The position numbers were made by a program, and so were the translations under genes. The notes beneath the pieces are model-generated. The model was not told the origin of the DNA, did not search any database, and saw only the letters and a program-made list of their open reading frames with translations. Source: Bacillota bacterium (GTDB taxonomy: Bacteria; Bacillota; Sulfobacillia; JAJZIM01). Taken from it: a DNA stretch of 64,000 bases. The stretch lies in assembly GCA_021810565.1 (NCBI GenBank), contig JAJZIM010000007.1, forward strand, positions 1 to 64,000, read 5' to 3'. Numbering within the stretch: position 1 is the stretch's first letter; every line of letters starts with the position of its first letter. Shown one piece after another: positions 1 through 64,000 of this stretch.

Positions 1-2
1 GG

Positions 3-488
3 CAAACAGCCGCACGGCTCGTCACCTGGGCGGTGACGCTCGGCCTCCAGGTGCTGGTCTTCGAGCACCTGCGGCCCTACCGGCCCGTGCGGGGCCTTTC
101 CTGGAGCCGGCGCACCAACCGGAAACGTTCCTACTGGCTGCGCGGAAAGGTGGTGAAGTACGCGAGGCACCTGGCCCTGATCCACGGCATCCTGGTGGTG
201 GAGCGAAACCCGGCCTGGACCAGTCGAGCATGCCCCAAGTGTCACCGTTTGGCGGAGAGGTTCTCCCCCGGCGGTGCCGGCTATCCCAGCCGGCTGGCTT
301 GCGGGCACTGCGGCTGGACTGGAGATGCGAACGTGGCTGCGGCCTTGAACCTGAAGCCCAAGTGGGACCGGACCTTCCGGTATCCCACGAAGGAAGAGGT
401 CAAGGCGGCGACTGAACCAAGACGCGCCGGAAACGGAGGCGCAGCTTCGAGGGTCAACGACGGAATGGCGGATGCCCTCCCGGCCTGA
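3..488 (+). CDS. tnpB: TnpB (IS200/IS605-IS1341 family) C-terminal part
   Basis: The frame is open from the window edge, so the N-terminus lies outside. The visible 160 residues match the C-terminal third of TnpB/OrfB, the RNA-guided nuclease of IS605-type elements. A basic segment is followed by a zinc ribbon (CPKC, then CGHCG about 30 residues later) and GDANVAAALN, which carries the last RuvC aspartate. About 35 residues follow this motif, which is ordinary for TnpB. No TnpA is visible. Whether the gene is intact cannot be judged. Family assignment is firm; activity is unknown. Confidence 0.87.
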   Translation, partial: QTAARLVTWAVTLGLQVLVFEHLRPYRPVRGLSWSRRTNRKRSYWLRGKVVKYARHLALIHGILVVERNPAWTSRACPKCHRLAERFSPGGAGYPSRLACGHCGWTGDANVAAALNLKPKWDRTFRYPTKEEVKAATEPRRAGNGGAASRVNDGMADALPA

Positions 489-1000
489 TGGGTTTCGGTG
501 GTCCCGGAACCGATCGGCCCAGCCGGAGCACTTCCGGCGGAAGCTCAAAGCCCGAGGGCCGCAAGGTCCTCACGCAATGTGGTAGGGCTGGTGTTGGCGT
601 TGTGTGAACGGTGCAGGGGCATGCCCCCAGAGGCGCAACGCGACTCCCTGCGGGTTGCCGATCCGAACTGGCGCACCGGAGGATCGGCCCGGAAACGGTC
701 CCCGCGCAGGGGCGGCACGAACGACGGTTGTCGCGGTTTGTCAGGCAAATCGGGCCACTGTTGACACCACCGCGTGATAGAGGAGCGCAAGACACGGCGC
801 GGCTACCAGGCAGCTGGATTTCGCGGGCCTTGATCATCGAAGCGATTTTTCCCCACCGTCTGCTGAGCCGCTTCGTCTTCACCGTCGACGAGTCCCTGGG
901 AATGGGAGGGCACCCCATCTGAACCTGTCCCCCGGATGCGAGATACCGATAACCAGTCCAACCATTGCCGGGGCTGGAGAGCAAAATAAACACCAGTAAG
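489..1000. other. no recognisable gene; decayed flank of tnpB and vapC
   Basis: No frame here gives a recognisable protein. The first 100-150 bases after the tnpB stop are where the guide RNA and right end of an IS605-type element would lie. A GC-rich hairpin (gcccgagggccgc around 555) is present, but no end sequence could be fixed. The right part abuts the truncated vapC and looks like scrambled mobile-element remains. Confidence 0.4.
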
Positions 1001-1021
1001 CAGGCCGCTTGTGCCTGCTAG

Positions 1022-1297
1022 CGGGCGTCGTCCGGCGGCCTGGAAAACCCCGGCCAAATCGGCCACCGCGTTATCCACCGGCAGCGTCAGGATCGCTTTC
1101 GGCAGGGACGAAATGGGCGGGGCTTCCGAAGCCCGCATACCACGTACCACCTCGAAACGGGTGATGGCGCGCGTGCCGAGGGAATGTGCTTTCGCCAACT
1201 TTATGAAAGCGCCTCGGACGCCCCCTAGGCCCCGCAGGTGGGCAATGATAAACGAACCGTCCAGCAGGACCACTTTCACCTGCGGTTCAGGCCGCAT
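1022..1297 (-). pseudogene. VapC-like PIN toxin, 3'-truncated
   Basis: The first 90 residues resemble VapC-type PIN-domain RNases: LLDGSFIIAHLRG at the N-terminus with the first acidic residue, ITRFEVVRG with the second, then LPVDNAVADLAG. After about position 1022 similarity stops. The expected DLLIA segment with the third acidic residue is absent and the frame runs into unrelated sequence. The gene starts 27 bases after the end of the antitoxin remnant, the usual antitoxin-toxin order. It is probably an inactive remnant damaged by the rearrangement that left the tnpB copy nearby. Confidence 0.6.
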
Positions 1298-1323
1298 CCC
1301 GCCTTGCGGCGCTCGCCAGCCAG

Positions 1324-1541
1324 TCAGTTCAAGATCCCGTCGACGCGGGAAAGTCCCGGATGCTCCGCCGTTTGCCAGGTTCCGGAACTCGCTTCGATAG
1401 CTTCCAACAGATGCCTTTGCCGCAGGGCCTCCCCACCGCCTGGGTCACGAATTTCCCCCATTGGCGCCGGGGCACCTCGCGGCGTAGCGCCTCCGCCACG
1501 TCTCGATCCAGTACCAGATTAATCCGGGCCGTGGCACCCAT
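1324..1541 (-). pseudogene. VapB-like antitoxin with a one-base frameshift
   Basis: Begins with ATG 1541 behind a purine-rich ribosome site. MGATARINLVLDRDVAEALR looks like the DNA-binding start of a short antitoxin. After the residues FVTQAVG the frame breaks in a GGGG run near 1428. One added base restores EALRQRHLLEAIEASSG and a stop at 1324, just before the VapC remnant. The continuation is therefore present in the -1 frame. This is either a true frameshift or a homopolymer sequencing error. With the toxin also truncated, the pair is likely dead. Confidence 0.6.
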
Positions 1542-1673
1542 AGCCCCCCCATCTCCCTTTACGCAAGATGATGGGCTGCTCGCGTGCGCGATATGGATGT
1601 ATAGGAGGCCTGACAAACTGACCACCCTCCTCGCCCCCGTGACCATCAGCCGTTCCTAACTACCATTCCCGGG

Positions 1674-2450
1674 CTAGGGGGCCGTCCCGGCGGCCTGAAC
1701 GTTGCGCAGCACCACGATCTCCACGCGACGGTTCATCTGCCGGTAGTGCGCGGTGGTATTGGGGTACAGCGGCCGGTAGCGGCTGTAGGCAGTGGCCGAC
1801 AGGCGGGAGGGCGTCACTCCTTGGGCGATCAGGTAGTGCACCACGTTGGTGGCCCGATATCCCGACAGCTCCCAATTCGAGGGGTACTTCGTGGTGTGAA
1901 TGGGGAGATCGTCGGCATAGCCCCGCACGCTGACAGGATTGGGAAGGTTTTTCAACAGCGCCGCCACCCGGTCCAACACCGGGTGGGCGGAGGGCAGGAG
2001 CAGCGAGCGCCCCTCGGGGAAAAGCACCTTGTCCGGCAGGCGGATGTCCACCCCCTGCTGCAGCATGGTCACCTGCATCTGCCCTTTGAGCCCCAACTGT
2101 TGGATGGCCGCCTGGACCTGCCGGTAGAGGTTCTGCATGGTCTGGCTGGGCGGCACCTGCACGGTGGGCTGCTGCCCGCTCTGCGGGATGGGCCGGGACA
2201 CCTGGAATGCCGCCGGCATGCCGTTGAACGCGGTCTGCAGCGCCTCCCGCAGCAAGGAGAAGCGCTGGTTATTGACCCGCGACACGGCATACATGATCAC
2301 GAAGAAGGCCATGAGCAGGGTGATCAGGTCGGCATAGGTCAAAAGCCAACGCATCATCCCCGTAGCCTCGTGCGCCTGCTCCTCGCCGATGTTCTCCACT
2401 CCGCGCCGGCGCCGCCTGGATCGTTGCACCGGCTTCTTGCTCTGCGCCAT
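1674..2450 (-). CDS. motB: flagellar motor protein MotB
   Basis: A 258-residue protein. After a basic N-terminus there is one membrane helix with LLTYADLITLLMAFFVIMY, which contains the proton-channel aspartate of MotB. Then come a linker of about 90 residues and an OmpA-like peptidoglycan-binding domain (GYADDLPIHT, PSNWELSGYRA, NRRVEIVVL). MotB anchors the MotA/B stator to the wall and couples proton flow to rotation. The gene lies downstream of pyrF in the same direction, with a 98-base gap. motA is not adjacent, which is unusual, so the partner must be elsewhere if the stator is used. Confidence 0.92.
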   Translation of the reverse strand: MAQSKKPVQRSRRRRRGVENIGEEQAHEATGMMRWLLTYADLITLLMAFFVIMYAVSRVNNQRFSLLREALQTAFNGMPAAFQVSRPIPQSGQQPTVQVPPSQTMQNLYRQVQAAIQQLGLKGQMQVTMLQQGVDIRLPDKVLFPEGRSLLLPSAHPVLDRVAALLKNLPNPVSVRGYADDLPIHTTKYPSNWELSGYRATNVVHYLIAQGVTPSRLSATAYSRYRPLYPNTTAHYRQMNRRVEIVVLRNVQAAGTAP

Positions 2451-2548
2451 CGGCTCGCCCCCGTAGCTGTCGATCCGTCACTTCATATATCGAACTTTTC
2501 GCCGCCAACCTTGAGCGACCGCTCCGGCCGGGCAGGTCCCGCCCTCCC

Positions 2549-3253
2549 CTATCCCGCCATCTCCGCCAAGGTGCGTCTGATGGCCTCCCGAGGATCCGCC
2601 GCCTGGGTGACGGGCCGGCCCACCACCAGATAGTCGCTGCCGGCCTCCAGCGCCGCCCGCGGGGTCGCCACCCGGCGTTGATCGTCCCGGACCGCCCAGG
2701 CGGGGCGGATGCCGGGGGTGACCACCAGGAAATCCGCACCGCACCTGCCCTTGACGGCGGCAGCCTCCTGCGGCGAGGCCACCACCCCGGCCAAGCCGCA
2801 TTCCCGTCCCAGCTCGGCCCAAAAGAGCACCTGATCCGAAAGATTGCGGCGAAGCCCCACCTCGGCCGCCAGGGAAGCCTCGTCCCAGCTGGTCAGCACC
2901 GTCACGCCCAGCAGGCGCACCGCACCCTCCGCCGCCCCCACCGCCCGGCGCAGCATCTCCCGTCCGCCGGCGACGTGCACGGTCAAGAACTCCACCCCCA
3001 GACGGCCCGCGGCCAGGACCGCCCGCTCCACGGTGGCCGGGATGTCGTGGTACTTGAGGTCCAGGAAGACCGCCGCCCCGCGCCGCCTGGCCGCGGCCAC
3101 CGCCGCCGGCCCAGCCGCGGTGTACAGCTCCAGGCCGATCTTCACGGTGCTCGCCAGGTCTCCCACCTGATCCAGGAGCCGCTCCATCTCGGTCAGCTGC
3201 GACACGTCCAAGGCCAGGATCAGCCGCTCAGCGGGCCGTATCGCGGTCCTCAC
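2549..3253 (-). CDS. pyrF: orotidine 5'-phosphate decarboxylase
   Basis: Converts OMP to UMP, the last step of de novo pyrimidine synthesis. LILALDV opens the TIM barrel, and DLKYHDIP carries the catalytic Asp/Lys/Asp array. TPGIRP and [11 protein letters not shown] form the phosphate-binding end. GTG 3253 is the chosen start: it overlaps the carB stop (GTGA), gives 234 residues, the usual length for the family, and implies translational coupling. It is the last pyr gene of the operon. pyrK, pyrD and pyrE, often located near here in Bacillota, are absent from this cluster. Confidence 0.95.
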
Positions 3254-6200
3254 CCGACATCCCGCACCGGCTGGGGCACCCGGGCCAGGTATTCCTGCAG
3301 GGAACACACCCCGGGCCCTTCAGCGGCATTGCGGCTAGCCTCCAAGCCGTGCAGAAAGGCCCGCAGGGTATCCGGGGAGGTGAGACAGGGGATGCCGTGT
3401 TCCACCGCCGCCCGCCGGATCTGGAAGCCTTCGCGTTCCGGGCCGCGCCCCTGGGTCAGGGTGTTGACCACCAGTTGGGCACCGCGCCGGGAGATCAGAT
3501 CCAGGATGTGGGGCGAGCCATCCCGGATCTTCGCCACCGGGTCCGCCGTCAGCCCCCGCTCCCGCAGAGCCGCCGCCGTGCCCGCCGTGGCCGCAATGCG
3601 GTACCCCAACTGCGCCAAGCGCAGGATGTCCGGCAGCACTTCCGCCTTGTCCTGATCGGCCACCGTGGCGAGCACCGTCCCTCCGGGCGGCAGGCGGTAG
3701 CCGGCGGCCAGGAGTCCCTTGAACAGGGCCAGGCCGAAGTCGTCGTCGATGCCCATGACCTCCCCGGTGGACTTCATCTCGGGTCCCAGGGAGGTGTCCA
3801 CCCGGATCAGCTTGCCGAAGGAGAACACCGGCACCTTCACCGCCACGTAAGGCGGCGGCGGCATAAGTCCGCCGGCATATCCCTGCCGTGCCAGGGACTG
3901 CCCCAGCATAGCCTGCATGGCCAAGCGGACCAGGGGCACCCCCGTGACCTTGGTCAGGAAGGGCACCGTGCGGCTCGAGCGCGGATTGGCCTCCAGGACG
4001 AAGACCTGATCCCCCTGCACCACGTACTGGATGTTGATCAGCCCGCAGACCTTTAGGGCTCGAGCCAGCCGGGTAGTGTACTCCACCACCCGCTCGGTGG
4101 CCACCGGGGAGAGGCCCGGGGCGGGACACACGGCGATGGAGTCCCCCGAGTGCACCCCCGCGCGCTCCACGTGCTCCATGATAGCCGGTATCAGCACCGC
4201 CGACCCGTCCGCCACCGCGTCCACCTCGATCTCCTTGCCCCGGAAGTACTTGTCCACCAGCACCGGCTGATCGGGGGAGGCCGCCACCGCCTCCTGCATG
4301 TAGGTGCGCAGGTCGGTGGGGGTGTAGACGATCTCCATGGCCCGCCCGCCCAGGACATAGGAGGGGCGCACCAGCACCGGGTAGCCGATCTGGGCCGCCG
4401 CCTCCTCCGCCCGGGCCGGCGAGGTGGCGATGCGCCCGGGCGGCCGCGGGATGTCTAGCTCGGCCAGCAGCCGGTCGAACTTCTCCCGGTCCTCGGCGGC
4501 ATCGATGCCCGAAAGCGGTGTGCCCAGGAGGGGGAAACCCGCACGGCTCAGCGGTCCGGCCAGGTTGATGGCCGTCTGGCCCCCGAACTGCACCACCACC
4601 CCCTCCGGGCGCTCCCGCTCCAGGATCTCCCGCACGTCCTCCTCCACCAGCGGCTCGAAGTACAGCCGGTCCGAGGTGGCGTAGTCGGTGCTGACCGTCT
4701 CGGGATTGCAGTTCACCATCACCGAGCGCACCCCGGCCTCCCGCAGGGCCCCCAGGGCATGAACGGAGCAGCAGTCGAACTCGATGCCTTGTCCGATGCG
4801 GATGGGGCCGGAGCCCAGGACCGCCACCCGCCGCCCGACCAGGGGTCCGGTCTCGTCCTGGTCCTCGTAGGCGGAGTAGTAGTAGGGGGTGCGGGCCTCG
4901 AACTCGGCCGCGCAGGTGTCCACCATCTTGTACACCGGTCCGATGCCCGCCGCGCGGCGCAGCCCGCGCACCCGCTCCTCGTCCGTCCCCGCGAGGGCGG
5001 CTATGGTGCGGTCGGCAAAACCCGCCCGCTTGGCCCGGAGCAAAAGCTCGGGGGTCAGGCCCCGGGCAAGCTCCCCTTCCAGAGCGACCAACCCCGCCAG
5101 CTTGTCCAGGAACCAGGGGTCGATCCCGGTGCGCCGCGCCAGCTCGACCACGCTCTCCCCGCGGCGCAGGGCCTCCGCCAGGAGGAACAGCCGCCGGTCA
5201 TCCCCCGGATACAGCGCGTCGAGCAGCTCCTCCCGGGACCACTCGGCCGCCCCGGGCAGGACCAGGGACACGACCCCGATCTCCAAAGAGCGCACCGCTT
5301 TGTGCAGGGCCGCCTCGAAGGTGCGATCGATGGCCATGACCTCCCCGGTGGCCTTCATCTGAGTGCCCAGGGTCCGGTCGGCCCGGGCGAACTTGTCGAA
5401 GGGCCAGCGGGGGATCTTCACCACCACATAGTCCAAGGCCGGCTCGAAGCAGGCCTTGGTGCTGCCCGTCACCGGATTGTCGATCTCCGGCAGGTTGAGC
5501 CCGACGGCGATCTTGGCCGCCACTCGGGCGATGGGGTAACCGGTGGCCTTGGAAGCCAGGGCGCTGGACCGGCTGACCCGGGGGTTCACCTCGATGACCC
5601 GATACTCCCCCGTCACCGGATGCAGCCCGAACTGGATGTTGCAGCCCCCCTGCACCCCCAGGGCCCGAATGATGCGTAGCGAGGCGGAGCGCAGCAACTG
5701 GTAGTCCCGGTCGGACAAGGTCTGGCTGGGAGCCACCACGATGCTGTCCCCGGTGTGCACCCCCACCGGATCAAAGTTTTCCATGTTGCAGATGATGATG
5801 GTGTTGTCCGCTCCGTCCCGCAGGACCTCGTACTCTAGCTCCTTCCAGCCAAGAATGTTCTCTTCCACCAATGCCTCCCCGATGGGCGACAGGTGCAGGC
5901 CCCGCCCCAGGACCTGCGCCAACTGGCCCGGATCGGCGGCCACGCCCCCTCCGGTGCCCCCCAGGGTGTAGGCGGGACGAACGATCACCGGATAGCCCAC
6001 CTCCCCGGCGAAGGCCAGGCCATCGTCCACCTCCCGCACCACCCGGCTGCGGGGGATGGGTTCCCCCAATTCCTGCATGGCCTCCCGGAAGGCCTGCCGA
6101 TCCTCCGCCCGCCGGATGGTTTCCAGGGGCGTGCCCAAGAGCCGCGTTCCCGTCTCCGCAAGCACCCCCGCCTCGGCCAACTCCACCGCTAGGTTCAAGC

Positions 6201-6483
6201 CCACCTGACCGCCCAAGGTGGGCAAGAGGCCCTCGGGACGTTCCCGGCGCAGCACGGCGGCCACGAACTCCAGGGTGAGGGGCTCCAGGTAAACCCGGTC
6301 GGCCACCCCCAGGTCGGTCATGATGGTGGCCGGGTTGGAGTTTACCAGGACCACCTCCAGGCCTTCCTCCCGCAGCGACTGGCAGGCCTGGGTGCCGGCG
6401 TAGTCGAACTCCGCCGCCTGGCCGATGATGATAGGACCCGACCCGATGACCAGCACCTTGCGCAGACTCTTGTCCTTAGGCAA
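3250..6483 (-). CDS. carB: carbamoyl-phosphate synthase large subunit
   Basis: A 1077-residue protein, full length for CarB. It contains the two homologous ATP-grasp halves ([20 protein letters not shown] near the N-terminus and [18 protein letters not shown] near residue 560) and a C-terminal MGS-like allosteric domain. It makes carbamoyl phosphate from bicarbonate, ATP and ammonia delivered by CarA. The TTG start at 6483 is chosen because it lies two bases after the carA stop, has an AAAGGAG site about seven bases upstream, and begins [14 protein letters not shown]. Any longer reading frame would run back through carA. Confidence 0.96.
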
Positions 6484-6485
6484 AG

Positions 6486-7544
<1,059 letters not shown>

Positions 7545-7548
7545 CGCT

Positions 7549-8829
7549 TCAGCCAAGCTGCCACACCGCCTTTCCGGCCACCAGGGTGGCCACCACCCGT
7601 CCCGTCAGGTTCCAGCCCTTGAAGGGGGTGTTCCTGCCGCGGGAGGCGAACGCCTCGGGTTCCACCCGCCACGAGGCCCGCGGATCCACCAGCACCACGT
7701 CCGCCGCCGCCCCGGCAGCCAAGGTTCCCCCCGGATGGCCCAGAACCCGGGCCGGCCCGCAGGTGAGCCGCTCCACCAACGCCGCAGGCGCCAAGAGGCC
7801 CGGCTGCACCAGCGTGGTGAGCAGCACCCCCAAGGCCGTCTCCAAACCGGAGATGCCGAAGGCCGCCGCCTCGTACTCGCACCGCTTCTCCTCGGGGCCG
7901 TGCGGCGCGTGGTCGGTGGCCACCGCATCGATGGTGCCGTCGGCCAGGGCCGCGCGCAAGGCGGCCACGTCCTCTTCGGTCCGCAGCGGCGGGTTCACCT
8001 TGGTGTCGGGGTCGTAACGCGATCGCGCCACCGCCTCGTCGGTGAGCGTCAGGTGATGCGGGGTCACCTCGCAGGTCACCCGCACCCCGCGGGCCTTGGC
8101 CCGCCGGATCAGTTCCACCGCCCGAGCGGTGGAGACGTGGGCCACGTGCAGGTGCGCCCCGGTGGCCTCCGCCAGCACCAGGTCGCGGGCCACGGCCACC
8201 TCCTCGGCCTCCGCCGGGATCCCCGGCAACCCCAAGCGGGTGGATACCGCCCCCCGGTGCATCGCCCCGCCCCGCGAGAGGCTGCGGTCCTCGCAGTGCT
8301 CCAAGACGGGCAGGCCGAAGGAGGCCGCGTAGCGCAGGGCCCGCCACATCACCACCGCCTGTTCCACCCCCGCCCCGTCGTCGGAGACGGCCACCGCCCC
8401 CGCCGCGCGCAACTGGCCCATGGGGGCGAGCTCCCGCCCCTGCCGGCCCACGGTGATGGCCCCCACCGAGAGCACCCGGGAACCGCCCACCGCCGCCGCG
8501 CGGGCCAGTTGGTACTCCACCAGAGCCGGCGTGTCCACCGCCGGCTCGGTGTTGGGCATGGTCGCCACGGCGGTGTAGCCGCCCCGGGCCGCCGCCCGGG
8601 TGCCGCTGGCGATGTCCTCCTTCCACTCCTGCCCCGGGTCCCGCAGGTGGCAGTGCAGGTCGATGAGCCCCGGCAGCACCCAAAGCCCCCGGGCGTCCAG
8701 CACCGGGCAGCCCGTCGGCGGTGCCTCGGCCGTCAGCCGCCCGTCCCGGATGACCAGGTCCGCCGTCTCGTCCGCCCCCCTCGAGGGGTCGATGATCCGC
8801 CCGCCCCGGATCCACAGAAACTCGGCCAA
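7549..8829 (-). CDS. pyrC: dihydroorotase
   Basis: Cyclises carbamoyl aspartate to dihydroorotate. It is a 426-residue class I (multifunctional-type) enzyme. Zinc ligands are in DLHCHLRDPG. The sequence also has AVSDDG and EVTPHHLTLTDE, and the catalytic aspartate is in ATDHAPH. The TTG start at 8829 lies just after the pyrB stop, with GGGAGG upstream, and gives the typical MAEFLWIRGGRIIDP beginning. A GTG at 8841, overlapping pyrB, is the alternative. Confidence 0.94.
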   Translation of the reverse strand: MAEFLWIRGGRIIDPSRGADETADLVIRDGRLTAEAPPTGCPVLDARGLWVLPGLIDLHCHLRDPGQEWKEDIASGTRAAARGGYTAVATMPNTEPAVDTPALVEYQLARAAAVGGSRVLSVGAITVGRQGRELAPMGQLRAAGAVAVSDDGAGVEQAVVMWRALRYAASFGLPVLEHCEDRSLSRGGAMHRGAVSTRLGLPGIPAEAEEVAVARDLVLAEATGAHLHVAHVSTARAVELIRRAKARGVRVTCEVTPHHLTLTDEAVARSRYDPDTKVNPPLRTEEDVAALRAALADGTIDAVATDHAPHGPEEKRCEYEAAAFGISGLETALGVLLTTLVQPGLLAPAALVERLTCGPARVLGHPGGTLAAGAAADVVLVDPRASWRVEPEAFASRGRNTPFKGWNLTGRVVATLVAGKAVWQLG

Positions 8830-8830
8830 A

Positions 8831-9748
8831 CTAGTTGCCACCTCCCAGGAGCAGATAGAGCACCGCCATGCGCACGGCCACCCCGGCGCGCACCTGGTCG
8901 AAGAGGACCGCCTGGGCTCCGTCGGCCACCTCGGAGGTGACCTCCACCCCCCGGTTGAGGGGCATGGGGTGTAGAAAGAGGGCGTCGGGCTTGGCCAAAG
9001 CCAGGCGCTGCCGGTTCAGGCCGAAGCAGCGGGCGTACTCCTCCCCGCCGGGGATCAGCCCCTGCTGCTGGCGCTCCCGTTGCAGCCGCAGGGCCATGAC
9101 CACGTCGGCCTCCCGCAGAGCCTCCTCCACCGTGGCGGCCACCCGGGCCCCCAGCCCCTCCAATCCCGGCGGCAGCAGGGTGGCCGGACCCGCCACCCAC
9201 ACCTGGGCCCCCAGCCGGGTCAGCCCGATCAGGTCGGAGCGGGCCACCCGGCTGTGCTCCAGGTCCCCGATGATGGCCACCTTCAACCCCCGCAGCTCTC
9301 CCTTGCGGCGGCGCACGGTGTACAGGTCCAAAAGCCCCTGGGTGGGATGGGCATGCATGCCGTCCCCGGCGTTGATCACCGGCACCTCCAGGCAGCGGGC
9401 CAAGAGCTCGGCCGCGCCGGCCGCGCGGTGGCGCAGCACCACCGCGTCCACCCCCATGGCCTCCAGGGTACGGGCGGTGTCCTCCAGGCTCTCCCCCTTC
9501 TGCACGCTGGCGGCGGCGGCGTTCACTCCCACCACGTCGGCGGAGAGGTACTTGCCGGCCAGCTCGAAGGAGATGCGGGTGCGGGTGCTGGGCTCGAAGA
9601 AAAGGGTCACCAGGGATCGACCGCGCAGGGTGGGCACCTTCTTGATCCGCCGGGCCAGCACGTCCTCCATGGAGGCGGCGGCCTCCAGCACGGTCTCCAA
9701 CTCGTCCGCCCCCAGATCGGCCAGGTCCAACAGATCCCTGCCCTTCAC
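8831..9748 (-). CDS. pyrB: aspartate carbamoyltransferase catalytic subunit
   Basis: Forms N-carbamoyl-aspartate from carbamoyl phosphate and aspartate. The 305 residues contain the carbamoyl phosphate loop [12 protein letters not shown], the [10 protein letters not shown] motif and [12 protein letters not shown] near the C-terminus. The GTG start overlaps the pyrR stop (GTGA). No pyrI regulatory subunit is nearby, as is normal for Bacillota, where control comes from PyrR. Confidence 0.95.
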
Positions 9749-10296
9749 TGCGCCGGGCGCTCCACCAGCACCACTTCCTCCACCCCCCCGTCCACCTCCG
9801 GCAGGCGTACCTCCACGATCTCCTCCGCGGCGGTGGGCACGTTCTTTCCCACGTAGTCCGGCCGGATGGGCAGCTCCCGATGGCCGCGGTCCACCAGCAC
9901 CGCCAGCTCCACCCGCCGGGGGCGTCCCAGGTCAACCAGGGCGTCCAGGGCCGCCCGCACGGTGCGCCCGGTGTACAGCACGTCGTCCACCAGCACCAGG
10001 CGCCGGCCCTCCACGGGGAAGGGCACCTCGGTGCGATGCACCTCGGGCTGAGGTGAGCGGTCCACCAGGTCGTCCCGGTACAGGGTGATATCCAGGATCC
10101 CCAGGGGGACCTCGCGCTGCGTCAGCCGGCGCACTTCCTCCTGCAGGCGGCGGGCCAGGTGCACCCCGCGCCGACGGATGCCCACCAGGGCCAGTTCCTC
10201 TCCCGGCTCCTCCCGCTCCACGATCTCATGGGCCATGCGCCGCAAGGCCCTGCCCATCCCCGCCGCGTCCATTATCCTGGCCTTCTCCCGCAGCAT
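9745..10296 (-). CDS. pyrR: PyrR: pyr mRNA-binding attenuator and uracil phosphoribosyltransferase
   Basis: First gene of the pyrimidine operon. The 183 residues contain the PRPP-binding signature [20 protein letters not shown] and the PyrR-type IRRRGVHLA segment. PyrR binds the 5' leader of pyr mRNA when UMP is high and promotes termination. The matching leader, with binding loop and terminator, lies directly upstream (10322-10410), so self-regulation is well supported. Confidence 0.95.
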
Positions 10297-10321
10297 CGGT
10301 GCTCCTCCTTCCGCGCAGGGC

Positions 10322-10410
10322 GCAAAAAAGCTTCTCGCCGCCTGGCAAGAAGCTACCTCGCGGTCTCCTTGCCAGCCTCACAGGACTGATTTAAAGGACA
10401 CCTTTTGATG
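10322..10410 (-). promoter_or_regulatory. PyrR-dependent attenuator in the pyr operon leader
   Basis: Read on the minus strand, positions 10390-10372 hold ATCAGTCCTGTGAGGCTGG, a very close match to the PyrR-binding loop (AGUCC..GAGGCU). It is followed by a terminator hairpin at 10354-10329, AGCTTCTTGCC...GGCGAGAAGCT, ending in TTTTTT. The layout is that of Bacillus pyr attenuators: with PyrR bound the terminator forms, and without it an antiterminator prevails. Confidence 0.9.
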
Positions 10411-10417
10411 TCGAGCT

Positions 10418-10446
10418 ATTATATCGGGAGGGAAGGCGCACGTCAA
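10418..10446 (-). promoter_or_regulatory. sigma-A promoter of the pyr operon
   Basis: TTGACG (10446-10441), a 17-base spacer, and TATAAT (10423-10418), immediately upstream of the PyrR attenuator. Transcription would start near 10411. Confidence 0.85.
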
Positions 10447-10538
10447 GAGGTTTCCAAGCCCGCGGGGCGGAAAGCCGAGACCAGGAATCGGACGCCACCG
10501 AACCGTTACCTCGGGAGCATCCGACCCGCGAAACAAGC

Positions 10539-10567
10539 GGAGCCCCCTCGTTGAAGAGGAGGCCCCG
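10539..10567 (-). terminator. possible terminator after the small PGVGCGG gene
   Basis: An imperfect GC-rich hairpin (GGGGCCTCCTC / GAGGGGGCTC) lies just past the stop of the gene at 10575-10775 and is followed by CTTGTTT. The U-tract is weak. Confidence 0.4.
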
Positions 10568-10574
10568 TCTGGGT

Positions 10575-10775
10575 TCAGCCGCCGCATCCCACTCCCGGCG
10601 AGGAACTGGAGCCGGAACTGGTGCTCTTGGCCGGTGTCTGGCTGTGGGTCTGGGTCGTCGTGGTGCCCGCCTTCTGCACCGCCGCAGCGCTGCCGCCCGG
10701 CGGAGCCACGATCAGGAAGGCCACGAAGGCCACGAAGATCAGGAAGGACACCGCCACCTGTATCGTCTCCCGCAC
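10575..10775 (-). CDS. small membrane-anchored protein with C-terminal PGVGCGG
   Basis: A 66-residue protein. Residues 6-25 form one hydrophobic helix (VAVSFLIFVAFVAFLIVA). A Ser/Thr/Gly-rich linker of about 35 residues follows, ending exactly in PGVGCGG. The predicted form is a membrane-tethered tail outside the cell carrying a single cysteine. The same ending occurs on the lipoprotein at 36266-36472. No known family could be assigned. GTG 10775 has GGAGGTGAG upstream, and the gene has its own promoter (10821-10849), which supports it being real. Confidence 0.7.
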   Translation of the reverse strand: MRETIQVAVSFLIFVAFVAFLIVAPPGGSAAAVQKAGTTTTQTHSQTPAKSTSSGSSSSPGVGCGG

Positions 10776-10820
10776 CGAACCTCACCTCCGCTGGGCCGTC
10801 TGTCTATCTCCTCTAGGCCT

Positions 10821-10849
10821 ATCTTAACTCGCCGGCACCGAGCCGTCAA
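10821..10849 (-). promoter_or_regulatory. promoter for the small PGVGCGG gene
   Basis: TTGACG (10849-10844), a 17-base spacer, and TAAGAT (10826-10821). It overlaps the 3' end of the upstream gene and sits 45 bases before the GTG start at 10775. Confidence 0.65.
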
Positions 10850-11226
10850 GCGCTGCGCCGCTCACCGATGAGCAGCGCCCGTCCGGCGCCGATGGCCCGA
10901 ATCAGGTCCGCCGGATCCCGGATCAGCCGGCCCAGGACATGGGCGTCGATAACCTCGTCCACGCTGATGGGCGGCAGGTCCGCCGCGGGCAGATCCTCCT
11001 GCATCCGATGCAAAAGGTTCAACAGGCACTGGCGCAGGCTCCACTCCAGCCGGGTGTTCTCCACTCCGTAGGCGATGTCGCCGTCGGCGTTCACCGTCAC
11101 GAAGTTGTCCCCCCACACCAGCCGGAAACCGCCCTCCGGCAGAGTCACGCGCACCGGCAGCATACCGTGGTCCCTAAACCACCGACTCAAGGCTGCTTCC
11201 AGTTCGTCGCGCCGCCGCGCGTCCAT
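10846..11226 (-). CDS. conserved-looking protein of unknown function
   Basis: 126 residues from ATG 11226, which has GAGGAGG nine bases upstream. The sequence is soluble and mixed alpha/beta with no signal peptide. It contains GFRLVWGDNFVTVNADGDIA, then an acidic helical half (PPISVDEVIDAHVLG). No known motif was recognised. It stands alone between rluD and the pyr operon, with a good promoter at 11317-11345 upstream. Confidence 0.7.
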   Translation of the reverse strand: MDARRRDELEAALSRWFRDHGMLPVRVTLPEGGFRLVWGDNFVTVNADGDIAYGVENTRLEWSLRQCLLNLLHRMQEDLPAADLPPISVDEVIDAHVLGRLIRDPADLIRAIGAGRALLIGERRSA

Positions 11227-11316
11227 CCCGCTTTCCTCCTCACCGCAATTTGCCAATATGGCCGGTTGCTGCGCATATTCTAAGAAGAAAGCCGGATGAC
11301 AACGACGTATGTGGTC

Positions 11317-11345
11317 ATGGTACAACGCATTCACCCGTTTGTCAA
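11317..11345 (-). promoter_or_regulatory. promoter for the gene at 10846-11226
   Basis: Consensus TTGACA (11345-11340), a 17-base spacer, and TACCAT (11322-11317). Confidence 0.6.
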
Positions 11346-11397
11346 GCTCCCGCGAAAAGGAACGCTTTGTATAAATATAGGGAATATATCCCGATAA

Positions 11398-12315
11398 TCA
11401 TCGCGCTTGACGGTGGAGTTCCTCCAAGAAAGCAGCGAAATCTGCCGGCAGTGGCGCGGTGAAAGTCATCTCCTCGCCCGAACCCGGGTGGCGGAAGGTC
11501 AGCCGACAGGCATGCAGGCAGAGCACCGGCGCCCCGGCCGGCGCCCGGCGCGGTCCGTAGAGGGGGTCTCCCACCACCGGATGCCCCAGGTGGGCCAGGT
11601 GCACCCGGATTTGATGGGTGCGTCCGGTATCCAGGCGGCACTCCAGCAGGGTGTATGCCCCCAGCCGCTCCCGCACCTCCCAGTAGGTCCGGGCGGGCCG
11701 TCCGTCCGCCACCACCGCCCGCAGTTGGCGCCGCACGGGATGCCGCCCCAAAGGCGCGTCCACCACGCCGCGTCCCTCCCGCACCCCGCCGTGCACCAGG
11801 GCCAGATAGACCCTGGAGATGCTGCGCTGGGCCAATTGCCCCGCCAGGCGATGCAAGGAGCGCGTGTTCTTGGCCACCACCAAGAGGCCCGTGGTGTCCT
11901 TGTCCAGGCGATGCACCACCCCCGGCCGCAGCCGATCTCCCACCGGCTCCGTCAGCTGCAGACGGCTCAACAGGGCATTGACCAGGGTGCCGCCCCGGTG
12001 ACCGGGAGCGGGATGCACCACCATGCCCCGGGGCTTGTTCACCACCACCAGGTCCGCATCCTCGTAGCAGATGGGCACCGGCAGATCCTCCGGCACTAGG
12101 TCCACCAACTGGGGCTCGGGCAACCCCACCTCCAAGCGGTCGCCGGCGACCAGCCGGGCCGACGGTTTGGCCGGGCCGCCGTTGCGCCGCACCAGGCCCT
12201 GCCGGGCCAAATCCTGCACCCGCGAGCGGGAAACTCCGGGAAGATGCCCCGCCAGATAGGTGTCCAAACGCCAGCCTTCCCCCGCGGGCTCCACCACCAA
12301 ACGACGCTCCTCCAC
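11398..12315 (-). CDS. rluD: 23S rRNA pseudouridine synthase, RluD/RluA family
   Basis: Has an N-terminal S4 RNA-binding domain (RLDTYLAGHLPGVSRSRVQ) followed by the RluA catalytic domain with HRLDKDTTGLLVVAK, whose aspartate is the nucleophile, and RTHQIRVHLAHLGHPVVGD. It isomerises uridines in large-subunit rRNA. GTG 12315, behind GGGGGGAAG, gives 305 residues, the normal size. A GTG at 12390 would add 25 non-conserved residues. It matches ylyB of Bacillus, which also sits between lspA and pyrR. Confidence 0.92.
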   Translation of the reverse strand: MEERRLVVEPAGEGWRLDTYLAGHLPGVSRSRVQDLARQGLVRRNGGPAKPSARLVAGDRLEVGLPEPQLVDLVPEDLPVPICYEDADLVVVNKPRGMVVHPAPGHRGGTLVNALLSRLQLTEPVGDRLRPGVVHRLDKDTTGLLVVAKNTRSLHRLAGQLAQRSISRVYLALVHGGVREGRGVVDAPLGRHPVRRQLRAVVADGRPARTYWEVRERLGAYTLLECRLDTGRTHQIRVHLAHLGHPVVGDPLYGPRRAPAGAPVLCLHACRLTFRHPGSGEEMTFTAPLPADFAAFLEELHRQAR

Positions 12316-12354
12316 CAACTTCCCCCCTTCACCCAGAGGCCCCGGCCTTCCCCT

Positions 12355-12383
12355 TTGACTTGGCGCATCCGCAGTGTTAAAAT
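12355..12383 (+). promoter_or_regulatory. sigma-A promoter of the APC permease operon
   Basis: TTGACT (12355-12360), a 17-base spacer, and TAAAAT (12378-12383). The untranslated leader would be about 115 bases if the TTG at 12507 is the start. No known riboswitch was recognised in it. Confidence 0.8.
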
Positions 12384-12506
12384 CAGCCACCGGAGGCCGT
12401 GGCCTCGCCGCCGCTGCCGGAGGTATTTCGCTTTCGTCGCTTTACCGCCCTGCTCAGGCCGGGATCAATTCCCGCCGCCGGGGGCAGATTCAACGGGGGT
12501 GGTGCT

Positions 12507-14087
12507 TTGGCCACCGAGGAGAAGGCCCCCCAGGTAGGACGCCTGCGCCGTGACGTCTCCATCTGGGGCTCCTTCATGTGGGGCTATGCCGATGTGGGGG
12601 CGGACATCTTCACCGCCCTTGGGCTGGTGGCCTTCGCCGCCCAAGGCGGCACGCCGGTGGCTTTCCTGGCCGCCGGCCTGGTCTACGTCCTGGTGGGTCT
12701 TTGCTACACGGAGTTGGCCTCCACCTACCCCGCCGCCGGCGGCGGGCAGTACTTCACCCTGCGGGGGCTGGGCGATGCCTGGGGCTTCATCGCCGGCGCC
12801 GCGCTGATGCTGGACTACACCATCGACATCGCCCTGTTCGCCGTCTCCGCTGCCGGTTACCTCAACTACTTCCTGGGGCCGGACACCGCCGCCTTCGTGG
12901 CCAGGCTGGGTCCCTTCTACGTCAACTACCTGTGGCTGATGGAGAGCATCCTGCTCATCCTCAGCCTGGTCTTCTTCAACTACCTGGGCATCCGCGTCTC
13001 CTCCCGGATCAACGAGTACCTGGGTGTGCTGGCCATCGCCGGTCAGGCCGTGGTGGTGGTGGTGGGGTTCGCCCTGGCTTGGCGCTACGGCCTCTTCCAC
13101 CAGCAGCTGGCCACCCAGTTCCCCTCTCCGGGCAAGTTCATGTACGGCTCCTCCCTGGCCATCATCTCCTTCGTGGGGCTCGAATCCATCTCCCAGGTGG
13201 CCCAGGAGACGCGCCGCCCCTCCACGGTGATCCCCCGCAGCGCCGTGGCCCTGGTGTTGAACGTGCTGCTCTTCGCCCTGGCCTTCTCGGTCCTGGGCAA
13301 CGGCTTGGTCCCCTGGCAAGCTCTGGGCGGCCATCAAGGGGATCCGGTAGCCTTCCTGGCGCGCCACATCCCCCTGATCGGCGCGGCGGCCGGCCCCGCC
13401 ATCGCCCTGCTGGCCGCCTCCATCGTGTACATCTCCGCCAACTCGGGGGTCATGAGCGTCTCGCGCCTAAGCTACTCCATGAGCCGCCAGCAGCTGCTGC
13501 CCCGCTCCCTGAGCCGCCTGCATCCGCGGTTCGCCACCCCCTACCGCACCATCCTGCTCTTCTCCGGTCTGGCCACGGTCATGACCATGGCCGCCTTTCT
13601 GAGCCCCAGCCCCCACGCCGCAACCTCCTCGGGCGCCATGGACATTCTGGCCAACATGTACGCCTTCGGTGCCTCCCTGGGCTACCTCCTGGTCTTCATC
13701 GCCCTGATGGTGCTACGCTTTCGCGATCCGGCGGCTCCCCGCCCTTTCCGCATGCCCTGGAACATCCCCGTCCCCTTCCGCGGCCGGCGGATCCCCTTTC
13801 CCGTCTTGGGGATCCTGGGTTTTCTGGGCGTCGGCATGATCCTCTTCGAGGTCATCCTCACCCACGCCATCGGTCGCGTCGCCGGCCCCGCCTGGATCCT
13901 CCTGCTCCTGGTCTTCTACCTGTACTACCGGCGGAGTCGCAAGCTGCCCCTTTGGGGCAGCGCGCCGCGCGACTGGGTCGCCTCCCAGCGCCAACTCCTG
14001 GAGGACTCCGAGGAGTACGAGCTGTTGGAGGAATACGAGGAGGCACTGCAGGTGGAGGGAGGTGCCGACCACGGCCATTCCGGATAG
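12507..14087 (+). CDS. APC-superfamily amino acid permease
   Basis: A 526-residue protein with about 12 predicted membrane helices. The first helix region carries the APC-type WGSFMWGYADVGADIFTALG. A cytosolic acidic C-terminus ends EEYELLEEYEEAL. It is likely to import an amino acid or related amine; the substrate is not evident. TTG 12507 is preferred (GGGGGTGG upstream, sensible N-terminus); GTG 12399 is an alternative. Its 3' end overlaps the USP gene, so the two probably act together. The pair runs opposite to the surrounding ancestral gene cluster. Confidence 0.85.
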   Translation: MATEEKAPQVGRLRRDVSIWGSFMWGYADVGADIFTALGLVAFAAQGGTPVAFLAAGLVYVLVGLCYTELASTYPAAGGGQYFTLRGLGDAWGFIAGAALMLDYTIDIALFAVSAAGYLNYFLGPDTAAFVARLGPFYVNYLWLMESILLILSLVFFNYLGIRVSSRINEYLGVLAIAGQAVVVVVGFALAWRYGLFHQQLATQFPSPGKFMYGSSLAIISFVGLESISQVAQETRRPSTVIPRSAVALVLNVLLFALAFSVLGNGLVPWQALGGHQGDPVAFLARHIPLIGAAAGPAIALLAASIVYISANSGVMSVSRLSYSMSRQQLLPRSLSRLHPRFATPYRTILLFSGLATVMTMAAFLSPSPHAATSSGAMDILANMYAFGASLGYLLVFIALMVLRFRDPAAPRPFRMPWNIPVPFRGRRIPFPVLGILGFLGVGMILFEVILTHAIGRVAGPAWILLLLVFYLYYRRSRKLPLWGSAPRDWVASQRQLLEDSEEYELLEEYEEALQVEGGADHGHSG

Positions 14088-14622
14088 CCATGTCCTGGGT
14101 GTGCTCATCGCCGCAGGATTTCTGCTGGCTCTGGGACTGATCCTTTGGTGGATGTTCCGGGTCCCGCCCCAGCTGCCCCGGGCGGCGGTGAAGGTACGCC
14201 GCGCCGTCAACCGGCTGCGCACGGTGCTGGTGCCCACCATGGAGGCCCTGTCCTCCCAGCGGGCGGTGGAGCTGGCGGCCCGCCTGGGGGAACCCCAGAA
14301 CGCCCGTCTGATCCTGGTCTACGTGGTGGAGGTACCCCTCACCCTGCCCCTGTCGGCGGTCAACGAGTCCCAGCGGGCCCACGGCACCGAGGTCTTGAAT
14401 ACGGCCCAGGCCGTGGCCAGCCGCCACGGCCTGCAGTGTACCCGTCATCTGGTGCCGGCCCGCCACGCCTGGGACGCCATCGTCCGCCTGGCCCGGGAGG
14501 AGCAGGCCGACGTCATCGTCATGTCCGTCGGCCGCAAGGCCCATGCCGAGGTGCTGGGCAAGACCACCCTGGAGATCCTGCGGCGCGCCCCCTGCGAGGT
14601 CATCCTGAGCCGCGAGGCCTAG
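14062..14622 (+). CDS. membrane-anchored universal stress (UspA) domain protein
   Basis: 186 residues. One N-terminal membrane helix (VLGVLIAAGFLLALGLILWW) is followed by a USP fold: RTVLVPTM at the first strand, then ADVIVMSVGRKAHAEVLGKT with a nucleotide-loop-like stretch, ending APCEVILSRE. It starts inside the permease gene (26-base overlap). USP proteins often modulate neighbouring transporters, so this is inferred to be a regulatory partner of the permease. Its convergent end overlaps lspA by a few bases. Confidence 0.8.
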   Translation: MPTTAIPDSHVLGVLIAAGFLLALGLILWWMFRVPPQLPRAAVKVRRAVNRLRTVLVPTMEALSSQRAVELAARLGEPQNARLILVYVVEVPLTLPLSAVNESQRAHGTEVLNTAQAVASRHGLQCTRHLVPARHAWDAIVRLAREEQADVIVMSVGRKAHAEVLGKTTLEILRRAPCEVILSREA

Positions 14623-15125
14623 CCGGAGGTGCTGCCCTTCTCCTGCTTCTCCTGACGCCGTCCGGGCAGGGCCGTCAACTGCAGCGCCAGGGAGAAGACT
14701 CCCAACACCAAGGCCACGTCCGCCACGTTGAATACCGGCCAGATCCGAAAGTCCAGAAAGTCCACCACCGAACCCAACCAAAGGTGATCCACCAGGTTGC
14801 CCAGGGCGCCCCCCAGGAACATGCCCAAAGAAAAGCGCATCCCGATACCGGAGTGCCGCGGCGCCAGCAGCACCACGGCCAGGACCGCCAGGAGGGTGGC
14901 AACGACGAAAAGCAGGGTCTGATTGGCCAGGAGTCCAAAGGCCGCCCCCGGGTTTTGCACATAGGTGACATAGAACACGTGGGGAATGACCACGATGCTT
15001 TGCCCGACAAACATGGTGCGCATCACGAAGAGCTTGCTGAAGAAGTCCAGCACGAAAACCAGCACCGTCACCAGGACAACCGTGAAATAGCCCCTTTCCC
15101 CGCTCCGTTCCGCCCGGATGTTCAT
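14619..15125 (-). CDS. lspA: lipoprotein signal peptidase (signal peptidase II)
   Basis: A 168-residue protein with four membrane helices. It contains YVQNPGAAFGLL and the two catalytic aspartates in GNLVDH and FNVADVALV. It cleaves prolipoproteins after lipid attachment to the lipobox cysteine. Its substrates should include the two lipoproteins of the sulfur island (36266 and 36505). ATG 15125 has AGGAGGG nine bases upstream. Position after the yteA-like gene and before rluD matches the Bacillus ileS-ylyA-lspA-ylyB order. Confidence 0.95.
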   Translation of the reverse strand: MNIRAERSGERGYFTVVLVTVLVFVLDFFSKLFVMRTMFVGQSIVVIPHVFYVTYVQNPGAAFGLLANQTLLFVVATLLAVLAVVLLAPRHSGIGMRFSLGMFLGGALGNLVDHLWLGSVVDFLDFRIWPVFNVADVALVLGVFSLALQLTALPGRRQEKQEKGSTSG

Positions 15126-15139
15126 CCCTGTCCCTCCTG

Positions 15140-15646
15140 CTAGGCTTTTCCTTCCCCCGTGGGGCCGTCCCCGACCGGCGGGTCGTCCTGGGGCGAGTCC
15201 GAGGTGCCGTAGCGGGCCACCTGGTCCCAAGCTTCCTTGCCGCCGAAGGAGCAGGGGAGCACCTCCTCCTCCACCGGACGGCCCACCGTTTCCCCTCGGG
15301 CGCAGCCCGCGCAGGCGGGCGCCTCCGGCACCAACTCGAGGCGCTCCGGCTCGATGGCCCGGCCGCAGACGGCGCAGCGGCCGTAGCGTCCCTCCCGCAG
15401 CCGATCCAGGGCCGCCTGCAAAGCGCGGACCCGTCGCCGCAGGTCGCAGGCCGCCCCCAGATCCTTGCCGCGTTCCAAGGTCTCCGAGGCAAGGTCCGCC
15501 GGGTGGTTGTCCGCCAGGGCCAGTTCCCCCGTGCTCTCCCGCAGGCTCGCTACTCTGCGCCCCTCCAAGCGTTCAATATATTTTTCGAGCTCCCGTTCCA
15601 TTTTGTGTAGCAGCCGCCGCGCTCCCGGCCGAGCCGGCTCCTCCAT
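15140..15646 (-). CDS. TraR/DksA-type zinc-finger protein, YteA/YlyA-like
   Basis: 168 residues. A coiled-coil N-terminal half contains DNHPADLASETLERGKDLG, the signature of YteA-type DksA relatives in spore-formers. It is followed by a C4 zinc finger (CAVCGRAIEP ... CAGC). These proteins are thought to contact RNA polymerase. ATG 15646 has a GGGGGAGAGG site. The gene fits the ylyA position next to lspA. The specific role in sporulation is inference. Confidence 0.82.
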   Translation of the reverse strand: MEEPARPGARRLLHKMERELEKYIERLEGRRVASLRESTGELALADNHPADLASETLERGKDLGAACDLRRRVRALQAALDRLREGRYGRCAVCGRAIEPERLELVPEAPACAGCARGETVGRPVEEEVLPCSFGGKEAWDQVARYGTSDSPQDDPPVGDGPTGEGKA

Positions 15647-15702
15647 CGCCCTCTCCCCCTCGGCCGATAGGGTGCCCGCCGTAGCCCGCCCCCATCCTGG
15701 CC

Positions 15703-15990
15703 TCAGGGTCGCCGCGCCAGCTCCAGTTGCACGATGCGGACGATGTCGGCCACCACCTTGCCTACGTAGGGCAGGTGCTGCATGAAGGACGCCTTCAACA
15801 CGTAAAGCAGCGCCGCCCCGATCAGGGTGAAGCCCACCCCCATCCCGACCCCCCGGAAAAGCCCCGCCAAGAGGTTCAGGTAGATCAGTCGCCGTGGGTT
15901 GTCCAATAGCTCCACGTAGCGGGCGATGTGCATGGTCTCCAACCGGGAGCTGAGGCGCTCCAGAGCCTGTTCCCACTCCTTGGCCGTCAT
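15703..15990 (-). CDS. DUF5665 small membrane protein
   Basis: 95 residues, beginning with an amphipathic region ([21 protein letters not shown]). [20 protein letters not shown] and a long hydrophobic helix follow, with [16 protein letters not shown] near the end. This layout matches the DUF5665 family found in Bacillota. Function is unknown. The start has GGAGGGAC upstream. It is divergent from the globin sensor gene at 16083. Confidence 0.75.
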
Positions 15991-16082
15991 CGGCGTCCCT
16001 CCGCCACAAGGAAAAAAGCCGTTCCTCGTCGAACAAAGTCACGGGTTCCATTTCTCCGTCCCCACTAAGGAGGTTTTCCCAT

Positions 16083-16835
16083 ATGTCCGCCACCGAATCC
16101 GGCCTTAAGCGCATCCAGGCCCGTGACCGTGCGCAGCAGCTGCAATACCTGGACCTCACCGAGGAGGACCTGGGCACCCTCGCCGGCGAGCGCGAACTGT
16201 TCCGCTCCCTGGTGGACCGCTTCGTCGACGACTTCTACGATCACCTGCTCAAGTTCGAGGAGCTGCGGGGGATCATCGAGGACAACAGCACCGTGGACCG
16301 CCTGAAACAGACCCAGCGCACCTACTTCCTGAGCCTCGCCGACGGGGTGATCAACGACCAGTACTTCGAGAACCGGCTGAAGATCGGGCGCAAGCACAGC
16401 GACATCCGGCTGAGCCCGCCTTGGTACCTGGGCGCCTACCAGCTGTTTCTGAACACCCTGATCCCCAAGATCGTTCAGCGTTATTCGGACGATCCGGGCC
16501 GCCTAAACCGCGCCCTGGTGGCCGTCACCAAACTCATCAACCTGGATATGCAGCTGGCCATGGAAACCTATATCTCCTCCCAGGTGGAAGAGCTCCAGGT
16601 GCTGCACACGGACATATCCAGCATCGTCCAGGTGATCACGGACATCGCCGATCAGACCAACCTGCTGGCCTTGAACGCGGCCATCGAGGCCGCCCGGGCG
16701 GGGGAGCACGGCCGCACCTTCGCCGTGGTGGCGCAAGAGGTGCGCCGGCTGGCCGAGGAGTCCGCCAACTCGGCCAAGCAGATCTCCAAGGTCATCAATC
16801 GGCACACCCAGCGGGCTTCCTTCCAGCATCCCTAA
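16083..16835 (+). CDS. HemAT-like globin-coupled sensor, short form
   Basis: Residues 1-170 form a protoglobin domain; [20 protein letters not shown] carries the predicted proximal haem histidine. Residues 170-245 match the hairpin tip of methyl-accepting chemotaxis proteins ([39 protein letters not shown]). The protein stops at 250 residues, whereas HemAT is about 430, so the descending coiled-coil arm is missing. AAGGAGG precedes the ATG. It may be a truncated oxygen-taxis receptor or an adaptor. It ends six bases from the convergent radical SAM gene. Confidence 0.85.
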
Positions 16836-16841
16836 GACGCC

Positions 16842-18404
16842 TCAGTTGTGCTCCGGCAGCTGTTCCAGGAACTCCAGATGCCGCCGGGTGGAACGCTGCG
16901 CCTCCCAGCGGCGCACCTGCAGCCGTCCGTAGCGGCGCAGCAGGGCGATCCAGAAGTAGGACTGCAGCCGGGCCCACTGCTCGGGGCGCAGACCGGCCTG
17001 CAGCACGGCCAGGAAGTCCCCCCCCTGGCTCAGCCAGTGGGCCAAGGCCCGCCGGAAACGCCGATGCAGCAGCAGCTCCCCCGAGAGCAGCCGCAGCAGG
17101 TGCGGCAGGCTGCGCCACATTCCCCCGGCCAGCAGCTTGGCGAACTGCCAGCGGGAGTAGAAACGGGCCATGGCCCGGAAGGTCTCCAGTTGCAGGGTGT
17201 AGGGGGCCATGCCCGCGGTGCGCACCAGCGCGTGGTGCCCGTCGTACAAGGACCAGTCCCGGCTCAGGATTCGGCCCTCCTCTTCCGCCCGCGCAAACAG
17301 CGGCGTGCCCGGCAGCGGCTGCAGCATCATGAACTGCACCGTGTCGATCTTGTTCTTCAGGGCGAAGCGGACGGTATCCCGCAGGGTCTGGACCGTGTCG
17401 TGCTCGGCCCCGAAGACGAACATACCGTGGATCTTGATCCCGTAGCCGTGCAGGATCCGGATGCTTTCCTTGATCTGACCCACGTCCTGCTGCTTGTGGT
17501 ACTCCTCCAGGGTGGCCGGATTGACGGACTCGAAGCCCACGTAGACCATCACGCAGCCCGTGTCCCGCATGAGCTCCAAAAGCTCCGTGTCGATTTCCCG
17601 GGTCTTCTGATTCTTGAACACCGCCGCCGCCCGGATCTGCGCCGACCATTGCATGCGGATACCCCGCTCCCGCACCGCCCGCAACAGTTCCCGGGTGCGG
17701 GCCTTGTTGGCGATGAAGTTGTCGTCGCAAAAGAACACGAATTCCGTGGGGTGGTCCGCCAACTCGTCCACCACCTGGACCACGGTCCTGGCCTTGACCC
17801 GCCGGCCGAACATGGGGATCACGCTGCAAAAGTCGCAGTTGTACGGACACCCCCACTGGGTCATCACCGGGCGGATGACCATTTTCTCGCGCCCGACCAG
17901 GAGAGACAGGTCCGGCACCGGCAGTTCCTGAAACTCCCGGTTGCTGCAGGCGGGACGGTCCGGGTTGTGGACTATGCCCGCCTCCGAACGGAAGGACAGC
18001 CCCCGGATGTCCGCCAGCGTCCCTTGGCCCTCCAGGGCCTCCACCAGCTCCAGCATGGTGGCGTGACCCTCGCCCCGGACCACGTAGCTGCAATGGGCCA
18101 AGGCCTCCTCGGACAGGAAGGTGACGTGAGCACCACCCATGACCACCGGGATCCCCAGTTTCTCCAACCGGTCGGCCTGGGCATACCCCCGCGGGGTGGT
18201 GGAGGTGGTGGTGGAGATGCCCACCAGATCGCTCCCCTCCACGTCCCGCCAGTCCACCTCCTCCAGCATCTCACAATAGATCCGCACGTCGTGGCCGCGC
18301 TGGCGCAACATGGTGCCGATGAGCGGCAGACCCAGGCGCGGCAATTTGGCCAGGTCGTAAACGTTGACCCCCGGCGGTTTGGGCTCGATGAGTCTGATCT
18401 TCAA
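16842..18404 (-). CDS. B12-binding-domain radical SAM protein
   Basis: 520 residues. An N-terminal cobalamin-binding-like domain (GLPLIGTMLRQRGHDVRIY, VVMGGAHVTFL) is followed by a radical SAM barrel with GCPYNCDFC as the 4Fe-4S/SAM site. The tail is alpha-helical and basic. TTG 18404 is chosen from an AAAGGGGGG site seven bases upstream. Members of this class include methylases and ring-forming enzymes, and the substrate cannot be read from the sequence. It may act on a lipid or tetrapyrrole. It is not clearly part of the lipoate cluster. Confidence 0.85.
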   Translation of the reverse strand: MKIRLIEPKPPGVNVYDLAKLPRLGLPLIGTMLRQRGHDVRIYCEMLEEVDWRDVEGSDLVGISTTTSTTPRGYAQADRLEKLGIPVVMGGAHVTFLSEEALAHCSYVVRGEGHATMLELVEALEGQGTLADIRGLSFRSEAGIVHNPDRPACSNREFQELPVPDLSLLVGREKMVIRPVMTQWGCPYNCDFCSVIPMFGRRVKARTVVQVVDELADHPTEFVFFCDDNFIANKARTRELLRAVRERGIRMQWSAQIRAAAVFKNQKTREIDTELLELMRDTGCVMVYVGFESVNPATLEEYHKQQDVGQIKESIRILHGYGIKIHGMFVFGAEHDTVQTLRDTVRFALKNKIDTVQFMMLQPLPGTPLFARAEEEGRILSRDWSLYDGHHALVRTAGMAPYTLQLETFRAMARFYSRWQFAKLLAGGMWRSLPHLLRLLSGELLLHRRFRRALAHWLSQGGDFLAVLQAGLRPEQWARLQSYFWIALLRRYGRLQVRRWEAQRSTRRHLEFLEQLPEHN

Positions 18405-18492
18405 GAAATCCCCCCCTTTACCCCGCGACAAACACAACCTCATTCTATCACAAAAAGCCGCCGGGTATAAGGGGCCTGCTCCATTGAAACGT

Positions 18493-19176
18493 TCAGTGCG
18501 CTTGCCCCCGGCGGAAGAGTTCGCCTCCCAGCCTGCGAAAAAGCTCTGCCATCTGGTCCCCCGGAACGCTCACCCGCAAGTCGGAAGCAAGCCGCCGCAG
18601 TATCTCGGGCGTTTCCTCAGCCACACAAAGCAGGCGCTCTCCGGCATACAACAAGTCGTCCAACAGCGCTTCCCGCTGGCTGGCCACCGCATAGTCGTCC
18701 TCAAAGGTCTCCGGTGCATCCCGATACAGGAAATAGCAATCCACGGCATCCTTGGCGGCCCCCCGGGAGATCAAGGCGCAGATCTTGTTTGGACGCAGGT
18801 TGTCCAACCGGTCGATGGAAACGGCTACCTCGTCCAGCGTGACCGCGGGGCGGGGTCCCGGGCCCGAAAAACGGTCGGCAACGAAGTCCAGCTTCATCCC
18901 TTCCACCACACAGGAAAAGAAATGCTCGCCGACCGCCACTATCTGTTCCGGCCGCAACATGGCTCGCGTGTCGGCCACCAGCTCCCGCAAGTCGATGTCC
19001 TCGACGGTGAAGAAATCCAGGTCCTGCGATACACGGTGATGCAAATAAAAAGCCGCCAAACAGGTGCCGCCGGTCAGAAAAAACGCCCGCCACAGCGGTG
19101 TGCCGCCGATCACCTTCAGCAGCGTCCGTTGGGCCGGAGACCCGTAGCAACGCGGATCCTCTTCCAGCCTAACCAC
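18493..19176 (-). CDS. AbiEii/AbiGii-type nucleotidyltransferase toxin
   Basis: 227 residues with FFLTGGTCLAAFYLHHRVSQ followed by DLDFF, the nucleotidyltransferase signature of AbiEii (GG...HHR.S.D.DF). This family supplies the toxin in AbiE-like abortive-infection and type IV toxin-antitoxin systems, modifying tRNA in characterised members. The GTG start overlaps the upstream small gene by eight bases. AbiEi is not present; the 95-residue partner takes the usual antitoxin position. Confidence 0.85.
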   Translation of the reverse strand: MVRLEEDPRCYGSPAQRTLLKVIGGTPLWRAFFLTGGTCLAAFYLHHRVSQDLDFFTVEDIDLRELVADTRAMLRPEQIVAVGEHFFSCVVEGMKLDFVADRFSGPGPRPAVTLDEVAVSIDRLDNLRPNKICALISRGAAKDAVDCYFLYRDAPETFEDDYAVASQREALLDDLLYAGERLLCVAEETPEILRRLASDLRVSVPGDQMAELFRRLGGELFRRGQAH

Positions 19177-19456
19177 CTTCCTGACCGAGAAAACGTTTGT
19201 ACATCCGAAGCCGAATCGGGTCCACAAACTGTCGGGCCCGGGAAGACCCCTCGATCTGCGCCAAAGCCGCGGCGATCTCCTCGCGGGTAAACAAGTGGAT
19301 CGTGTCCGCACCCTTCGCCCTTTCCACGAAACGGACGGCCAGCCGAACCACCTCCCGGCGCTCTCCGCCCCTGCGCAGCGCCTGTAGGTGTGCCGCCAAC
19401 TCGCTCCGGTCCTTCTCCGCCAGGACCGCTTCATCCCAAAAAAGCCAATTGCGCAT
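19169..19456 (-). CDS. small partner gene of the AbiEii-type toxin
   Basis: 95 residues starting MRNWLFWDEAVLAEKDRSEL with GAGGGGTGAGG upstream. It is mostly helical and charged, with no membrane segment and no recognised DNA-binding motif. Its stop overlaps the toxin start, which suggests a two-gene module with this as the antitoxin or regulator. That role is inferred from position only. Confidence 0.65.
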   Translation of the reverse strand: MRNWLFWDEAVLAEKDRSELAAHLQALRRGGERREVVRLAVRFVERAKGADTIHLFTREEIAAALAQIEGSSRARQFVDPIRLRMYKRFLGQEGG

Positions 19457-19509
19457 GGTCCTCACCCCTCGCTGACCGGATCCGACCGCCCCAGATCCCT
19501 TCCCGCTAT

Positions 19510-19518
19510 ATTTTAGCA
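19510..19518 (-). promoter_or_regulatory. extended -10 promoter candidate for the AbiEii module
   Basis: TGCTAAAAT (19518-19510) forms an extended -10 element 54 bases before the ATG at 19456. No clear -35 was seen. Confidence 0.4.
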
Positions 19519-19577
19519 CACCCCTTCTTTCACCGCCGTGGTTATTGCGGCGCCCGAAGGGAGAATCTGCCGTCCCC

Positions 19578-19596
19578 CCGGCCGCCTAGCGGCCGG
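19578..19596 (-). repeat. perfect inverted repeat downstream of the lipoate/sulfur operon
   Basis: CCGGCCGC-CTA-GCGGCCGG lies 100 bases past the last gene of the island. It could act in termination, but it lacks a U-tract. Confidence 0.45.
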
Positions 19597-19694
19597 GCAC
19601 GTCCCGTTCGATACGCTTCACCATAGCCACCTCCTGATCCGCCGCCAGGATGCGCAGCAAACCCGCGCCTTGCCGGTCATCCGGGATCCCGTCC

Positions 19695-20681
19695 TCAGCC
19701 GACCCTGCCCAGCAGGCTGCAGCACACCTCCGCGAACTGCACCTCGAGGCCCCGCTCCTCGGCGTGGCGGATCGTCTCCTCCAGGGGGTAGGCCACCCCG
19801 TTCACCCCGGCGTCCACCGCCTCCCGCTCCAGGCGGAACTTCTCCCGACCTGCGGGGCGCGCGCAGCCCAGGGAGACCGGAATCTTTGGATGCAGGATCC
19901 TGGCCACCGCCGCGATCCGCCCCGTCTCGACCGCCGCCGGCACCGCCAGGTGCTCCATGGGCGTTCCGGGCGTGGGGCGCAGCACCACCAGCACCAGGTG
20001 GGCCGGCTCGTTGGCCGCTATCATCTCCAACGCGCGATATTCCCCGCCCAACCGGCCGTAATAAAGGCCGATGATCACGTGGGGCACCACCGCCAAGCGC
20101 TCCTCCCGCAGGCAGGCCAACGCCCGGGCGTAGTCCTCGGGCTCCTTGTCCAGATGGTAGACCTCCCGGATGGTCCGCTGGTCCCCGATGACGTCCAGGA
20201 GCACCTGGTCCACCCCCGCCTCCCGCAGCCGCACCGCTTGACGCCGGTCCACCAGGCCGGAGTGCACCAACACCTTGAGGCCCCGCTCCTTGAAGGCGGC
20301 CACGGCGGGTAGGTGCCGTTCCAAGGGCACGGCCCCGTTGCCGTCGCAACCCCCGGACAAGAGCACCCCCTGGGTGCCCCGCTCGGCCAGTTCCCCGGCC
20401 AGTTCCGCCAACCGCCCCGGATCCCGGGCGCTCACCATGGTCTTCAGGAGGCTCCCCTTACAGTGGTCGCAGTCCAAGCCGCAGCTGTCCCCCGTCAGGG
20501 TGATGTTGACGAACGACTCCGGGTGGTTGGTGTAGCAGGCGTTGCTGTAGCGGCGGGCACCGGGGGCCGAGGCGGCCAGCACCGCCGGAAAGTTGGCCCG
20601 CCGCACCGCCCAGGCTCGATCGAAGAGTTCCTCCCGGGGAAGCGCCCGGAGCTGCTCCAGCTCAGATGACCCGGCTGGCAT
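19695..20681 (-). CDS. radical SAM protein, LipS1/LipS2-type lipoyl synthase component
   Basis: 328 residues with the cluster motif CGLDCDHC, then LLSGGCDGNGAVP and GAVPLERHLPAV, a TIM-barrel radical SAM pattern related to BioB. It overlaps by 20 bases another radical SAM gene and lies downstream of lipoate ligases and GcvH-like carriers. This matches the two-protein LipS1/LipS2 lipoyl synthase described for Thermococcus and for sHdr-containing sulfur oxidisers. The predicted reaction is sulfur insertion at C6/C8 of octanoyl carriers. Which of the two is LipS1 was not determined. Confidence 0.75.
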   Translation of the reverse strand: MPAGSSELEQLRALPREELFDRAWAVRRANFPAVLAASAPGARRYSNACYTNHPESFVNITLTGDSCGLDCDHCKGSLLKTMVSARDPGRLAELAGELAERGTQGVLLSGGCDGNGAVPLERHLPAVAAFKERGLKVLVHSGLVDRRQAVRLREAGVDQVLLDVIGDQRTIREVYHLDKEPEDYARALACLREERLAVVPHVIIGLYYGRLGGEYRALEMIAANEPAHLVLVVLRPTPGTPMEHLAVPAAVETGRIAAVARILHPKIPVSLGCARPAGREKFRLEREAVDAGVNGVAYPLEETIRHAEERGLEVQFAEVCCSLLGRVG

Positions 20682-21705
20682 AGTCCGGCTCCAAATCCGC
20701 CCACAGCTCCCCCTCGATGGCGACCGCCTCTTCCGCCGAGGGGCGGTAGGGAAAGTTGCGGAAGCGCTCGCTGGGCCGCTCGTTCCCGTAGGGGCGGTTG
20801 CAGGCCACCGTCCCCGTCTCGTCGGGACAGCCGGAAGTCATGAAGGGCACCCCCCGGGCTATGATCTCCCCCACGGCGCGCCCGAAGTCCGTCAGCTGAC
20901 CGCGCGCGTTGAAGCGCATGTCCCGCAGGTGCCCCAATCCCTCGTCGACAAGGTAGCGGGCCAGCTGCACCCGCCGATACTGGCCCAGCGGCGGCTGCGG
21001 CCAGTCGGCCAGGGCGCTGCCCTCCTCGGGGAAGAAGGAAAACAGGTGGGTCACCGAGCCCCGGTCGTGGGCACTCTGGATGGTGCGGATCATCTCCTCC
21101 TCCGTCTCCCCCAGGCCCACCACCAGGTGGACGCCGGCCATGCCCGGACCGAACACCGCCACGCCCCAGTCCAGCACCTGCCAGTATTGCTCCCATCGGT
21201 GCGGGCCGCCGATGCCCCGGCCCCGATGCCGCTCGAAAAGTTCCGGCGTGGCCGCGTCCACCGCCACCGCCATCCGGTCGGCCCCGGCGTCCCGCAAGGC
21301 CGCCAACTCCCCCGGCTCATTGAAAAGGGTGGGGGTGATCAGGGCGCTGATCTTCAGATCGGTCTCCTCGCGGAAGCGCCGGATGACCATCCGGGCATCC
21401 TCCAGACACTGGCGGTGCGTCAGCATCCCCACGCACACCCGTCGGATCTGGCCGGTGACCTCCTTGGCGTGGCTCAAAACCTCCTCCAGGGAATAGGTGG
21501 GCCACTTGACGCGGATGAAGGTCTGCTCCGCCGCCTCCCGCTGCCGGGACAGCCCACAATAGCTGCAGGATCCCTTGCAGCCGTCCTCGTAGGTCAAAAG
21601 CAGGTTCAGCCCCGTCAGGCGCACGCCCTCGTTGAACCGCCCCCGCTCCAGCCCCAGGGTGATGGCCGCCGCCAGGCTGGTCTGCACTCCCTCCGGACTG
21701 TTCAT
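20662..21705 (-). CDS. radical SAM protein, LipS1/LipS2-type lipoyl synthase component (second)
   Basis: 347 residues from ATG 21705, with AAGGAGG eight bases upstream. The 4Fe-4S/SAM site is CKGSCSYCGLSRQ. It is BioB-like through HLVVGLGETEEEM. A C-terminal segment (FMTSGCPDETGTVACNRPYG) carries two further cysteines that could bind the auxiliary cluster used as sulfur donor. It is predicted to act jointly with the overlapping gene at 19695. Assignment rests on fold and neighbourhood. Confidence 0.75.
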   Translation of the reverse strand: MNSPEGVQTSLAAAITLGLERGRFNEGVRLTGLNLLLTYEDGCKGSCSYCGLSRQREAAEQTFIRVKWPTYSLEEVLSHAKEVTGQIRRVCVGMLTHRQCLEDARMVIRRFREETDLKISALITPTLFNEPGELAALRDAGADRMAVAVDAATPELFERHRGRGIGGPHRWEQYWQVLDWGVAVFGPGMAGVHLVVGLGETEEEMIRTIQSAHDRGSVTHLFSFFPEEGSALADWPQPPLGQYRRVQLARYLVDEGLGHLRDMRFNARGQLTDFGRAVGEIIARGVPFMTSGCPDETGTVACNRPYGNERPSERFRNFPYRPSAEEAVAIEGELWADLEPDYASRVI

Positions 21706-21709
21706 CAGA

Positions 21710-22750
21710 TCAACCTCCTTCGTGATAGCCGGGAAAGGCCAGCCAGGTACGCCGCACAAGCTCCCGGAAAGCCTTCCCCTCCCTGCTCCACCCCGCCAGC
21801 ATCTCCTGGCGCTTGGTCTGCGCCCGGCGCAAGCTTCCTCCCAGCTCCCGCTCCAAAAGGGCGGGGTATTCGGCCAAAAGCGCCAGGTCGCCCGCCTGCA
21901 AGGCCCGCGCGACCTGACGGCCGGCCAGGGTGCCGCTGACCACGGCGCTCAGGATGCCGGCACCGCTCACCGGGTGGGTCAGCCCCGCCGCATCCCCCGC
22001 CAGGAGCAGGTTCTCCCGCTGCACCACCGGCAGCATCCCCCCTACCGGCACCAGGCCGCCGCCCGCTGCCAGCGGCCGCCCCCGCTTCACCAAACCCCGG
22101 GGCAGGGTCTGCAGGAATTCCGCCAGGGCCCGGCGGGGGTTCCCCTCCAAGGCCACTCCGATGTTGGCCCGGTTGCCCTCCTTGGGAAACACCCAGGCAT
22201 AACCGCCGGGGAAGGCGGGCCGAAAATGGATCTGGGGCTCGGTGAACTCCCGGGACAGCTCCCGACGCTCCTGCCATGCGGCCACGAAGCCGCGGTTGCG
22301 GCTGCCCAGGTGCCGTCCCACCGTCGAGGTGGGGCCGTCGGCCCCCAGGATAACCCGGGCCTCCACGGCTTCCCCTCCCTCCAGGCGCAGCTCCCCGCCG
22401 CCGAACCACGCCCGGGTGCCGGTGATCAGGCGCGCCCCCGCCGCCACCGCCGCCTCGGCCAGCATCCGGTCGAACACCTCCCGGCGCAGCACGAACCCGG
22501 GGGCGCGCGTCAACTCCTCCTCGCCGTCGGGCAGCACGGTCTTCAACTCGGCGGTGGCCCGAGCCACGGCCGCCGACGGCAGCTCCACCCAGCGGGTCAG
22601 GGCCCGGGGCACGTACTCGGCGCACTGCACCGGCCGCCCCACCTGGCGGCGCCGCTCCACCAGGAGCACCTCCAAGCCCGCCGCGGCCGCCGTCCGGGCG
22701 GCCAGGCTGCCGGCCGGGCCCGCCCCTACCACCGCCAGATCACACCGCAT
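21710..22750 (-). CDS. geranylgeranyl-reductase-family FAD oxidoreductase
   Basis: 346 residues beginning LAVVGAGPAGSLAARTAA, a Rossmann FAD motif. It also has VGRPVQCAEYVPRAL and LLLAGDAAGLTHPVSGAGIL, both diagnostic of the geranylgeranyl reductase branch. The start ATG 22750 overlaps the ligase gene. Related flavoproteins recur in sHdr-LipS clusters, where a role in lipoate assembly or reduction is suspected. The substrate is unknown. A lipid-saturating function is the alternative. Confidence 0.82.
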   Translation of the reverse strand: MRCDLAVVGAGPAGSLAARTAAAAGLEVLLVERRRQVGRPVQCAEYVPRALTRWVELPSAAVARATAELKTVLPDGEEELTRAPGFVLRREVFDRMLAEAAVAAGARLITGTRAWFGGGELRLEGGEAVEARVILGADGPTSTVGRHLGSRNRGFVAAWQERRELSREFTEPQIHFRPAFPGGYAWVFPKEGNRANIGVALEGNPRRALAEFLQTLPRGLVKRGRPLAAGGGLVPVGGMLPVVQRENLLLAGDAAGLTHPVSGAGILSAVVSGTLAGRQVARALQAGDLALLAEYPALLERELGGSLRRAQTKRQEMLAGWSREGKAFRELVRRTWLAFPGYHEGG

Positions 22751-24284
22751 CGTCGGCCGCGGCTCGGTCCAGGACGCGGCGCAGCACCTCCAGGCGCAGG
22801 GTGGTTTCCCGCTCATAACGTCCCTGGTGGGCCTCCCGCTCCTGGCCCAGGTCGTAGCAGGTCACGTCGTCGATATCCACCAGCACCCCCGGCAGGCCGG
22901 CCGCCTCGAAATCCGCCAGGTGCTTCTGGTAGAAGGCGGCGCAGCAGGCCCCCACGAAGGAGTGCACCCCTTTGGCCTTGAGCCTGGCCAGGGTCTCCTC
23001 CAACTCCTCGTAGTTGTTGATGCTGACGGGCACCAGGCCGCGCTCCTCGGCCATGCGGTAGGCTTCGCCCACGGTGCACCGCCCGCATTTCGCGCACTCG
23101 TCCTGCAGCCGGTGCTCGCACCACAGGGGCTTGGCGCAATAGGGCAAGAGCAGAGCCCCCGCCCCTCGCACCTCCCGCAGCGGCCGCACCACGGGGAACA
23201 CGGCGTTGGCCTCTTCCTCCGCCAGGCCCAGTCGCCGATATTCGGCCCGCTCCCCCGCCCGCAACAGGGCGCGCAGGAAGTCCTCCGGGGTCACGCCCGG
23301 GGTGGAGCGTCCCTCCTCCCGGAAGAAGGTCTCCAGCCGCTCCCGCAAGGCCGCCTCCTCCAGGGGGGCGTGCTTGAGCGCCGCCTCCAGGTCGTAGACC
23401 AACCGCTCCGGGAAGGCGAAGAAGTCGCCGGTGATCAGCACGCTTTGCACCATCCCGGCGTCGGCCACCAGGCTCACCCGGATCAGCCCGCCGGGCGCCT
23501 TGTGCACACCCAAAAGCTCGCGGCGGGTGTCCCGCGCTCGGCGCAGGTGCACCCACTCCGGCGAGCGATAGCGGGGAAGCCGCTCCCGCAAGAGCTCCTC
23601 CTCCGCCGCGGTGAGCCCGCCGGGCTCGAAAGCCGTCTCCAGCACCCGGGCGAAGCCTCGCGCCAGGGCGGCTTTCACCGCCTCCAGCGGCGGCACGTGC
23701 CCCAACTCCCGGGACAGCCAGGTGACCCGCTCCCGGAAGGACTGGACCTCCTTGTCCCGCAGCTTCTCCGCCGGCAGGCGCAGGGAGCGCAGCATCTCCT
23801 CCACCGGGAAATCGATGAGCAGGGTGCCCTGGAACAGGAAGGCGCCCTCCAGGGCCGTGCCCCCGGTGCCGGAGATCTTGCGGCCCTCCACCTCGATGTC
23901 GTTGGCCGGACGGAAGGAGGCGGCCACGCCGAGCTCGGCCAAGCCCAGGATGGCCCCTTGGCACAAGCGCCGGTAGGTATCTTCGGCCCGGCCCAGGTAG
24001 CCGGCGGTGATGATCTCCCAACCCAGTTGGCTGCGATCCCAGTAGAGGGCGCCGCCGCCGGTGATGCGCCGGTTGATCTCCACGCCGTGGCCGCGGCAGT
24101 AGTCCTCCCGCACCTCCTGCTCCACCGCCTGGTGGTAGCCCACCAGGACGCAGGGCGGGTCAAACTGCAAGAAGCGCAGGGTGTCGGGCACCAGCCCGCG
24201 GCTGCGGGCGGTGAGCACCACCTCGTCCAGAGCCATGTTCTCGGCCGCCGGGCGCGCCCCGGTGTCCAGGAGGCGCCAGCTCAT
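22740..24284 (-). CDS. lipoate-protein ligase fused to a DUF116 domain
   Basis: 514 residues. Positions 1-250 are an LplA/BPL-type ligase with NRRITGGGALYWDRSQ and VEGRKISGTGG, including the catalytic lysine. A helical accessory region follows. About 370-505 match DUF116, a cysteine-rich domain: LPYCAKPLWCEHR, CAKCGRCTVGEAY and FVGACCAAFY suggest a metal or Fe-S site. ATG overlaps the preceding carrier gene (ATGA). It is predicted to load octanoate or lipoate onto the GcvH-like carriers. The DUF116 role is unknown and may link ligation to LipS or redox state. Confidence 0.85.
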   Translation of the reverse strand: MSWRLLDTGARPAAENMALDEVVLTARSRGLVPDTLRFLQFDPPCVLVGYHQAVEQEVREDYCRGHGVEINRRITGGGALYWDRSQLGWEIITAGYLGRAEDTYRRLCQGAILGLAELGVAASFRPANDIEVEGRKISGTGGTALEGAFLFQGTLLIDFPVEEMLRSLRLPAEKLRDKEVQSFRERVTWLSRELGHVPPLEAVKAALARGFARVLETAFEPGGLTAAEEELLRERLPRYRSPEWVHLRRARDTRRELLGVHKAPGGLIRVSLVADAGMVQSVLITGDFFAFPERLVYDLEAALKHAPLEEAALRERLETFFREEGRSTPGVTPEDFLRALLRAGERAEYRRLGLAEEEANAVFPVVRPLREVRGAGALLLPYCAKPLWCEHRLQDECAKCGRCTVGEAYRMAEERGLVPVSINNYEELEETLARLKAKGVHSFVGACCAAFYQKHLADFEAAGLPGVLVDIDDVTCYDLGQEREAHQGRYERETTLRLEVLRRVLDRAAADDAV

Positions 24285-24709
24285 CCCTGCGCCGCCGCGC
24301 GGCACAGGGGATCGCGGGCCAACTCCGCGTCCAGCCACCGCCGGAAGGCCGCTGCCTCCAGCAGATCCCCTGGACCCTCGGCCCGGAAGGTGAAGAGCCA
24401 GCCGGCCCCGTAGGGCTCGCGGTTCACCGCCCGGGGATCCTCGGCCAGGGCACCGTTCACCGCCGTGACCACCCCGTCCGCCGGGGCATACAGCTTGCCC
24501 ACCCACTTGCCCGACTCGATGCTGCCGCACGGCTCCCCCGCCTTCAGGCGCACGCCCACCGCCGGCAGCTCCACATAGAGCACGTCCCCCGCCGTGTCGG
24601 CGGAGTAGTGGGTGGTCCCCACCGTCCAGGAAGCCTCCTCGCGGCGCACCCACTGGTGGTGGGTGTCGTAGGCCAGGTCATCCGGAAAGTCCCACTGCCC
24701 GATCCGCAC
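24281..24709 (-). CDS. GcvH-like lipoate-binding protein (third copy)
   Basis: 142 residues with the GcvH fold: YDTHHQWVRREE, GDVLYVELPAVG and IESGKWVGKLYAPADGVV, where the lysine is the expected lipoylation site. The helical C-terminus is longer than in ordinary GcvH. It differs from the two carriers at 25766 and 26222 by lacking their cysteine-containing ends. It overlaps genes on both sides (ligase ends). It could serve sHdr or be a carrier used during lipoyl assembly. Confidence 0.82.
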   Translation of the reverse strand: MRIGQWDFPDDLAYDTHHQWVRREEASWTVGTTHYSADTAGDVLYVELPAVGVRLKAGEPCGSIESGKWVGKLYAPADGVVTAVNGALAEDPRAVNREPYGAGWLFTFRAEGPGDLLEAAAFRRWLDAELARDPLCRAAAQG

Positions 24710-25763
24710 CTGCTCCCGCCTCCTTCTCCGGCGGACGGCCCCGCAGGAGTTGGTGCAGCTGTCGCCACCCCAATGCTCCGGGGTATCCTGCCCGCCATGT
24801 GCTCCATATGTTCTCCAGCTCCGGGTCCTCCACCTGCCGCCCCCTAAGCTTCCGGGCCAGCCGATGGCCGCTGTCCCCCGGCAGGGCCGGCGACGGCTCG
24901 AAGGACAGCTCCTCCACCCGCCCTTCCCGCAAGAGCAGCAAGGCCACCACCTCGGCCCCCGCTGCCGCCACCCGCCGCTCGGACAGGTACAGCCCCTCGG
25001 CGATCTTCACCTCCCGGTGGGCCGGCCGCCGTCCCGGCTCCGCCAGCCACCCCGGATCCAACAGCCGCTCCCGCAGCGCCTCCTTGCGGGCCAGGAGGGC
25101 CGCGTCGGGCACCGCCGGGGACAGATCCGCGAACAGCTCCCCAAAGCCCGCGATCAGGGCCTCCTCCACCGCTGCGGGGTCGGGGGTGAACCCCAACTCC
25201 CGGCGCATGGTGGTCAGGTTCGCGGCCATGGCCGCGGCGGCCCGCTCCTTGAACGCCGCCGAGGCCCTGAGCGGCCCCACCATCTCCTCCACCGGAAAGT
25301 CCAGCAGCAGGTTCCCCACGAAGACGTAGTGGTCCTCGATCTCCCCGGCCCCGTTGCCGGAGATCTTGCGCTCGCCCACCCACAGATCGCAGGGAGGCCG
25401 GTGCCGGGCGGCGATCCCGAACTCGGCCAGGGCCAGCCGGGCGGGCTCCAAGAACCGCCGGTAGAACTCCTCCCGCCGGGCGGGCAGGCCGGGCCGGTGC
25501 CGGTGCACCACCACCTGAAAGAAAACCTGCTGCCGGTCCAGGTAGACCAGCCCCCCTCCCACCTCCCGGCGGAAGAGGGGCAGTCCCCTGCGGTCACAGT
25601 ACTCCCGGTCCACTTCCCAGGCCAGGTCCTGGTGGTATCCCAGACACAGGTAGGGGCTGGCCGGACGGCACAGCACCACCCCCTCCCGCCCCAGGCGGGG
25701 CAGGGCGTGGTAGAAAAGCTGCGAGTCCGCCCACTCCACCTCTCCCAGACGGTACAGCTCCAT
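24678..25763 (-). CDS. lipoate-protein ligase (LplA family), stand-alone
   Basis: 361 residues with LPLFRREVGGGLVYLDRQQ and VGERKISGNGAG, the LplA substrate loop and catalytic lysine, and a C-terminal accessory domain. ATG 25763 follows directly on the LbpA stop. This is a second ligase in one operon and diverges clearly from the DUF116 fusion. In sHdr clusters a dedicated ligase (sLplA) loads LbpA, and this gene lies next to the LbpA copies. Confidence 0.85.
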   Translation of the reverse strand: MELYRLGEVEWADSQLFYHALPRLGREGVVLCRPASPYLCLGYHQDLAWEVDREYCDRRGLPLFRREVGGGLVYLDRQQVFFQVVVHRHRPGLPARREEFYRRFLEPARLALAEFGIAARHRPPCDLWVGERKISGNGAGEIEDHYVFVGNLLLDFPVEEMVGPLRASAAFKERAAAAMAANLTTMRRELGFTPDPAAVEEALIAGFGELFADLSPAVPDAALLARKEALRERLLDPGWLAEPGRRPAHREVKIAEGLYLSERRVAAAGAEVVALLLLREGRVEELSFEPSPALPGDSGHRLARKLRGRQVEDPELENIWSTWRAGYPGALGWRQLHQLLRGRPPEKEAGAGADRAVGLSG

Positions 25764-25765
25764 GC

Positions 25766-26215
25766 CTATTTGGCGCACTTGAAGCAGATGAAATTCTCCG
25801 CTTGCACCTTCTCGCCGTAGGCCTTAACGGCCGCCGTCCCGTAAAGCACCTGGCCCTTCTCTTCCTCCAGGCGGGTAGGTCGGATGCGCACCACCCAGCC
25901 CGCCCCGTAGGGTTCCTTGTTCACCATGATGGGCTCCTCTTTCAGGACCTCGTTGTGCCCCACCACCTCGCCCGTGAACAGGACCGGCACCGGACCCACC
26001 CACTTGCCGCTCTCCACCGTGGCCGCCGATTTCTTGCGCTCCAAGACGGTCCCCAGCTTCTTCGGCTTCACATGCAGGATCTGCCCGGCCTTGGTCTGGG
26101 CCACGTCGGTCATCCCCATCACCAGGGTGCCGTCGGGCTCGAGCCGCCCCCAGACGTTCTCCTCCACGTCGTAGAAAAGATCCTCGGGAAAGTCACAGCC
26201 GTTGATGGTAGCCAA
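25766..26215 (-). CDS. lbpA: lipoate-binding protein LbpA (GcvH-like), copy 2
   Basis: 149 residues. N-terminal INGCDFPEDLFYDV, lipoyl site VESGKWVGPVPVLFTGEVV, then EPYGAGWVVRIRP; the C-terminus ends ENFICFKCAK. The fold and lysine match GcvH, but it belongs to the LbpA type linked to sHdr sulfur oxidation, where the bound lipoate is thought to be the sulfur-carrying arm. The TTG start has AAGGAG nine bases upstream. The paired cysteines at the tail are not part of GcvH. Confidence 0.88.
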   Translation of the reverse strand: MATINGCDFPEDLFYDVEENVWGRLEPDGTLVMGMTDVAQTKAGQILHVKPKKLGTVLERKKSAATVESGKWVGPVPVLFTGEVVGHNEVLKEEPIMVNKEPYGAGWVVRIRPTRLEEEKGQVLYGTAAVKAYGEKVQAENFICFKCAK

Positions 26216-26221
26216 TGGGCA

Positions 26222-26665
26222 TCACTCCTTGGCGCAGGAGTAGTTCTCCTCTTGCAGCTTCTTCCGGTAGGCCTCGACGCCCTCCTTGCCGTAGACCAGG
26301 GCCGCCTTCTCGGCCTCCAGGTCGGCGGGTTTCAGCTTGACGATCCAGCCGGCTCCGTAGGGATCCTTGTTGATGATGGAGCCGTCCTTGTTCAGGTCGT
26401 CGTTGGCGGCCACCACCTCACCGGTGAAGGGGGCCGGAACCGGCCCCACCCACTTGCCGCTCTCCACCGTGGCCGTGCTCTTGCCCTTGGCCAGGGTTGC
26501 TCCCACCCGCTTGGGGTGGGCATAGAGGATCGCCCCGGCCCGGGATTGGGCCGGATCGGTCATGCCCACGGTCACCGTGCCGTCCCCCTCCAGCCTGGCC
26601 CACACGTGCTTGTCCACGTCGTAGTACAGATCCTCGGGGATGTTGCACTTGTTGATTTCCGCCAC
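26222..26665 (-). CDS. lbpA: lipoate-binding protein LbpA (GcvH-like), copy 1
   Basis: 147 residues, a close paralogue of the next gene: INKCNIPEDLYYDVDKHVWA, VESGKWVGPVPAPFTGEVV with the lipoylated lysine, and a C-terminus ENYSCAKE. It lies three bases from hdrB2, so it is co-translated with the sHdr complex. It is the most likely primary substrate-carrying partner of sHdr. Confidence 0.88.
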   Translation of the reverse strand: MAEINKCNIPEDLYYDVDKHVWARLEGDGTVTVGMTDPAQSRAGAILYAHPKRVGATLAKGKSTATVESGKWVGPVPAPFTGEVVAANDDLNKDGSIINKDPYGAGWIVKLKPADLEAEKAALVYGKEGVEAYRKKLQEENYSCAKE

Positions 26666-26668
26666 CTA

Positions 26669-27583
26669 TCAAACCACTCCTCTCTTTTTCAGGGCCTCGG
26701 AAGCACCGGAGTACTGGAGTCCCAACCCCACGTCCTTTGCCGACCCGCCGAAGGCCAGGCCCAAAAGTTGCGTGAAGTAGGTGACCGGCATCTGGATGGA
26801 GTCGCCGAAACGGCTCTTCAGGTCGTTGTAGCGCACGTCCAGGGCCGCGCCGCACAGCGGGCAGTTGGTGGTCAGAACATCCGCTCCGGCCTGCCGCGCC
26901 TGCTCCAGGACCGACGCGGACAGCTTCAGGGAGTTGTCCTCGTCCCCCAGGGCGTGGCCGCCGCCGCAGCAGTCGGTCTTGCCGTCCCACTCCACCACCT
27001 CGGCGCCGGCGGCCCGGAGGAGTTCGTCCATGAAGACCGGGTACTCGGGATTGTCATGCCGGGCGTCCTTGCCGGCGGCAGAGTAGATCTTGGGCCGCAC
27101 GTAGAGGCAGCCGTAGTAAGTAACCACCTTGAGACCCTTGAGCGGCCGCTTCACCTTGGCCTTGACGGCGTCGGGGCCGTGCTCGTTGAACAGATACTCC
27201 AGGAAGTGGCGCACGTCCGACTTCCCGTCGTAGGCGGGCTCCCCGGCCTCGCCTAAAAGCTGGTTCACGTCCTCCACCAGGGTCGGGCGCTTCTTCATCT
27301 CCGTGGTGGCCCGCCGCATGGTGTAGTGGCAGCCGTTGCACGGCGTCACCAGGGAATCGGCGTTCATGTGCTTCTTGGCCAGGGCCAGGTTGCGGGCCGG
27401 CAAGAGGTAGGAGGAAAGCTCGTCCGCCCGCTTGGCCTCGATGGCCCCGCAGCAGCTGTAGTCGTCGATGGTCGCCAGCTCCACGCCCAGGGCCCGGGCC
27501 GTGAACTTGGCCGACTCGTCGTAGGACTTGCCGAAACCCTCCAAGGAGCATCCCGGGAAATAGGCTACCTTCGCCACCGCCAT
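26669..27583 (-). CDS. hdrB2: sHdr subunit B2 (HdrB-like, two CCG domains)
   Basis: 304 residues with two cysteine-rich CCG domains: FPGCSLEG / YSCCGAIEAK / PCNGCHYT, and YYGCLYV / DCCGGGHA / NCPLCGA. Both are complete, consistent with binding the noncubane 4Fe-4S clusters of heterodisulfide reductase HdrB. In sHdr, B and C subunits form the site where sulfur bound to lipoate or a thiol is oxidised in the cytoplasm. It starts with ATG directly after the hdrC2 stop. Confidence 0.9.
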   Translation of the reverse strand: MAVAKVAYFPGCSLEGFGKSYDESAKFTARALGVELATIDDYSCCGAIEAKRADELSSYLLPARNLALAKKHMNADSLVTPCNGCHYTMRRATTEMKKRPTLVEDVNQLLGEAGEPAYDGKSDVRHFLEYLFNEHGPDAVKAKVKRPLKGLKVVTYYGCLYVRPKIYSAAGKDARHDNPEYPVFMDELLRAAGAEVVEWDGKTDCCGGGHALGDEDNSLKLSASVLEQARQAGADVLTTNCPLCGAALDVRYNDLKSRFGDSIQMPVTYFTQLLGLAFGGSAKDVGLGLQYSGASEALKKRGVV

Positions 27584-28243
27584 CTAATGCGCCCCCCCTG
27601 CCGCGGCCCGGCGCCGCTTCAGCACTTCCTGCATGCCCTTCCAGTGCTTCACCTTGGCCCCGCCGAAGAGCTTCATCTGGCCCTTCAGCATCATCTGCAT
27701 GCCCATCCCGGCCCGTTTGGCCAGCTCGCCGGCCCGGCCGGTCTTCAGGTAGAACTCCTGGCCCATCTTGGCTTCCTCGATGCGACCGTGGTTGGTGACC
27801 TGGTCCATGAAGATCTCGGCGAACACCTCGGCGTTGGTCGGCTTGGCGTACACGCCGCGCCGCTCCAAAAGGGCGGTGATGGCCCCCACCACGTCGGCGG
27901 TGTTGACCTCCTTGGGGCAGCGGTGGGTACATTTTTGGCAGGAGGCGCAGCGCCAGATCTGGTCCGACTTGGCCCGGATCTCCTCCCAATCCCCCAGGCG
28001 CACCAGGTCGATGAACTGCCGGGGGTTGAAGCCGTCCACATAGGGGTTCATGGTACACCCGGCGGAGCAGGTGCCGCACTGCCAGCATTTTGCGAGGCTC
28101 TCGCCGCCGGGCAGGGTCATGGTCTCCTTCAGCAGAGCGTCGTCGAAGGGATCGGTCTCCACCCGGAAGGGCAGGAAGTTCATCCACTCCCCGGTCAGCT
28201 CCACGCCGTCGACGACCACCGTGGGGCTCTGGGCAACCGCCAA
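27584..28243 (-). CDS. hdrC2: sHdr subunit C2 (HdrC-like ferredoxin)
   Basis: 219 residues containing two 4Fe-4S motifs, CWQCGTCSAGC and CASCQKCTHRCP, in the HdrC arrangement, and a basic helical C-terminus (GGAKVKHWKGMQEV). It passes electrons between HdrA flavin and HdrB. The TTG start has GGGAGG upstream. It lies two bases from hdrA and is fused translationally to hdrB2. Confidence 0.9.
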   Translation of the reverse strand: MAVAQSPTVVVDGVELTGEWMNFLPFRVETDPFDDALLKETMTLPGGESLAKCWQCGTCSAGCTMNPYVDGFNPRQFIDLVRLGDWEEIRAKSDQIWRCASCQKCTHRCPKEVNTADVVGAITALLERRGVYAKPTNAEVFAEIFMDQVTNHGRIEEAKMGQEFYLKTGRAGELAKRAGMGMQMMLKGQMKLFGGAKVKHWKGMQEVLKRRRAAAGGAH

Positions 28244-28244
28244 C

Positions 28245-29282
28245 TTATTTTCCTCCCTTCAGGTAGGCCGCAGCCCGCAGGGCCGCCGCCGCCCCCTCCA
28301 GGGCCGCGTCCTCAATGTCCTTGGGCCCCAGGGCCGTGCCAGCCACGAACACCCCCGCCGCCTTGGTGCTCACGGGAGCCAGCATGCGATCGGCCGGTTC
28401 CACGAAGCCGTCCTCCGCCACGGGGAGGCCGAAGAGGGAGGCCATGGCCTTGGTCCCCTCCGAGGGGCCCATGCCCACGGTGAGCACCACCATGTCGAAG
28501 GGCGTCTCGCTGGCCCGGGCCTTCAGGGTCTCCTCGGCCTTGAGCAACAGCTCGTCGCCCCGGCGGCGCACCTCGGCGCCCCGCCCCCGGATGAAGCGCA
28601 CCCCGAAGTCGTCCTGAGCCTTCCAGTACAGTTCCTCGAAGCCGCGACCATAGGTGCGGATGTCCATGTAGAAGATGTAGACCTGCATGTCGGGGTACTT
28701 CTGGCGCAGCTCCACGGCCTGCTTGGAGGCCACCACGCAGCCCACCCGGCAGCAGTACTTGCGCTCCACCTGGGCGTCCCGGGAGCCGATGCACTGGAGG
28801 ATGGCCACCTTCTTGGGCACCTGGCCGTTGGAGGGACGCACCACCTTGCCATCCGAGAGCATCCCCTCCAACTGCGCGCTGGTGATGACGTCCGGGAAGA
28901 CGCCGTAACCGTACTCGGGCTTGACGGAAGGGTCGAAGTGCTCGTAGCCCGTGGCGATGATCACCGCCCCGGCCTGGAGACGCTCCTCCCCCTTACCGTT
29001 CTGCACCGTCAGGGTGAAATCCTTCCCCTGGCCGGCGACGGCGGTGACGGTGCTGTTGAGATGCACCTGGACCCCGTCCTGCTGCACCGCTTTGACCAAG
29101 GCGCCCACGACCTCCTCGGCGGGCCGCAGCTCCGGCGCGAGGAGGGCGAACTTCTCCTGCACCGGCGTGCCGCCCAGCACGCCCGCCTTCTCCACCAGGG
29201 CCACGTCCAGTCCCAGACTGCGCAGCTCCGCCGCCGCCTTCAGACCGGCCGGCCCGCCGCCGATGACCACTACGTTCTCCAT
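28245..29282 (-). CDS. hdrA: sHdr subunit A (HdrA-like flavoprotein)
   Basis: 345 residues, the short sHdrA form. The N-terminal FAD site is VVVIGGGPAGLKAAAE. The iron-sulfur cysteines are in CIGSRDAQVERKYCCRVGC, and a second nucleotide region (GVFVAGTALGPKDIEDA) follows. Methanogen HdrA has extra ferredoxin domains that are lacking here. It is the central flavin subunit between the C1B1 and C2B2 pairs. Confidence 0.92.
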   Translation of the reverse strand: MENVVVIGGGPAGLKAAAELRSLGLDVALVEKAGVLGGTPVQEKFALLAPELRPAEEVVGALVKAVQQDGVQVHLNSTVTAVAGQGKDFTLTVQNGKGEERLQAGAVIIATGYEHFDPSVKPEYGYGVFPDVITSAQLEGMLSDGKVVRPSNGQVPKKVAILQCIGSRDAQVERKYCCRVGCVVASKQAVELRQKYPDMQVYIFYMDIRTYGRGFEELYWKAQDDFGVRFIRGRGAEVRRRGDELLLKAEETLKARASETPFDMVVLTVGMGPSEGTKAMASLFGLPVAEDGFVEPADRMLAPVSTKAAGVFVAGTALGPKDIEDAALEGAAAALRAAAYLKGGK

Positions 29283-29306
29283 TTTATCCCCTCTCCCCCT
29301 GCCGTA

Positions 29307-30347
29307 TTAGAGAATGCCGACTTTCTTCAGCACCGGTTCCACCGGCGTCGCGTGGAAGTTGATCCCCGCCACCTTGTAGGGATCAGCTCCCAGGGAAAGC
29401 GCCGCGATCTGGGAGTGGAACAGGGCCGGGTAGGAGTAGTTCTCACCCACAGCCTTCATGATCCACTGGTTCTTGTCGATGGTGGTGCCGCACCCGGTGC
29501 AGTTGACCAGGATGACGTCCGGGTCCACCTCCCGCTGGATGGCCTGCAGCTTGACCCGCAGGGCCGAGCGGGTGAACTCCCGGTTCACCAGGATGTGGCG
29601 GAAACCGAAGCCGCAGCAATGGAACCACTTGGAATAGTCCTGCACGTCGAAGCCTAGGGTCTTGCCCAGCTCGCGGACCACGATGGGCTTGGCTCCGCCG
29701 ATGACGTCGTCGTTCATGATCTTGTAGAAGTGGCAGCCGATGTGGTCCACCGCCCGCAGACCGTCGAAGCGATATTTGGCCTTGGCCGCGATCTGGTCCC
29801 GCAGGACATACATGACCTCGCTGTTGTGCACGACCTCCTCGGGAATGACCAACTCCCGGCCGATGGCATGCATGATCTTGCGCACCTCGTCCCGGATCTC
29901 CTTCTTGGTCACCAGCAGGTGGCGCATCTCCTGGTAGTTGCCGAAGCTGGTCACGCAATGCACGTCCAAGTTGTAGCCCGTCTCGTACACCCGGTGCCAG
30001 TTGCGCACCGCCGCCGCCGCCAGGGATACCAGGTTGTTGGTGGCCGAGGCGTGGTAGTTCCATGCGGTGCAGGAGGTGTGCTCCATGTCGTTCAGGTAGT
30101 CGATCCCCAACTGCTCGTAGACGTACATGCTGGAGGCCGGCACGCCGGGCAGGTTAGTGCACTGCCCGCAGGACTTGTGCTGGTACAGGTGGGTGGTGGG
30201 GATCTTCTTCTTGATCCCGTGGGCCACCTCTACCTCCTCGTAGGGACCCACCACCCGTTGGATCTTGATCTCGCCCTTGTCCTCCAGCTCCCGCATCTCC
30301 TGCCGAATGTCGTGGCTGTGAGCGTGGGGCTCCTCTGCCAATGCCAA
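29307..30347 (-). CDS. hdrB1: sHdr subunit B1 (HdrB-like)
   Basis: 346 residues. The C-terminal CCG domain is intact (DHIGCHFYK, WFHCCGFGFRH, VNCTGCGTT). The N-terminal one is altered: SCGQCTNLPG and HTSCTAWNYH replace the usual CCG core. This asymmetry separates sHdrB1 from B2 and from HdrB of methanogens. TTG 30347 has GGAGGTGG upstream. It forms a pair with HdrC1. Confidence 0.88.
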   Translation of the reverse strand: MALAEEPHAHSHDIRQEMRELEDKGEIKIQRVVGPYEEVEVAHGIKKKIPTTHLYQHKSCGQCTNLPGVPASSMYVYEQLGIDYLNDMEHTSCTAWNYHASATNNLVSLAAAAVRNWHRVYETGYNLDVHCVTSFGNYQEMRHLLVTKKEIRDEVRKIMHAIGRELVIPEEVVHNSEVMYVLRDQIAAKAKYRFDGLRAVDHIGCHFYKIMNDDVIGGAKPIVVRELGKTLGFDVQDYSKWFHCCGFGFRHILVNREFTRSALRVKLQAIQREVDPDVILVNCTGCGTTIDKNQWIMKAVGENYSYPALFHSQIAALSLGADPYKVAGINFHATPVEPVLKKVGIL

Positions 30348-30360
30348 CCTAAGCCACCTC

Positions 30361-31035
30361 CTAGGTGTGCGAAGCCTCCGCGGCCTGCTTCTCGTCCTCC
30401 AGGGCTTCCTCGATGTTGTCCCACGCCAGCTCCACCAGGAAGGGGTTGGTCGCCTCCACCCGGTCCATGGCGCCGGACAGCTTCCAGATGTCCAGAAGCT
30501 CCTTGATCACATGCGCCGGCACCGCCCAGGAGCGGTCGATGGGCATGAGTCCCGGGATCCCCAACTCCGCCCGCCATTCCTTCTTGTGCTTGGACATCTC
30601 CGCCACCCGCGGACCCCAGTCCGGGAAGAAATCGGGGGCGATCATGTCCGGCGACAGCTGGTTGCCCACGGTGAGGATGGTCTTCAGGATGCGGGTGTAC
30701 TTCTCCAGGGCCTCCTTGGCCCAGCCCTTTTCCACCGCGATGTCCCGCAGGATCATCACCAAATCGGCCGCGGAGTTGCCCCGCGGGCAGCGGAACTTGC
30801 AGGAGCAGCACTGGGCGCAATACCAGATCTTGTTCTCCAGCCAGTTGCGCAGCTCCGCCTCGTCCGCCCGTCCCGTGGCCTCCACCACTTCCCGCGGGTT
30901 GTAGTCGTAGAACTGCCCCGCCGGGCACAAGGACTCGCAGGTTCCGCAGGAGAGGCAGCCCTGATAGGCATCCTCGAAGCGGGGATCCTGGGTCATGCGC
31001 TCGTACACCTTCAAGTCGCCGAAATCGATGGCCAT
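30361..31035 (-). CDS. hdrC1: sHdr subunit C1 (HdrC-like ferredoxin)
   Basis: 224 residues with two 4Fe-4S motifs, CLSCGTCESLCP and CAQCCSCKFRCP, near the N-terminus, and a long helical C-terminal part (KTILTVGNQLSPDMIAP). ATG has AAGGAG upstream. The gene order C1-B1-A-C2-B2 fits sHdr loci of sulfur oxidisers, but no separate small gene lies between hdrA and hdrC2. Confidence 0.9.
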   Translation of the reverse strand: MAIDFGDLKVYERMTQDPRFEDAYQGCLSCGTCESLCPAGQFYDYNPREVVEATGRADEAELRNWLENKIWYCAQCCSCKFRCPRGNSAADLVMILRDIAVEKGWAKEALEKYTRILKTILTVGNQLSPDMIAPDFFPDWGPRVAEMSKHKKEWRAELGIPGLMPIDRSWAVPAHVIKELLDIWKLSGAMDRVEATNPFLVELAWDNIEEALEDEKQAAEASHT

Positions 31036-31059
31036 TCGCTCTACTCCTTCCTTGGCAGC

Positions 31060-31425
31060 CTAAAAGAACATGGCCGCGTCGACCTCCAGGATGAGGTCGT
31101 TCAGCGTCGCTGCGCCCACCACCTCCACTTCGGGAATTAAATCCGCCGCGGTCAGATCGGCCTGATCCATGCTCTGGGCGCAGACCATGAACTTGGCCCC
31201 GGCCGCCAAGGCGTCGTCCATGAAATCCTTGATGGTCTTGGGGCTGTCGGATTTGATGCGCAGGGTCTCCGCCACGCCCTTCTTCAGCGTCGTCGCCCCG
31301 TGGATGGTGAAAAACACGATGGCCTCCATGTCCATGGCCCTGGCCACACTAGCCATAAAGAGGGGGGTAGCCAACCTGCCCGGGGTATCCACCCCGCTGG
31401 TTTGCACGTACAGCATCTTGCTCAT
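31060..31425 (-). CDS. DsrE-family sulfur carrier (DsrE3-like)
   Basis: 121 residues with the DsrE fold. A single cysteine at position 82 (AKFMVCAQSMD) is in the place of the sulfur-binding cysteine of DsrE-type proteins. It lies between tusA and hdrC1, where DsrE3 proteins of sHdr loci occur. It likely passes sulfane sulfur between TusA and the sHdr/LbpA system in the cytoplasm. Confidence 0.85.
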   Translation of the reverse strand: MSKMLYVQTSGVDTPGRLATPLFMASVARAMDMEAIVFFTIHGATTLKKGVAETLRIKSDSPKTIKDFMDDALAAGAKFMVCAQSMDQADLTAADLIPEVEVVGAATLNDLILEVDAAMFF

Positions 31426-31479
31426 CTTTCCGCTCTCCTTCCGTTTTGGGTACTCCGAGGTACTCCGCTGGTTCTGTCT

Positions 31480-31710
31480 CTACTTTACCTTCTTGACGTA
31501 GAACAGCAACTTGCCGCCGGCCTCGCCGGTCTCCACCAGCTCGTTGCCCGTGCGCTTGCACCAAGCCGGAATGTCCGCCTTGGCGCCGGCATCGGTGGCG
31601 ATTACTTCTAAAACCTGCCCCGTCGCCATCTTCTCTACGGCACCCTTGGTCTTGAGGATCGGCACCGGGCAGCAAAGCCCGGAGGTGTCCAGGGTCTGAT
31701 CCGCCTTCAT
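31480..31710 (-). CDS. tusA: TusA-family sulfur carrier
   Basis: 76 residues, starting MKADQTLDTSGLCCPVPILK. The CPxP motif at 14-17 contains the persulfide cysteine, preceded by a second cysteine at 13. It is the usual TusA length. ATG 31710 has AGGTGAGG upstream. It is the first gene of the sHdr transcription unit and a donor or acceptor for the neighbouring DsrE3. Confidence 0.92.
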   Translation of the reverse strand: MKADQTLDTSGLCCPVPILKTKGAVEKMATGQVLEVIATDAGAKADIPAWCKRTGNELVETGEAGGKLLFYVKKVK

Positions 31711-31801
31711 CTTCCGCCTCACCTCCCCCCATCGGTACAAGTTGGTGACTACCTCGGTTCGGCAAGGAGAGGGAGTGGGACAAGCCGGCTCCCCCAAAGC
31801 T

Positions 31802-31821
31802 GCCGGGGGCGAACCCCCGGC
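31802..31821 (-). promoter_or_regulatory. strong hairpin in the leader of tusA-sHdr operon
   Basis: Minus strand GCCGGGGG-TTCG-CCCCCGGC, an 8-bp perfect stem with a UUCG loop, about 90 bases before the tusA start. No U-tract follows, so termination is unlikely. It may stabilise or regulate the sHdr mRNA. No known riboswitch class was recognised. Confidence 0.5.
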
Positions 31822-31867
31822 CAATATCGCCGCGGCTGGGCGCCGCAAATCCCTCCGGACGCACAAG

Positions 31868-31893
31868 AAGCCCCCGTCAACGTTTGGGGGCTT
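31868..31893 (-). terminator. hairpin at the end of the Com-like gene
   Basis: AAGCCCCC / GGGGGCTT stem with a ten-base loop. It contains the stop codon of the upstream Com-like gene and is followed by CTTG. It could separate that unit from the sHdr operon. Confidence 0.5.
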
Positions 31894-32073
31894 CGAGAGC
31901 CTCAAGAAAGTGGTTCACGGTCTTGCAACGGGGACACTTGATCTCCAGGTAGGACAGGCAGACTTTGAAGCAGGACACGAAGTCCTCTGCTTCCGCCTCG
32001 ATGCTCCTCGCGCCGTCGAAGATCCCGAGGAGTTTTCGGCAACCCTGGCACCGCAGCTCCGTTTTCCGCTCAC
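31877..32073 (-). pseudogene. Com-like zinc-ribbon protein with apparent frameshift at its start
   Basis: The frame from 32056 to 31877 encodes LRCQGCRKLLGIFDG, then a cysteine pair and LEIKCPRCKTVNHF, a pattern shared with Com-type zinc-ribbon regulators (Mu Com). In this frame there is only CTG, not ATG/GTG/TTG, before a stop. A GTG at 32073 with GAGAGG upstream would start it if the AAAA run near 32064 had one more base. It is either a CTG start, a one-base sequencing error or a fresh frameshift. It has a good promoter at 32121-32149. Confidence 0.6.
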
Positions 32074-32120
32074 CTGCCTCTCGGCATGCTCGTAGAAGGC
32101 CACGACCAGCTTATGGGGGT

Positions 32121-32149
32121 ATTATAGCACCCATATGCATTAATGCGAA
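32121..32149 (-). promoter_or_regulatory. promoter of the Com-like gene
   Basis: TTCGCA (32149-32144), a 17-base spacer, and consensus TATAAT (32126-32121). It might also serve the sHdr operon by read-through. Confidence 0.6.
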
Positions 32150-32175
32150 TACTCCTTTTGAACCGTCTTGCGCCC

Positions 32176-33417
32176 CTAGTCGGCCGGAGCCTTCTTGACC
32201 ACCTTGGGAGCCGGCCGGCCGAAGCCCCAGATCCGCTCGGCGACCCACTCGTCCAGCCGAGTCCCGAACCACACCCCCGGGAATAGCCCCACGGAGAATA
32301 GCATCCCCGACATGTCCAAGCGCACGGCGAAGCTGTCCGACCAGGCCGCGATGTTGCAGCCCAGGGCGACCGAGGCCCCGAAGCCCATGATCATGCCGCC
32401 GACCAGGTACCACAGCAACTTGGAAGGCTTGCCGGGCACCCGCAGCCGGAACTCCCCGGCGATCTTGGAGGAGATGAAGGCACCCAGGATGGTGATGGGG
32501 ATGAACAGCCACAGCCCCAGGGCCACATAGCCCAAGTGGTGGCCGTAGTGGGGGTAGCTGAACTGGTTCAGGTCCAGGGGGGTCAGCCGGGAGAGAACCT
32601 GTCCGTGCACGACGCCCTGGGTGAACCAAGGGGAAGAAACCAGGTTGAGGCCAAAGGGCTGGGTGATGAAATTCACCAGCCAGGCGATGGTCAGGGTGTT
32701 GGGGGTGTTGACGCTCATGGACACCCCCTCCGCCAGGGTGACGTAGACCACGGTCATCACCGCCAAGGCCACCGCCCCCGCGTAAGGGTGCCACGGCTGC
32801 TTCAATGAGAAGGTGAAGCGCTTCTCCTTGTACTGGGCGGCCTTCTTCTGGGGCAGGAAGCGACGCAGGTACACGGCCAGGAGGATCAAAAGCCCGCCGG
32901 AGATGATCCCCCAAGCCAGGGGAGGGAGCCCCAGGGCTCCCCAGATGGTGATGGCCTTGGTGGCCGCCACCGCCGGCGCCTCCACCTGCTGGTAGAAAAA
33001 CAGGGCGAAGACGATGCCTCCCAAACCGGCCCCGATGAACTCCATCCAGTTGGCCACGTAGCCGGATCCCGATCGGAACAGCTGGCCCGAGGCGCAGGCG
33101 CCGCACATGGCGATGCCGACCCCGAACAGGAAGCCGCCCACCACCGTGAACCACCCCTGATGGTCGATGGCCGGCTGCACGATGCCGAACTGGGTCAGCA
33201 CCGACATGAGCACCGCCGAGATCCCGAGGAACAGGAACACGCCCTGCAGGATCCATGGATTGCGAAATTCCATGGTTTCCTGAAAGGCCGTGGTGAAGCA
33301 GAAGCGGCTGCGCTCCAGGACGATCCCGAAGAGGATCCCCAGGATCAGGAAGATGGCCACTATGGCCCAGCCGGGAATGAAGCTCGGCAGGTTGGACAGG
33401 AAGCTCAAGTTATACAC
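32176..33417 (-). CDS. YeeE/YedE (TsuA-type) sulfur-compound transporter
   Basis: 413 residues with about 10 membrane helices. Conserved cysteines lie in RSRFCFTTAF, AMCGACASGQLFR and ALGCNIAAW, the hallmark of YeeE/YedE channels that import thiosulfate or related sulfane sulfur. It is directly downstream of a TusA-like gene, as in yeeE-yeeD pairs. GTG 33417 is chosen with GAGGTAAGG upstream; TTG 33408 is possible. The likely job is sulfur entry for the sHdr pathway. Confidence 0.9.
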   Translation of the reverse strand: MYNLSFLSNLPSFIPGWAIVAIFLILGILFGIVLERSRFCFTTAFQETMEFRNPWILQGVFLFLGISAVLMSVLTQFGIVQPAIDHQGWFTVVGGFLFGVGIAMCGACASGQLFRSGSGYVANWMEFIGAGLGGIVFALFFYQQVEAPAVAATKAITIWGALGLPPLAWGIISGGLLILLAVYLRRFLPQKKAAQYKEKRFTFSLKQPWHPYAGAVALAVMTVVYVTLAEGVSMSVNTPNTLTIAWLVNFITQPFGLNLVSSPWFTQGVVHGQVLSRLTPLDLNQFSYPHYGHHLGYVALGLWLFIPITILGAFISSKIAGEFRLRVPGKPSKLLWYLVGGMIMGFGASVALGCNIAAWSDSFAVRLDMSGMLFSVGLFPGVWFGTRLDEWVAERIWGFGRPAPKVVKKAPAD

Positions 33418-33439
33418 CCCTTACCTCGATGTGTCTTGG

Positions 33440-33706
33440 CTAGCGCGAGGTCTTCTTCACCTTGATGCGCCAGTAGTCCCCCTCCTTCTCCAGGACGTAG
33501 GGCCAGTTGTTCTCCGCGCAGATCCCCGGCACCGTCTCCTCCGCCGCCGGGGGGTGATCGATGAGGATCTCCAAGACATGGCCCACCGGCATCCGCTTCA
33601 GCTTCTTCTGGGAGTGCAGCGCCGGGAAGGGGCAAGTCTCCCCCCGCACGTCGAAGACCTCATCCGGTTCCGTGTTCTTCAGTTCCTCCAATGCATCCGC
33701 CACCAT
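33440..33706 (-). CDS. TusA-like sulfurtransferase (second copy)
   Basis: 88 residues with VRGETCPFPALHSQKKL; the CPxP cysteine is residue 25. Compared with the copy at 31480 it has a longer N-terminus and a CFP variant. It corresponds to YeeD, the partner that takes sulfur from YeeE. The start codon is ATG 33706 or GTG 33703. Confidence 0.88.
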   Translation of the reverse strand: MVADALEELKNTEPDEVFDVRGETCPFPALHSQKKLKRMPVGHVLEILIDHPPAAEETVPGICAENNWPYVLEKEGDYWRIKVKKTSR

Positions 33707-33735
33707 GCATCCTCCTCTCTAAAATGCGACCGGTG

Positions 33736-34047
33736 TCAGGCGCACGACACGAGTCTGCCCGCGGCGAGGATCAGATCCACCACCGCGGGGTAGTCCACCT
33801 GCCGCACGTTCGGAACCAGTTTCTGCGCGATCCCCCGGGCCAGGACATCGGCCTCGACGGCGTAGAAGGTGCCGGGCAACTGCGCGAAGTGCTCCTGCGG
33901 TTTGGAGCCCGCCACCAGGTTGTACACCGCGTCGGCATAGCACAGGATCGCCACCTCTTCCTCCGCCGCCAACTCCCGGACTACTTCCCCCAGACTGGTG
34001 AGGGCCTGGGCCTCATCCGGCGCCTTGGAAGTGACCACCAGCGTCAT
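33736..34047 (-). CDS. DsrE/DsrH-like small protein
   Basis: 103 residues beginning MTLVVTSKAPDEAQAL. The pattern VAILCYADAVYNLVAG resembles TusB/DsrH and DsrE-fold subunits. One cysteine lies mid-chain and one near the end (VSCA). It lies with two other DsrE-fold genes, so a heteromeric TusBCD-like complex is possible. Confidence 0.72.
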   Translation of the reverse strand: MTLVVTSKAPDEAQALTSLGEVVRELAAEEEVAILCYADAVYNLVAGSKPQEHFAQLPGTFYAVEADVLARGIAQKLVPNVRQVDYPAVVDLILAAGRLVSCA

Positions 34048-34063
34048 CGTATTCCCCCCGTCT

Positions 34064-34420
34064 TCAAAAGCCGACGATCAGCTCGTGCGCTCGGAGGATC
34101 TTGCCCAAGTCACTGCGGCTGATGGGCTCCACGAAGTCGGCCAAGTCCGCGTCGGACAGGCCGCGCTCCTGGGCGTCCTCGCGCACCAGCTTGGGCGTGA
34201 TCTCGCAGTCCACCACCTCGTCGATGAACAGCTGCATGGACGGTCGTCCCACCCGCTCCGGGTCCACGCCCCGCACGGCGTTGAACACCCCGTCCCCCAA
34301 CAGCACGATGGTGGCCGCCACGTCGGCCACATACAGGCCCAGGGACACGCGGAAAGCCTCGAAGGAATCCTTGGAGCCCACGGGCGGCTTGCGCACCAGG
34401 ATACAGATCTTGTCAGCCAT
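34064..34420 (-). CDS. DsrE/DsrF-family protein
   Basis: 118 residues, with KICILVRKPPVGSKDSFEAF and ATIVLLGDGVFNAVRG, as in the DsrE/DsrF fold. It has a single cysteine (VVDCEITPKL) in the usual active-site region. GAGGAGGGGG precedes the ATG. It is the middle gene of a three-DsrE run. Confidence 0.8.
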   Translation of the reverse strand: MADKICILVRKPPVGSKDSFEAFRVSLGLYVADVAATIVLLGDGVFNAVRGVDPERVGRPSMQLFIDEVVDCEITPKLVREDAQERGLSDADLADFVEPISRSDLGKILRAHELIVGF

Positions 34421-34432
34421 CGCTCCCCCTCC

Positions 34433-34834
34433 TCACGGTATCAGAAACAGCGTGCGGTCGGAGTCGTAGACCAAGGCTCCGAACTTGGAGGTGCTGGAGA
34501 TCACCGCCCCCGGTATGAGATCCTCCTGATCCAAATTGCGCTCCTCGCTGGAGCGCGAGCACACCCCCAGCTTCAAGGGACTTTCCCCCGTGGCCGGATC
34601 CCGGGTCTTTTCCATGAACTCGGCCAACTCCCGGGTCAGCGGTTTGATGTCGGCGTGCTTCACGTCCTCCAGGAAGGAGGCGGCATGGAACACCCCGTCC
34701 GCCAGGCCGAAGATCGTCACCTCGTGCCCCTTGCCCACCGCCGCCTTGGCCACCTCGAGGGCGAAGCGGCCGTGCTCGGTGTGCTCGGGAGCGGTGAAGA
34801 CCAGGATCGTGAGTTTTCCCAAGGCGAACTTCAT
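34433..34834 (-). CDS. DsrE-family protein
   Basis: 133 residues starting MKFALGKLTILVFTAPEHTE. The DsrE fold shows in VTIFGLADGVFHAASF, with one cysteine at PLKLGVCSRSSEERN. The ATG overlaps the cytochrome gene stop (ATGA), linking the DsrE genes to the membrane redox gene in one unit. Confidence 0.8.
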   Translation of the reverse strand: MKFALGKLTILVFTAPEHTEHGRFALEVAKAAVGKGHEVTIFGLADGVFHAASFLEDVKHADIKPLTRELAEFMEKTRDPATGESPLKLGVCSRSSEERNLDQEDLIPGAVISSTSKFGALVYDSDRTLFLIP

Positions 34835-36249
34835 CCTTTCTTGGGTATCCGGCTCCTGATGTAGGTGATGAGGTAGCCCATCTCCCGCCGGCTCAGGATG
34901 CCGTTCCATGCCGGCACGTTGTAGTAGTTGTCGATGGTGTTGAAGCGCACGGACCAGTCGTTTCCCGCCGGGTAATAGCGCATGCGATAGGCGTACTGGC
35001 CCTCCCAGAGCACGGTCCACAGCTTCCTCCGCCCGTTTGGCCCCCCGAAGGTGGCCGCAAACTCCGGCGAGTTCCAAGCCGGCACCAGTTGCGTCGGATC
35101 CCCGGGGTTGGGCCGGTAGGCGGACCCCGCCGCGCCGTGGCAGGTGAAGCACCCCGCGAAGCGGGCCAACTCCTCGCCCCGGGCGATCTGCGCCTTCCTG
35201 GTGACGGCCACCGGGAAGGTCGGGCGCACCGCCAAGTGGTTCTTGTAAGCCAAAAGCGCATCGGCCTGGGCCCAGGCGATCCCCATCAGCACCAGCACGG
35301 TCATGGACAGGATACCCAACCCCAGGAACAGCCCCCGCACCGAGACCACCGCCAAAAGCCCCCCGACCACGAAACCCACCGCCGCCGCCTGTCCCATCTC
35401 CCAGGTGAACTCGGGCACCATGATGGACCCACCGTAGATCAGGGACCAGACCAGACCTGCCGTCGCCAGCACCAGGCCCGCCGCCATCCACAGGCGCCCG
35501 CCGCGGCCGCCGTGCCAGGGCAAAAGACGCGTCGCCGCCACTCCGGCCAGGGCCGCCGCAAAGAAGGCCACCACCAACCAGGAGGTGTAGTACCACAAGT
35601 GGCGCACCCCGCCGCCCATCAGCATGCCCCAGGCCGAGGTGTAGTGGAACAGCAGTTGCTCGCAGTAGTAGTAGCCCACCATAGGCTGCGGCAGCAGGAA
35701 CCAAAGGCCCGCCGCCACCCCGGTAACCCCCAGCGCCCTGCCGCGGGCGGGATCGCGGCTCAAGGCGCCCGCCGCCCCGGCAAGAAATCCGGCCGCTCCG
35801 CCGCCCGCCAACCCTTGGTGCAGCCAGAACCAGGCGGCGGCTCCCCAGGACGACACCGGATAGTTGGGCGCCGCGAAGGGCAGCGGATAGGCTTTAGCCA
35901 AGAGCGCCCCCTCGGCCGCCCGATCCACCACCGCCAAGGCCAAGAGGCTGGCAGCCGCCACGGTCCAATACCCTCCGGGTCGGCGCCGACCCGCCAGGGG
36001 CAGGATTCCCCCCAGCACGAGCGCCGTCAGCCCCCAGGGCATGAGCTGCCGCTGGGCCGGAGAAGTCACGACCGCCGCCACCAAGGCCAGCCCCGCCGCC
36101 GCGGCCAGGGGGGTGAAGATCCTCCGACCGGTCTCGGCCGCCCCCGCCAGCACCGGTGCCCGGCGACAGTGCCCCACCGCCTCCAGCATGCTGAAGCCCA
36201 AGCTCAGGGATACCGCACCGACGTAAGCGATGAAGGCTGCCCCCAGCAC
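34831..36249 (-). CDS. polytopic membrane protein with C-terminal cytochrome c domain
   Basis: 472 residues. Residues 1-325 contain about nine hydrophobic helices with several histidines and aromatics (YYYCEQLLFHYTSAWGML). Residues 350-472 form a cytochrome c domain with CFTCH (367-371) and a later methionine-rich YPAGNDW/ITYIRSR end. It could pass electrons between quinone and an extracytoplasmic donor or acceptor during sulfur oxidation. It is not a recognised oxidase subunit. Its place between the DsrE genes and rhodanese suggests a specific sulfur role. Confidence 0.8.
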   Translation of the reverse strand: MLGAAFIAYVGAVSLSLGFSMLEAVGHCRRAPVLAGAAETGRRIFTPLAAAAGLALVAAVVTSPAQRQLMPWGLTALVLGGILPLAGRRRPGGYWTVAAASLLALAVVDRAAEGALLAKAYPLPFAAPNYPVSSWGAAAWFWLHQGLAGGGAAGFLAGAAGALSRDPARGRALGVTGVAAGLWFLLPQPMVGYYYCEQLLFHYTSAWGMLMGGGVRHLWYYTSWLVVAFFAAALAGVAATRLLPWHGGRGGRLWMAAGLVLATAGLVWSLIYGGSIMVPEFTWEMGQAAAVGFVVGGLLAVVSVRGLFLGLGILSMTVLVLMGIAWAQADALLAYKNHLAVRPTFPVAVTRKAQIARGEELARFAGCFTCHGAAGSAYRPNPGDPTQLVPAWNSPEFAATFGGPNGRRKLWTVLWEGQYAYRMRYYPAGNDWSVRFNTIDNYYNVPAWNGILSRREMGYLITYIRSRIPKKG

Positions 36250-36265
36250 CGGCTAACCCCCCCGC

Positions 36266-36472
36266 CTAACCGCCGCAGCCCACTCCCGGCGCTTTGGCCT
36301 TGCTGCCTCCCGAGGTGGAGGAGCCGCTGGTGGTGCCGTTGGTCACGCTGGTGCTCTTGGTCGAGGAGGAGGGACTGGAGGTCGCCTTGCCGGCGCCGCC
36401 GCAGGCCGCCAAGGCCACCACCAAGGCCGCCATGGCCGCCAAAATCAGAACCGCCTTCCATACCTTGTACAC
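36266..36472 (-). CDS. small lipoprotein with C-terminal PGVGCGG
   Basis: 68 residues. A signal peptide of about 23 residues ends in a lipobox, VALAAC, followed by a Ser/Thr/Gly-rich linker of about 35 residues and the tail PGVGCGG. Apart from the lipid anchor it has the same design and the same last seven residues as the protein at 10575. It lies between the rhodanese lipoprotein and the cytochrome. No family was recognised; a surface-tethered cysteine is the visible feature. Confidence 0.72.
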   Translation of the reverse strand: MYKVWKAVLILAAMAALVVALAACGGAGKATSSPSSSTKSTSVTNGTTSGSSTSGGSKAKAPGVGCGG

Positions 36473-36504
36473 TAACCGGCCTCCTTGTCTTTATGGCGCG
36501 CTCC

Positions 36505-37050
36505 TCAATGCCACGTTCCCGGTTGGGATCCGGAAACCACCGGGAAGTTCGGAATGCTGCTCCTGGAGGGCAGCACATCGGTGTGATGGTTCCAATCCGC
36601 CATGCCCAGATGCATGGAGTAGGCCTGGTAACCCAGAATGCGCAGCAGGGCCATCGTCTGATTGGACCACTGCCCCGTATAGCACATCACCACGATGGGC
36701 TGGTGCTTGGGCAGCTTGCTGAGTTCCTGTCCCACCTGGGGGAAGGGGATGTTCACCGCTCCGGGAATGTGGAAGGCATCGTATCCGGGGACGCCGCCTT
36801 GGGTAGTGGCCTCGCGCACGTCTAGCAGGAAATATTTGTGCGGGTTCTTCTGCAGGGCATTGTACAATTGCTGCGGACTGATCTGATAGGTCTTGTACCG
36901 GCTGTTCAGGGAGTTCATCCAGTAGCCGGTAACCTTGGACACCGCAATGGCGTTGCCGGCCGGCGCGCCGCTCGCCGCGCCCAAACCACACCCACCCGTC
37001 ACCGCCGCCAAGGTGAGGCCCAGGAACAAACCTGCACCCTTACGCAGCAC
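36505..37050 (-). CDS. rhodanese-domain lipoprotein
   Basis: 181 residues. The N-terminal signal has a likely lipobox (AAVTGGC). A single rhodanese domain follows: YFLLDVREATTQ and the active loop CYTGQWSNQ with the persulfide cysteine. It is predicted to be anchored outside the membrane and to transfer sulfane sulfur from thiosulfate or another donor. GTG 37050 has AAGGAGGTGAG nine bases upstream. It is first in its operon behind a strong promoter (37224-37253). Confidence 0.88.
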   Translation of the reverse strand: MLRKGAGLFLGLTLAAVTGGCGLGAASGAPAGNAIAVSKVTGYWMNSLNSRYKTYQISPQQLYNALQKNPHKYFLLDVREATTQGGVPGYDAFHIPGAVNIPFPQVGQELSKLPKHQPIVVMCYTGQWSNQTMALLRILGYQAYSMHLGMADWNHHTDVLPSRSSIPNFPVVSGSQPGTWH

Positions 37051-37381
37051 CGCTTCTCACCTCCTTCCGGGCTCCGGATGGCGGCCCCCATATGCACTAA
37101 ACGCCCGGGCGGTGATCCCTGCCGCGGGCCTCTTTTTACGGGCCTCTCCTGATGAACCGGCTTTGCAGTTGTCCTCCGGCGGGGTCCGCTGGCCGCAGCC
37201 TCGCCGTGCGCGAATTCCGACTCATTTTACCTCCGGCTTTTCCGGCGTGTCAAGCCGTTCGTCGTCGCGCCCGGTCACCGACCACAAAAACAAGGCGCTT
37301 CCGTCTCCCCTGCCCGAGGGTCGACTTCCGCGCCGCGATCCCACTCCAAATAGCCAGCGGACTTCGCTCCGCCCCGCCGTC
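37051..37381 (-). promoter_or_regulatory. promoter and long leader of the rhodanese-cytochrome-DsrE operon
   Basis: The 330 bases between genes hold a strong promoter (37253-37224: TTGACA, 18 bases, TAAAAT). A leader of about 165 bases ends in AAGGAGGTGAG before the rhodanese start. Several GC-rich hairpins are possible in the leader, but no known riboswitch was recognised. The rest (37255-37381) shows nothing recognisable. Confidence 0.75.
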
Positions 37382-37873
37382 TCAGAAGGACCAGTGTATA
37401 TTGCAGTCGGCTGCGATCTCCAACGCCGTAGCCGCGCCCACTGCTTCCTGGCACCCCTCCACCAAGTCCTCTTTCTTCATGCTGAAGGCGTCCATGGTCA
37501 TCTGGCAGGGGTAGATCTTCACCCCCGAGTCGATGCAAAGGTGCACCAACTCCGGGATGCTCATCATGTTTACCCGCTTGAACATGGACTTCATCATCCC
37601 AGTGGCCATCTTGCGCATGCCGGGCAGGGCTCCCACATTATCGATGATGGCTCCGGGCATGGGCATGGGCATCCCCGGCACCGGCATGCCGGCGTTCCCC
37701 ACGGGACTGACCTGCAGCTTGTCGTACAGGTGCCGATTGATCACGTTGAGTCCGTAGAAGGTGTAGAAGATGTAGGACTCCATGTCCATGGCCGCCGCCG
37801 TGGAAGCCAGGATCAACGGCGGATAGGCCTCGTCCAGACCCCCGTGGATCGCAATGATCATCTGCTTCGCCAA
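37382..37873 (-). CDS. DsrE2-like (DrsE_2 family) protein
   Basis: About 163 residues. Residues TAAAMDMESYIFYTFYGLNV and a methionine-rich stretch (MPVPGMPMPMPG, MRKMATGMMKSM) match the DsrE/DsrF-like DrsE_2 group. The conserved cysteine is in GVKIYPCQMTMDAF. TTG 37873 is chosen from the GGGGTGAG site; GTG 37882 and ATG 37861 are alternatives. It lies directly behind the ArsR gene. It may associate with the membrane in sulfur transfer. Confidence 0.82.
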   Translation of the reverse strand: MAKQMIIAIHGGLDEAYPPLILASTAAAMDMESYIFYTFYGLNVINRHLYDKLQVSPVGNAGMPVPGMPMPMPGAIIDNVGALPGMRKMATGMMKSMFKRVNMMSIPELVHLCIDSGVKIYPCQMTMDAFSMKKEDLVEGCQEAVGAATALEIAADCNIHWSF

Positions 37874-37926
37874 AGCTCTCACCCCCCTCCTCGCCGCGGG
37901 ACAAGGGCGTCTCCGCCGCGCTGCGG

Positions 37927-38265
37927 CTAGAGCGCCTCCCGGTACGCATCGTGGAGTTCCGCCTTGCGGGCCAACTGCTCGGCCAGCACCTCCCGCAGGA
38001 TGTCGAGCGCCTGAATTATCTTGGGATGGGCCAAGTGGTAGTAGACCTGGGCGCCCTCGCGCTCGGCCACCACCATGGAGCGCTGCCGCAGGACCCCCAA
38101 GTGCTGGGACACGTTGGCCTGGCGCAGGTCCAAAGCCGCCACCAACTCTCCCACCGAGCGGCGACCGTTCCGCAGGGCGTTCAGGATCAGCAGGCGCTTC
38201 GGATCGGCCAGGGCCTGGCATATCTCCGCGTGGAGCTGATAGATCTCCTCGACCTCGGAGCGCAT
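37927..38265 (-). CDS. ArsR-family transcriptional regulator
   Basis: 112 residues with a winged-helix ArsR fold: LADPKRLLILNALRNG and DLRQANVSQHLGVLRQRSMV as the recognition helix region. Only one cysteine (residue 16) is present, unlike redox sensors of the BigR/sHdrR type that use a cysteine pair. AAGGAGG precedes the ATG. Placed at the head of the sulfur genes, it is the probable local repressor. Two GCATAT repeats lie in its own upstream region (38292-38313). Confidence 0.88.
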   Translation of the reverse strand: MRSEVEEIYQLHAEICQALADPKRLLILNALRNGRRSVGELVAALDLRQANVSQHLGVLRQRSMVVAEREGAQVYYHLAHPKIIQALDILREVLAEQLARKAELHDAYREAL

Positions 38266-38315
38266 CCGAAACCCTCCTTTCCAGGGCCTTGCGCATATCT
38301 TTATCTCAGCATATT

Positions 38316-41066
38316 CTACAAGGTCACGAATTCTCCTGCCGCGTCGCGCGGCCATTTTTGCATCACCCGCCGGCAGCGCGGACACACTCCTTCCTCCACC
38401 GCCTCGCTGCGGATCCAGCAACGCCCGCACTTCTCCCCCGGGGCCCGCTCCACCCGGACCTGCGGCTCCCCACCGGCCTCCAGCCGCACCCCGGAGACGA
38501 TGAACACCTCGGCCAGTTGGTCGCGATAGGCGGCCAAGAGCTCCGCCTCCTCCCGAGGCGGAGTCAACCGCACCTGCGCCTCCAGGGAGTCCCCGATGAG
38601 CTTGGCCGAGCGGGCCTCCTCCAAGGCCTTCAGCACCCGTTCCCGCACGCCCAGCAGCCGGTCCCACCGCTGAGCCAGGTCCTGGTCCAAGAAACCTTCC
38701 CGAGGCTGCGGCCAGTAGAGCATCTGGACGCTGGGGGGATCGTCCGAGCGGCGCAGGTGCCCCCACACCTCCTCGGCGGTGTGGGTCAGCACCGGGGCGA
38801 TCATCAGGTTCAGGTCCCAAGCCAGCTGCCGAAACACCGTCTGGGCCGAACGCCGCCCCGGATCGTCGGGCAGTGAGCAGTAAAGGCGGTCCTTGAGCAC
38901 GTTGATGTAGAAGGCGGACAGGTCCACGGTGCAGAAGTTGTGCAGCACCTGGTACAGGACGTGGTAGGAGTAGCCGCGGTAGGCCTCGCCCACCCGCCGT
39001 GCCACCGTCTCCAGACGGTGCAAGGCCCACCGGTCGATTTCGGGCAGCGCCTCATAGGCCACCGTGTCCCGCTCGGGGTCGAAATCCCGCAGATTGGCCA
39101 GGAGCATCCGCAAGGTGTTTCGGAGCTTCCGGTACACCTCCGCCAGCTGCTTCAGGATCTGGTCGGACACCCGCAGGTCCGCTTGGTAGTCCGAAGAGAC
39201 CACCCACAGGCGCAGCACATCGGCTCCGTACTGCTCCACCACCGCACCGGGATACACCACGTTGCCCAGGGACTTGGACATCTTGCGTCCCGCGCCGTCC
39301 ACCACGAAGCCATGGGCCAAGACGGCCCGGTAGGGAGGCTCCCCGCGGGTGGCCACGGCGGTGGACAGGGAGGAGTTGAACCAGCCCCGGAACTGGTCGC
39401 TGCCCTCCAGGTAGAGATCGGCGGGAAAGGACAGCTCAGGACGCTTTCGCAGCACCGCCGCGTGGGAGGAGCCGGAGTCGAACCACACGTCCATGATGTC
39501 CGTCTCTTTGCGGAACGAGGCTGCGCCGCATTCCGGACAGGAAAACTGTGCCGGCAGGATCTCTCCCGCCTCCCGTCGGAACCAGGCGTCCGAACCCTCC
39601 CGCAGAAAGAGCTGCGCCACCGCCACCACGCTCTCGACGGTCACCACCACCCCCCCGCACGCCGTGCAATAGAACGCGGGAATGGGCACGCCCCAGACCC
39701 GCTGGCGGGAGATGCACCAGTCGCTGCGGTCCGCCACCATGTTGCGCATCCGCTCGCGGCCCCAGGCGGGTATCCAGCGCACCTTTTCCACCGCCGCCAA
39801 AAGCCCTTCGCGGAAGCCCGCCACGGAGGCGAACCACTGGTCCGTGGCCCGGAAGAAGATGGGGCCGTGACAACGCCAGCAGTGGGGATACTGGTGGGTG
39901 ATCCGCTCCTCGCCCAAGAGGGCGCCGTGGCGACTCAGTTCCTCCACCACCCTGGCGCCGCCCGTTTCCAGGTCGCATCCCGCCAGCTCATCCCCAGCCT
40001 CGTCCGTGAACCGCCCCCGCTCGTCCACGGGGCTGGAGATGGGAAGCCCGAAGCGGCGCCCCAGTTCGAAATCCTCCATGCCATGCCCGGGGGCGGTGTG
40101 CACGCAACCGGTGCCCTCCTCGGTCGTCACATGCTCCCCCGGCACCACGGGTACCTGCCGCGGTTGGAACGGATGGTCCAACCGCACCCCGACCAACTCC
40201 CTGCCCCGCCACTCGCCCACCACCGCCCGAGCCGTGCGGCCCATCTCCCGCAGGGCCTGCTGGGCCCGGGGCTCGCCCAACAGCAGCCGTTCCCCCTGCT
40301 CGGTCTCCACCAGGCGGTAGAGCATGTCGGGGTGCACCGCCACCGCCTGGTTGGCCGGCAGGGTCCAGGGGGTGGTGGTCCAGATCACCACCCGGGCTCC
40401 CGGTGGCAGAAGGCCCCGACCGTCATGCACCGGGAAGCCCACGAAGACGGCGCGGGAGGTGTGCGAGGAATACTCGATCTCCGCTTCCGCCAGGGCCGTC
40501 TCGCAGGAGGGACACCAGTGAACCGTGCGCAGGCCCTTGTACACAAAGCCGCGGCGGTACATCTCTCCGAAGACCCGAATCTGCTCCGCCTCGTACCCCG
40601 GGTCCAGGGTGATGTACGGGTGGTCCCAGTCTCCCCGGACCCCCAGGCGCTGAAACTGGCCGGTCATGATCCCGATGTACTTCAGGGCGAACTCCCGGCA
40701 GCGCTGGCGCAGTTCGAGGGGGTCCACCGTCCGATGGTCTCGTCCCAGCGATCCCAAGGCCTTGAGCTCGATAGGCAGACCGTGGGTGTCCCACCCGGGC
40801 ACGAAGGGAGCGTCGTGTCCGTCCAGGGTGGCGAACTTGTTCACCACATCCTTCAAGATCTTGTTCACCGCCGTGCCGATGTGGATGTCGCCGTTGGCGT
40901 AGGGGGGGCCGTCGTGCAGCACGAACCGGGGCTTGCCCTGCCGACTCTCCCGCACCCGGCGCTCCAGCTCCAACTCTGTCCAGAAGCGCTGGATCTCCGG
41001 CTCCCGCCGGGCCAACTCCGCCCTCATCGGGAAGGAGGTTCGGGGCAGATTCACGGGGTACTCCAA
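38316..41066 (-). CDS. ileS: isoleucyl-tRNA synthetase
   Basis: 916 residues, a class Ia enzyme: HIGH-type [15 protein letters not shown] near the N-terminus, KMSKS in [10 protein letters not shown], an editing domain, and a C-terminal zinc site ([10 protein letters not shown] ... CPRC). TTG 41066 with GGAAGG upstream gives a normal N-terminus. Preceded by a T-box leader. It marks the right border of the sulfur island, being followed in Bacillus by ylyA-lspA. Confidence 0.96.
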
Positions 41067-41087
41067 GCCAACCGCCGCCTTCCGCAC

Positions 41088-41309
41088 AAAATAAAAAGGA
41101 TCCCCAAAGGACGGGGACCTCCCGCGGTGCCACCTTCGTTCCCGCCGTACGCGGGCCCTCATCCGGATAACGGTCGGTGCCGTCGGCGGCTACTGACCTT
41201 CGCCGCCGCCCTCCGGAGGGATCTTCGCCGACGGGTTCCGAGCGGCTCGCACCGACCGCCGCCTCTCTGAGCTTCCCCCGCCGCTACTGGCTCCTTCATC
41301 GGCTTGACC
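41088..41309 (-). promoter_or_regulatory. T-box leader of ileS
   Basis: On the minus strand, GGTGGCACCGCGG (41134-41122) is the T-box consensus. It is followed by a terminator (41121-41088) ending in TTTTTATTTT. The upstream 170 bases fold into the long stem I region, and an ATC triplet near 41222 is a possible isoleucine specifier. Uncharged tRNA-Ile is expected to promote antitermination. Confidence 0.9.
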
Positions 41310-41573
41310 CTTCGAATTATATGCCTTCCCTCGCAGGCGGTCAACGGCCACCCTCGCGCTCATGCCCTCCACCCGCAGCCACTTGTCCCGGCTGCGTTCC
41401 CCCCGCACCAGGACCACCCGGCCCGGCGCCACCTCCAAAGCCGCCGCCACCAGGCGGCACACGGCCCGGTTGGCCCGGCCCTCCAGGGCCCGGGCGGTAA
41501 CCTGCACCCGTAGCGCGTCTCCGTCTACCTTAAGCCCCTCCCGGGCCGCTCCGGGCTGCACCCGCACCCGCAT
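41190..41573 (-). CDS. DUF167 (YggU-like) protein with 3' extension
   Basis: The first 80 residues match DUF167: VRVQPGAAREGLKVDGDALR, RANRAVCRLVAAAL and VRGERSRDKWLRVEG. The family normally ends here, but the frame stays open for about 45 more residues of low complexity, through the ileS promoter and T-box to 41190. Either the protein really has this tail or the normal stop has been lost. ATG 41573 is chosen; TTG 41576 and TTG 41609 are possible. The function of DUF167 is unknown. Confidence 0.75.
   Translation of the reverse strand: MRVRVQPGAAREGLKVDGDALRVQVTARALEGRANRAVCRLVAAALEVAPGRVVLVRGERSRDKWLRVEGMSARVAVDRLRGKAYNSKGQADEGASSGGGSSERRRSVRAARNPSAKIPPEGGGEGQ
41316..41344 (-). promoter_or_regulatory. 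sigma-A promoter of ileS
   Basis: TTGACC (41344-41339), a 17-base spacer, and TATAAT (41321-41316), placed just ahead of the T-box leader. It lies inside the reading frame of the DUF167 gene. Confidence 0.85.
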
Positions 41574-41598
41574 CAACTCTGCCGGTCGTTGCTCCCCT

Positions 41599-42066
41599 TC
41601 AGCTCTCAACGGCCACCGCGGTCACCGACCCCATGCTCAGCATCTCCACCTGCGCCTCCAGCAGAGCCTTGACCCTGGCCCGGAAGACCTGCATCTCCCG
41701 CTGCAGCTCCAGATAGCGCCGCTCCAACTCCTCCAGCTTGCGCTTGCCCTCCTCCTCGATGCGGGAGGCCTCCATCTGGGCCTGCTGGATGATCAACTCG
41801 GCCTCCTTGCGGGCGTTGGCCCGCACCTCCTCCGCGTTGCTCTGGGCCGCGACCAGGGCCTGCTGCAGCGCCTGCTCCATGCCCTCGTAGCGGGACACCC
41901 GCTCGGCCAGGTTCTCTAACTGCTCCTTGAGCCCGTTGCGCTCCTTGATCACCGCCTCATAGTCCCGCACCACCTCGTCCAGGAAGTCGTCCACCTCTTC
42001 CTGCACATAGCCACCCCACCGGTTGCGAAAAACCTTGTTGTGGATATCCAAGGGCGTCAGTGGCAT
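41599..42066 (-). CDS. divIVA: DivIVA-family cell division/polarity protein
   Basis: 155 residues beginning MPLTPLDIHNKVFRNRWGGY, the membrane-curvature-binding N-terminus, then EEVDDFLDEVVRDYEAV and a long coiled coil. DivIVA localises at poles and septa. The order sepF-yggT-divIVA-ileS is conserved in Bacillota. Divergence from a DUF167 gene between divIVA and ileS is a local feature. Confidence 0.93.
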   Translation of the reverse strand: MPLTPLDIHNKVFRNRWGGYVQEEVDDFLDEVVRDYEAVIKERNGLKEQLENLAERVSRYEGMEQALQQALVAAQSNAEEVRANARKEAELIIQQAQMEASRIEEEGKRKLEELERRYLELQREMQVFRARVKALLEAQVEMLSMGSVTAVAVES

Positions 42067-42097
42067 AATCGGTCTCCCTCGCCTTCGCGCAAATAGT

Positions 42098-42367
42098 TCA
42101 ACCCAAGAGCAACCTTCTGAGTATGCCGGCCACCACTTCCACCAGGATGATCGCCAGCATCGGGGACAGGTCCAGCCCTCCCATGGGGGGCATGATGCGC
42201 CGGATCGGCGCCAGGATGGGCTCGGTCGCCTGGTAGATGAACTGCTCGATCTCCCGGAAGGTGCGGTTGTAGCTGTTCGGCCGCACCCAGGACAGCACCA
42301 CCCGGGCCAGGATCAGAAAGAACAGGATCTGTGCCACCACGTTTATCAGGTTGATCAGGAAGAACAC
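42098..42367 (-). CDS. YggT family membrane protein (YlmG-like)
   Basis: 89 residues, two hydrophobic helices flanking ARVVLSWVRPNSYNRT and ATEPILAPIRRIMPPMGG, the YggT/YlmG repeat motif. It is involved in division or membrane organisation in Bacillota and cyanobacteria, but the mechanism is unclear. It lies between sepF and divIVA. Confidence 0.9.
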   Translation of the reverse strand: MFFLINLINVVAQILFFLILARVVLSWVRPNSYNRTFREIEQFIYQATEPILAPIRRIMPPMGGLDLSPMLAIILVEVVAGILRRLLLG

Positions 42368-42370
42368 CGG

Positions 42371-42811
42371 CTACTCGTTCCAAAGGCCCAGCATCCCGTC
42401 CCGGAGGACCTCCCGGTCGGATGCCATGACCTCCACGTTGGCCGGCGCGAAGAGGAAGACTCCCGGGCCCGCCTTGGTCATCTGCCCGTCCAGGGCGTAG
42501 ACGCTGCCGGATAGGAAGTTGATGATCCTTTGGGCCGTGTCCTTGTCGGCCGCCTCGAAGTTGAGGATTACCGGTCGGTTGCTCTTCAAGTGATCGGCGA
42601 TCTGTTGCGCCTCCTCGAAAGTGCGCGGCTCCAGCACCACCATGCGCACCTGGGCTTTGGAACCCGGCAGGCTGACCAGGTGGGGACGCTTCTTCCGTTT
42701 CTCCGGCACGGCCGCGCCGCCGTACCAGGACACCTCCTCTCCGTTCAGCTTCTCCGGCTGTTCCTCCGGCAACTCCTCGAAACCGATGAAATTCAATAGC
42801 TTGTCCACCAT
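42371..42811 (-). CDS. sepF: cell division protein SepF
   Basis: 146 residues. The N-terminal amphipathic helix MVDKLLNFIGFEE binds the membrane. The C-terminal SepF domain has VVLEPRTFEEAQQIADHLKS, ILNFEAADKDTAQRIINFLSG and VFLFAPANVEV. It tethers FtsZ to the membrane. ATG 42811 is chosen because the SepF membrane helix begins there. Confidence 0.95.
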   Translation of the reverse strand: MVDKLLNFIGFEELPEEQPEKLNGEEVSWYGGAAVPEKRKKRPHLVSLPGSKAQVRMVVLEPRTFEEAQQIADHLKSNRPVILNFEAADKDTAQRIINFLSGSVYALDGQMTKAGPGVFLFAPANVEVMASDREVLRDGMLGLWNE

Positions 42812-42819
42812 TCCCACCC

Positions 42820-43509
42820 TCAAGCCCTCCTCCCGAATATGGCCGTGCCGATGCGGACGAGGTCCGCTCCCTCCTCCACCGCCGTCGCGTAGTCGGCGCT
42901 CATCCCCATGGACAGGTGCTCCATCCGGATCCAAGGAAACCCTTCCTGCCGCACCGCCGCCGCCAGCTCCCGCAAGGCGGCGAAACAGGCCCGACTGGCC
43001 GGTTCCCCTCCCTCCCGGGGGCCGATGGTCATCAGCCCCTCCACCGCCACATGGGACAGATCCCGCAACGACTCCAGAAAACGCGGCAACTCGGCCGGTG
43101 ATACCCCGTGCTTGGCGGCCTCTCCCGAGGTGTTGACCTGCACCAGCACCCTGACCGCCACCTGACGCGCTGACCCCGACCGCTCCAGCTCCCGGGCCAG
43201 GGACAGCCGATCCAGGGAGTGAATGAGGCCTGCCATCTCTAAGGCCCGGGCGGCCTTGTTGCGCTGCAGGGTGCCGATGAGATGCAACCGCATCGCCGCC
43301 GGCACCTGCGGACGCTTGCGCGCCGCCTCCTGGACCCGATTCTCCCCCCAGTCCGTCACGCCGGCCTCCCAGGCCGCTCGAATCCGCTCCGGCTCCACCC
43401 CCTTGGTCACGGCTACCAGGGTGATCTTTCCGGGGTCGTGTCCCCCGCGCCGAGCCGCCTCGATGATGCGGGCCCGCACTTCCTCCAATTTGGCGGCCAC
43501 GTCTTCCAT
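42820..43509 (-). CDS. pyridoxal-phosphate homeostasis protein YggS/YlmE
   Basis: 229 residues of the YBL036C/YggS family: LVAVTKGVEPERIR holds the PLP lysine, and there are WGENRVQEA, HLIGTLQRNK and GADLVRIGTAIFG motifs. It binds PLP and buffers B6 vitamers without being an enzyme in the usual sense. It precedes sepF as in Bacillus. Confidence 0.94.
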   Translation of the reverse strand: MEDVAAKLEEVRARIIEAARRGGHDPGKITLVAVTKGVEPERIRAAWEAGVTDWGENRVQEAARKRPQVPAAMRLHLIGTLQRNKAARALEMAGLIHSLDRLSLARELERSGSARQVAVRVLVQVNTSGEAAKHGVSPAELPRFLESLRDLSHVAVEGLMTIGPREGGEPASRACFAALRELAAAVRQEGFPWIRMEHLSMGMSADYATAVEEGADLVRIGTAIFGRRA

Positions 43510-43527
43510 AGCCTATGTTTCCCTTTC

Positions 43528-43542
43528 GCGAATATTATTCGC
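43528..43542. promoter_or_regulatory. 15-bp palindrome upstream of yggS
   Basis: GCGAATATTATTCGC is a perfect palindrome 18 bases before the yggS start, in an AT-rich stretch that could contain a -10 element. It may be an operator; its binding protein is unknown. Confidence 0.45.
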
Positions 43543-43695
43543 CCCGGATGCGCGTTTTCCTCTCGGTGCGAGAAATTTTTTGATTCATATGGCGGAAGCG
43601 GCGCCAGGGGTTCCGCCGACCAACAACCTTGTTTCACTCCGGGGTATGGAGGGTTGCCGAAACTATCGAACAAGCCTGGATGGTATCGCAACGGA

Positions 43696-44475
43696 TCACG
43701 GCAAAATTCCCACTAGGGCAGCCATGCGTCCGGTGCGTCCGCCATCCCGTCGATGGGAAAAGAAAAGCTCCCGATTGCAGGAGGTACATAGTTCCGCTCG
43801 ATTGACCTGCGGCACACCGCAGTGCTCCAACACCCTGGCATTCAGCTCCCCCAGGTCCAACCGTCCGGAGCGCAACAGCTCGGCGTCCCAGGGAAGGGCA
43901 TCCCGCAGCCGGCGCAGCACCTCCTCCCCCACTTGGTAGCAGCAAGGTCCGATGGAGGGGCCCACCGCCGCGACGCACCGATCCGGCGCGGTGCCGAAAT
44001 GCGCCGCCATGGCCTCCAGCGTGCGCTGGACCACCCCCGCCGCGGTGCCGCGCCAGCCGGCGTGGGCCAGTCCCACCGCCGGGCGGCGGGGGTCGTAGAC
44101 GAACACCGGCACGCAATCGGCGAACACTCCGCCCAGGATCACTCCCGGCTGGTCGCTGATCAGCGCGTCCGCTTGGGGGCAAGCCCGGGGCGTCTTTTCC
44201 ACCCGGCAAACCCGGCTGCCGTGCACCTGTTCCGCCCATACCACGGTCGCGGCACCGAGTCCCAAGGCCGTCAGCAGTTGCTTACGGTTGGCCGCCACCG
44301 CCGCAACGCGGTCTCCCACCCCCTCGCCCAGGTTCAACTCGCCAAAGGGAAACAGGCTGTCGCCGCCCCGGCGGGAAGTGAACACGGCCAGCACCCTCCC
44401 TGCAGATTCCATGGCCGTCACCCGCAGGAGGGGCAGGCCGCCGGCTTGTCCCCAGCGGAAACCGCCCACGCGCAT
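43696..44475 (-). CDS. pgeF: PgeF-type (YlmD/YfiH) multicopper-like purine nucleoside phosphorylase
   Basis: 259 residues. Signature VWAEQVHGSRV, GVFADCVPVFVYD and GLAHAGWRGTAAGVV with the zinc-binding His/Cys residues, ending AELCTSCNRELFFSHRRDGG. The family cleaves purine nucleosides (PgeF) and repairs misincorporated peptidoglycan residues in some bacteria. It sits in the ylmD position between ylmC and yggS (ylmE). Confidence 0.9.
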   Translation of the reverse strand: MRVGGFRWGQAGGLPLLRVTAMESAGRVLAVFTSRRGGDSLFPFGELNLGEGVGDRVAAVAANRKQLLTALGLGAATVVWAEQVHGSRVCRVEKTPRACPQADALISDQPGVILGGVFADCVPVFVYDPRRPAVGLAHAGWRGTAAGVVQRTLEAMAAHFGTAPDRCVAAVGPSIGPCCYQVGEEVLRRLRDALPWDAELLRSGRLDLGELNARVLEHCGVPQVNRAELCTSCNRELFFSHRRDGGRTGRMAALVGILP

Positions 44476-44523
44476 CCACCTCGGCAGTAATTTCGACTCC
44501 GGGCGTCTTTCTCCCTGCCGGCC

Positions 44524-44760
44524 TCAGGAGGTGAGTTCTACCAGGATGCAGTCCACGCCAAACACCTTGATGTGCTCCCAGGGGATCACGTAGTCGTTGT
44601 CCCGTCCGAAAAGACCCAGCAGGCGGGCGGACCCTGGCACCACCACCGCCCGCACCCGGCCCGACTCCAAGTCCACCTCCAGGTCGTTGATCAACCCTAG
44701 GCGCCTGCCGTCCCGCAGGTCCACCACATCCTTCAGCCGCAGATCAGACGTCTTGAGCAT
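44524..44760 (-). CDS. YlmC/YmxH family PRC-barrel sporulation protein
   Basis: 78 residues, with VVDLRDGRRLGLINDLEVDL and RVRAVVVPGSARLLGLFGR, the PRC-barrel pattern of YlmC/YmxH. ATG 44760 gives the family N-terminus MLKTSDLRLKDVV. It lies in the conserved sigG-ylmC-ylmD order. It is expressed in sporulation in Bacillus; its function is not well defined. Confidence 0.9.
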   Translation of the reverse strand: MLKTSDLRLKDVVDLRDGRRLGLINDLEVDLESGRVRAVVVPGSARLLGLFGRDNDYVIPWEHIKVFGVDCILVELTS

Positions 44761-44836
44761 GATCCACCGCCCCCCAACCTCCGCTTCGACCGATGTATAT
44801 GCCGCCGGCGGACAGCTTCGAACCGGTGGCATCGGA

Positions 44837-45442
44837 TCAATGCGGAAACAGCCTGTGCAACTCCCGGTCGATGCCGTGCCATATCCGGCTCAAAAGACGG
44901 GGTATGGTCGGGGCCGTCCGCCCCGGTTTGGACGGCAGGGGTTCGCTGTGCCCCACGGCGCTGCTGGCGTTGACCAAGCAAAGGGGCGGGAACAGCACAC
45001 ACCACCAGTTGTGGCCCCGACCACGCCCCAGCACCACCCGCAAGGAAGGGTAGCGGCCGGCCGGCAACAGCAGCCCACCGTATGCCTTGGCCGGAAACCT
45101 GGCCGTCCCGAGGACCACGCCCGCCCGGTAGCCGACCCGATAGGAGGTCAGCACCGTGTCGGCGGTCCGCCGCAGCCCAGCCCGGTCTTCCTCCAGGAGG
45201 TGCCAGGCCTGTCCCCTGCTGGCCGCCCGCCGCAAGAGCGGCTGCAACTGGGCCAGGAGCGCGTCGCGCACCGCCAGCTTCACCGCCTGATCTCGAGGCG
45301 CGTCGCTGTTGGCCACCACGTGGAAGCGGATCAACCGGCCCGAATGCGGCCTGGCCACCTGGACGCCCACGGCGGGCGCCCCCACGGGCCAAATCCATCC
45401 TGCCAGCGCCGCGAGCAGCAGGATCAGCGCTGGCCTACACAT
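44837..45442 (-). CDS. spoIIR: stage II sporulation protein R
   Basis: 201 residues. Signal peptide, then RLIRFHVVANSDAPRDQAVK and GHNWWCVLFPPLCLVN, both diagnostic of SpoIIR. It is secreted from the forespore and triggers SpoIIGA to process pro-sigma-E. ATG overlaps the sigG stop, so it shares the forespore-specific sigG promoter. That arrangement (sigG-spoIIR) differs from Bacillus, where spoIIR is elsewhere. Confidence 0.93.
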   Translation of the reverse strand: MCRPALILLLAALAGWIWPVGAPAVGVQVARPHSGRLIRFHVVANSDAPRDQAVKLAVRDALLAQLQPLLRRAASRGQAWHLLEEDRAGLRRTADTVLTSYRVGYRAGVVLGTARFPAKAYGGLLLPAGRYPSLRVVLGRGRGHNWWCVLFPPLCLVNASSAVGHSEPLPSKPGRTAPTIPRLLSRIWHGIDRELHRLFPH

Positions 45443-46208
45443 ATTTGCGCATGTGTTGGAGGGCGGCTTTTTCCAGGCGGGAAACCTGGGCTTGGGAGAT
45501 GCCGATCTCCTCGGCCACCTCCATCTGGGTCTTGCCCTCGAAAAAGCGCATGGAGAGGATCAGCCGCTCCCTTTTCCCCAGCCGGTTCATGGCCTCCCGC
45601 ACGGTCAGCCCTTCTAGCCAGGCGGCATCCTGCTGGCGCTCGTCGCTGATCTGGTCCATGACGTAGATGGGATCCCCGCCGTCGTGATAGATGGGCTCGA
45701 AGAGGGACACCGGATCCTGGATGGCGTCCAGGGCGTACACCACCTCGTCCTCGGCCACCCCCAACTCCGTGGCTACCTCCGTCATGGACGGCTCTCGGGA
45801 CAACCTGGTCACCATGGCATCCCGCACCTGCAAGGCCCGATAGGCCAGGTCGCGCAGCGAACGACTGACGCGGATGGCGTTGTTGTCTCGCAGGTAGCGG
45901 CGAATCTCCCCGATGATCATGGGCACCGCATAGGTGGAGAACTTGACGTTCTGAGCGAGGTCGAAGTTATCGATGGCCTTCATCAGGCCGATGCAGCCCA
46001 CCTGGAACAGGTCGTCCGCCGGTTCCCCCCGGTTGTTGAAGCGCTGGATCACGCTGAGCACCAGGCGCAGGTTCCCCTGGACCAGTTCCTCCCTGGCCTG
46101 GGATTCTCCCTCGTGCATGCGCTGGAACAATTCCCGCATGGTGCCGTTGGACAACACCGGCAGCTTGGCCGTATTTACGCCGCAGATCTCCACCTTGTTC
46201 ACCAGCAA
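45435..46208 (-). CDS. sigG: RNA polymerase sigma-G factor
   Basis: 257 residues. N-terminal NKVEICGVNTAKLPVLSN is unique to sigma-G, followed by sigma-70 regions 2-4 (DDLFQVGCIGLMKAIDNFD, GISQAQVSRLEK). It directs late forespore genes. TTG 46208 follows a GGAGGGG site; GTG 46202 is also possible. Driven by a sigma-F/G-type promoter directly upstream. Confidence 0.96.
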   Translation of the reverse strand: MLVNKVEICGVNTAKLPVLSNGTMRELFQRMHEGESQAREELVQGNLRLVLSVIQRFNNRGEPADDLFQVGCIGLMKAIDNFDLAQNVKFSTYAVPMIIGEIRRYLRDNNAIRVSRSLRDLAYRALQVRDAMVTRLSREPSMTEVATELGVAEDEVVYALDAIQDPVSLFEPIYHDGGDPIYVMDQISDERQQDAAWLEGLTVREAMNRLGKRERLILSMRFFEGKTQMEVAEEIGISQAQVSRLEKAALQHMRKYV

Positions 46209-46231
46209 GACGTTCCCCTCCCCGGTACCCT

Positions 46232-46261
46232 CATTATCTCCGGTATCCGGGTTGGATATAC
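46232..46261 (-). promoter_or_regulatory. sigma-F/sigma-G promoter of sigG
   Basis: GTATA (46261-46257), a 15-base spacer, and GGAGATAATG (46241-46232) agree with the forespore consensus GTATA-N15-GGNRANANTR. It predicts forespore expression of sigG and of the overlapping spoIIR. Confidence 0.85.
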
Positions 46262-46304
46262 CCTATTCGGAAAAAAATAGAAACGGGTCCGGGTCCCTTG
46301 CCTA

Positions 46305-47060
46305 CTACTCCAGGCGCTTGATCTCCCGATGCAGCCGTTTGATGATCCGCTTCTCCAAGCGGGAGATGTAGGACTGGGAAATACCCAAGACGTCGGCCAC
46401 TTCCTTTTGCGTCCGCTCCACACCGTCCACCAGGCCGAAGCGCAGTTCCACGATGCGCTGTTCCCTGTCCGACAGCCTGGCCATGGCCGTGCGCAGCAAG
46501 GCCCGGTCCGCCTCCTCCTCCAGCTCTCGATAGGCAACATCCGGTTCGGTGCCCAACACGTCCGATAAAAGCAGCACGTTGCCGTCCCAGTCGATGTTGA
46601 GCGGCTCATCGAAGGAGACCTCGGAACGCAAGCGGCTGGAGCGGCGCAGGTGCATCAGGATCTCGTTCTCGATGCACTTGGAGGCGTAGGTGGCCAGCTT
46701 GATCCGCTTGCCTGGGTCGAAGGTGTTCACCGCCTTGATCAGGCCGATGGTGCCGATGGAAACCAGGTCCTCGATGCCCACCCCCGTGTTCTCGAACTTG
46801 CGCGCTATGTAGACCACCAGACGCAAATTGTGCTCGATCAGAGCGCTGCGTACCGCACCGTCGCCGTGGGACAGCCGTCCAATCAGGAACAGCTCCTCGT
46901 CGCTGGTGAGGGGTGGCGGCAGGGCCTCGCTGCCCCCCACGTAGTGGATCTCGCCCACCGGCGCGATCCCCAGCCGATCCAGCACCCGGGCCAGGAAAAG
47001 GCGCCAGCGCCAACGAAACTGCAGCGGGCCCCCGTGCACCTTGCGCTCCTCCTCTCTCAT
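46305..47060 (-). CDS. sigE: RNA polymerase sigma-E factor (pro-form)
   Basis: 251 residues. The N-terminal pro-sequence ([13 protein letters not shown] ... [19 protein letters not shown]) precedes the sigma-70 domains, with [15 protein letters not shown] and [13 protein letters not shown]. SpoIIGA cleaves the pro-sequence in the mother cell after SpoIIR signalling. ATG overlaps the spoIIGA stop, as in Bacillus. Confidence 0.96.
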
Positions 47061-47902
47061 GCCGCCGGCAACTCCCCCGCCAGGCAAGTCGGCAGCAAGG
47101 CCTGGTATCGCCCCTCAGGCGACAGCCGAACCGGGGACACCGCCACCAAGGCCTCCTGCTCCACCCCGCCGCAGCGTAGCGCATCGGGACGAAAGGCCAG
47201 GAGCATGCCCCGGGGCTGACCCAGGGATGCGAAGGGGATGACCCGCAAGCGGACAGTCCAGGCGTCCCCGGGAGGCGGCGCACTCTCGTCTCCCCGCCGG
47301 AGGAAGCGGGCCATGGCTGGCGGGAATAGCGACACCAAGGCGGGGAGTTCCGCCACCACCACCGGGCGGCGGCTTAGGGGATCCACCAGGCGGTGGGCCG
47401 TGTCCACCAAACCGCGCAGCCGCACGCACTTTCCTTCCAAGACCACCTCCACGCTCACCAGCCCCGCTATGCGGTCCCGCCGCTCCAACCGTCGGGCCAA
47501 GAAGCTACAGCCCAAGACCGCCACCGCCAGCCCAGCTGCCGTAAGGTACCAAGGCAGCGGCAGCCGCAGCCGGCCTGCCAGGGCGGCCACCCCCAGCATC
47601 GCGCCGGCCACCGCGAAGCTCACCCCGTAGAACGAGGCCGCCAATCGCCAAAGCGCCGCCCGGGGCAGCGGGTAGAATGCTACGAGTAGCATGCCGATCG
47701 ATGCCGCGACGCGTCCCGCCACTCCCAGCAACGCACCTGTCCCGGGTAAAAAGACGAGCAGGGCGTAGCTCCCTCCTGCGGCGGCGCCCAGTCCCAACCG
47801 CCACCAGGGCCTGCGACGCCCGGTCAGCCCGGCGGTTGCCCACAATAGGACATAGTCCATGCCGCAATTGGCCAGGAAGTACAGGTCAACGTGCCATACC
47901 AT
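47057..47902 (-). CDS. spoIIGA: pro-sigma-E processing protease SpoIIGA
   Basis: 281 residues from ATG 47902, with GAGGAGG upstream. Five hydrophobic segments begin with [20 protein letters not shown], then a cytosolic aspartic-protease-like domain with [20 protein letters not shown]. The site reads DTAH where most family members have DTGN, so the second residue pair differs. It is coupled translationally to sigE. Confidence 0.92.
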
Positions 47903-47950
47903 GCCGCCGTCCCTCCTCGGCTTTTCCCACCTTATTCCCGCGCCCTGGGG

Positions 47951-47956
47951 ATTATA
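47951..47956 (-). promoter_or_regulatory. -10 element upstream of spoIIGA
   Basis: Consensus TATAAT, 49 bases before the spoIIGA start. No good -35 lies at 17 bases, in keeping with activator dependence (Spo0A in Bacillus), but no clear 0A box was found. Confidence 0.4.
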
Positions 47957-48002
47957 CCGCCCGTCCTCAGACATAGGCTGTCGCTCGGTGCCGCCGGAGC
48001 AC

Positions 48003-48031
48003 AAAAAAATCGGCGGGAGCATTCCCGCCGA
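48003..48031 (-). terminator. rho-independent terminator after gmk
   Basis: TCGGCGGGA-ATGC-TCCCGCCGA followed by TTTTTTT on the minus strand, 18 bases beyond the gmk stop. Confidence 0.9.
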
Positions 48032-48048
48032 ACCAGAAAACGTGGGCC

Positions 48049-48852
48049 CTACCAAGGGGGCTCCTCGCCAGTCAACCGCACCTGCCAGTTTCCATCCGGC
48101 CGCGATCCGACCGTGTAGGGGGGCAGATCGAACCAGGTGGCGCCGGGGTGATCCTCCCACCAAGCGGCCCTGAGCCCCCGCTCCAAAGCCATGGGAGCCT
48201 GCTCCCCGCGGGCCAAGGCCACCCGAAACCGCTTACTCAGCGAGGGTATCTCCGCCTGCAGCACTTGGGCGGGAGGCGAGGGATCGTTCCTGGCCGCATT
48301 GATCACTCTCCGTAGCGCTGCCGCGGCGGCGTTCACCTCCTCGTTCACCACGAAGGCGTCGCAGGCATAGGACAGGGACAGCTCCATCAGCACCCGGGCC
48401 ATGCGCAAGGACAACTCCGCCGCCGACACGGCGCCGCGCTCCAAGATGCGTTGCTCCAAAAGGCCCAGGGAGGGCACCAGGATGAACACCACGGTCACCA
48501 GATCGGGGTAGAGCGCCTTGACCTTGAAGGCCCCCAGGATGTCGATGTCGGTGATGGCACAGGCACCCTCGGCCAGGGGAGCAAACAGGTGCTCCTGGGA
48601 AGTGCCGTACAGGTGTCCGTGCACCCACTGGTGCTCCAACAGCCCGCCCCGCTGCAGGCGGCGCAGGAAATCTTCCTCGGTGGTGAAGAAGTAGGAGCGG
48701 CCTTCCACCTCGTTGGGCCTTTTGCTCCGGGTGGTCACCGAGGGGATGAACCGCAGGCCATCCTCCTGGCGCAGCACCGCTTCGATCAGGGTGTTCTTGC
48801 CCGCTCCGCTGGGTCCAACCAAAAGGAAGATGCGCCCGGAGCCCTTGTCCAA
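48049..48852 (-). CDS. gmk: guanylate kinase family protein with C-terminal extension
   Basis: 267 residues. P-loop FLLVGPSGAGKNTL, then SVTTRSKRPNEVEGRSYFF and GHLYGTSQEHLF as in guanylate kinase. The core is about 185 residues; the last 75 (ARGEQAPMALERG ... DLPPYTVGSRPDGNWQVRL) have no match known to me. TTG 48852 has AAGGAGG eight bases upstream and lies downstream of the mapped promoter, so longer forms are excluded. It could be a true GMP kinase or a paralogue. Confidence 0.82.
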   Translation of the reverse strand: MDKGSGRIFLLVGPSGAGKNTLIEAVLRQEDGLRFIPSVTTRSKRPNEVEGRSYFFTTEEDFLRRLQRGGLLEHQWVHGHLYGTSQEHLFAPLAEGACAITDIDILGAFKVKALYPDLVTVVFILVPSLGLLEQRILERGAVSAAELSLRMARVLMELSLSYACDAFVVNEEVNAAAAALRRVINAARNDPSPPAQVLQAEIPSLSKRFRVALARGEQAPMALERGLRAAWWEDHPGATWFDLPPYTVGSRPDGNWQVRLTGEEPPW

Positions 48853-48883
48853 ACTCGCCCCCTCCTTAATAGCCGCCACCAGC

Positions 48884-48911
48884 ATACTAGCACAAAGGCG
48901 GGCGCGGTCAA
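48884..48911 (-). promoter_or_regulatory. promoter of gmk
   Basis: TTGACC (48911-48906), a 16-base spacer, and extended -10 TGCTAGTAT ending at 48884. Confidence 0.65.
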
Positions 48912-48991
48912 GGGGCCCTCGCAAGAGCCGAGCCCCTCCGGACATCCCCTGGATGGATCCCTCTAAACCGCTCAGTCCTGAACTTTCTCCG

Positions 48992-49035
48992 TGGTGGGCG
49001 GTAGAGGACTGGAACCTCTGTCCTCATGCATGTCA
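48992..49035 (-). pseudogene. 3' fragment of a tRNA-Val(GAC) gene
   Basis: 44 bases match the 3' half (anticodon loop to CCA) of the intact tRNA-Val(GAC) at 49226-49302, with two differences. The 5' half is absent. It probably marks the former end of an element integrated at this tRNA gene. The 150 bases up to the tRNA terminator hold no gene. Confidence 0.7.
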
Positions 49036-49186
49036 CTCTCGTTCACGCGCCCCGGCCACTTCGGAAACCCGCTGTTTCCCAGGCTCCACGGGCATCCGAG
49101 GGGGCTTTTAGGATGGACGTGGCGCTATCTTGGCCCTTGGTTACATCAAGTTCACACTAAAATAAAAATACCCTCCGGCGTGGAAC

Positions 49187-49211
49187 AAAAAAGCCGCAAA
49201 CCCTTGCGGCT
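49187..49211 (-). terminator. terminator of the tRNA operon
   Basis: AGCCGCAA-GGG-TTTGCGGCT then TTTTTTG on the minus strand. Confidence 0.85.
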
Positions 49212-49225
49212 CTATGCTTCCTTGA

Positions 49226-49302
49226 TGGTGGGCGGTAGAGGACTTGAACCTCTGACCTCATGCATGTCAAGCATGCGCTCTAACCACCTGAGCTAACCAC
49301 CC
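49226..49302 (-). tRNA. tRNA-Val(GAC)
   Basis: Cloverleaf complete with acceptor GGGTGGT/ACCGCCC, anticodon stem CATGC/GCATG and loop TTGACAT (GAC anticodon), and encoded CCA. Last gene of the five-tRNA operon. Confidence 0.92.
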
Positions 49303-49306
49303 ATGC

Positions 49307-49380
49307 TGGAGGCGACGCCCGGATTTGAACCGGGGATAAAGGATTTGCAGTCCTCTGCCTTACCGCTTGGCTACGTCGCC
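49307..49380 (-). tRNA. tRNA-Cys(GCA)
   Basis: Acceptor GGCGACG/CGTCGCC, anticodon loop CTGCAAA (GCA), T-arm CCGGTTCAAATCCGG, encoded CCA. Confidence 0.93.
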
Positions 49381-49391
49381 CAATCAACAAA

Positions 49392-49466
49392 TGGAGCGGA
49401 AGACGGGATTTGAACCCGCGACCCTCGCCTTGGCAAGGCGATGCTCTACCCCTGAGCTACTTCCGC
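49392..49466 (-). tRNA. tRNA-Gly(GCC)
   Basis: Acceptor GCGGAAG/CTTCCGC, anticodon loop TTGCCAA (GCC), T-loop GGGTTCAAATCCC, encoded CCA. Confidence 0.93.
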
Positions 49467-49471
49467 GATGC

Positions 49472-49547
<76 letters not shown>

Positions 49548-49571
49548 AAACCTTTTGCCCTTCTTCTCGGA

Positions 49572-49649
49572 TGGCGGAGGCGACGGGATTCGAACCCGCG
49601 ATCTTGTGCGTGACAGGCACATATGTTAGACCAGCTACACCACGCCTCC
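49572..49649 (-). tRNA. tRNA-Asp(GTC)
   Basis: Acceptor GGAGGCG/CGCCTCC, anticodon loop CTGTCAC (GTC), T-arm CGGGTTCGAATCCCG, encoded CCA. First gene of the operon. Confidence 0.93.
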
Positions 49650-49665
49650 GCACGCCGCAGTTGAA

Positions 49666-49694
49666 AGGATAGCGTACGCCACCTCAAATGTCAA
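49666..49694 (-). promoter_or_regulatory. promoter of the tRNA operon
   Basis: TTGACA (49694-49689), a 17-base spacer, and TATCCT (49671-49666), 17 bases before tRNA-Asp. Confidence 0.8.
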
Positions 49695-49727
49695 GGCCGC
49701 CCGGGGGGCGCGCCCGGCATATGGGAA

Positions 49728-49749
49728 GAGCCGCCGATGCCCGCGGCTC
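49728..49749 (-). terminator. hairpin behind the tRNA-Val(TAC) remnant
   Basis: GAGCCGC/GCGGCTC stem, followed by TCTTCC on the minus strand. It is probably the terminator of the original tRNA-Val(TAC) gene, kept outside the integrated element. Confidence 0.5.
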
Positions 49750-49760
49750 TAAGCTTTCCT

Positions 49761-49807
49761 TGGTGGGCGAAGCAGGTGTCGAACCTGCCACCTCTCGCTT
49801 GTAAGGC
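49761..49807 (-). mobile_element. attachment-site remnant: 3' half of tRNA-Val(TAC)
   Basis: On the minus strand GCCTTACAAGCGAGAGG leads into a T-arm GCAGGTTCGACACCTGC, then TTCGCCCACCA: the anticodon loop to CCA of a tRNA-Val(TAC). The 5' half is missing (no GGGCGAA upstream, anticodon stem 5' side does not match). This is the usual scar of tRNA-directed integration; the intact gene should be at the far end of the element. Confidence 0.8.
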
Positions 49808-49963
49808 AACTTTTGGCCATCCGTGCTCGTCCACCGGTGCCGCCGAAGCACCTGTTTGCAAGGGTTTCTCGGCTGGGCGGATGCTGGCAGTCCGCCATTG
49901 CCCGCCGCCATTGCTGTCAGTTTTGCTGTCAAAGGCGTTCGACGCCGCATCAATATCCAGCCT

Positions 49964-52276
49964 TCACCGCCCCAACAGCCGCCGCAACGCGCCGCGGCTG
50001 TAGAACTCCCGCGCCGCCTCCTCCGGGGGCAACCCATGCAGTCCCCGCCAGTGAGGCCTGACGAACGTCGCCCCCTCCGGCACCTGCAGCCCGAACGCCG
50101 CCGCGTCCCTCCTGGCGGCCTCGGAAGCCCGCCAACCCGTCGGCAGCCGCCGCACGAACGCTCCCACCTGGTGCGCCCGGGGGGAGGCGTGCGTCCCGCC
50201 CCGACTCCCGCCATCGGCACGGGGCGCCGCCGCGTACCGCCAGCGCGGTATCGCCAGAGGCGCTTTCGGCGCACCCGCCGTCCGCGCCGGCATGCCGGAC
50301 ACGCCGCGCCCGCTGGCGGAAACCCGCCGCATGGCCCGATCCCGCACCTCGGGCACCCGGTAGTCGTACAGCGCAGCCGCTGCCGCCCGGCGGCTCCACT
50401 CATCCCCCAGAAGCCACCGTCGTCCGTCCCAGACCGCCAGGTGCACCGTGTCCCTCTCGCGCACCTGGCAGACGCACGAGTTCGGCTCCGTTCCAGGCAC
50501 CAGCCGCACCGTCACCTCCCCCGCATGGATGTCCACCGGATGCTCCAGGGGGTAGGCGCCCTGCGCCTGCGCCCGGCGGGCGAACTCCTCCGGGTCCAGC
50601 GGCAGGACGGCTGCGGACTCGCCGCCCACGCCCGCCGGAAGGCAGGTATGACCGGCCGCCTCCAGGGCCGCGCCCCACCTGGCGGGAACCCACGGCGCCG
50701 CCAGCACCAGATCCCGCTGGTACGCCCACGCGCCGTGCGCCCCTTCGCAGGCCACGGGCACGACTTCCCGGTCGGAGGTAGGCAGACCCACCACCCCCCG
50801 GCTGCCCTCCGGCAGGAGCAGTAGGCAGACCGTTCCCACCAGCGCCGCCAAAACGTAGCCCGCCTCCCGGTCGGACTCGCTCTTCCCGTCGAAGTACAGG
50901 CCCGCCGCCATGCGCGCCGCCCGGCGCAGCACCCGCAGGCCCAGCCGATCCGCGCGCAGGTGCTCCGCCAGGCTGCGGGCCGCCGCGTCCATGCTCCTCG
51001 GCACCGCGTCGCCCCACGCCTCGGCCCACCGCCGGGGATCGTCGGCGAACCGCCGGGGCTGCGGCTCGGCCTCCTCCCGGCCGTGGCGCAGCTCCCACGC
51101 GTCCAGCACCCCCAGGCGCGCCAGGGACTCCGACGACCAGCGCGGGATCATGCCCGCAAACCCCGCCAGCGCCCACTCCCATGCGTCGGCGGTCATTCCC
51201 ACGCCGGAGCCCGGCGAGGCTACGTCAGGACGCTCGGGATCGCATGCCGTGGCCCGATCCGATCTCAGGGCGGCCAGCATCCTGCGAGCCATCTCCCCCG
51301 GCGCGGCGCTCCCGGAAAGATCCGGCGCGAAGAGCCCGCCGCCCGTCCGGCGCAGCACGTTCCGCAGGATATCCTCCACCGTCAGCATTCGGCTGGGCGC
51401 CTCTTCCGGCAGGTGCGCCACCGCCAGGAGACCGCCGGCGCGTTCGGCGAACACCACCCGGGGCGGCGCGTCCGACACCCCGATCCGGGTGGAGTTCGTC
51501 ACCGTCCCGTCCGGCGCCACGGCCTCCATCCGCGTGAACCGCACCGGCGCACCGCACCGCGGGCAGGCCGCCTCGACCGGAATGCCCGAGCGCAGATCCA
51601 CGTCCAGGGGAGACACCCGCGTTTCGGCCGGCGTGCCGCACGCGGGACAGATCCCCGACAGCCTGGCCGTCAGATCCTCCGGGTCCGCCGCCCCGCGTCC
51701 ATCCGCCAGCGCACGATCCATCGCCGCGCCTTCCTCCTCGCCCAGGAGCCGCCACAGCCTCTCCATGTCGTCGCCCGTCCGTTCGCACACCGCCTCCCTG
51801 GCGGCGTCGAACTGCGCCATGCTCCAGGGCGGCAGCTCCCGGCACCGCGCCAGAAGCGCGCGCATCCCTTCCCGCAGCGGGTTGCCCATCCTGGCGGCGC
51901 GGCGCACCCCCCCACCGTCCACGTACAGCACCGGCACCGTCTCCTGCCGGGCCAGATCCTCGAACACCCGCCGCCCGCCCCACTGCCGTCCTTCATGCGC
52001 GTTCAGCCAGGTCTCGGCAAGGCACGGCCTTGTGGGATGGTGCCAGCGCACCATGAGGACGCCCACCAACACCTGGCCAATACGCATCGCGCCCGCCCTG
52101 GCCTCCACGCGGACATCTCCAAACAGCGCGTCGATCCACTCCGGCTCCTCGCGCAGGGCGAGGGCCGTTTCCCGCTCGCGGGCCAGACGGATGCGCATGT
52201 GGAGCATGGTCCCCGGCTCCTGGCGGCGAAGCCATTCCACCGCGTCCACCGGCTCCGCCTTGCCGTTTTCCGCCAT
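49964..52276 (-). CDS. large element-encoded protein with central zinc ribbon, unknown function
   Basis: 770 residues from ATG 52276, which overlaps the stop of the upstream gene (TGATG). About residues 200-250 hold a zinc ribbon: GICPACGTPAETR, then AACPRCGAPVRF. The rest is alpha/beta with no recognised catalytic motif. The final 100 residues are basic and end near VPEGATFVRPHWRGLHG. It lies closest to the attachment site and ends 157 bases from it. A role in replication, excision or DNA processing is possible but unproven. Confidence 0.75.
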   Translation of the reverse strand: MAENGKAEPVDAVEWLRRQEPGTMLHMRIRLARERETALALREEPEWIDALFGDVRVEARAGAMRIGQVLVGVLMVRWHHPTRPCLAETWLNAHEGRQWGGRRVFEDLARQETVPVLYVDGGGVRRAARMGNPLREGMRALLARCRELPPWSMAQFDAAREAVCERTGDDMERLWRLLGEEEGAAMDRALADGRGAADPEDLTARLSGICPACGTPAETRVSPLDVDLRSGIPVEAACPRCGAPVRFTRMEAVAPDGTVTNSTRIGVSDAPPRVVFAERAGGLLAVAHLPEEAPSRMLTVEDILRNVLRRTGGGLFAPDLSGSAAPGEMARRMLAALRSDRATACDPERPDVASPGSGVGMTADAWEWALAGFAGMIPRWSSESLARLGVLDAWELRHGREEAEPQPRRFADDPRRWAEAWGDAVPRSMDAAARSLAEHLRADRLGLRVLRRAARMAAGLYFDGKSESDREAGYVLAALVGTVCLLLLPEGSRGVVGLPTSDREVVPVACEGAHGAWAYQRDLVLAAPWVPARWGAALEAAGHTCLPAGVGGESAAVLPLDPEEFARRAQAQGAYPLEHPVDIHAGEVTVRLVPGTEPNSCVCQVRERDTVHLAVWDGRRWLLGDEWSRRAAAAALYDYRVPEVRDRAMRRVSASGRGVSGMPARTAGAPKAPLAIPRWRYAAAPRADGGSRGGTHASPRAHQVGAFVRRLPTGWRASEAARRDAAAFGLQVPEGATFVRPHWRGLHGLPPEEAAREFYSRGALRRLLGR

Positions 52277-52542
52277 CAGCCAGCGCCCCGCCACCGCGCC
52301 GCGAAGTAAGCGCGGCACTTGGCGCAGTAGGTGATCGTGGAACCGTTGCCCTTGTAGCCGCCGACCCGAGGGACGGCGGTCAACTCGCCCCCGCATTGCG
52401 GGCACAACCCGGCGGCCTTGCGCCTGGCCACCAGCCGCCGGCGATGCATACGCTTTTGGCAAGTCCGAGAACAATAGACCGCCCACGCCACCCGGGGCGC
52501 GAACGTCCGCCCGCAGGCGGGGCATTGTTTTGACTCCAACAT
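52276..52542 (-). CDS. small protein with zinc-finger cysteines
   Basis: 88 residues with three cysteine pairs: CPACGRTFAP, CSRTCQKRMHRRR, and a second ribbon CPQCGGEL ... YCAKCRAYF. Basic patches (MHRRRLVARRKA) suggest nucleic-acid binding. ATG 52542 lacks a clear ribosome site. It overlaps the next gene by one codon. Confidence 0.65.
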   Translation of the reverse strand: MLESKQCPACGRTFAPRVAWAVYCSRTCQKRMHRRRLVARRKAAGLCPQCGGELTAVPRVGGYKGNGSTITYCAKCRAYFAARWRGAG

Positions 52543-52549
52543 TATTTGG

Positions 52550-52735
52550 CTACTTTTTGAGCGAAGAAAGCATCTTCCGCAACCGACGGTCGGCGTTGTC
52601 CACGGTCTTATTCTTCCGCGGGAACTCGTGGGCGGCACGCACGGCAATGCGCACCTGCCGAGCCGCTTCCGCCGCATGCGGCGTATTCCGCAACTTGTCC
52701 GCCCGCTCCAGTACCTTGGCCAAATCACGGCTCAT
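52550..52735 (-). CDS. small basic helical protein
   Basis: 61 residues from ATG 52735, with AAGGAGG eight bases upstream. It is charged and helical (RDLAKVLERADKLR, ADRRLRKMLSSLKK). No known motif. It lies between the ParR-like gene and the zinc-finger gene. Confidence 0.6.
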   Translation of the reverse strand: MSRDLAKVLERADKLRNTPHAAEAARQVRIAVRAAHEFPRKNKTVDNADRRLRKMLSSLKK

Positions 52736-52787
52736 GTTGGTCACCTCCTTGGGTTTCTATTCGGGGGGGGCATTTTGATCTCCTGCC

Positions 52788-53108
52788 TTAGCGCATCAGG
52801 TTGGCCAGGAACTCTTTGGCTGCGCGTGGCAAAGAGTCATCTTGGTTCCCGCCCACTTCGGGGCCAGGCTTCGGCCCAGCGGCTGCCGGATGGCCTGTTC
52901 CCATCGTTCCCATGTCCTCTATCCGACTGGCAAGGCCCCGCAGCTCCCCCCGCAGGACCTCCAGCCGTTCCAGCACCTCGGCTTGTCCCCCCGGCAGCAG
53001 GTAGGCCCGAAGCGCCCGGCGGACGAACTCCCCCGTGGCCCCCCGGGGCAACCGTTCCAGTGCCTCCTCCAGCTCGGGGTCCGTGACCTTCACCCGGATG
53101 TAGCGCAC
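52788..53108 (-). CDS. ParR-like ribbon-helix-helix adaptor
   Basis: 106 residues. N-terminal strand-helix-helix (YIRVKVTDPELEEALERL then TGEFVRRALRAYLL) resembles ribbon-helix-helix DNA-binding proteins. Next comes a helical segment and a C-terminus ending PRAAKEFLANLMR, which could contact ParM. It is located next to parM with a repeat-rich gap between, matching type II segregation operons. GTG 53108 has GAGGAGG upstream. Assignment is contextual. Confidence 0.65.
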   Translation of the reverse strand: MRYIRVKVTDPELEEALERLPRGATGEFVRRALRAYLLPGGQAEVLERLEVLRGELRGLASRIEDMGTMGTGHPAAAGPKPGPEVGGNQDDSLPRAAKEFLANLMR

Positions 53109-53127
53109 CGGTGTCTCGACCTCCTCG

Positions 53128-53374
53128 CGGTGGACTCATGGGAAGCCTTGCCCCACGTGGTTTTGTGCCTATTTTCAGGTCCTCCGAGTCCACCGGGTTC
53201 GTTTAAAGTGGTGGACCCGCTCGGGGCCAGTATTCATGCGGGTTCCAGGGCATTTTCAAAGCTTAGGAGTCCACCGGCTCGCCCCCAACGCCTCGGAGCG
53301 TTTGCATCGGTGGACTCCGAGCCGCCAAAAATGCCAACGAAGCCTTGCGCCATCAGCTTTTGTCCGCGTCCACC
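53128..53374. repeat. centromere-like repeat region (parC candidate)
   Basis: Six copies of the core GTCCACC/GGTGGAC in both orientations: 53128-53137, 53186-53195, 53208-53217, 53267-53277, 53308-53317 and 53368-53374. Four share GAGTCCACCG. The region has no gene, and separates parM from the ParR-like gene, as a ParR-binding centromere would. Confidence 0.7.
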
Positions 53375-53419
53375 ACCGAGGCCCGAACAGGTTGGGGGGA
53401 GGCCCCCAGCCCCCCGCCA

Positions 53420-54502
53420 TCACCGCGCAAGCTGCGTAGCCACCACGGCAAACCCCTTGGCGTTGGCCATCTGGGACATCGGCAGCACCGTCACCGGCCG
53501 GCCCAGCCGCTCCGTGAGGAGGTTCCCCAGCAGCGTACCGCCACCCCCCATGACCAGAATCGGCTGCAGGATGTCCAGGCGGTCCCGCCACTTGGTCCGC
53601 AGTCCCTCGTACACCGTCGTGGCCACCTCCTGGCATGCCTCCGCCAGGGCTTTGGACAGGTCCACGGACCTCCCCCGCCACCACGCCTGGGTGTTGCCGG
53701 AGGCCACCACGCCCTCGGCCAGCTCCAGGGGCAGTTCCCCCCCGGTGGCGGCGTGATACGCCTCGGCCACCAGTGCCGCTATCCTGTGGGTGCCCACCTC
53801 CAGGCTGCCGGACATGCCCTCGGCTATGTTGCGGGTTCTCAGGTCCAGAATCATGTAGTCGGTGGTGCCGTAGCCGATGTCCACCACTCCCGCCTCCGTG
53901 GCTCCCTCTCCCAGCACATTGCCCGGTATGCTGAGCGCATGGAAGATGCCCCCAGCCGCTTGTGGGAACACCCGGGCGGCAGCGATCCGGACGGACACCA
54001 CCCCCGGGAAGGGGCCGTCCTCGAACTCCACGTCCGCCTGGAAGCCCCGGAGCAACTCCTCCGCCGCCGCCCTGGACTTCTGATTGAAATGCCCCGGGGG
54101 ATCCCCGGTGGCCACCGCCAAGGAGGCGCTGGTGCCGCCGGAAGCCAGGGCGGCTGCCACCGCCAACAGTACCCGGGCGCCCTCATGCCGCCAGCGGTCC
54201 TGGTCGAGGGGCACTCCCGTGCCCCCGCCCCCCTCCAACCGGGCGAGGCTGCCTACGGCGTAGCGCCCCCGAGCGCTCGGGCCAGCCATCGTCACCCGGA
54301 AGCCATCCCGCAGTCTACCGTTGGGGGTCTCTCCGTCGCCGGTGAGGATGCTGGCCAGCCCCGAGGAGCGCATGAGCCGGGTGGTCAACGCGGGGAACAC
54401 GACCTCGCCTCCGGGACCCACCGCCTTCACGTAGCCGTAACCCAGATCGATGCCTACCGGGATCAGTTTCGCCCCCACAGGCTCGTTGCCGGTTGCGATC
54501 AT
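53420..54502 (-). CDS. parM: actin-like ParM/StbA family ATPase
   Basis: 360 residues. Phosphate-1 motif GIDLGYGYVKAV, phosphate-2 VVDIGYGTTDYMILD and adenosine motif PILVMGGGGTLLGN give an actin-fold ATPase of the ParM/StbA type. These polymers push plasmid copies apart. ATG 54502 is favoured by AAAGGAG nine bases upstream. The upstream region has an array of 11-bp repeats. It is unusual on a chromosomally integrated element. Confidence 0.87.
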   Translation of the reverse strand: MIATGNEPVGAKLIPVGIDLGYGYVKAVGPGGEVVFPALTTRLMRSSGLASILTGDGETPNGRLRDGFRVTMAGPSARGRYAVGSLARLEGGGGTGVPLDQDRWRHEGARVLLAVAAALASGGTSASLAVATGDPPGHFNQKSRAAAEELLRGFQADVEFEDGPFPGVVSVRIAAARVFPQAAGGIFHALSIPGNVLGEGATEAGVVDIGYGTTDYMILDLRTRNIAEGMSGSLEVGTHRIAALVAEAYHAATGGELPLELAEGVVASGNTQAWWRGRSVDLSKALAEACQEVATTVYEGLRTKWRDRLDILQPILVMGGGGTLLGNLLTERLGRPVTVLPMSQMANAKGFAVVATQLAR

Positions 54503-54547
54503 CCTGCCCATCTCCTTTTAATGGTTAACATGGAATTGGAAACAGCC

Positions 54548-54625
54548 GGTTCCAAGGTGGTTCTAGACGTGGTTCTAAGGCGGTTCTAATCCGAGTTTCC
54601 TTAGCGGTTCTAAGGTGGTTCTAAT
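54548..54625. repeat. helically phased GGTTCTA repeat array upstream of parM
   Basis: Six copies of GGTTC(T/C)A start at 54548, 54559, 54571, 54582, 54606 and 54617, with spacings of 11, 12, 11, 24 and 11 bases, one helical turn apart. It overlaps the 3' end of the gene at 54610 and lies 45 bases before parM. A protein-binding array (operator or centromere) is likely. Confidence 0.7.
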
Positions 54626-55356
54626 ACCGCCTGATCACCGACCGCCCCCCCTTTTGCGGCGTGCTTCCGCCGGGTATGCGGGCGGCGCGGCTTGCGAATT
54701 GGCAATTTGGCCGCCGCGAGCGCCCCCCGAAGCAGTGCCTGGGCTCCTTTCTGGGCGTATGACACTTGGGGCAGGACCAGCATCCCGGGGGCGGTTGTGG
54801 TGGGGGGCGACGCTCCGGGCAATGCCCTAATGCGGCTCGCCAAAGAAACAGCCTGGGGCCGGGATATGTGCAGCCACTGCTGCAGCAGTCGGGAGGAGTA
54901 CATTCCCCCGTGCTCCAGCACGGCGTTGATGGCGGTGGCGAAGAGGGGATCCGTCTGCGCCTCCTCCAGCCACGCCGGTCGGGGCGTGGTGACGGCTTCT
55001 ATCGCCGTGCGGATCTCCTCCCCGGGGATGGTCAATTTCCCCTCATCATTGGGCCGCGGGTACACCACTGCCCCGCCCAGGGCCCCCGCCACGGTGGCCA
55101 GCGTTCCGGCGTCCGGGGTGGGGTAGGCCAGGGCCACCAGTCCGCAGCCCTCCGCGTACACCTGGGCCAGCGGCGCGTAGGCCGCCTTCTCAATGCCCGC
55201 GGCCACCACCACGGCGGCGGGCTTTTCCCGGAACACCAGGGCCACCAGGTCCGGCACGGACGGGCTATTGGGCGTCACCACCTCATAGCCGTTGGCCGCA
55301 AGCCCGCGTTCCAGCGGGGGGAGCCGATCTTCCGGGGCCAGCACGGCAATCTTCAA
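54610..55356 (-). CDS. element protein with Rossmann-like N-terminus, unknown function
   Basis: 248 residues. Residues 1-85 begin MKIAVLAPEDRLPPLERGLA and look like a receiver or Rossmann-type sheet/helix repeat (AAVVVAAGIEKAAYAPLA). A helical segment (RLLQQWLHISRPQAVSLASR) could be a winged helix. The C-terminus is strongly basic (RKPRRPHTRRKHAAK). TTG 55356 has GGGAGG upstream. It lies between the translocase and parM, and may be a DNA-binding accessory factor. Confidence 0.65.
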   Translation of the reverse strand: MKIAVLAPEDRLPPLERGLAANGYEVVTPNSPSVPDLVALVFREKPAAVVVAAGIEKAAYAPLAQVYAEGCGLVALAYPTPDAGTLATVAGALGGAVVYPRPNDEGKLTIPGEEIRTAIEAVTTPRPAWLEEAQTDPLFATAINAVLEHGGMYSSRLLQQWLHISRPQAVSLASRIRALPGASPPTTTAPGMLVLPQVSYAQKGAQALLRGALAAAKLPIRKPRRPHTRRKHAAKGGAVGDQAVLEPP

Positions 55357-55359
55357 CCT

Positions 55360-57672
55360 CTACACCTCCCAGTCGTCGTCAGGGAAAGCCCCTGGGTTGT
55401 TGGTCCTCCCGGCCCCCCAGGGATCCGGGGGGGCGCCACGCGGATCTCGCGGTTCCTCGATACCAAAGATCGGGCCGGGGTTCGGGTCATGGGCGATGCA
55501 CCATTGGACCACGGCCCGGATCTCGTCCTCCGTCACCCAACCTGACTGAACTCGGACAGGCTCCTGGGCGCCGATGGGCTTCCAAAGGCCGTCCCCCTTG
55601 CCCGCCAGAAGCTCCGCGCCGGGTTCGTCCAAGGCCACGCTGCTTTCTGCCTGCGTCCCAACCGCGAAGGCCATGCGACTGGGCAGGTTCCCTCTGAGTA
55701 GCGTTGGCACGGCGTCCACGGTTGGCTTCTGGGTGGCCGCCACAAGATGTATCCCCGCTGCCCGGCCAAGCTGTGCTATCCGGGTAAGCGTATTGTCCAA
55801 CTCCGCCAGGGCTTCTTTCCCCAGGTATTGCTGGGTGGACAACCGTAGGTCGTAGAGCTCGTCCACGTGCAGCACGATCCGGGGCCACTCCTGCCCCAGG
55901 TGTGAAGTGTTATAGCTGCCAATGTTCTGGTTCTGAGCCGCCGCCAGGGCGGTGTAGCGCCGATCCATCTCCCGGGCCACCTTCTGTACGGCCTCCAGGG
56001 CAGCGGCTGGTTCCACGGCGGGCGGCATGGCCAGGTGCGGTAGGCCTGCCAGGAACGGGGCCAGGTCCACCCGCTTGGGATCAACAACCACCATACGTAA
56101 CTCTCGGGGGGTGTAACGGCAGATCAGCCCCACGATGTACCCACCCGAGAAGACTGACTTGCCGCTGCCGGTCGTGCCTGCTACCAAGAGGTGCGGCGCC
56201 ACGGCCAAGTCCGCCACCGTAGGCTGCCCGGAGGCATCCGCCCCCATAGGAATCAGCAGATCCCCCTGGACCCCCGGCAAGGCGGCCAACAAGGAGCGTA
56301 GCGCCACCACCTCCCGGTGCGGCCGAACCACCTCAGCGAGAAGCCCCTTTTGCTCAAACCGCAAGCCGGTCAACGCCCCGCCGGAGGCCACCATCAAATT
56401 GCCCGCCATGGATACCACGCGGGACGCCGGGACACCCCGCGGGTACTGCAGGCGCAGGCGCACAACGGTAGGCCCCACCCCGGCCACGGATACCCTGACC
56501 CCCTCAACCCCGAAGGATTGAATGGCGTCCGCCAAAACGCGGGCCAGGCGCTCCCCCTCCGCCCGTCTGCCTCGGCCACGCTTGGGGGCCGCAAGCAGCG
56601 ACAATGGCGGGCCGTCCGGGCGCAGCGCCTCCGGCTCCGGGTAGGGTACGGCTTCTGGTTCCTCGTTGACGACGGGTGCCACCTCGGGGATGGTGTCGCG
56701 AACCCTGACCACCAGGAAATCCGCGTTGACGGCAAGCTCGAATACCATGCCTTCCGGGAGGGCCGGGGGTGGGGCCAGGGACTTGAGCATGCCGGCATCG
56801 TTGATCAGCTGCCGCCAGAGCCGGTGGATGTTGTGGGAGTCGCCCCGGTACTGCGCCTCATCCTCCCGCGGCGTGTCCGGGACCAGCCAGGTCTCGAACA
56901 GCACGCCCCCCTGGGGCTCCTGGGTGCGCCACTTGAGTCCGGCCATGATGGTGACCGTGGTTTGGGCCGTGCCGCCGTTGGGGGTGTTTCGCGTGAAGGT
57001 CTTGCGCACTTGCCCGCCGGAACGGTCCATGTAGGCCGTGCCCTCCCGGGTGAGTTGCTTGATCCACCGCTTGGCCGCCCTTGTGGCCACCTTCCGCCGC
57101 GCCGCCGCCTCCTGGGCGCGAACAAATTCTTGGGACCATCTTTCCAACCGGGCAAGCCACTCGGGCTCAGCCTCTTTGGCCAACCCGAGCAGCAGGGCCA
57201 GCCTGCGCTTCAAGAGGTGCCACCAGCCATGGGGCATGTTCCGCACCCGTTGCTTCGCTTCGGGCGAGACGTCGGCGACGGCCGGCACGGCAGACGAAGG
57301 CCCGGCACCGCCTTCGGGCGCACGGGGGGCACGGGGGATCCGCATGGGCAACGGGGCGGCCACGCAGTCCCCCTCCTGTTGCGGCTCCGTACCACGGGGC
57401 CAGATGTCAGGGGCCTCCGGCCTTTTCAGCGCACGCCGAAGCAGGGGGCGCCAATAGGCCTGGCGCTCCCTGTTGTATAACTGCCAGTAGACCGGATTTT
57501 CGATGATCCCATGCGCCCATTGGACGATCTGGAAGATCTCCCGGCTGCCGCCCTGGTCGGGATGGGTCAACCGCAGGGCGCGCCTGACGGCGGCCTTCGC
57601 TTCCTCCTGTGAGCAGTGCGGCGGCAGGCGGAGCAGCTTGTGGAGATCGTAATCGGGGCGGTAGATGTTCAT
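55360..57672 (-). CDS. J-domain-FtsK/SpoIIIE-type DNA translocase fusion
   Basis: 770 residues. Residues 7-72 form a J domain: LHKLLRLPPHCSQEEAKAAV, the HPD motif at 37-39 and AHGIIENPVYWQLYNRER. A linker of about 300 residues follows. Residues 375-470 match the FtsK alpha domain (FGVEGVRVSVAG, GPTVVRLRLQ). The motor has Walker A GTTGSGKS (499-506), Walker B IVLHVDE (599-605) and LVAATQKPTVDAV. No winged-helix gamma domain is seen. It probably moves element DNA during conjugative transfer. Confidence 0.88.
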   Translation of the reverse strand: MNIYRPDYDLHKLLRLPPHCSQEEAKAAVRRALRLTHPDQGGSREIFQIVQWAHGIIENPVYWQLYNRERQAYWRPLLRRALKRPEAPDIWPRGTEPQQEGDCVAAPLPMRIPRAPRAPEGGAGPSSAVPAVADVSPEAKQRVRNMPHGWWHLLKRRLALLLGLAKEAEPEWLARLERWSQEFVRAQEAAARRKVATRAAKRWIKQLTREGTAYMDRSGGQVRKTFTRNTPNGGTAQTTVTIMAGLKWRTQEPQGGVLFETWLVPDTPREDEAQYRGDSHNIHRLWRQLINDAGMLKSLAPPPALPEGMVFELAVNADFLVVRVRDTIPEVAPVVNEEPEAVPYPEPEALRPDGPPLSLLAAPKRGRGRRAEGERLARVLADAIQSFGVEGVRVSVAGVGPTVVRLRLQYPRGVPASRVVSMAGNLMVASGGALTGLRFEQKGLLAEVVRPHREVVALRSLLAALPGVQGDLLIPMGADASGQPTVADLAVAPHLLVAGTTGSGKSVFSGGYIVGLICRYTPRELRMVVVDPKRVDLAPFLAGLPHLAMPPAVEPAAALEAVQKVAREMDRRYTALAAAQNQNIGSYNTSHLGQEWPRIVLHVDELYDLRLSTQQYLGKEALAELDNTLTRIAQLGRAAGIHLVAATQKPTVDAVPTLLRGNLPSRMAFAVGTQAESSVALDEPGAELLAGKGDGLWKPIGAQEPVRVQSGWVTEDEIRAVVQWCIAHDPNPGPIFGIEEPRDPRGAPPDPWGAGRTNNPGAFPDDDWEV

Positions 57673-58448
57673 GCGGCAGCCCCCACCAGCACCAGCAGTA
57701 CCCCCAGCATGACGACGCCCAGGTCAAACAGATATTCCCACCCCGTCCCCGTCGTGAACAGGGGCAGGATGCGGAAGTGCCGTCTTGTAATCGGCCAGAA
57801 GTAGGCCGCCCCCTCCCGGTTGAGCCCGTCGGCCAGGTCATGGAGGATCATCCCCCCGCCTATCCCCAGGGCCAGGGGAAGCAGCGCGGCTCCCGCCCCC
57901 CCGTACAGGAGGCCGGCCAGGAATCCGCCGCCGATGCTGGCGGGGCGCAGCCGGATCCGCAGTCGCAGGCTCCGACCTAGCCGAAGCGCCCCCAGCGTCC
58001 GGTTGGGCGACACCCCCACGGCCTTCAGCCCCTGCGCGAGAAGCGCCCCCACCACGGCGAACAGGACCGCATACCCGATCCCGTTTCCCACCAACAGGGC
58101 GGTGGCCGCCGGTGCGCCGTGGCCCACGAGGTATCGGTACACCGGCATGGCCAGTATGGCATCGAACAGCCGTCCCCCCAGGTACAACCCGGTGGCGGCC
58201 AGCCCCGCCGCGGCGATGCTGTGGGTCGGTCCCCGGTGCCCCAATTTCGCCAGCCCTTCGGCGGCCACGGCCTCCGTGATTCCGGTCCTCGCGGCGTAGG
58301 AGCCCTGCTTATCCAAATCCGGCAGCAGGGTTCCCACCGCCAGGCCGGCGCACGCCGGCAGCAGGACGGTCGGGGGCAGCTGGGGGGCGCGGAGGATCAG
58401 CGCCTCCGCGGCCACCAGCCCCGTCAGGAAGTGCGTTCTGCCCAACAT
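57669..58448 (-). CDS. YdjM-like membrane metal-dependent hydrolase
   Basis: 259 residues. Conserved MLGRTHFLTGLVAAE, LPDLDKQGS, HRGPTHSIAAAG and GGMILHDLADGLN supply the histidine/aspartate set of the LexA-regulated YdjM family, with about seven membrane segments. ATG 58448 has AGGGGAGG seven bases upstream. It is a cargo or accessory gene; the substrate is unknown. Confidence 0.85.
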   Translation of the reverse strand: MLGRTHFLTGLVAAEALILRAPQLPPTVLLPACAGLAVGTLLPDLDKQGSYAARTGITEAVAAEGLAKLGHRGPTHSIAAAGLAATGLYLGGRLFDAILAMPVYRYLVGHGAPAATALLVGNGIGYAVLFAVVGALLAQGLKAVGVSPNRTLGALRLGRSLRLRIRLRPASIGGGFLAGLLYGGAGAALLPLALGIGGGMILHDLADGLNREGAAYFWPITRRHFRILPLFTTGTGWEYLFDLGVVMLGVLLVLVGAAA

Positions 58449-58618
58449 TCCATGGCCTCCCCTCCATTTAAGGTGAGGTACAGGGTGTCTTGCCGCCGCA
58501 GCCACTCCCGGAATTCCCCGACGGAACCGCGGAAGTGGTACTCCGCCGACAGGGTCCGCCGCAAGAGCTCCGTGGCGTCCGTAAGTCCGGCGCCCCTGTC
58601 CCGCTCCTTCGGCATCAT
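58424..58618 (-). CDS. small element protein, unknown
   Basis: 64 residues, largely polar with VGEFREWLRRQDTLYLTLN. ATG overlaps the upstream stop (ATGA) and the 3' end overlaps YdjM by 25 bases, a tight operon arrangement. No family recognised. Confidence 0.55.
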   Translation of the reverse strand: MMPKERDRGAGLTDATELLRRTLSAEYHFRGSVGEFREWLRRQDTLYLTLNGGEAMECWAERTS

Positions 58619-59247
58619 GACTCGTCTCCCACGATGCCCAGGGCATCGGCGGCTTGGCGCACCCCGCGCAGGGCGGCGGCCACATCCGGAGCGCCGCCCC
58701 CCAACGCCCGCAGCGCCCGGGCAATCCCGGAGCGCACCCCGTCCATCGGATCATCGATGGCACGCATGAGCGGGAGCCGCCCGCCGCTGGCCATCCCCAG
58801 CGGTCCGTCATCCTCCTCCTCCGACCGGCAGCCGCCCATTCCCGCATAGCCGATGGAGTCGGCGAGCTCGCCGCCGTGCTCGTCCTCGATCCAGGCACGA
58901 ATTTTACAGAGGCCGCAGGAGGCGCACTCCTGCATGATGACGCGGTATCCATCGGCGCAGGTGGAGCGGATTTCACGCCACTCGTGCCCCACCACGGCGT
59001 CCATCGGGCAGGGCGGCTCCTTGGGGTCGGCCTGGACGTCCATCCAGTCCGGGCGCCCGCCGCCCGCCTCCCGGAGCTCCACGTGCACCATGATGGACTG
59101 GGACGCCCCCAGGGTGCCGGCCCATTCCAGGGCCAGGTCGAACGCCGCCATGCGGGCGGCCCGCAAATCCGCTGCCTCCACGTGGGTATGGCAGAACACT
59201 CTCCCGGGCACTCCTGCCGTCGTCATGCGCACCATGTAACTGGGCAT
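58615..59247 (-). CDS. element protein with cysteine cluster, unknown
   Basis: 210 residues. The N-terminal half resembles a small alpha/beta domain (FCHTHVEAADLRAARM), the middle has CSSTC-like CASCGLCKIRAW, and the C-terminus is acidic then helical. GAGGAGGAG precedes the ATG. A metal-binding site is possible. No function assigned. Confidence 0.6.
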   Translation of the reverse strand: MPSYMVRMTTAGVPGRVFCHTHVEAADLRAARMAAFDLALEWAGTLGASQSIMVHVELREAGGGRPDWMDVQADPKEPPCPMDAVVGHEWREIRSTCADGYRVIMQECASCGLCKIRAWIEDEHGGELADSIGYAGMGGCRSEEEDDGPLGMASGGRLPLMRAIDDPMDGVRSGIARALRALGGGAPDVAAALRGVRQAADALGIVGDES

Positions 59248-59276
59248 TTCTCTTACTCCTCCTCGCTATAACCTCT

Positions 59277-59588
59277 TTAAATGGGGATGGTTGACGAAGC
59301 GTTGTGGCGGTCTTTGAATAGCCTCCATTCCCGCAGCGCCCTTTCAGCGCATCCGCCGGCCCCGAGGGCGGTCCAATACTCGTAGGAAGCCCGCCACAGT
59401 TTCATGCGCGCCTCCACCAGTTCCGCGACGGTATGCCCGGATGCGGGCGCCAGGGGGGCCTCAAACCCGGCCAAATCCAACTGTTCCTCCAACAACGGCT
59501 TTACCTCCGCATCTATGCGGGCTTGGATGCGGCGCACCTCATTTAGCGCGGTGCCGTAGTTTTCAAAGCGGGACGTTGGGTATTGCAT
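59277..59588 (-). CDS. small helical element protein, unknown
   Basis: 103 residues, mostly helical with coiled-coil tendency (NEVRRIQARIDAEVKPLLEEQ). GGAGGTCTG precedes the ATG. It lies four bases from the SSB-like gene. No family recognised. Confidence 0.6.
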   Translation of the reverse strand: MQYPTSRFENYGTALNEVRRIQARIDAEVKPLLEEQLDLAGFEAPLAPASGHTVAELVEARMKLWRASYEYWTALGAGGCAERALREWRLFKDRHNASSTIPI

Positions 59589-59591
59589 CGT

Positions 59592-59861
59592 TCACAGACC
59601 TCCAATTCCCTGGCCGCGAATCTCGTCAGCAACGAGGCACCGTTTGCCGTTGCGCGTCTCGATTGATCCGCGGACCTCCACCACGAAACCCTTGGCGAGG
59701 TGCTCAGCGCACTTTTCAGCAAGGAGCCCGGTTGAACAGATCCGGATACGCTCCCCGCCGCCCTTGCCCGTCGTTACTAGGGAGAACTTTCCCAGTGGGG
59801 TGCCGGCACCCGTGTACCACAACTCGGGGTCCGCCGCGAGTCTGCCGATTACCACGGCCAT
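59592..59861 (-). CDS. single-stranded DNA-binding protein (SSB-like OB fold)
   Basis: 89 residues starting MAVVIGRLAADPELWYTGAG, with GTPLGKFSLVT and FVVEVRGSIETRNGKRCL, the OB-fold pattern of SSB. The acidic C-terminal tip of chromosomal SSB is absent. AAGGAGG precedes the ATG, which overlaps the upstream stop. Likely protects element ssDNA during transfer or replication. Confidence 0.85.
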   Translation of the reverse strand: MAVVIGRLAADPELWYTGAGTPLGKFSLVTTGKGGGERIRICSTGLLAEKCAEHLAKGFVVEVRGSIETRNGKRCLVADEIRGQGIGGL

Positions 59862-60094
59862 CAATCTGAACCTCCTTCCAACTGGGCTTCGACCCGATAC
59901 AGCATCGTCAGCACCGTCTCCGCCTCGCTGGCCTCCAGGTCCTCAAGCCGCGTCCAGTGATCCCCTATGGCGCAGTCGCACCAGTCGTGCACGTCTTCCA
60001 GGCTCCACGAAATGTAGTCCATCACGCCTCGGATTGCCTGCAGTTCCTCCCGGGTGGTCATCCGGGCCTCCGGCTCCTGCTCCAGCACCGCCAT
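59861..60094 (-). CDS. small element protein, unknown; first gene of leftward operon
   Basis: 77 residues with an acidic, tryptophan-containing segment (DYISWSLEDVHDWCDC). It follows a good ribosome site and lies 62 bases downstream of the -10 at 60156-60161. No family recognised. Confidence 0.6.
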   Translation of the reverse strand: MAVLEQEPEARMTTREELQAIRGVMDYISWSLEDVHDWCDCAIGDHWTRLEDLEASEAETVLTMLYRVEAQLEGGSD

Positions 60095-60155
60095 GACTCT
60101 TTACCCCCCTTTAGTTGATCCGAGCAACCCGCCCTTGGCCTCTTCCCTTGCCCTA

Positions 60156-60184
60156 AGTATAGACGATATTTCGGCTTATTTCAA
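60156..60184 (-). promoter_or_regulatory. leftward promoter of the element operon
   Basis: TTGAAA (60184-60179), a 17-base spacer, and TATACT (60161-60156). It would drive the run of genes from 60094 to 49964. An operator-like site covers its -10 and spacer. Confidence 0.8.
60160..60177. promoter_or_regulatory. operator-like site O1 (overlapping leftward promoter)
   Basis: TAGACGATATTTCGGCTT, a degenerate copy of the palindrome at 60254. It covers the end of the -10 and most of the spacer, so binding would block leftward transcription. Confidence 0.6.
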
Positions 60185-60253
60185 GGCCCATTTCCCTTGG
60201 TTTTCGCTCCCTCTTGCTCCCCAGCCTCGTCCCAGCTCCTCTGATCTTCTCCT

Positions 60254-60271
60254 TAGACGATTTCTCGTCTA
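60254..60271. promoter_or_regulatory. operator-like site O2 (perfect palindrome)
   Basis: TAGACGA-TTTC-TCGTCTA, perfect 7-bp arms, touching the -35 of the XRE gene promoter. Together with O1 it suggests control by the XRE repressor. Confidence 0.7.
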
Positions 60272-60300
60272 TTTACCGCGCTAGGTTTTCCTGCTACACT
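60272..60300 (+). promoter_or_regulatory. promoter of the XRE repressor gene
   Basis: TTTACC (60272-60277), a 17-base spacer, and TACACT (60295-60300) with TG one base before it (extended -10). Confidence 0.65.
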
Positions 60301-60353
60301 TGGAGGGGGCATGACGATGGCGATCCGTTGCCCTTTTGCCTGGAGGGATACCC

Positions 60354-60626
60354 ATGAACAGGTACATCGGCCGCGCCTTGCGCAAGCTGCGGGAGGACCA
60401 CGGGCTCTCCCAACAACATCTTGCGGATAAGATGCATACGGCCCGGACGACCATCAGCAGCATTGAGATGGATGTCTGTCAGCCCACGCTGGGCCACCTG
60501 TGGGCCATGGAAGAGGTGCTCGGCCTGCCGCATGGGGAGCTGACCCGGTTATCCTACCCTGAAGCCGAGCGGCTGCCTCGGGAGTCCAGGCGCAGGGGGA
60601 GACCTAAGCTCACGAGAGATCGGTAG
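60354..60626 (+). CDS. XRE-family repressor with C-terminal AT-hook-like end
   Basis: 90 residues. The helix-turn-helix is LSQQHLADKMHTARTTISSI, a Cro/CI-type HTH. The C-terminus RRRGRPKLTRDR has the GRP core of an AT hook. ATG has GGAGGG upstream. It is the only rightward gene of the element, and faces the leftward operon across 260 bases with two operator-like sites, a layout like a phage or ICE master switch. Confidence 0.85.
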   Translation: MNRYIGRALRKLREDHGLSQQHLADKMHTARTTISSIEMDVCQPTLGHLWAMEEVLGLPHGELTRLSYPEAERLPRESRRRGRPKLTRDR

Positions 60627-60652
60627 ATCCGAGCGGTTGCCCGCTGATCCAA

Positions 60653-60681
60653 GGCCAGGACTAATCCTGGCCCTGTTTTTT
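60653..60681 (+). terminator. terminator of the XRE gene
   Basis: GGCCAGGA-CTAA-TCCTGGCC then CTGTTTTTT on the plus strand. It overlaps the end of the convergent VirB4-like gene. Confidence 0.85.
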
Positions 60682-62652
60682 GCGCGTTTCGTACAGCGCC
60701 ATCTCCTCGGGCGGCAGGTGCAGCTTCAGGTAGTCCCACCCACCCTTGTACCGCAGGGCGAACTGGTTGGTTCCCTTGGAGCTGCGCAGCCTGGCGATCA
60801 CCTCGTCCGGCACGTCGCCATGTTCCTGGATCGCCCGGAAGCTCGAATCCTCCAGCCAGAACAGCACCTTCAAATCGGTGTTGTCCCACAACCAACCCCC
60901 GTATTGCGTCTCCCACAACACCTGGGGGACGTTGGTGGCCACGATTGCGGCCCCGTTCCATTTTCGAATGGTGGTGGCCCACGTGGCGATCAGATGCGCC
61001 ATGCGGGAGGAGGACAGCTGCCGCTGGCCCTCGTCCCACTCCACCAGGGCATAGCGGCGCTGCTCCATCCGCACGCGGATGAGCTGGTTCATGAGGGCGT
61101 CCCCGAGGAGCAGGGTCTTGACCGCGCCGGCGGTCTGGTCGTCGTTCGAGTCCGCCAGGGAGGCCACGTGGAACACCGTCCAGTCGGCCTGGATCATTTG
61201 GCGCTCCTCCAGCCGTGTGCCAAACAGCCCCGCCATGTCACCCTCGAAGAACCGCCAGATGCGGCCGTTCTCCCCCGCCAACCTGGCGGCCATGCCCCTC
61301 GGGTCGGCCTCCGCCCACCGGGCCAATGTCTCGTACCACTGGCGGACGCCCGGCCATGCACGGGCGGGCACCCGGTCCCACGCCTTGGGGTCCTCCCGGT
61401 CGATCCCCGCGTCCTCGAAGATCTGAAACGCGGCGCGGATTGCCGCGTTCGTCTCTCCCGGGTGCACGTCCACGGATCCCGCCATGACCTCCACCATGGC
61501 GCCGATCTTGGCGAATATGCGCCGCATTCGGGAGCCGTTCCAGGCGTGGATCTCCTCCACCTGCTCCCGGCTGGCACCGTGGGGCGGCTGCAGGGGTTCG
61601 GGGCATGCCAGTGGTTCGAAGTAGTTGCCGCTGTTCATCGTCATGTCCACCACCCGGGCGCCCACGCGCCGGGCATGCGGCAAGTATTCCCCGTCCACAT
61701 CGAAAGTGACGGCCACGTCCCCCTCGATCAGGGCACCGGAGACCATGCTGTGCAGCAGCACGGACTTTCCCTCGCCCGTCGCCCCGGCCGCCACCATGTT
61801 CTTGTTCTTCACCCGGCCACCCATGTCCAAAAATGTGAACCGCCCGTCCTGGGCACGGTTGCCCATCGCGATGCCTATGCCGTCGGAACACGCTCCCCCT
61901 GCGGATCCCGTCCAGAGGGCCGTGGCCGCCGTGGCGGTGGCCAGCATGCCCCGACCCGGGCGTGTGATCCGCTCCGCCCGCCCCAAGAAGGTGGACGGGG
62001 GGGCCCCGAACCACGTCTCCTGAAACGCCTGGAGCTGTTCGTGATCGAGCATGACCAGGGTGGCGCGATCCCGCCACGCCCGCTCCAGTTCCGCGCAGGC
62101 CGCCTCCAGGTCCTCCTGGCCGGCCGCCGACACCACGAAGAACATCCAGATGTCGATGGGGGTCTGCCCCGCACGGCGCACGGCGTCCCACAGCATGTGC
62201 ATGCTGCGCAGGGTGCGCTCCTCCTGTGGAGTGGGCATGCCACCGCTCCGTTGCGCCTGGGCGATGGACATGCGCACCCGGCGCATGCGCATCTGGTAAA
62301 ACTGCCCCAGGCGCACTCTGGGATTGGGTGCGCACCGCACCACAACCCGCAGGTTGAACCGGGGCGGACGCCCGCCAAGGGAAATCGGTGAGGGGTTCAG
62401 CAAGGCGCTGGTACCCATCTCGCCGGGGACGACCTCCTGCAGGCCACCGCTCAGGGCATAGACCCGGATGCAGGTGTCCGCCGCCGTGCGCAGCATGTCC
62501 GCATGGTGCTCCACCCGCCCGATGGGGGCGAGCCACGCCCGCACCGCTTCCCCCGGCACGTAGTCCTCTGTGGGGCCACTGGCAGGCCTTGGATCGGGCA
62601 GGGACACCCGGGGCCGGGAATGCTCCCGCCGGGGCAGGAAAGACAGATTCAT
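60661..62652 (-). CDS. VirB4-like conjugation ATPase
   Basis: 663 residues. N-terminal half has the VirB4-type alpha/beta region. Walker A GATGEGKSVLL is at 290-300 and Walker B is RYALVEWDEGQ near residue 540, followed by a VirB4/ConE-type segment (IRKWNGAAIVATNVPQVL). AGGAGGGC precedes the ATG. It likely powers the type IV secretion channel. Other channel genes (VirB1/VirB6-like) would lie beyond the window. Confidence 0.87.
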   Translation of the reverse strand: MNLSFLPRREHSRPRVSLPDPRPASGPTEDYVPGEAVRAWLAPIGRVEHHADMLRTAADTCIRVYALSGGLQEVVPGEMGTSALLNPSPISLGGRPPRFNLRVVVRCAPNPRVRLGQFYQMRMRRVRMSIAQAQRSGGMPTPQEERTLRSMHMLWDAVRRAGQTPIDIWMFFVVSAAGQEDLEAACAELERAWRDRATLVMLDHEQLQAFQETWFGAPPSTFLGRAERITRPGRGMLATATAATALWTGSAGGACSDGIGIAMGNRAQDGRFTFLDMGGRVKNKNMVAAGATGEGKSVLLHSMVSGALIEGDVAVTFDVDGEYLPHARRVGARVVDMTMNSGNYFEPLACPEPLQPPHGASREQVEEIHAWNGSRMRRIFAKIGAMVEVMAGSVDVHPGETNAAIRAAFQIFEDAGIDREDPKAWDRVPARAWPGVRQWYETLARWAEADPRGMAARLAGENGRIWRFFEGDMAGLFGTRLEERQMIQADWTVFHVASLADSNDDQTAGAVKTLLLGDALMNQLIRVRMEQRRYALVEWDEGQRQLSSSRMAHLIATWATTIRKWNGAAIVATNVPQVLWETQYGGWLWDNTDLKVLFWLEDSSFRAIQEHGDVPDEVIARLRSSKGTNQFALRYKGGWDYLKLHLPPEEMALYETRKKQGQD

Positions 62653-62664
62653 TGCGTCGCCCTC

Positions 62665-62871
62665 CTATACGGCGGTGCCGCGCAGTGCCGCGCTGAGATC
62701 CGCTATGGCGAGCAGCGCGCGCCGCGTGGCCGCCCGAACAGCCGGATCCCGGCGCAACACCCTCGGCTCCGCGTCCAGAGCCGCCTCGGCCTCCACGGTG
62801 GCCCGCGTCAGGGCGGCAATCAGCCGGTCCGTGGCCGGCTCGAAGCGAATTACCTTGTGCATTTTGCGCAT
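62665..62871 (-). CDS. small element protein, unknown
   Basis: 68 residues from ATG 62871 (GAGGGG nine bases upstream), helical with alanine/arginine-rich repeats (AALTRATVEAEAALDAEPRV). No family recognised. It is 12 bases upstream of VirB4. Confidence 0.55.
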   Translation of the reverse strand: MRKMHKVIRFEPATDRLIAALTRATVEAEAALDAEPRVLRRDPAVRAATRRALLAIADLSAALRGTAV

Positions 62872-62895
62872 CGAAATCATCCCCTCGCTCTGACC

Positions 62896-63480
62896 TCAGC
62901 CGGTTGGTTCCATACTGCACAATGAGACACCTATCGCGGCCCCCAGCGCCGCCAAAATGTCCAAATCGAACTTGTCCGCCTCGTCGCGCAGCAGCACCCC
63001 CGCGGCCTCCCGCAAGGGGAGCGGCCCCCGGTATGGCCTCGCGCCCAGCAGCGCATCCATGGCGTCCGCCACCGCGATCAGCCGGGCGAGGAACGGGATC
63101 TCGTCGCCCCGCAGGCCGAACGGATAGCCGGAGCCGTCCATGCGCTCGTGATGGGCCACCACGGCGTCCAGGATGTCCTTGCCGTCGGTGAACACCGGCG
63201 CGAGCAGATCCCACCCGCGCTTCGGGTGCTGGCGCATCTCCGCCCAATCATCCATGTCCAGCTTGCCCGGCTTGCCCAGCACCGCATCAGAGACTGCGAG
63301 CTTGCCCACGTCATGCAGGAATCCGGCTACCCGTGCCCGCTCCACCTCTCGTGGGGACAACCCGAGCCGCCTGGTCAACATCTCTGCCAGGAGCGCCGTC
63401 CCCTGAGCATGGGAGGCGAGGTATAGATCCTTAGCGGCGTACAGGGCCTTAACCCGATCCAGACCCAGCCGTTCCGTCAT
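62896..63480 (-). CDS. HD-GYP domain phosphodiesterase
   Basis: 194 residues consisting almost only of an HD-GYP domain. Key residues FLHDVGKLAVSD, VVAHHERMDGSGYPFGL and ADAMDALLG give the metal site and GYP signature of c-di-GMP phosphodiesterases. No sensor domain is attached. It starts in the stop of the upstream gene and is near a GGDEF gene, so c-di-GMP is both made and degraded by element proteins. Confidence 0.9.
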   Translation of the reverse strand: MTERLGLDRVKALYAAKDLYLASHAQGTALLAEMLTRRLGLSPREVERARVAGFLHDVGKLAVSDAVLGKPGKLDMDDWAEMRQHPKRGWDLLAPVFTDGKDILDAVVAHHERMDGSGYPFGLRGDEIPFLARLIAVADAMDALLGARPYRGPLPLREAAGVLLRDEADKFDLDILAALGAAIGVSLCSMEPTG

Positions 63481-63716
63481 CACGCCGCCCCCCGGAGCCA
63501 GCGGTGAAACTCGGATACCAGCGCCCCCTCGCCGGGGTTTGCGCGGATGTACTCCGCCACGAGGTCGTCCGTGATCCGATCAGCGTGCGCCGGGGGGCCG
63601 TGGCGCTGCACCATCCAGTAGCAGAACCCGGACACGGCCAGCATGCGCTCGCCCACCGCGTCGCCCCGCAGCCCCCGCCGGCGCAGGTGCGCTATGTACT
63701 CTCCGAGCTTGTCCAT
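63480..63716 (-). CDS. small protein, unknown
   Basis: 78 residues, helical (DKLGEYIAHLRRRGLRGDAV), ending VSEFHRWLRGAA. It slightly recalls the SAM-like helical N-terminus of tyrosine integrases but has no catalytic part. AGGGGGG precedes the ATG. It lies between the GGDEF and HD-GYP genes. Confidence 0.6.
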   Translation of the reverse strand: MDKLGEYIAHLRRRGLRGDAVGERMLAVSGFCYWMVQRHGPPAHADRITDDLVAEYIRANPGEGALVSEFHRWLRGAA

Positions 63717-63736
63717 TCGGCGCCCCCCTTCGGAGA

Positions 63737-64000
63737 TCAGTGGGCCAGAACGGTCCGGTTCCGGCCCCGCTCCTTGGCTTGGTACAGGGCCTTGTCCGCC
63801 GCCCAGATGAGTTCCCCCACGTCCCGGGCGTCGGAGGGGATGGCGGCCACCCCGGCTGAGAAGGTCACGGGCGGCGCACCATCCGCCGGGCGGATGCGCC
63901 CCTGGATGGCGCCCCGCAGATGCTCGCACACTATGCCCGCGCCTGCGGCATCCGTTCCCGGCAGCACCAGGGCGAACTCCTCCCCCCCGTAGCGGGCGGC
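63737..64000 (-). CDS. diguanylate cyclase (GGDEF domain), C-terminal part
   Basis: The frame is open at the window edge. The visible 87 residues begin AARYGGEEFALVLPG with the GGEEF active motif, followed by the rest of the GGDEF domain (VTFSAGVAAIP, WAADKALYQAKERGRN). It makes c-di-GMP from two GTP. N-terminal sensor region unknown. Confidence 0.9.
   Translation of the reverse strand, partial: AARYGGEEFALVLPGTDAAGAGIVCEHLRGAIQGRIRPADGAPPVTFSAGVAAIPSDARDVGELIWAADKALYQAKERGRNRTVLAH

Follow-up and report, generated by a model that had tools for sequence, protein, structure and literature searches.

The C-terminal GGCGG of SoxY carries a cysteine that binds the sulfur substrate, a role that is well established (PMC6067878). 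SoxY acts as an extracytoplasmic carrier in thiosulfate oxidation and consists of a folded domain (PF13501) that is paired with SoxZ. LbpA has a C-terminal cysteine, often with glycines beside it, that has been likened to the one in SoxY (PMC6067878). LbpA carries sulfur intermediates in the sHdr system and is a cytoplasmic protein with a folded, GcvH-like domain and a lipoyl arm. Small sulfur carriers are also encoded beside YeeE importers; these are the YeeE/TsuA partners TsuB/YeeD and TusA, both folded and cytoplasmic. The YeeE channel is lined by functional cysteines, whereas both the presentation of sulfur to YeeE/SoxT and the route by which extracellular sulfane sulfur reaches the cytoplasmic sHdr system have been described as unknown (PMC11582611). 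Finally, in Hyphomicrobium, and again in an sHdr context, a 56-residue one-helix protein of unknown function, Hden_0678, is encoded beside soxT1A (PMC11582611).

Two genes in the window (the whole stretch of 64,000 nucleotides that was analysed) encode small proteins, CGG_tm and CGG_lp, that share features with each of these systems. Like SoxY, they end in a Gly-rich tail that contains a single cysteine close to its terminus (GVGCGG versus GGCGG), and the same extracytoplasmic role is proposed for them below; unlike SoxY, they are made up of an anchor, a linker and a tail only. CGG_lp is encoded in the same gene cluster as LbpA, of which the window has two copies as separate genes, and the YeeE-adjacent TusA is present in the window as well. 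Hden_0678 resembles the helix-type CGG proteins as a tiny single-helix protein whose gene adjoins a YeeE-like transporter, but it has no cysteine at all and therefore cannot be a cysteine carrier.

Two small proteins with a common C-terminal tail

Both open reading frames lie on the minus strand, each with a GTG start and a good ribosome-binding site in front, and the plus strand at both sites translates to unrelated sequence. The features of CGG_lp and of the CGG_tm locus are as follows.

10575..10775, minus strand: CGG_tm, 66 residues, with one membrane helix (about residues 5-23), a Ser/Thr/Gly/Ala/Pro linker and the tail PGVGCGG; homologue in HOT.CON.99 (G128) at 38% identity
10821..10849, minus strand: promoter-like site TTGACG-17-TAAGAT upstream of CGG_tm (consensus match only)
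10538..10567, minus strand: terminator-like hairpin directly after the CGG_tm stop codon
36266..36472, minus strand: CGG_lp, 68-residue lipoprotein with lipobox LAAC, lipidated Cys24, a linker of the same type as in CGG_tm and the tail PGVGCGG

The translation of 36266-36472 is MYKVWKAVLILAAMAALVVALAACGGAGKATSSPSSSTKSTSVTNGTTSGSSTSGGSKAKAPGVGCGG, followed by a stop codon, and shows the features of a bacterial lipoprotein, namely, an N-terminal helix, a positive start (MYKVWK...) and the lipobox L-A-A-C ending in Cys24. The preliminary description of two small proteins with an identical PGVGCGG end was thus confirmed for both frames. Its mention of a single cysteine is exact for CGG_tm, whereas CGG_lp has the lipobox cysteine C24 as well; its description of the genes as unlinked holds in the window genome, but relatives have the helix-type gene within the sulfur cluster, and the copy beside pyrR is the exception. 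Throughout the 3.18-Mb genome, CGG_tm and CGG_lp are the sole GxGCGG-stop sites, two further matches to the pattern having TGG in place of the stop codon. Among the 424 window frames of at least 50 residues, about 0.0015 pairs with seven identical C-terminal residues would be expected by chance, an estimate that ignores local composition. A plus-strand frame of 72 residues (6425-6643) ending in AGCGG lies opposite a long open reading frame and was rejected as a family member. The string GVGCGG did not occur in the literature searched.

Short Gly-rich C-terminal motifs on exported proteins are also known as GlyGly-CTERM and LPXTG signals, and a sortase-like recognition signal had been suggested for the tail. 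In the CGG proteins, however, the anchor is N-terminal, just two residues follow the cysteine, both proteins stop at the motif with neither a hydrophobic helix nor basic residues behind it, and neither an LPXTG-like motif nor a sorting enzyme is indicated; this suggestion is thus unsupported and was rated low. The tail may instead be a modification tag, as had also been proposed. ThiS/MoaD-like GG carriers are marked by a beta-grasp fold, a cytoplasmic location and E1-like activation, whereas the CGG proteins are membrane-anchored, of low complexity and without a domain match, and a ubiquitin-like GG carrier reading was considered and rated low.

In the window genome CGG_tm lies between rluD and pyrR, apart from the sulfur cluster, and it looks monocistronic. 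A 162-residue frame between rluD and CGG_tm (10846-11334, minus strand) has no Pfam or NCBIfam match. The charges flanking the CGG_tm helix (0 to -1 on the N side, 0 to +1 on the C side) would allow either topology, including a cytoplasmic tail; an outside location of the helix form is nevertheless what we infer.

The sulfur-oxidation cluster around the lipoprotein copy

From 38.3 to 22.7 kb the minus strand encodes, in order, ArsR, DsrE2, a rhodanese lipoprotein, CGG_lp, a membrane cytochrome c (cytMP), a TusD-like protein, DsrE, DsrH, TusA and YeeE/TsuA, followed by TusA, DsrE, HdrC, HdrB, HdrA, HdrC, HdrB, two LbpA proteins and two lipoate ligases.

37927..38265, minus strand: ArsR-family regulator that may sense sulfane sulfur for the cluster
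37382..37909, minus strand: DsrE2-like protein (start uncertain)
37224..37253, minus strand: promoter-like site TTGACA-18-TAAAAT preceding the rhodanese, CGG_lp and cytochrome genes (consensus match only)
36505..37050, minus strand: rhodanese-domain lipoprotein with active-site loop CYTGQW (PF00581, E 2e-16); orthologues in L046 and L047
34831..36249, minus strand: cytMP, encoded immediately behind CGG_lp; a membrane protein of several helices that ends in a CxxCH cytochrome c domain, with orthologues in 4 further class genomes
34433..34834, minus strand: TusD/DsrE-like sulfurtransferase (start codon inferred)
34064..34420, minus strand: DsrE-family protein (PF02635)
33736..34047, minus strand: DsrH-like protein (PF04077)
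33440..33706, minus strand: TusA sulfur carrier, the copy adjoining YeeE (PF01206)
32176..33408, minus strand: YeeE/TsuA-type sulfur importer (PF04143, E 4e-48; 6LEO, E 4e-24)
31480..31710, minus strand: second TusA
31060..31425, minus strand: DsrE
26669..31035, minus strand: sHdr block with two CCG-domain HdrB-like genes, two 4Fe-4S HdrC-like genes and one HdrA-like flavoprotein gene
25766..26665, minus strand: two LbpA-type (GcvH-like) lipoate-binding proteins (PF01597)
22740..25778, minus strand: two lipoate-protein ligase genes (PF21948)

With its hdrC/B/A-like genes accompanied by lbpA, lipoate ligase and TusA/DsrE genes, this run is, judged by its predicted products, a cluster for sulfur oxidation of the sHdr-LbpA type that includes an import module. 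Its importer has the Sulf_transp domain and aligns with Spirochaeta thermophila TsuA around the conserved cysteines. CGG_lp lies between the rhodanese lipoprotein gene and cytMP, in agreement with the earlier statement that one copy is next to a rhodanese and a cytochrome. Outside the run, a T-box leader (41104-41308, minus strand) precedes a class I (valyl/isoleucyl type) tRNA synthetase gene (38316-41162).

Orthologues of cytMP are rare, being found in 5/154 genomes of the class with the window genome counted, and those at L046, L047, L048 and L049 are conserved together with TusA/DsrE/YeeE genes. A scan of genome contigs with the cytMP alignment returned only two contigs, from JA1.bin10 (G001) and HOT.CON.99 (G128). 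In the alignment of the five sequences the heme domain lacks any conserved methionine or histidine downstream of CxxCH, with VPAW where MPAW is usual, and this lack of a conserved sixth ligand hints that the heme is reactive and not a pure electron carrier. No match was obtained with the cytMP alignment in a PDB profile search, and Pfam has no model for the membrane part. Since the AlphaFold model had a mean pLDDT of 48, no fold search was made with it. Possibly, cytMP is an undescribed thiosulfate- or sulfur-oxidizing enzyme.

Tail conservation beside YeeE and selection on the peptide

Directly after yeeE, three of the other cytMP genomes encode a short helix-linker protein ending in GVGCGG or AVGCGG.

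L048:3919-4107: homologue in HOT.CON.99 (metagenome-assembled genome), ending in GVGCGG
L049:12412-12594: homologue in Sulfobacillus acidophilus (G032), ending in GVGCGG
L047:13409-13601: homologue in "Ca. Hydrogenisulfobacillus filiaventi" R50 (G078), ending in AVGCGG and split by an apparent frameshift

Tail conservation had been chosen beforehand as a test capable of refuting the preliminary description; the test was run, and the tail survived, being GVGCGG in four copies and AVGCGG in R50. In R50, the reading frame changes between anchor and tail, at a GC-rich homopolymer run, and because this assembly is Nanopore based and of 70.6% GC, the frameshift is likely an assembly indel error; if so, it would explain how such a gene escapes annotation. 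R50, HOT.CON.99 and S. acidophilus, where the pyrR loci were also looked at, have no VGCGG tail other than that of the copy after YeeE, and R50 and S. acidophilus appear to have the helix form only. No CGG copy was found in JA1.bin10, which has the rhodanese, the cytochrome and YeeE; its contig ends inside YeeE and the genome is 84% complete. The neighbours conserved among the genomes are the rhodanese, cytochrome c, TusD/DsrE/DsrH, TusA and YeeE. The stretch of S. acidophilus that was examined has no rhodanese, however, and the sulfur donor is therefore not constant among the genomes.

Across the five sequences the linkers could not be aligned in detail, whereas the last six residues are nearly invariant. 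Within the six tail codons, five third positions vary, together with one second position (G to A) and no first position. Changes in the tail are therefore almost exclusively synonymous, indicating selection on the peptide and, hence, that the genes are translated. Once every VGCGG site followed by a stop codon had been read across the 154 class genomes, the tail family was present in 4/5 cytMP-positive genomes and in 0/149 cytMP-negative genomes. For strict GVGCGG the counts were 3/5 versus 0/149 (Fisher P value = 1.7e-5; 5e-4 without the window genome), values that serve as guides only, since the genomes are related and S. acidophilus and HOT.CON.99 belong to one large family whose other examined members are without both genes. 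No further family case was seen when GVGCGG was sought in 398 genomes of the phylum, and every other retrieved VGCGG, GVGCGG or PxxGCGG site with a stop behind it, in class or phylum, was rejected as a chance frame, short or unrelated and without the helix-plus-linker architecture. Tail patterns were used as the search because a protein search with CGG_lp in 100 relatives gave low-complexity matches only. CGG_tm and CGG_lp are best explained as paralogues of a new small-protein family whose members are anchored by a helix or a lipid and have some 40 residues of flexible linker before a fixed (G/A)VGCGG end; that this family is real, translated and linked to sulfur metabolism we regard as highly probable.

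A proposed tethered sulfur carrier and its alternatives

The sole well-described tail of this kind that was found among sulfur-metabolism proteins appears to be the GGCGG of SoxY, which matches the CGG tail in being Gly rich, with a single cysteine two residues from the end, at the very terminus. Pfam detected no SoxY domain (PF13501) in CGG_tm or CGG_lp. A search of the window genome gave no SoxB at an E value of 1e-3, and S. acidophilus gave one match, below the cutoff; SoxY was not found in five genomes, in a search whose control genomes gave no match either. The cluster proteins tested gave no match to SoxZ, SoxA or SoxX. On account of the SoxY-like tail in proteins without a SoxY domain, together with these SoxB and SoxY searches (the latter without a positive control), we propose that the CGG proteins could be minimal, fold-less, membrane-tethered swinging arms for sulfur, analogous to SoxY, a proposal to which we give an even chance. 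On this proposal, sulfane sulfur or thiosulfate would be loaded onto the tail cysteine on the outer side of the membrane, either by the adjacent rhodanese lipoprotein or through oxidative coupling at the membrane-bound cytochrome c; the tail glycines would allow the loaded cysteine into tight sites, and the tether would hold it beside the YeeE importer. From there, TusA, the DsrE proteins and the sHdr-LbpA system would receive the sulfur inside the cell. The persulfide carrier suggested earlier thus has strong circumstantial support in the tail kept in three other genomes, the sulfur clusters beside YeeE/TsuA and the SoxY-like end, and we infer the transfer chemistry, that is, the loading of the cysteine and its donor and acceptor.

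That the CGG gene lies directly behind yeeE in three relatives, and that functional cysteines line the YeeE channel (PMC11582611), would also suit a tail that is part of the importer. It would then serve YeeE (or the cytochrome) as a gate, plug or assembly factor on a tether, with a cysteine that senses the pore or caps it and does not ferry sulfur. The window CGG_lp gene lies instead between rhodanese and cytochrome, however, and the best-matched known cysteine tail, that of SoxY, belongs to a carrier; we consider an importer part unlikely. Less probable again is one carrier per side of the importer, with the helix form inserted tail-in to offer its cysteine to TusA or DsrE in the cytoplasm and the lipoprotein acting outside. 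The flanking charges lean slightly that way, and both anchor types are represented once in the window genome, but Ser/Thr/Pro/Ala linkers of the CGG kind are typical of exported regions, the lipoprotein paralogue with the same tail is outside, and the helix form is apparently alone in R50 and S. acidophilus.

Short exported precursors with a conserved end, possible signal-peptidase sites in some helix forms and a very weak match to a YxzE-like putative bacteriocin (E 0.0036, far below the cutoff) might point to small secreted peptides (signals or bacteriocin-like) of which the conserved C terminus is the mature or modified part. This seems very improbable given that the lipid anchor of one paralogue would retain the peptide, that no maturation or export genes were noticed alongside and that the link with sulfur genes is strict. 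Equally doubtful is a metal- or heme-handling role for the tail cysteine, for example, in a chaperone for the neighbouring cytochrome c: co-occurrence with the membrane cytochrome would favour it, but a lone cysteine with no nearby histidine, methionine or second cysteine is a poor metal site, and the remaining neighbourhood handles sulfur. Least credible of all is a chance likeness between two low-complexity frames that are not genes. The GC-rich sequence, the low-complexity linkers and the fact that (G)VGCGG-stop sites elsewhere in class and phylum are chance frames would allow it, but it is already contradicted by the synonymous-only pattern, the ribosome-binding sites, the promoter and terminator and the conserved place after yeeE.

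If the tethered-carrier proposal is true, a SoxY arm is able to work without a folded carrier domain. In cultured S. acidophilus, the CGG gene directly behind that of the importer provides a specific candidate for the missing sulfur donor. More tentatively, and at somewhat less than an even chance, the CGG proteins may represent a class of fold-less sulfur carriers, each with one reactive cysteine on a disordered membrane tether, that replace SoxYZ in Gram-positive acidophilic sulfur oxidizers and dock sulfur onto a YeeE-type importer feeding the cytoplasmic sHdr system. Directly after the CGG gene, HOT.CON.99 (L048:4180-6464) and S. acidophilus (L049:12621 onward) encode lipoproteins with beta-propeller-like repeats (SDTISVI...), which are candidates for another extracytoplasmic partner.

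Follow-up and report, generated by a model that had tools for sequence, protein, structure and literature searches.

A J domain fused to an FtsK-family DNA motor on an integrative element of a Sulfobacillia bacterium

Why would a DNA translocase carry a J domain? The question is raised by an open reading frame in a 64,000-nucleotide stretch of a Bacillota genome (class Sulfobacillia; contig JAJZIM010000007.1 of assembly GCA_021810565.1, contig C67 below), referred to here as the window. The initial annotation located this frame correctly and proposed that a J domain with an HPD tripeptide is joined to an FtsK-type motor on a mobile element. The gene itself lies on the minus strand, starts with ATG, and encodes 770 amino acids; across the same interval, frame 1 of the plus strand contains 10 stops. 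The product, which we call J-FtsK, is composed of a J domain, a linker, a middle alpha/beta domain, and an FtsK alpha/beta motor (Table 1), and the fusion is supported by Pfam, by profile and model evidence, and by a second copy in the same genome. Sequence comparison thus confirms the predicted protein as a J domain-FtsK motor fusion with no predicted membrane helix.

Table 1. Features of the J-FtsK locus and its element, in window coordinates
Feature	Coordinates	Strand	Evidence
J-FtsK (J domain, linker, middle alpha/beta domain, FtsK alpha/beta motor)	55360..57672	-	Pfam, profile, model
J domain, residues 9-66, HPD at residues 37-39	57475..57648	-	Pfam, profile, model
Middle alpha/beta domain, residues 195-327, without confident known fold	56692..57090	-	Block pLDDT 65-88
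FtsK alpha domain, residues 355-428	56389..56610	-	Pfam
FtsK/SpoIIIE motor core, residues 471-651	55720..56262	-	Pfam, sequence, PDB match
248-aa protein with FtsK-gamma-like region, about residues 134-180	54610..55356	-	hhalign, profile, paralogue
Repeats, three pairs of about 11-bp units, TTAGAACCRCC-like on transcribed strand	54547..54624		11-bp period, 70% matches, score 57
ParM/actin-like protein	53420..54511	-	Pfam ALP_N 3e-17, MreB-like_C 6e-25; NCBIfam ParM-type below cut-off
Small ParR-like candidate after parM	52788..53108	-	Position and sequence reading
YdjM-like membrane protein	57669..58448	-	Pfam 1.7e-17 on longer ORF 57669-58976; hydropathy
Single-strand DNA-binding protein of element	59592..59864	-	Pfam SSB 3.9e-8
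VirB4-like ATPase of element	60661..62652	-	Pfam P-loop_TraG 3.3e-8; NCBIfam VirB4-type below cut-off
65-bp direct repeat with tRNA-Val(TAC) 3' end, one element end	49743..49807		Other copy C58:55515-55579

The motor was identified by single-protein Pfam matches to FtsK_alpha (E = 1.7e-5, above cut-off) and FtsK_SpoIIIE (E = 9.8e-36) and by a single-sequence PDB match to solved FtsK (E = 6.1e-55). As the initial annotation had noted, Walker A (GTTGSGKS) and Walker B (terminating in DE) motifs are both in place. J-FtsK shares the alpha and beta (RecA-like) motor domains of FtsK/SpoIIIE and is 45% identical to the host FtsK over residues 349 to 724, but it belongs to a separate clade and has a J domain and a different middle domain where FtsK has an N-terminal membrane domain. 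By hydropathy alone, no 19-residue window of J-FtsK reached 1.6 (maximum, 1.39); in its paralogue a single marginal window falls within the alpha domain, and the host FtsK has four windows of at least 1.6. Pfam found no FtsK gamma domain inside the chain, and a gamma-like region is encoded instead by the adjoining gene. With neither an N-terminal transmembrane domain nor gamma in the same chain, we rejected the possibility that J-FtsK is FtsK proper. The middle domain gave weak VIA-align rows (Z of 5.4 to 6.2), such as phage tail terminators, an identity that was dropped at a Z of just 5.5 to 6.1.

Other FtsK-like proteins are DNA transfer pumps. PMC12857230 describes TraB of Streptomyces plasmids and AICEs as an FtsK-like pump for double-stranded DNA that recognises and binds short (8-bp) repeats, and TcpA of pCW3 as resembling FtsK. 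J-FtsK differs from both in its J domain, its split gamma-like protein, and an element that carries VirB4/Tad-type genes. Candidates for the parts of a TraB-type system, in which an FtsK-like motor works in cis with a sequence reader and repeats, are present here as J-FtsK, the gamma-like gene, and the repeats, but the NCBIfam plasmid_TraB model gave J-FtsK 50 bits where its cut-off is 800, far too low for membership in that family, which was dropped.

The J domain required several lines of evidence. In the single-protein Pfam search, DnaJ matched residues 9 to 66 with an E value of 6.6e-5 and 23.4 bits, below the curated cut-off of 27.8; the paralogue alone matched at E = 0.091 over residues 12 to 47 only. 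In a single-sequence PDB search, the J part matched J-domain chains weakly (best E = 0.0028). A profile built from residues 1 to 327 and their paralogue counterpart matched 29 distinct PDB sequences at E <= 1 (best E = 8.1e-4), all of them J-domain proteins by name, with RabJ, WBSCR18, TIM14, and mL77 taken to be J proteins. Structure prediction of the N terminus, recommended in the initial annotation, pointed the same way. An AlphaFold2 model of residues 1 to 327 from the two-row alignment (mean pLDDT, 61.5) places helices at residues 6 to 13, 22 to 35, 44 to 57, and 60 to 82, with block pLDDT values of 53 to 78 over residues 11 to 70 and below 50 at residues 1 to 8 and 44 to 46. The full-length model, with a mean pLDDT of 43, was used solely for noting the J helices.

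With the N-terminal model as the query, J-domain entries occupied Foldseek ranks 1 and 2 and 5 to 18 (best probability, 1.00; best E = 0.055, with no match at E <= 0.001), and ranks 3 and 4 were unrelated complex I subunits of low probability. In VIA-align, 14 of the 15 top rows were J or J-like by title, by a PDB match of the two-copy profile, or by known family, with Z scores of 6.6 to 7.7 that VIA-align grades as middling; the title of row 5 (7jtk_y) is uninformative on J identity, and fold families missing from these rows are not counted as excluded. We therefore predict a J-domain helical fold for the N-terminal region with medium confidence. The HPD motif (HPDQGG) is present in both copies. 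By what we take to be the corresponding E. coli DnaJ numbering, the window copy is basic at three helix II DnaK-contact positions (K26, R30, and R31), and the paralogue is clearly basic at one. From HPD, kept in both copies, we infer that J-FtsK may recruit DnaK; the weaker Pfam match and fewer helix II basic residues of the paralogue count against it.

The second J-FtsK lies on contig C56 (positions 6860 to 9199) of the same genome. It is 53% identical to the first, with the same domain order, and conservation is uneven: 38% (22/58) over residues 9 to 66, 64% over residues 67 to 80, 34 to 48% in the linker and middle domain, and 60 to 69% over residues 331 to 735. No third J-FtsK was found in 154 genomes of the class, 398 sampled genomes of the phylum (the two samples overlap), phage and plasmid records, or viral contigs. 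Near-full-length N-terminal matches occurred in 1 of the 154 and 1 of the 398 genomes, each time the window's own; the remaining N-terminal rows were short J-domain matches, plus one genome with a short middle-region match. We also screened 10,818 frames of 60 aa or more, taken from the window plus 146 loci. A J profile seeded with the two J-FtsKs matched 29 of them and the motor matched 118, and the seven frames with both were copies of the two J-FtsK genes.

Broader searches gave the same picture. The whole protein searched against genome contigs produced 29 pattern matches, none confirmed as a relative. The best 80 of 553 hits of the motor segment yielded 79 motor frames, none with J plus motor (4 of the 79 are shorter than 600 aa, their starts possibly missing). 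Across 100 relatives, there were, besides G000, motor-only matches and two short J-only rows (G086 and G037). Viral contigs queried with the protein, the N-terminal profile, and the gamma-like profile returned pattern matches but no confirmed relative. None of 624 matching plasmid records or 238 matching phage records covered 80% of J-FtsK; the N-terminal part matched no phage record and two plasmid records, annotated as J-domain genes, and the gamma-like protein had no match among plasmids. The initial annotation knew of no described J-FtsK fusion, and we likewise found none in the open-access literature among the matches listed, nor in passages of PMC4949242, PMC5512222, PMC7824862, PMC7159879, PMC12857230, and PMC6389857.

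The mobile element suspected at this locus could be delimited. One end is marked by a 65-bp direct repeat that includes the 3' end of tRNA-Val(TAC) and whose 34-bp core occurs, with up to 2 mismatches allowed, at only two places in the genome. The other lies on contig C58, with an intact tRNA-Val (55533 to 55607) and a tyrosine integrase (54229 to 55428). Bounded by direct repeats, with a tRNA gene and an integrase at one end, the element comprises C67:49743-72357 and C58:1-55579. These parts add up to about 78 kb, without the gap of unknown size between them. Integration at the nearby tRNA-Asp (49572 to 49649) was dropped because the repeat is tRNA-Val. Pfam scanning of 47 of its about 80 predicted ORFs identified, in addition to the VirB4-like ATPase, two SLT proteins, CpaF-type T2SSE, SAF/RcpC, and CbiA (TadZ-like) proteins; DNA polymerase A, a RecD-like helicase, a D5-like primase, and SSB; and an RNA ligase, a C5 methylase, and two RRXRR proteins. 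It also revealed an HPD-containing membrane J protein (C58:9723-10526, DnaJ E = 1.5e-14). Type IV coupling proteins link a substrate to a VirB4-type channel; for J-FtsK, the observation is co-occurrence with VirB4, SLT, and Tad-like genes.

Contig C56, possibly part or all of a second element, is 24 kb long and carries two tyrosine recombinases. It too encodes a membrane J protein with HPD (12374 to 13243, DnaJ E = 7.6e-7). Among its predicted ORFs, ten of whose products were scanned with Pfam, none besides J-FtsK is of VirB4 size, which ties the shared gene set more to parM than to a secretion apparatus. Genome-wide searches for relaxases of families PF03432, PF02486, and PF08751 found none, although a relaxase or VirD4 may lie in the gap between the two contigs of the element. 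VirD4-type PF02534 matches fall on contigs C72, C23, and C53, not on the J-FtsK contigs. Since no relaxase of the three families was found and the motor adjoins a gamma-like gene, repeats, and parM, the earlier suggestion that J-FtsK remodels relaxosomes is unsupported. The ParM neighbourhood mentioned with it did recur, with parM following J-FtsK on both contigs.

The set common to the two contigs consists of J-FtsK, the gamma-like gene, short paired repeats, and parM. In the window, these are followed by a ParR-like candidate; on C56, a weakly YdjM-like gene (E = 0.043) stands between the repeats and parM, and a ParR-like candidate again follows. Neither candidate had a Pfam family match above cut-off. 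In the window, a YdjM-like gene lies just upstream of J-FtsK, its stop codon overlapping the J-FtsK start (ATGA). The gamma-like genes directly follow each J-FtsK, encode 248 and 217 aa, and are 49% identical. Pfam FtsK_gamma matched neither protein, but hhalign against ten hand-picked FtsK gamma domains gave 91% with an E value of 9.2e-7 for that one comparison. A two-member profile found a single foreign match in 398 genomes, at the gamma position of an FtsK-like protein (G411). Its E value of 6.2e-4 per genome corresponds to ~0.25 chance matches expected in 398 genomes, so the match counts in favour because of its position, not its E value.

The repeats overlap the end of the gamma-like gene and precede parM. 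On C56 there are two pairs (9919 to 9990), present as an exact 35-bp tandem copy that accounts for more than the 11-bp period. In a lag-11 count, the best 44-column windows sit on the arrays, with 27 matches in the window and 29 on C56, but a second site in the window part scores 26, and when the columns are fewer, other sites equal or surpass the arrays. The repeat pattern was found 3 times against 0 expected and recurs nowhere else in the window; the pattern was built from those very sites, so this result shows only non-recurrence elsewhere. The repeat 10-mer alone was not significant (4 found versus 1.75 expected). Together, these counts are modest evidence for a repeat array, the control being only modestly in its favour.

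The ancestry of the motor was approached through its closest relative without a J domain, P0003 of the single-contig genome G078, which has an N-terminal membrane segment. SLT and VirB4-like genes lie nearby, as do CpaB-, TadB/C-, and CpaF-like genes on a reading of the translations. We built a midpoint-rooted motor tree of 57 rows, 32 from the class and 25 from the contig search, selected out of 108 distinct ones. In it, P0003 groups with both J-FtsKs (100/99), and a long branch separates this clade from the remaining 54 rows, most of them chromosomal-type FtsKs. Within the clade the two J-FtsKs are sisters (98/83); the C56 row is unusual in its composition. The 35 kb read around P0003 yielded no J protein, which together with the lack of J in P0003 itself indicates that J is not needed for such motors generally. 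No PF03432 relaxase was found in G078, and its PF02534 matches are confined to one ORF elsewhere in the genome. Because P0003 lacks J and has a membrane segment, the J domain probably replaced an N-terminal membrane anchor, although the change may have run the other way.

From its domains and neighbours, J-FtsK is most likely a DnaK-recruiting pump of double-stranded DNA for transfer or segregation. We propose that it would serve as the DNA motor of the integrative element, kin to a membrane-anchored, element-borne FtsK-like motor whose anchor was swapped for a J domain and whose DNA-reading gamma-like region was split into the adjoining gene. The gamma-like protein, or ParR, would mark the element at the repeats before parM, where a soluble J-FtsK ring, presumably a hexamer, would load. 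It would then pump DNA towards a VirB4/Tad-type apparatus or a daughter cell, with the J domain recruiting the DnaK of the host so that proteins on the pumped DNA are stripped off or remodelled, and the membrane J protein perhaps presenting DnaK at the envelope. DnaK and DnaJ are known to remodel phage and plasmid initiation complexes. As a further precedent, PMC4949242 reports that ParM of R1 binds TraD and TraC and that Par proteins promote transfer. As a complete account, from anchor exchange to pumping and DnaK recruitment, this explanation is tentative, and we give it somewhat less than an even chance.

A bolder version draws on mitochondria, where Hsp70 and J proteins work at the protein import channel. 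By analogy, an Hsp70-recruiting translocase could drive double-stranded DNA through a channel in the envelope, for an element that yielded no relaxase, the motor and membrane J proteins together making DnaK a stripping or ratchet machine; we consider this unlikely. The J-plus-motor design also has a distant and presumably convergent analogue in polyomavirus large T antigen of animal viruses, in which a J domain is joined to a ring helicase of superfamily 3. VIA-align rank 48 for the J-FtsK model, 1faf, is presumably the J domain of that protein. In each case, a mobile genetic element would encode a DNA motor that forms a ring and has a J domain at its N terminus, but the large T motor is not of the FtsK family.

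The same genes could instead serve segregation. J-FtsK, ParM, the ParR-like protein, and parC-like repeats would then retain the excised, replicating element in daughter cells, with J letting DnaK disassemble filaments or partition complexes. As in ParMRC-type partition, the window has an actin-like ParM, a small following gene (the ParR candidate), and direct repeats before parM; parM and short repeats lie beside both J-FtsKs, whereas VirB4 was seen beside only one. Replication genes are also present: both C56 and C58 have a D5-like primase, and C58 also encodes DNA polymerase A and a RecD-like helicase. Unlike ParMRC systems, however, this gene set includes a motor of the FtsK type as well as a gamma-like protein, and ParM systems normally work without such a motor. 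The relative without J in G078, moreover, has secretion and pilus-like genes for neighbours, and a reading of the predicted ORFs in the 35 kb around it turned up no ParM. Segregation in place of transfer is therefore a doubtful but serious alternative.

The J domain might instead have another role. It could be a docking module that pairs with the membrane J protein in the manner of Tim14/Tim16 and so restores membrane attachment. Each J-FtsK gene is accompanied by one for a membrane J protein, the motor has no predicted membrane helix, and 2guz_B, a chain of the Tim14-Tim16 complex that we take to be Tim16, is among the best structural rows (VIA-align Z of 7.3). Tim16-like domains have lost HPD, however, and the two J-FtsKs and the two membrane J proteins all retain it; we consider DnaK-independent docking improbable. 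Less probable again is a J domain that acts on the host, diverting DnaK so that the heat shock response is altered or element proteins are helped to fold, a role proposed for phage J proteins, with the motor fusion serving just for delivery. PMC3486835 describes a J protein encoded by a phage that interacts with DnaK and makes sigma32 more stable, and in PMC7824862, jumbo-phage DnaJ domains are predicted to aid folding and assembly. J-FtsK shares a J domain with HPD with such DnaJ proteins but has it fused to a DNA motor, with no match to any further DnaJ domain. For this purpose a J protein on its own would be enough, the element already encodes one, and two diverged motors have both kept the fusion. 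Finally, although the Pfam score of the J domain is below cut-off and the genome is a draft of 115 contigs, a chance resemblance or an assembly chimera is scarcely credible given the profile and model evidence and a coding signal that continues across the gene (third-position GC of 0.76 to 0.88 in all five segments of both J-FtsK genes, J part included), and an assembly artefact, chimera, or frameshift was excluded because a paralogue at 53% identity with the same domain order lies on another contig.

FtsK-type motors encounter protein-covered DNA, and to our knowledge how those borne by mobile elements clear it is largely open. J-FtsK and its neighbours unite a motor and a candidate chaperone recruiter with parM and a split DNA reader in elements with no relaxase found, and the combination of J domain and FtsK-family motor was absent from the open-access matches listed. 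J-FtsK would be a bacterial counterpart of the J-plus-ring-motor design known from polyomavirus large T antigen. With the J domain wired to the motor, whether Hsp70 helps DNA pumps becomes a question that may be tested in one polypeptide by mutation of one tripeptide.

Each of the two J-FtsK proteins (J domain plus FtsK motor) of the genome is accompanied by a membrane J-domain protein, and the HPD motif is present in both companions. A further J-domain protein is flanked by arginine-biosynthesis genes, argD-like and argB-like in their translations.

The element carrying the window J-FtsK also contains two RRXRR (IscB-type) genes, one of which gave an HNH match scoring below the cut-off. On mobile elements, a VirB4-like ATPase and SLT are encoded alongside Tad-pilus-like genes (CpaF, CpaB, and TadB/C-like). 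In the G078 element, a multigene module recurs nearly unchanged with a period of ∼3.6 kb (L140:4184-13160).

Mobile-element and J-domain features (G000, genome of the window; C, contigs; L, loci with their own coordinates; G078, genome with the closest J-less relative of the J-FtsK motor)
Feature	Location	Remark
Membrane J-domain protein, HPD	G000:C58:9723-10526	Encoded with window J-FtsK
Membrane J-domain protein, HPD	G000:C56:12374-13243	Encoded with C56 J-FtsK
J-domain protein, 162 aa	G000:C24, L141:1600-2088	(-)
RRXRR (IscB-type) gene	G000:C58:15106-16131	L146/L145 listed for the pair
RRXRR (IscB-type) gene	G000:C58:28453-29916	L146/L145 listed for the pair
Tad-pilus-like genes, VirB4-like ATPase, SLT	G000:C58 and L043	
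Tad-pilus-like genes, VirB4-like ATPase, SLT	G078:C1:1785000-1820000	Partly from translations read

In the tRNA array adjoining the element, ARAGORN placed a tmRNA overlapping tRNA-Val(GAC) (window 48992-49289), possibly a false call.

Elsewhere in the window (22740-34834), translations revealed heterodisulfide-reductase-like and DsrE/TusA-like genes adjoining lipoate-ligase and GcvH-like genes. This gene content is suggestive of an sHdr sulfur-oxidation cluster.
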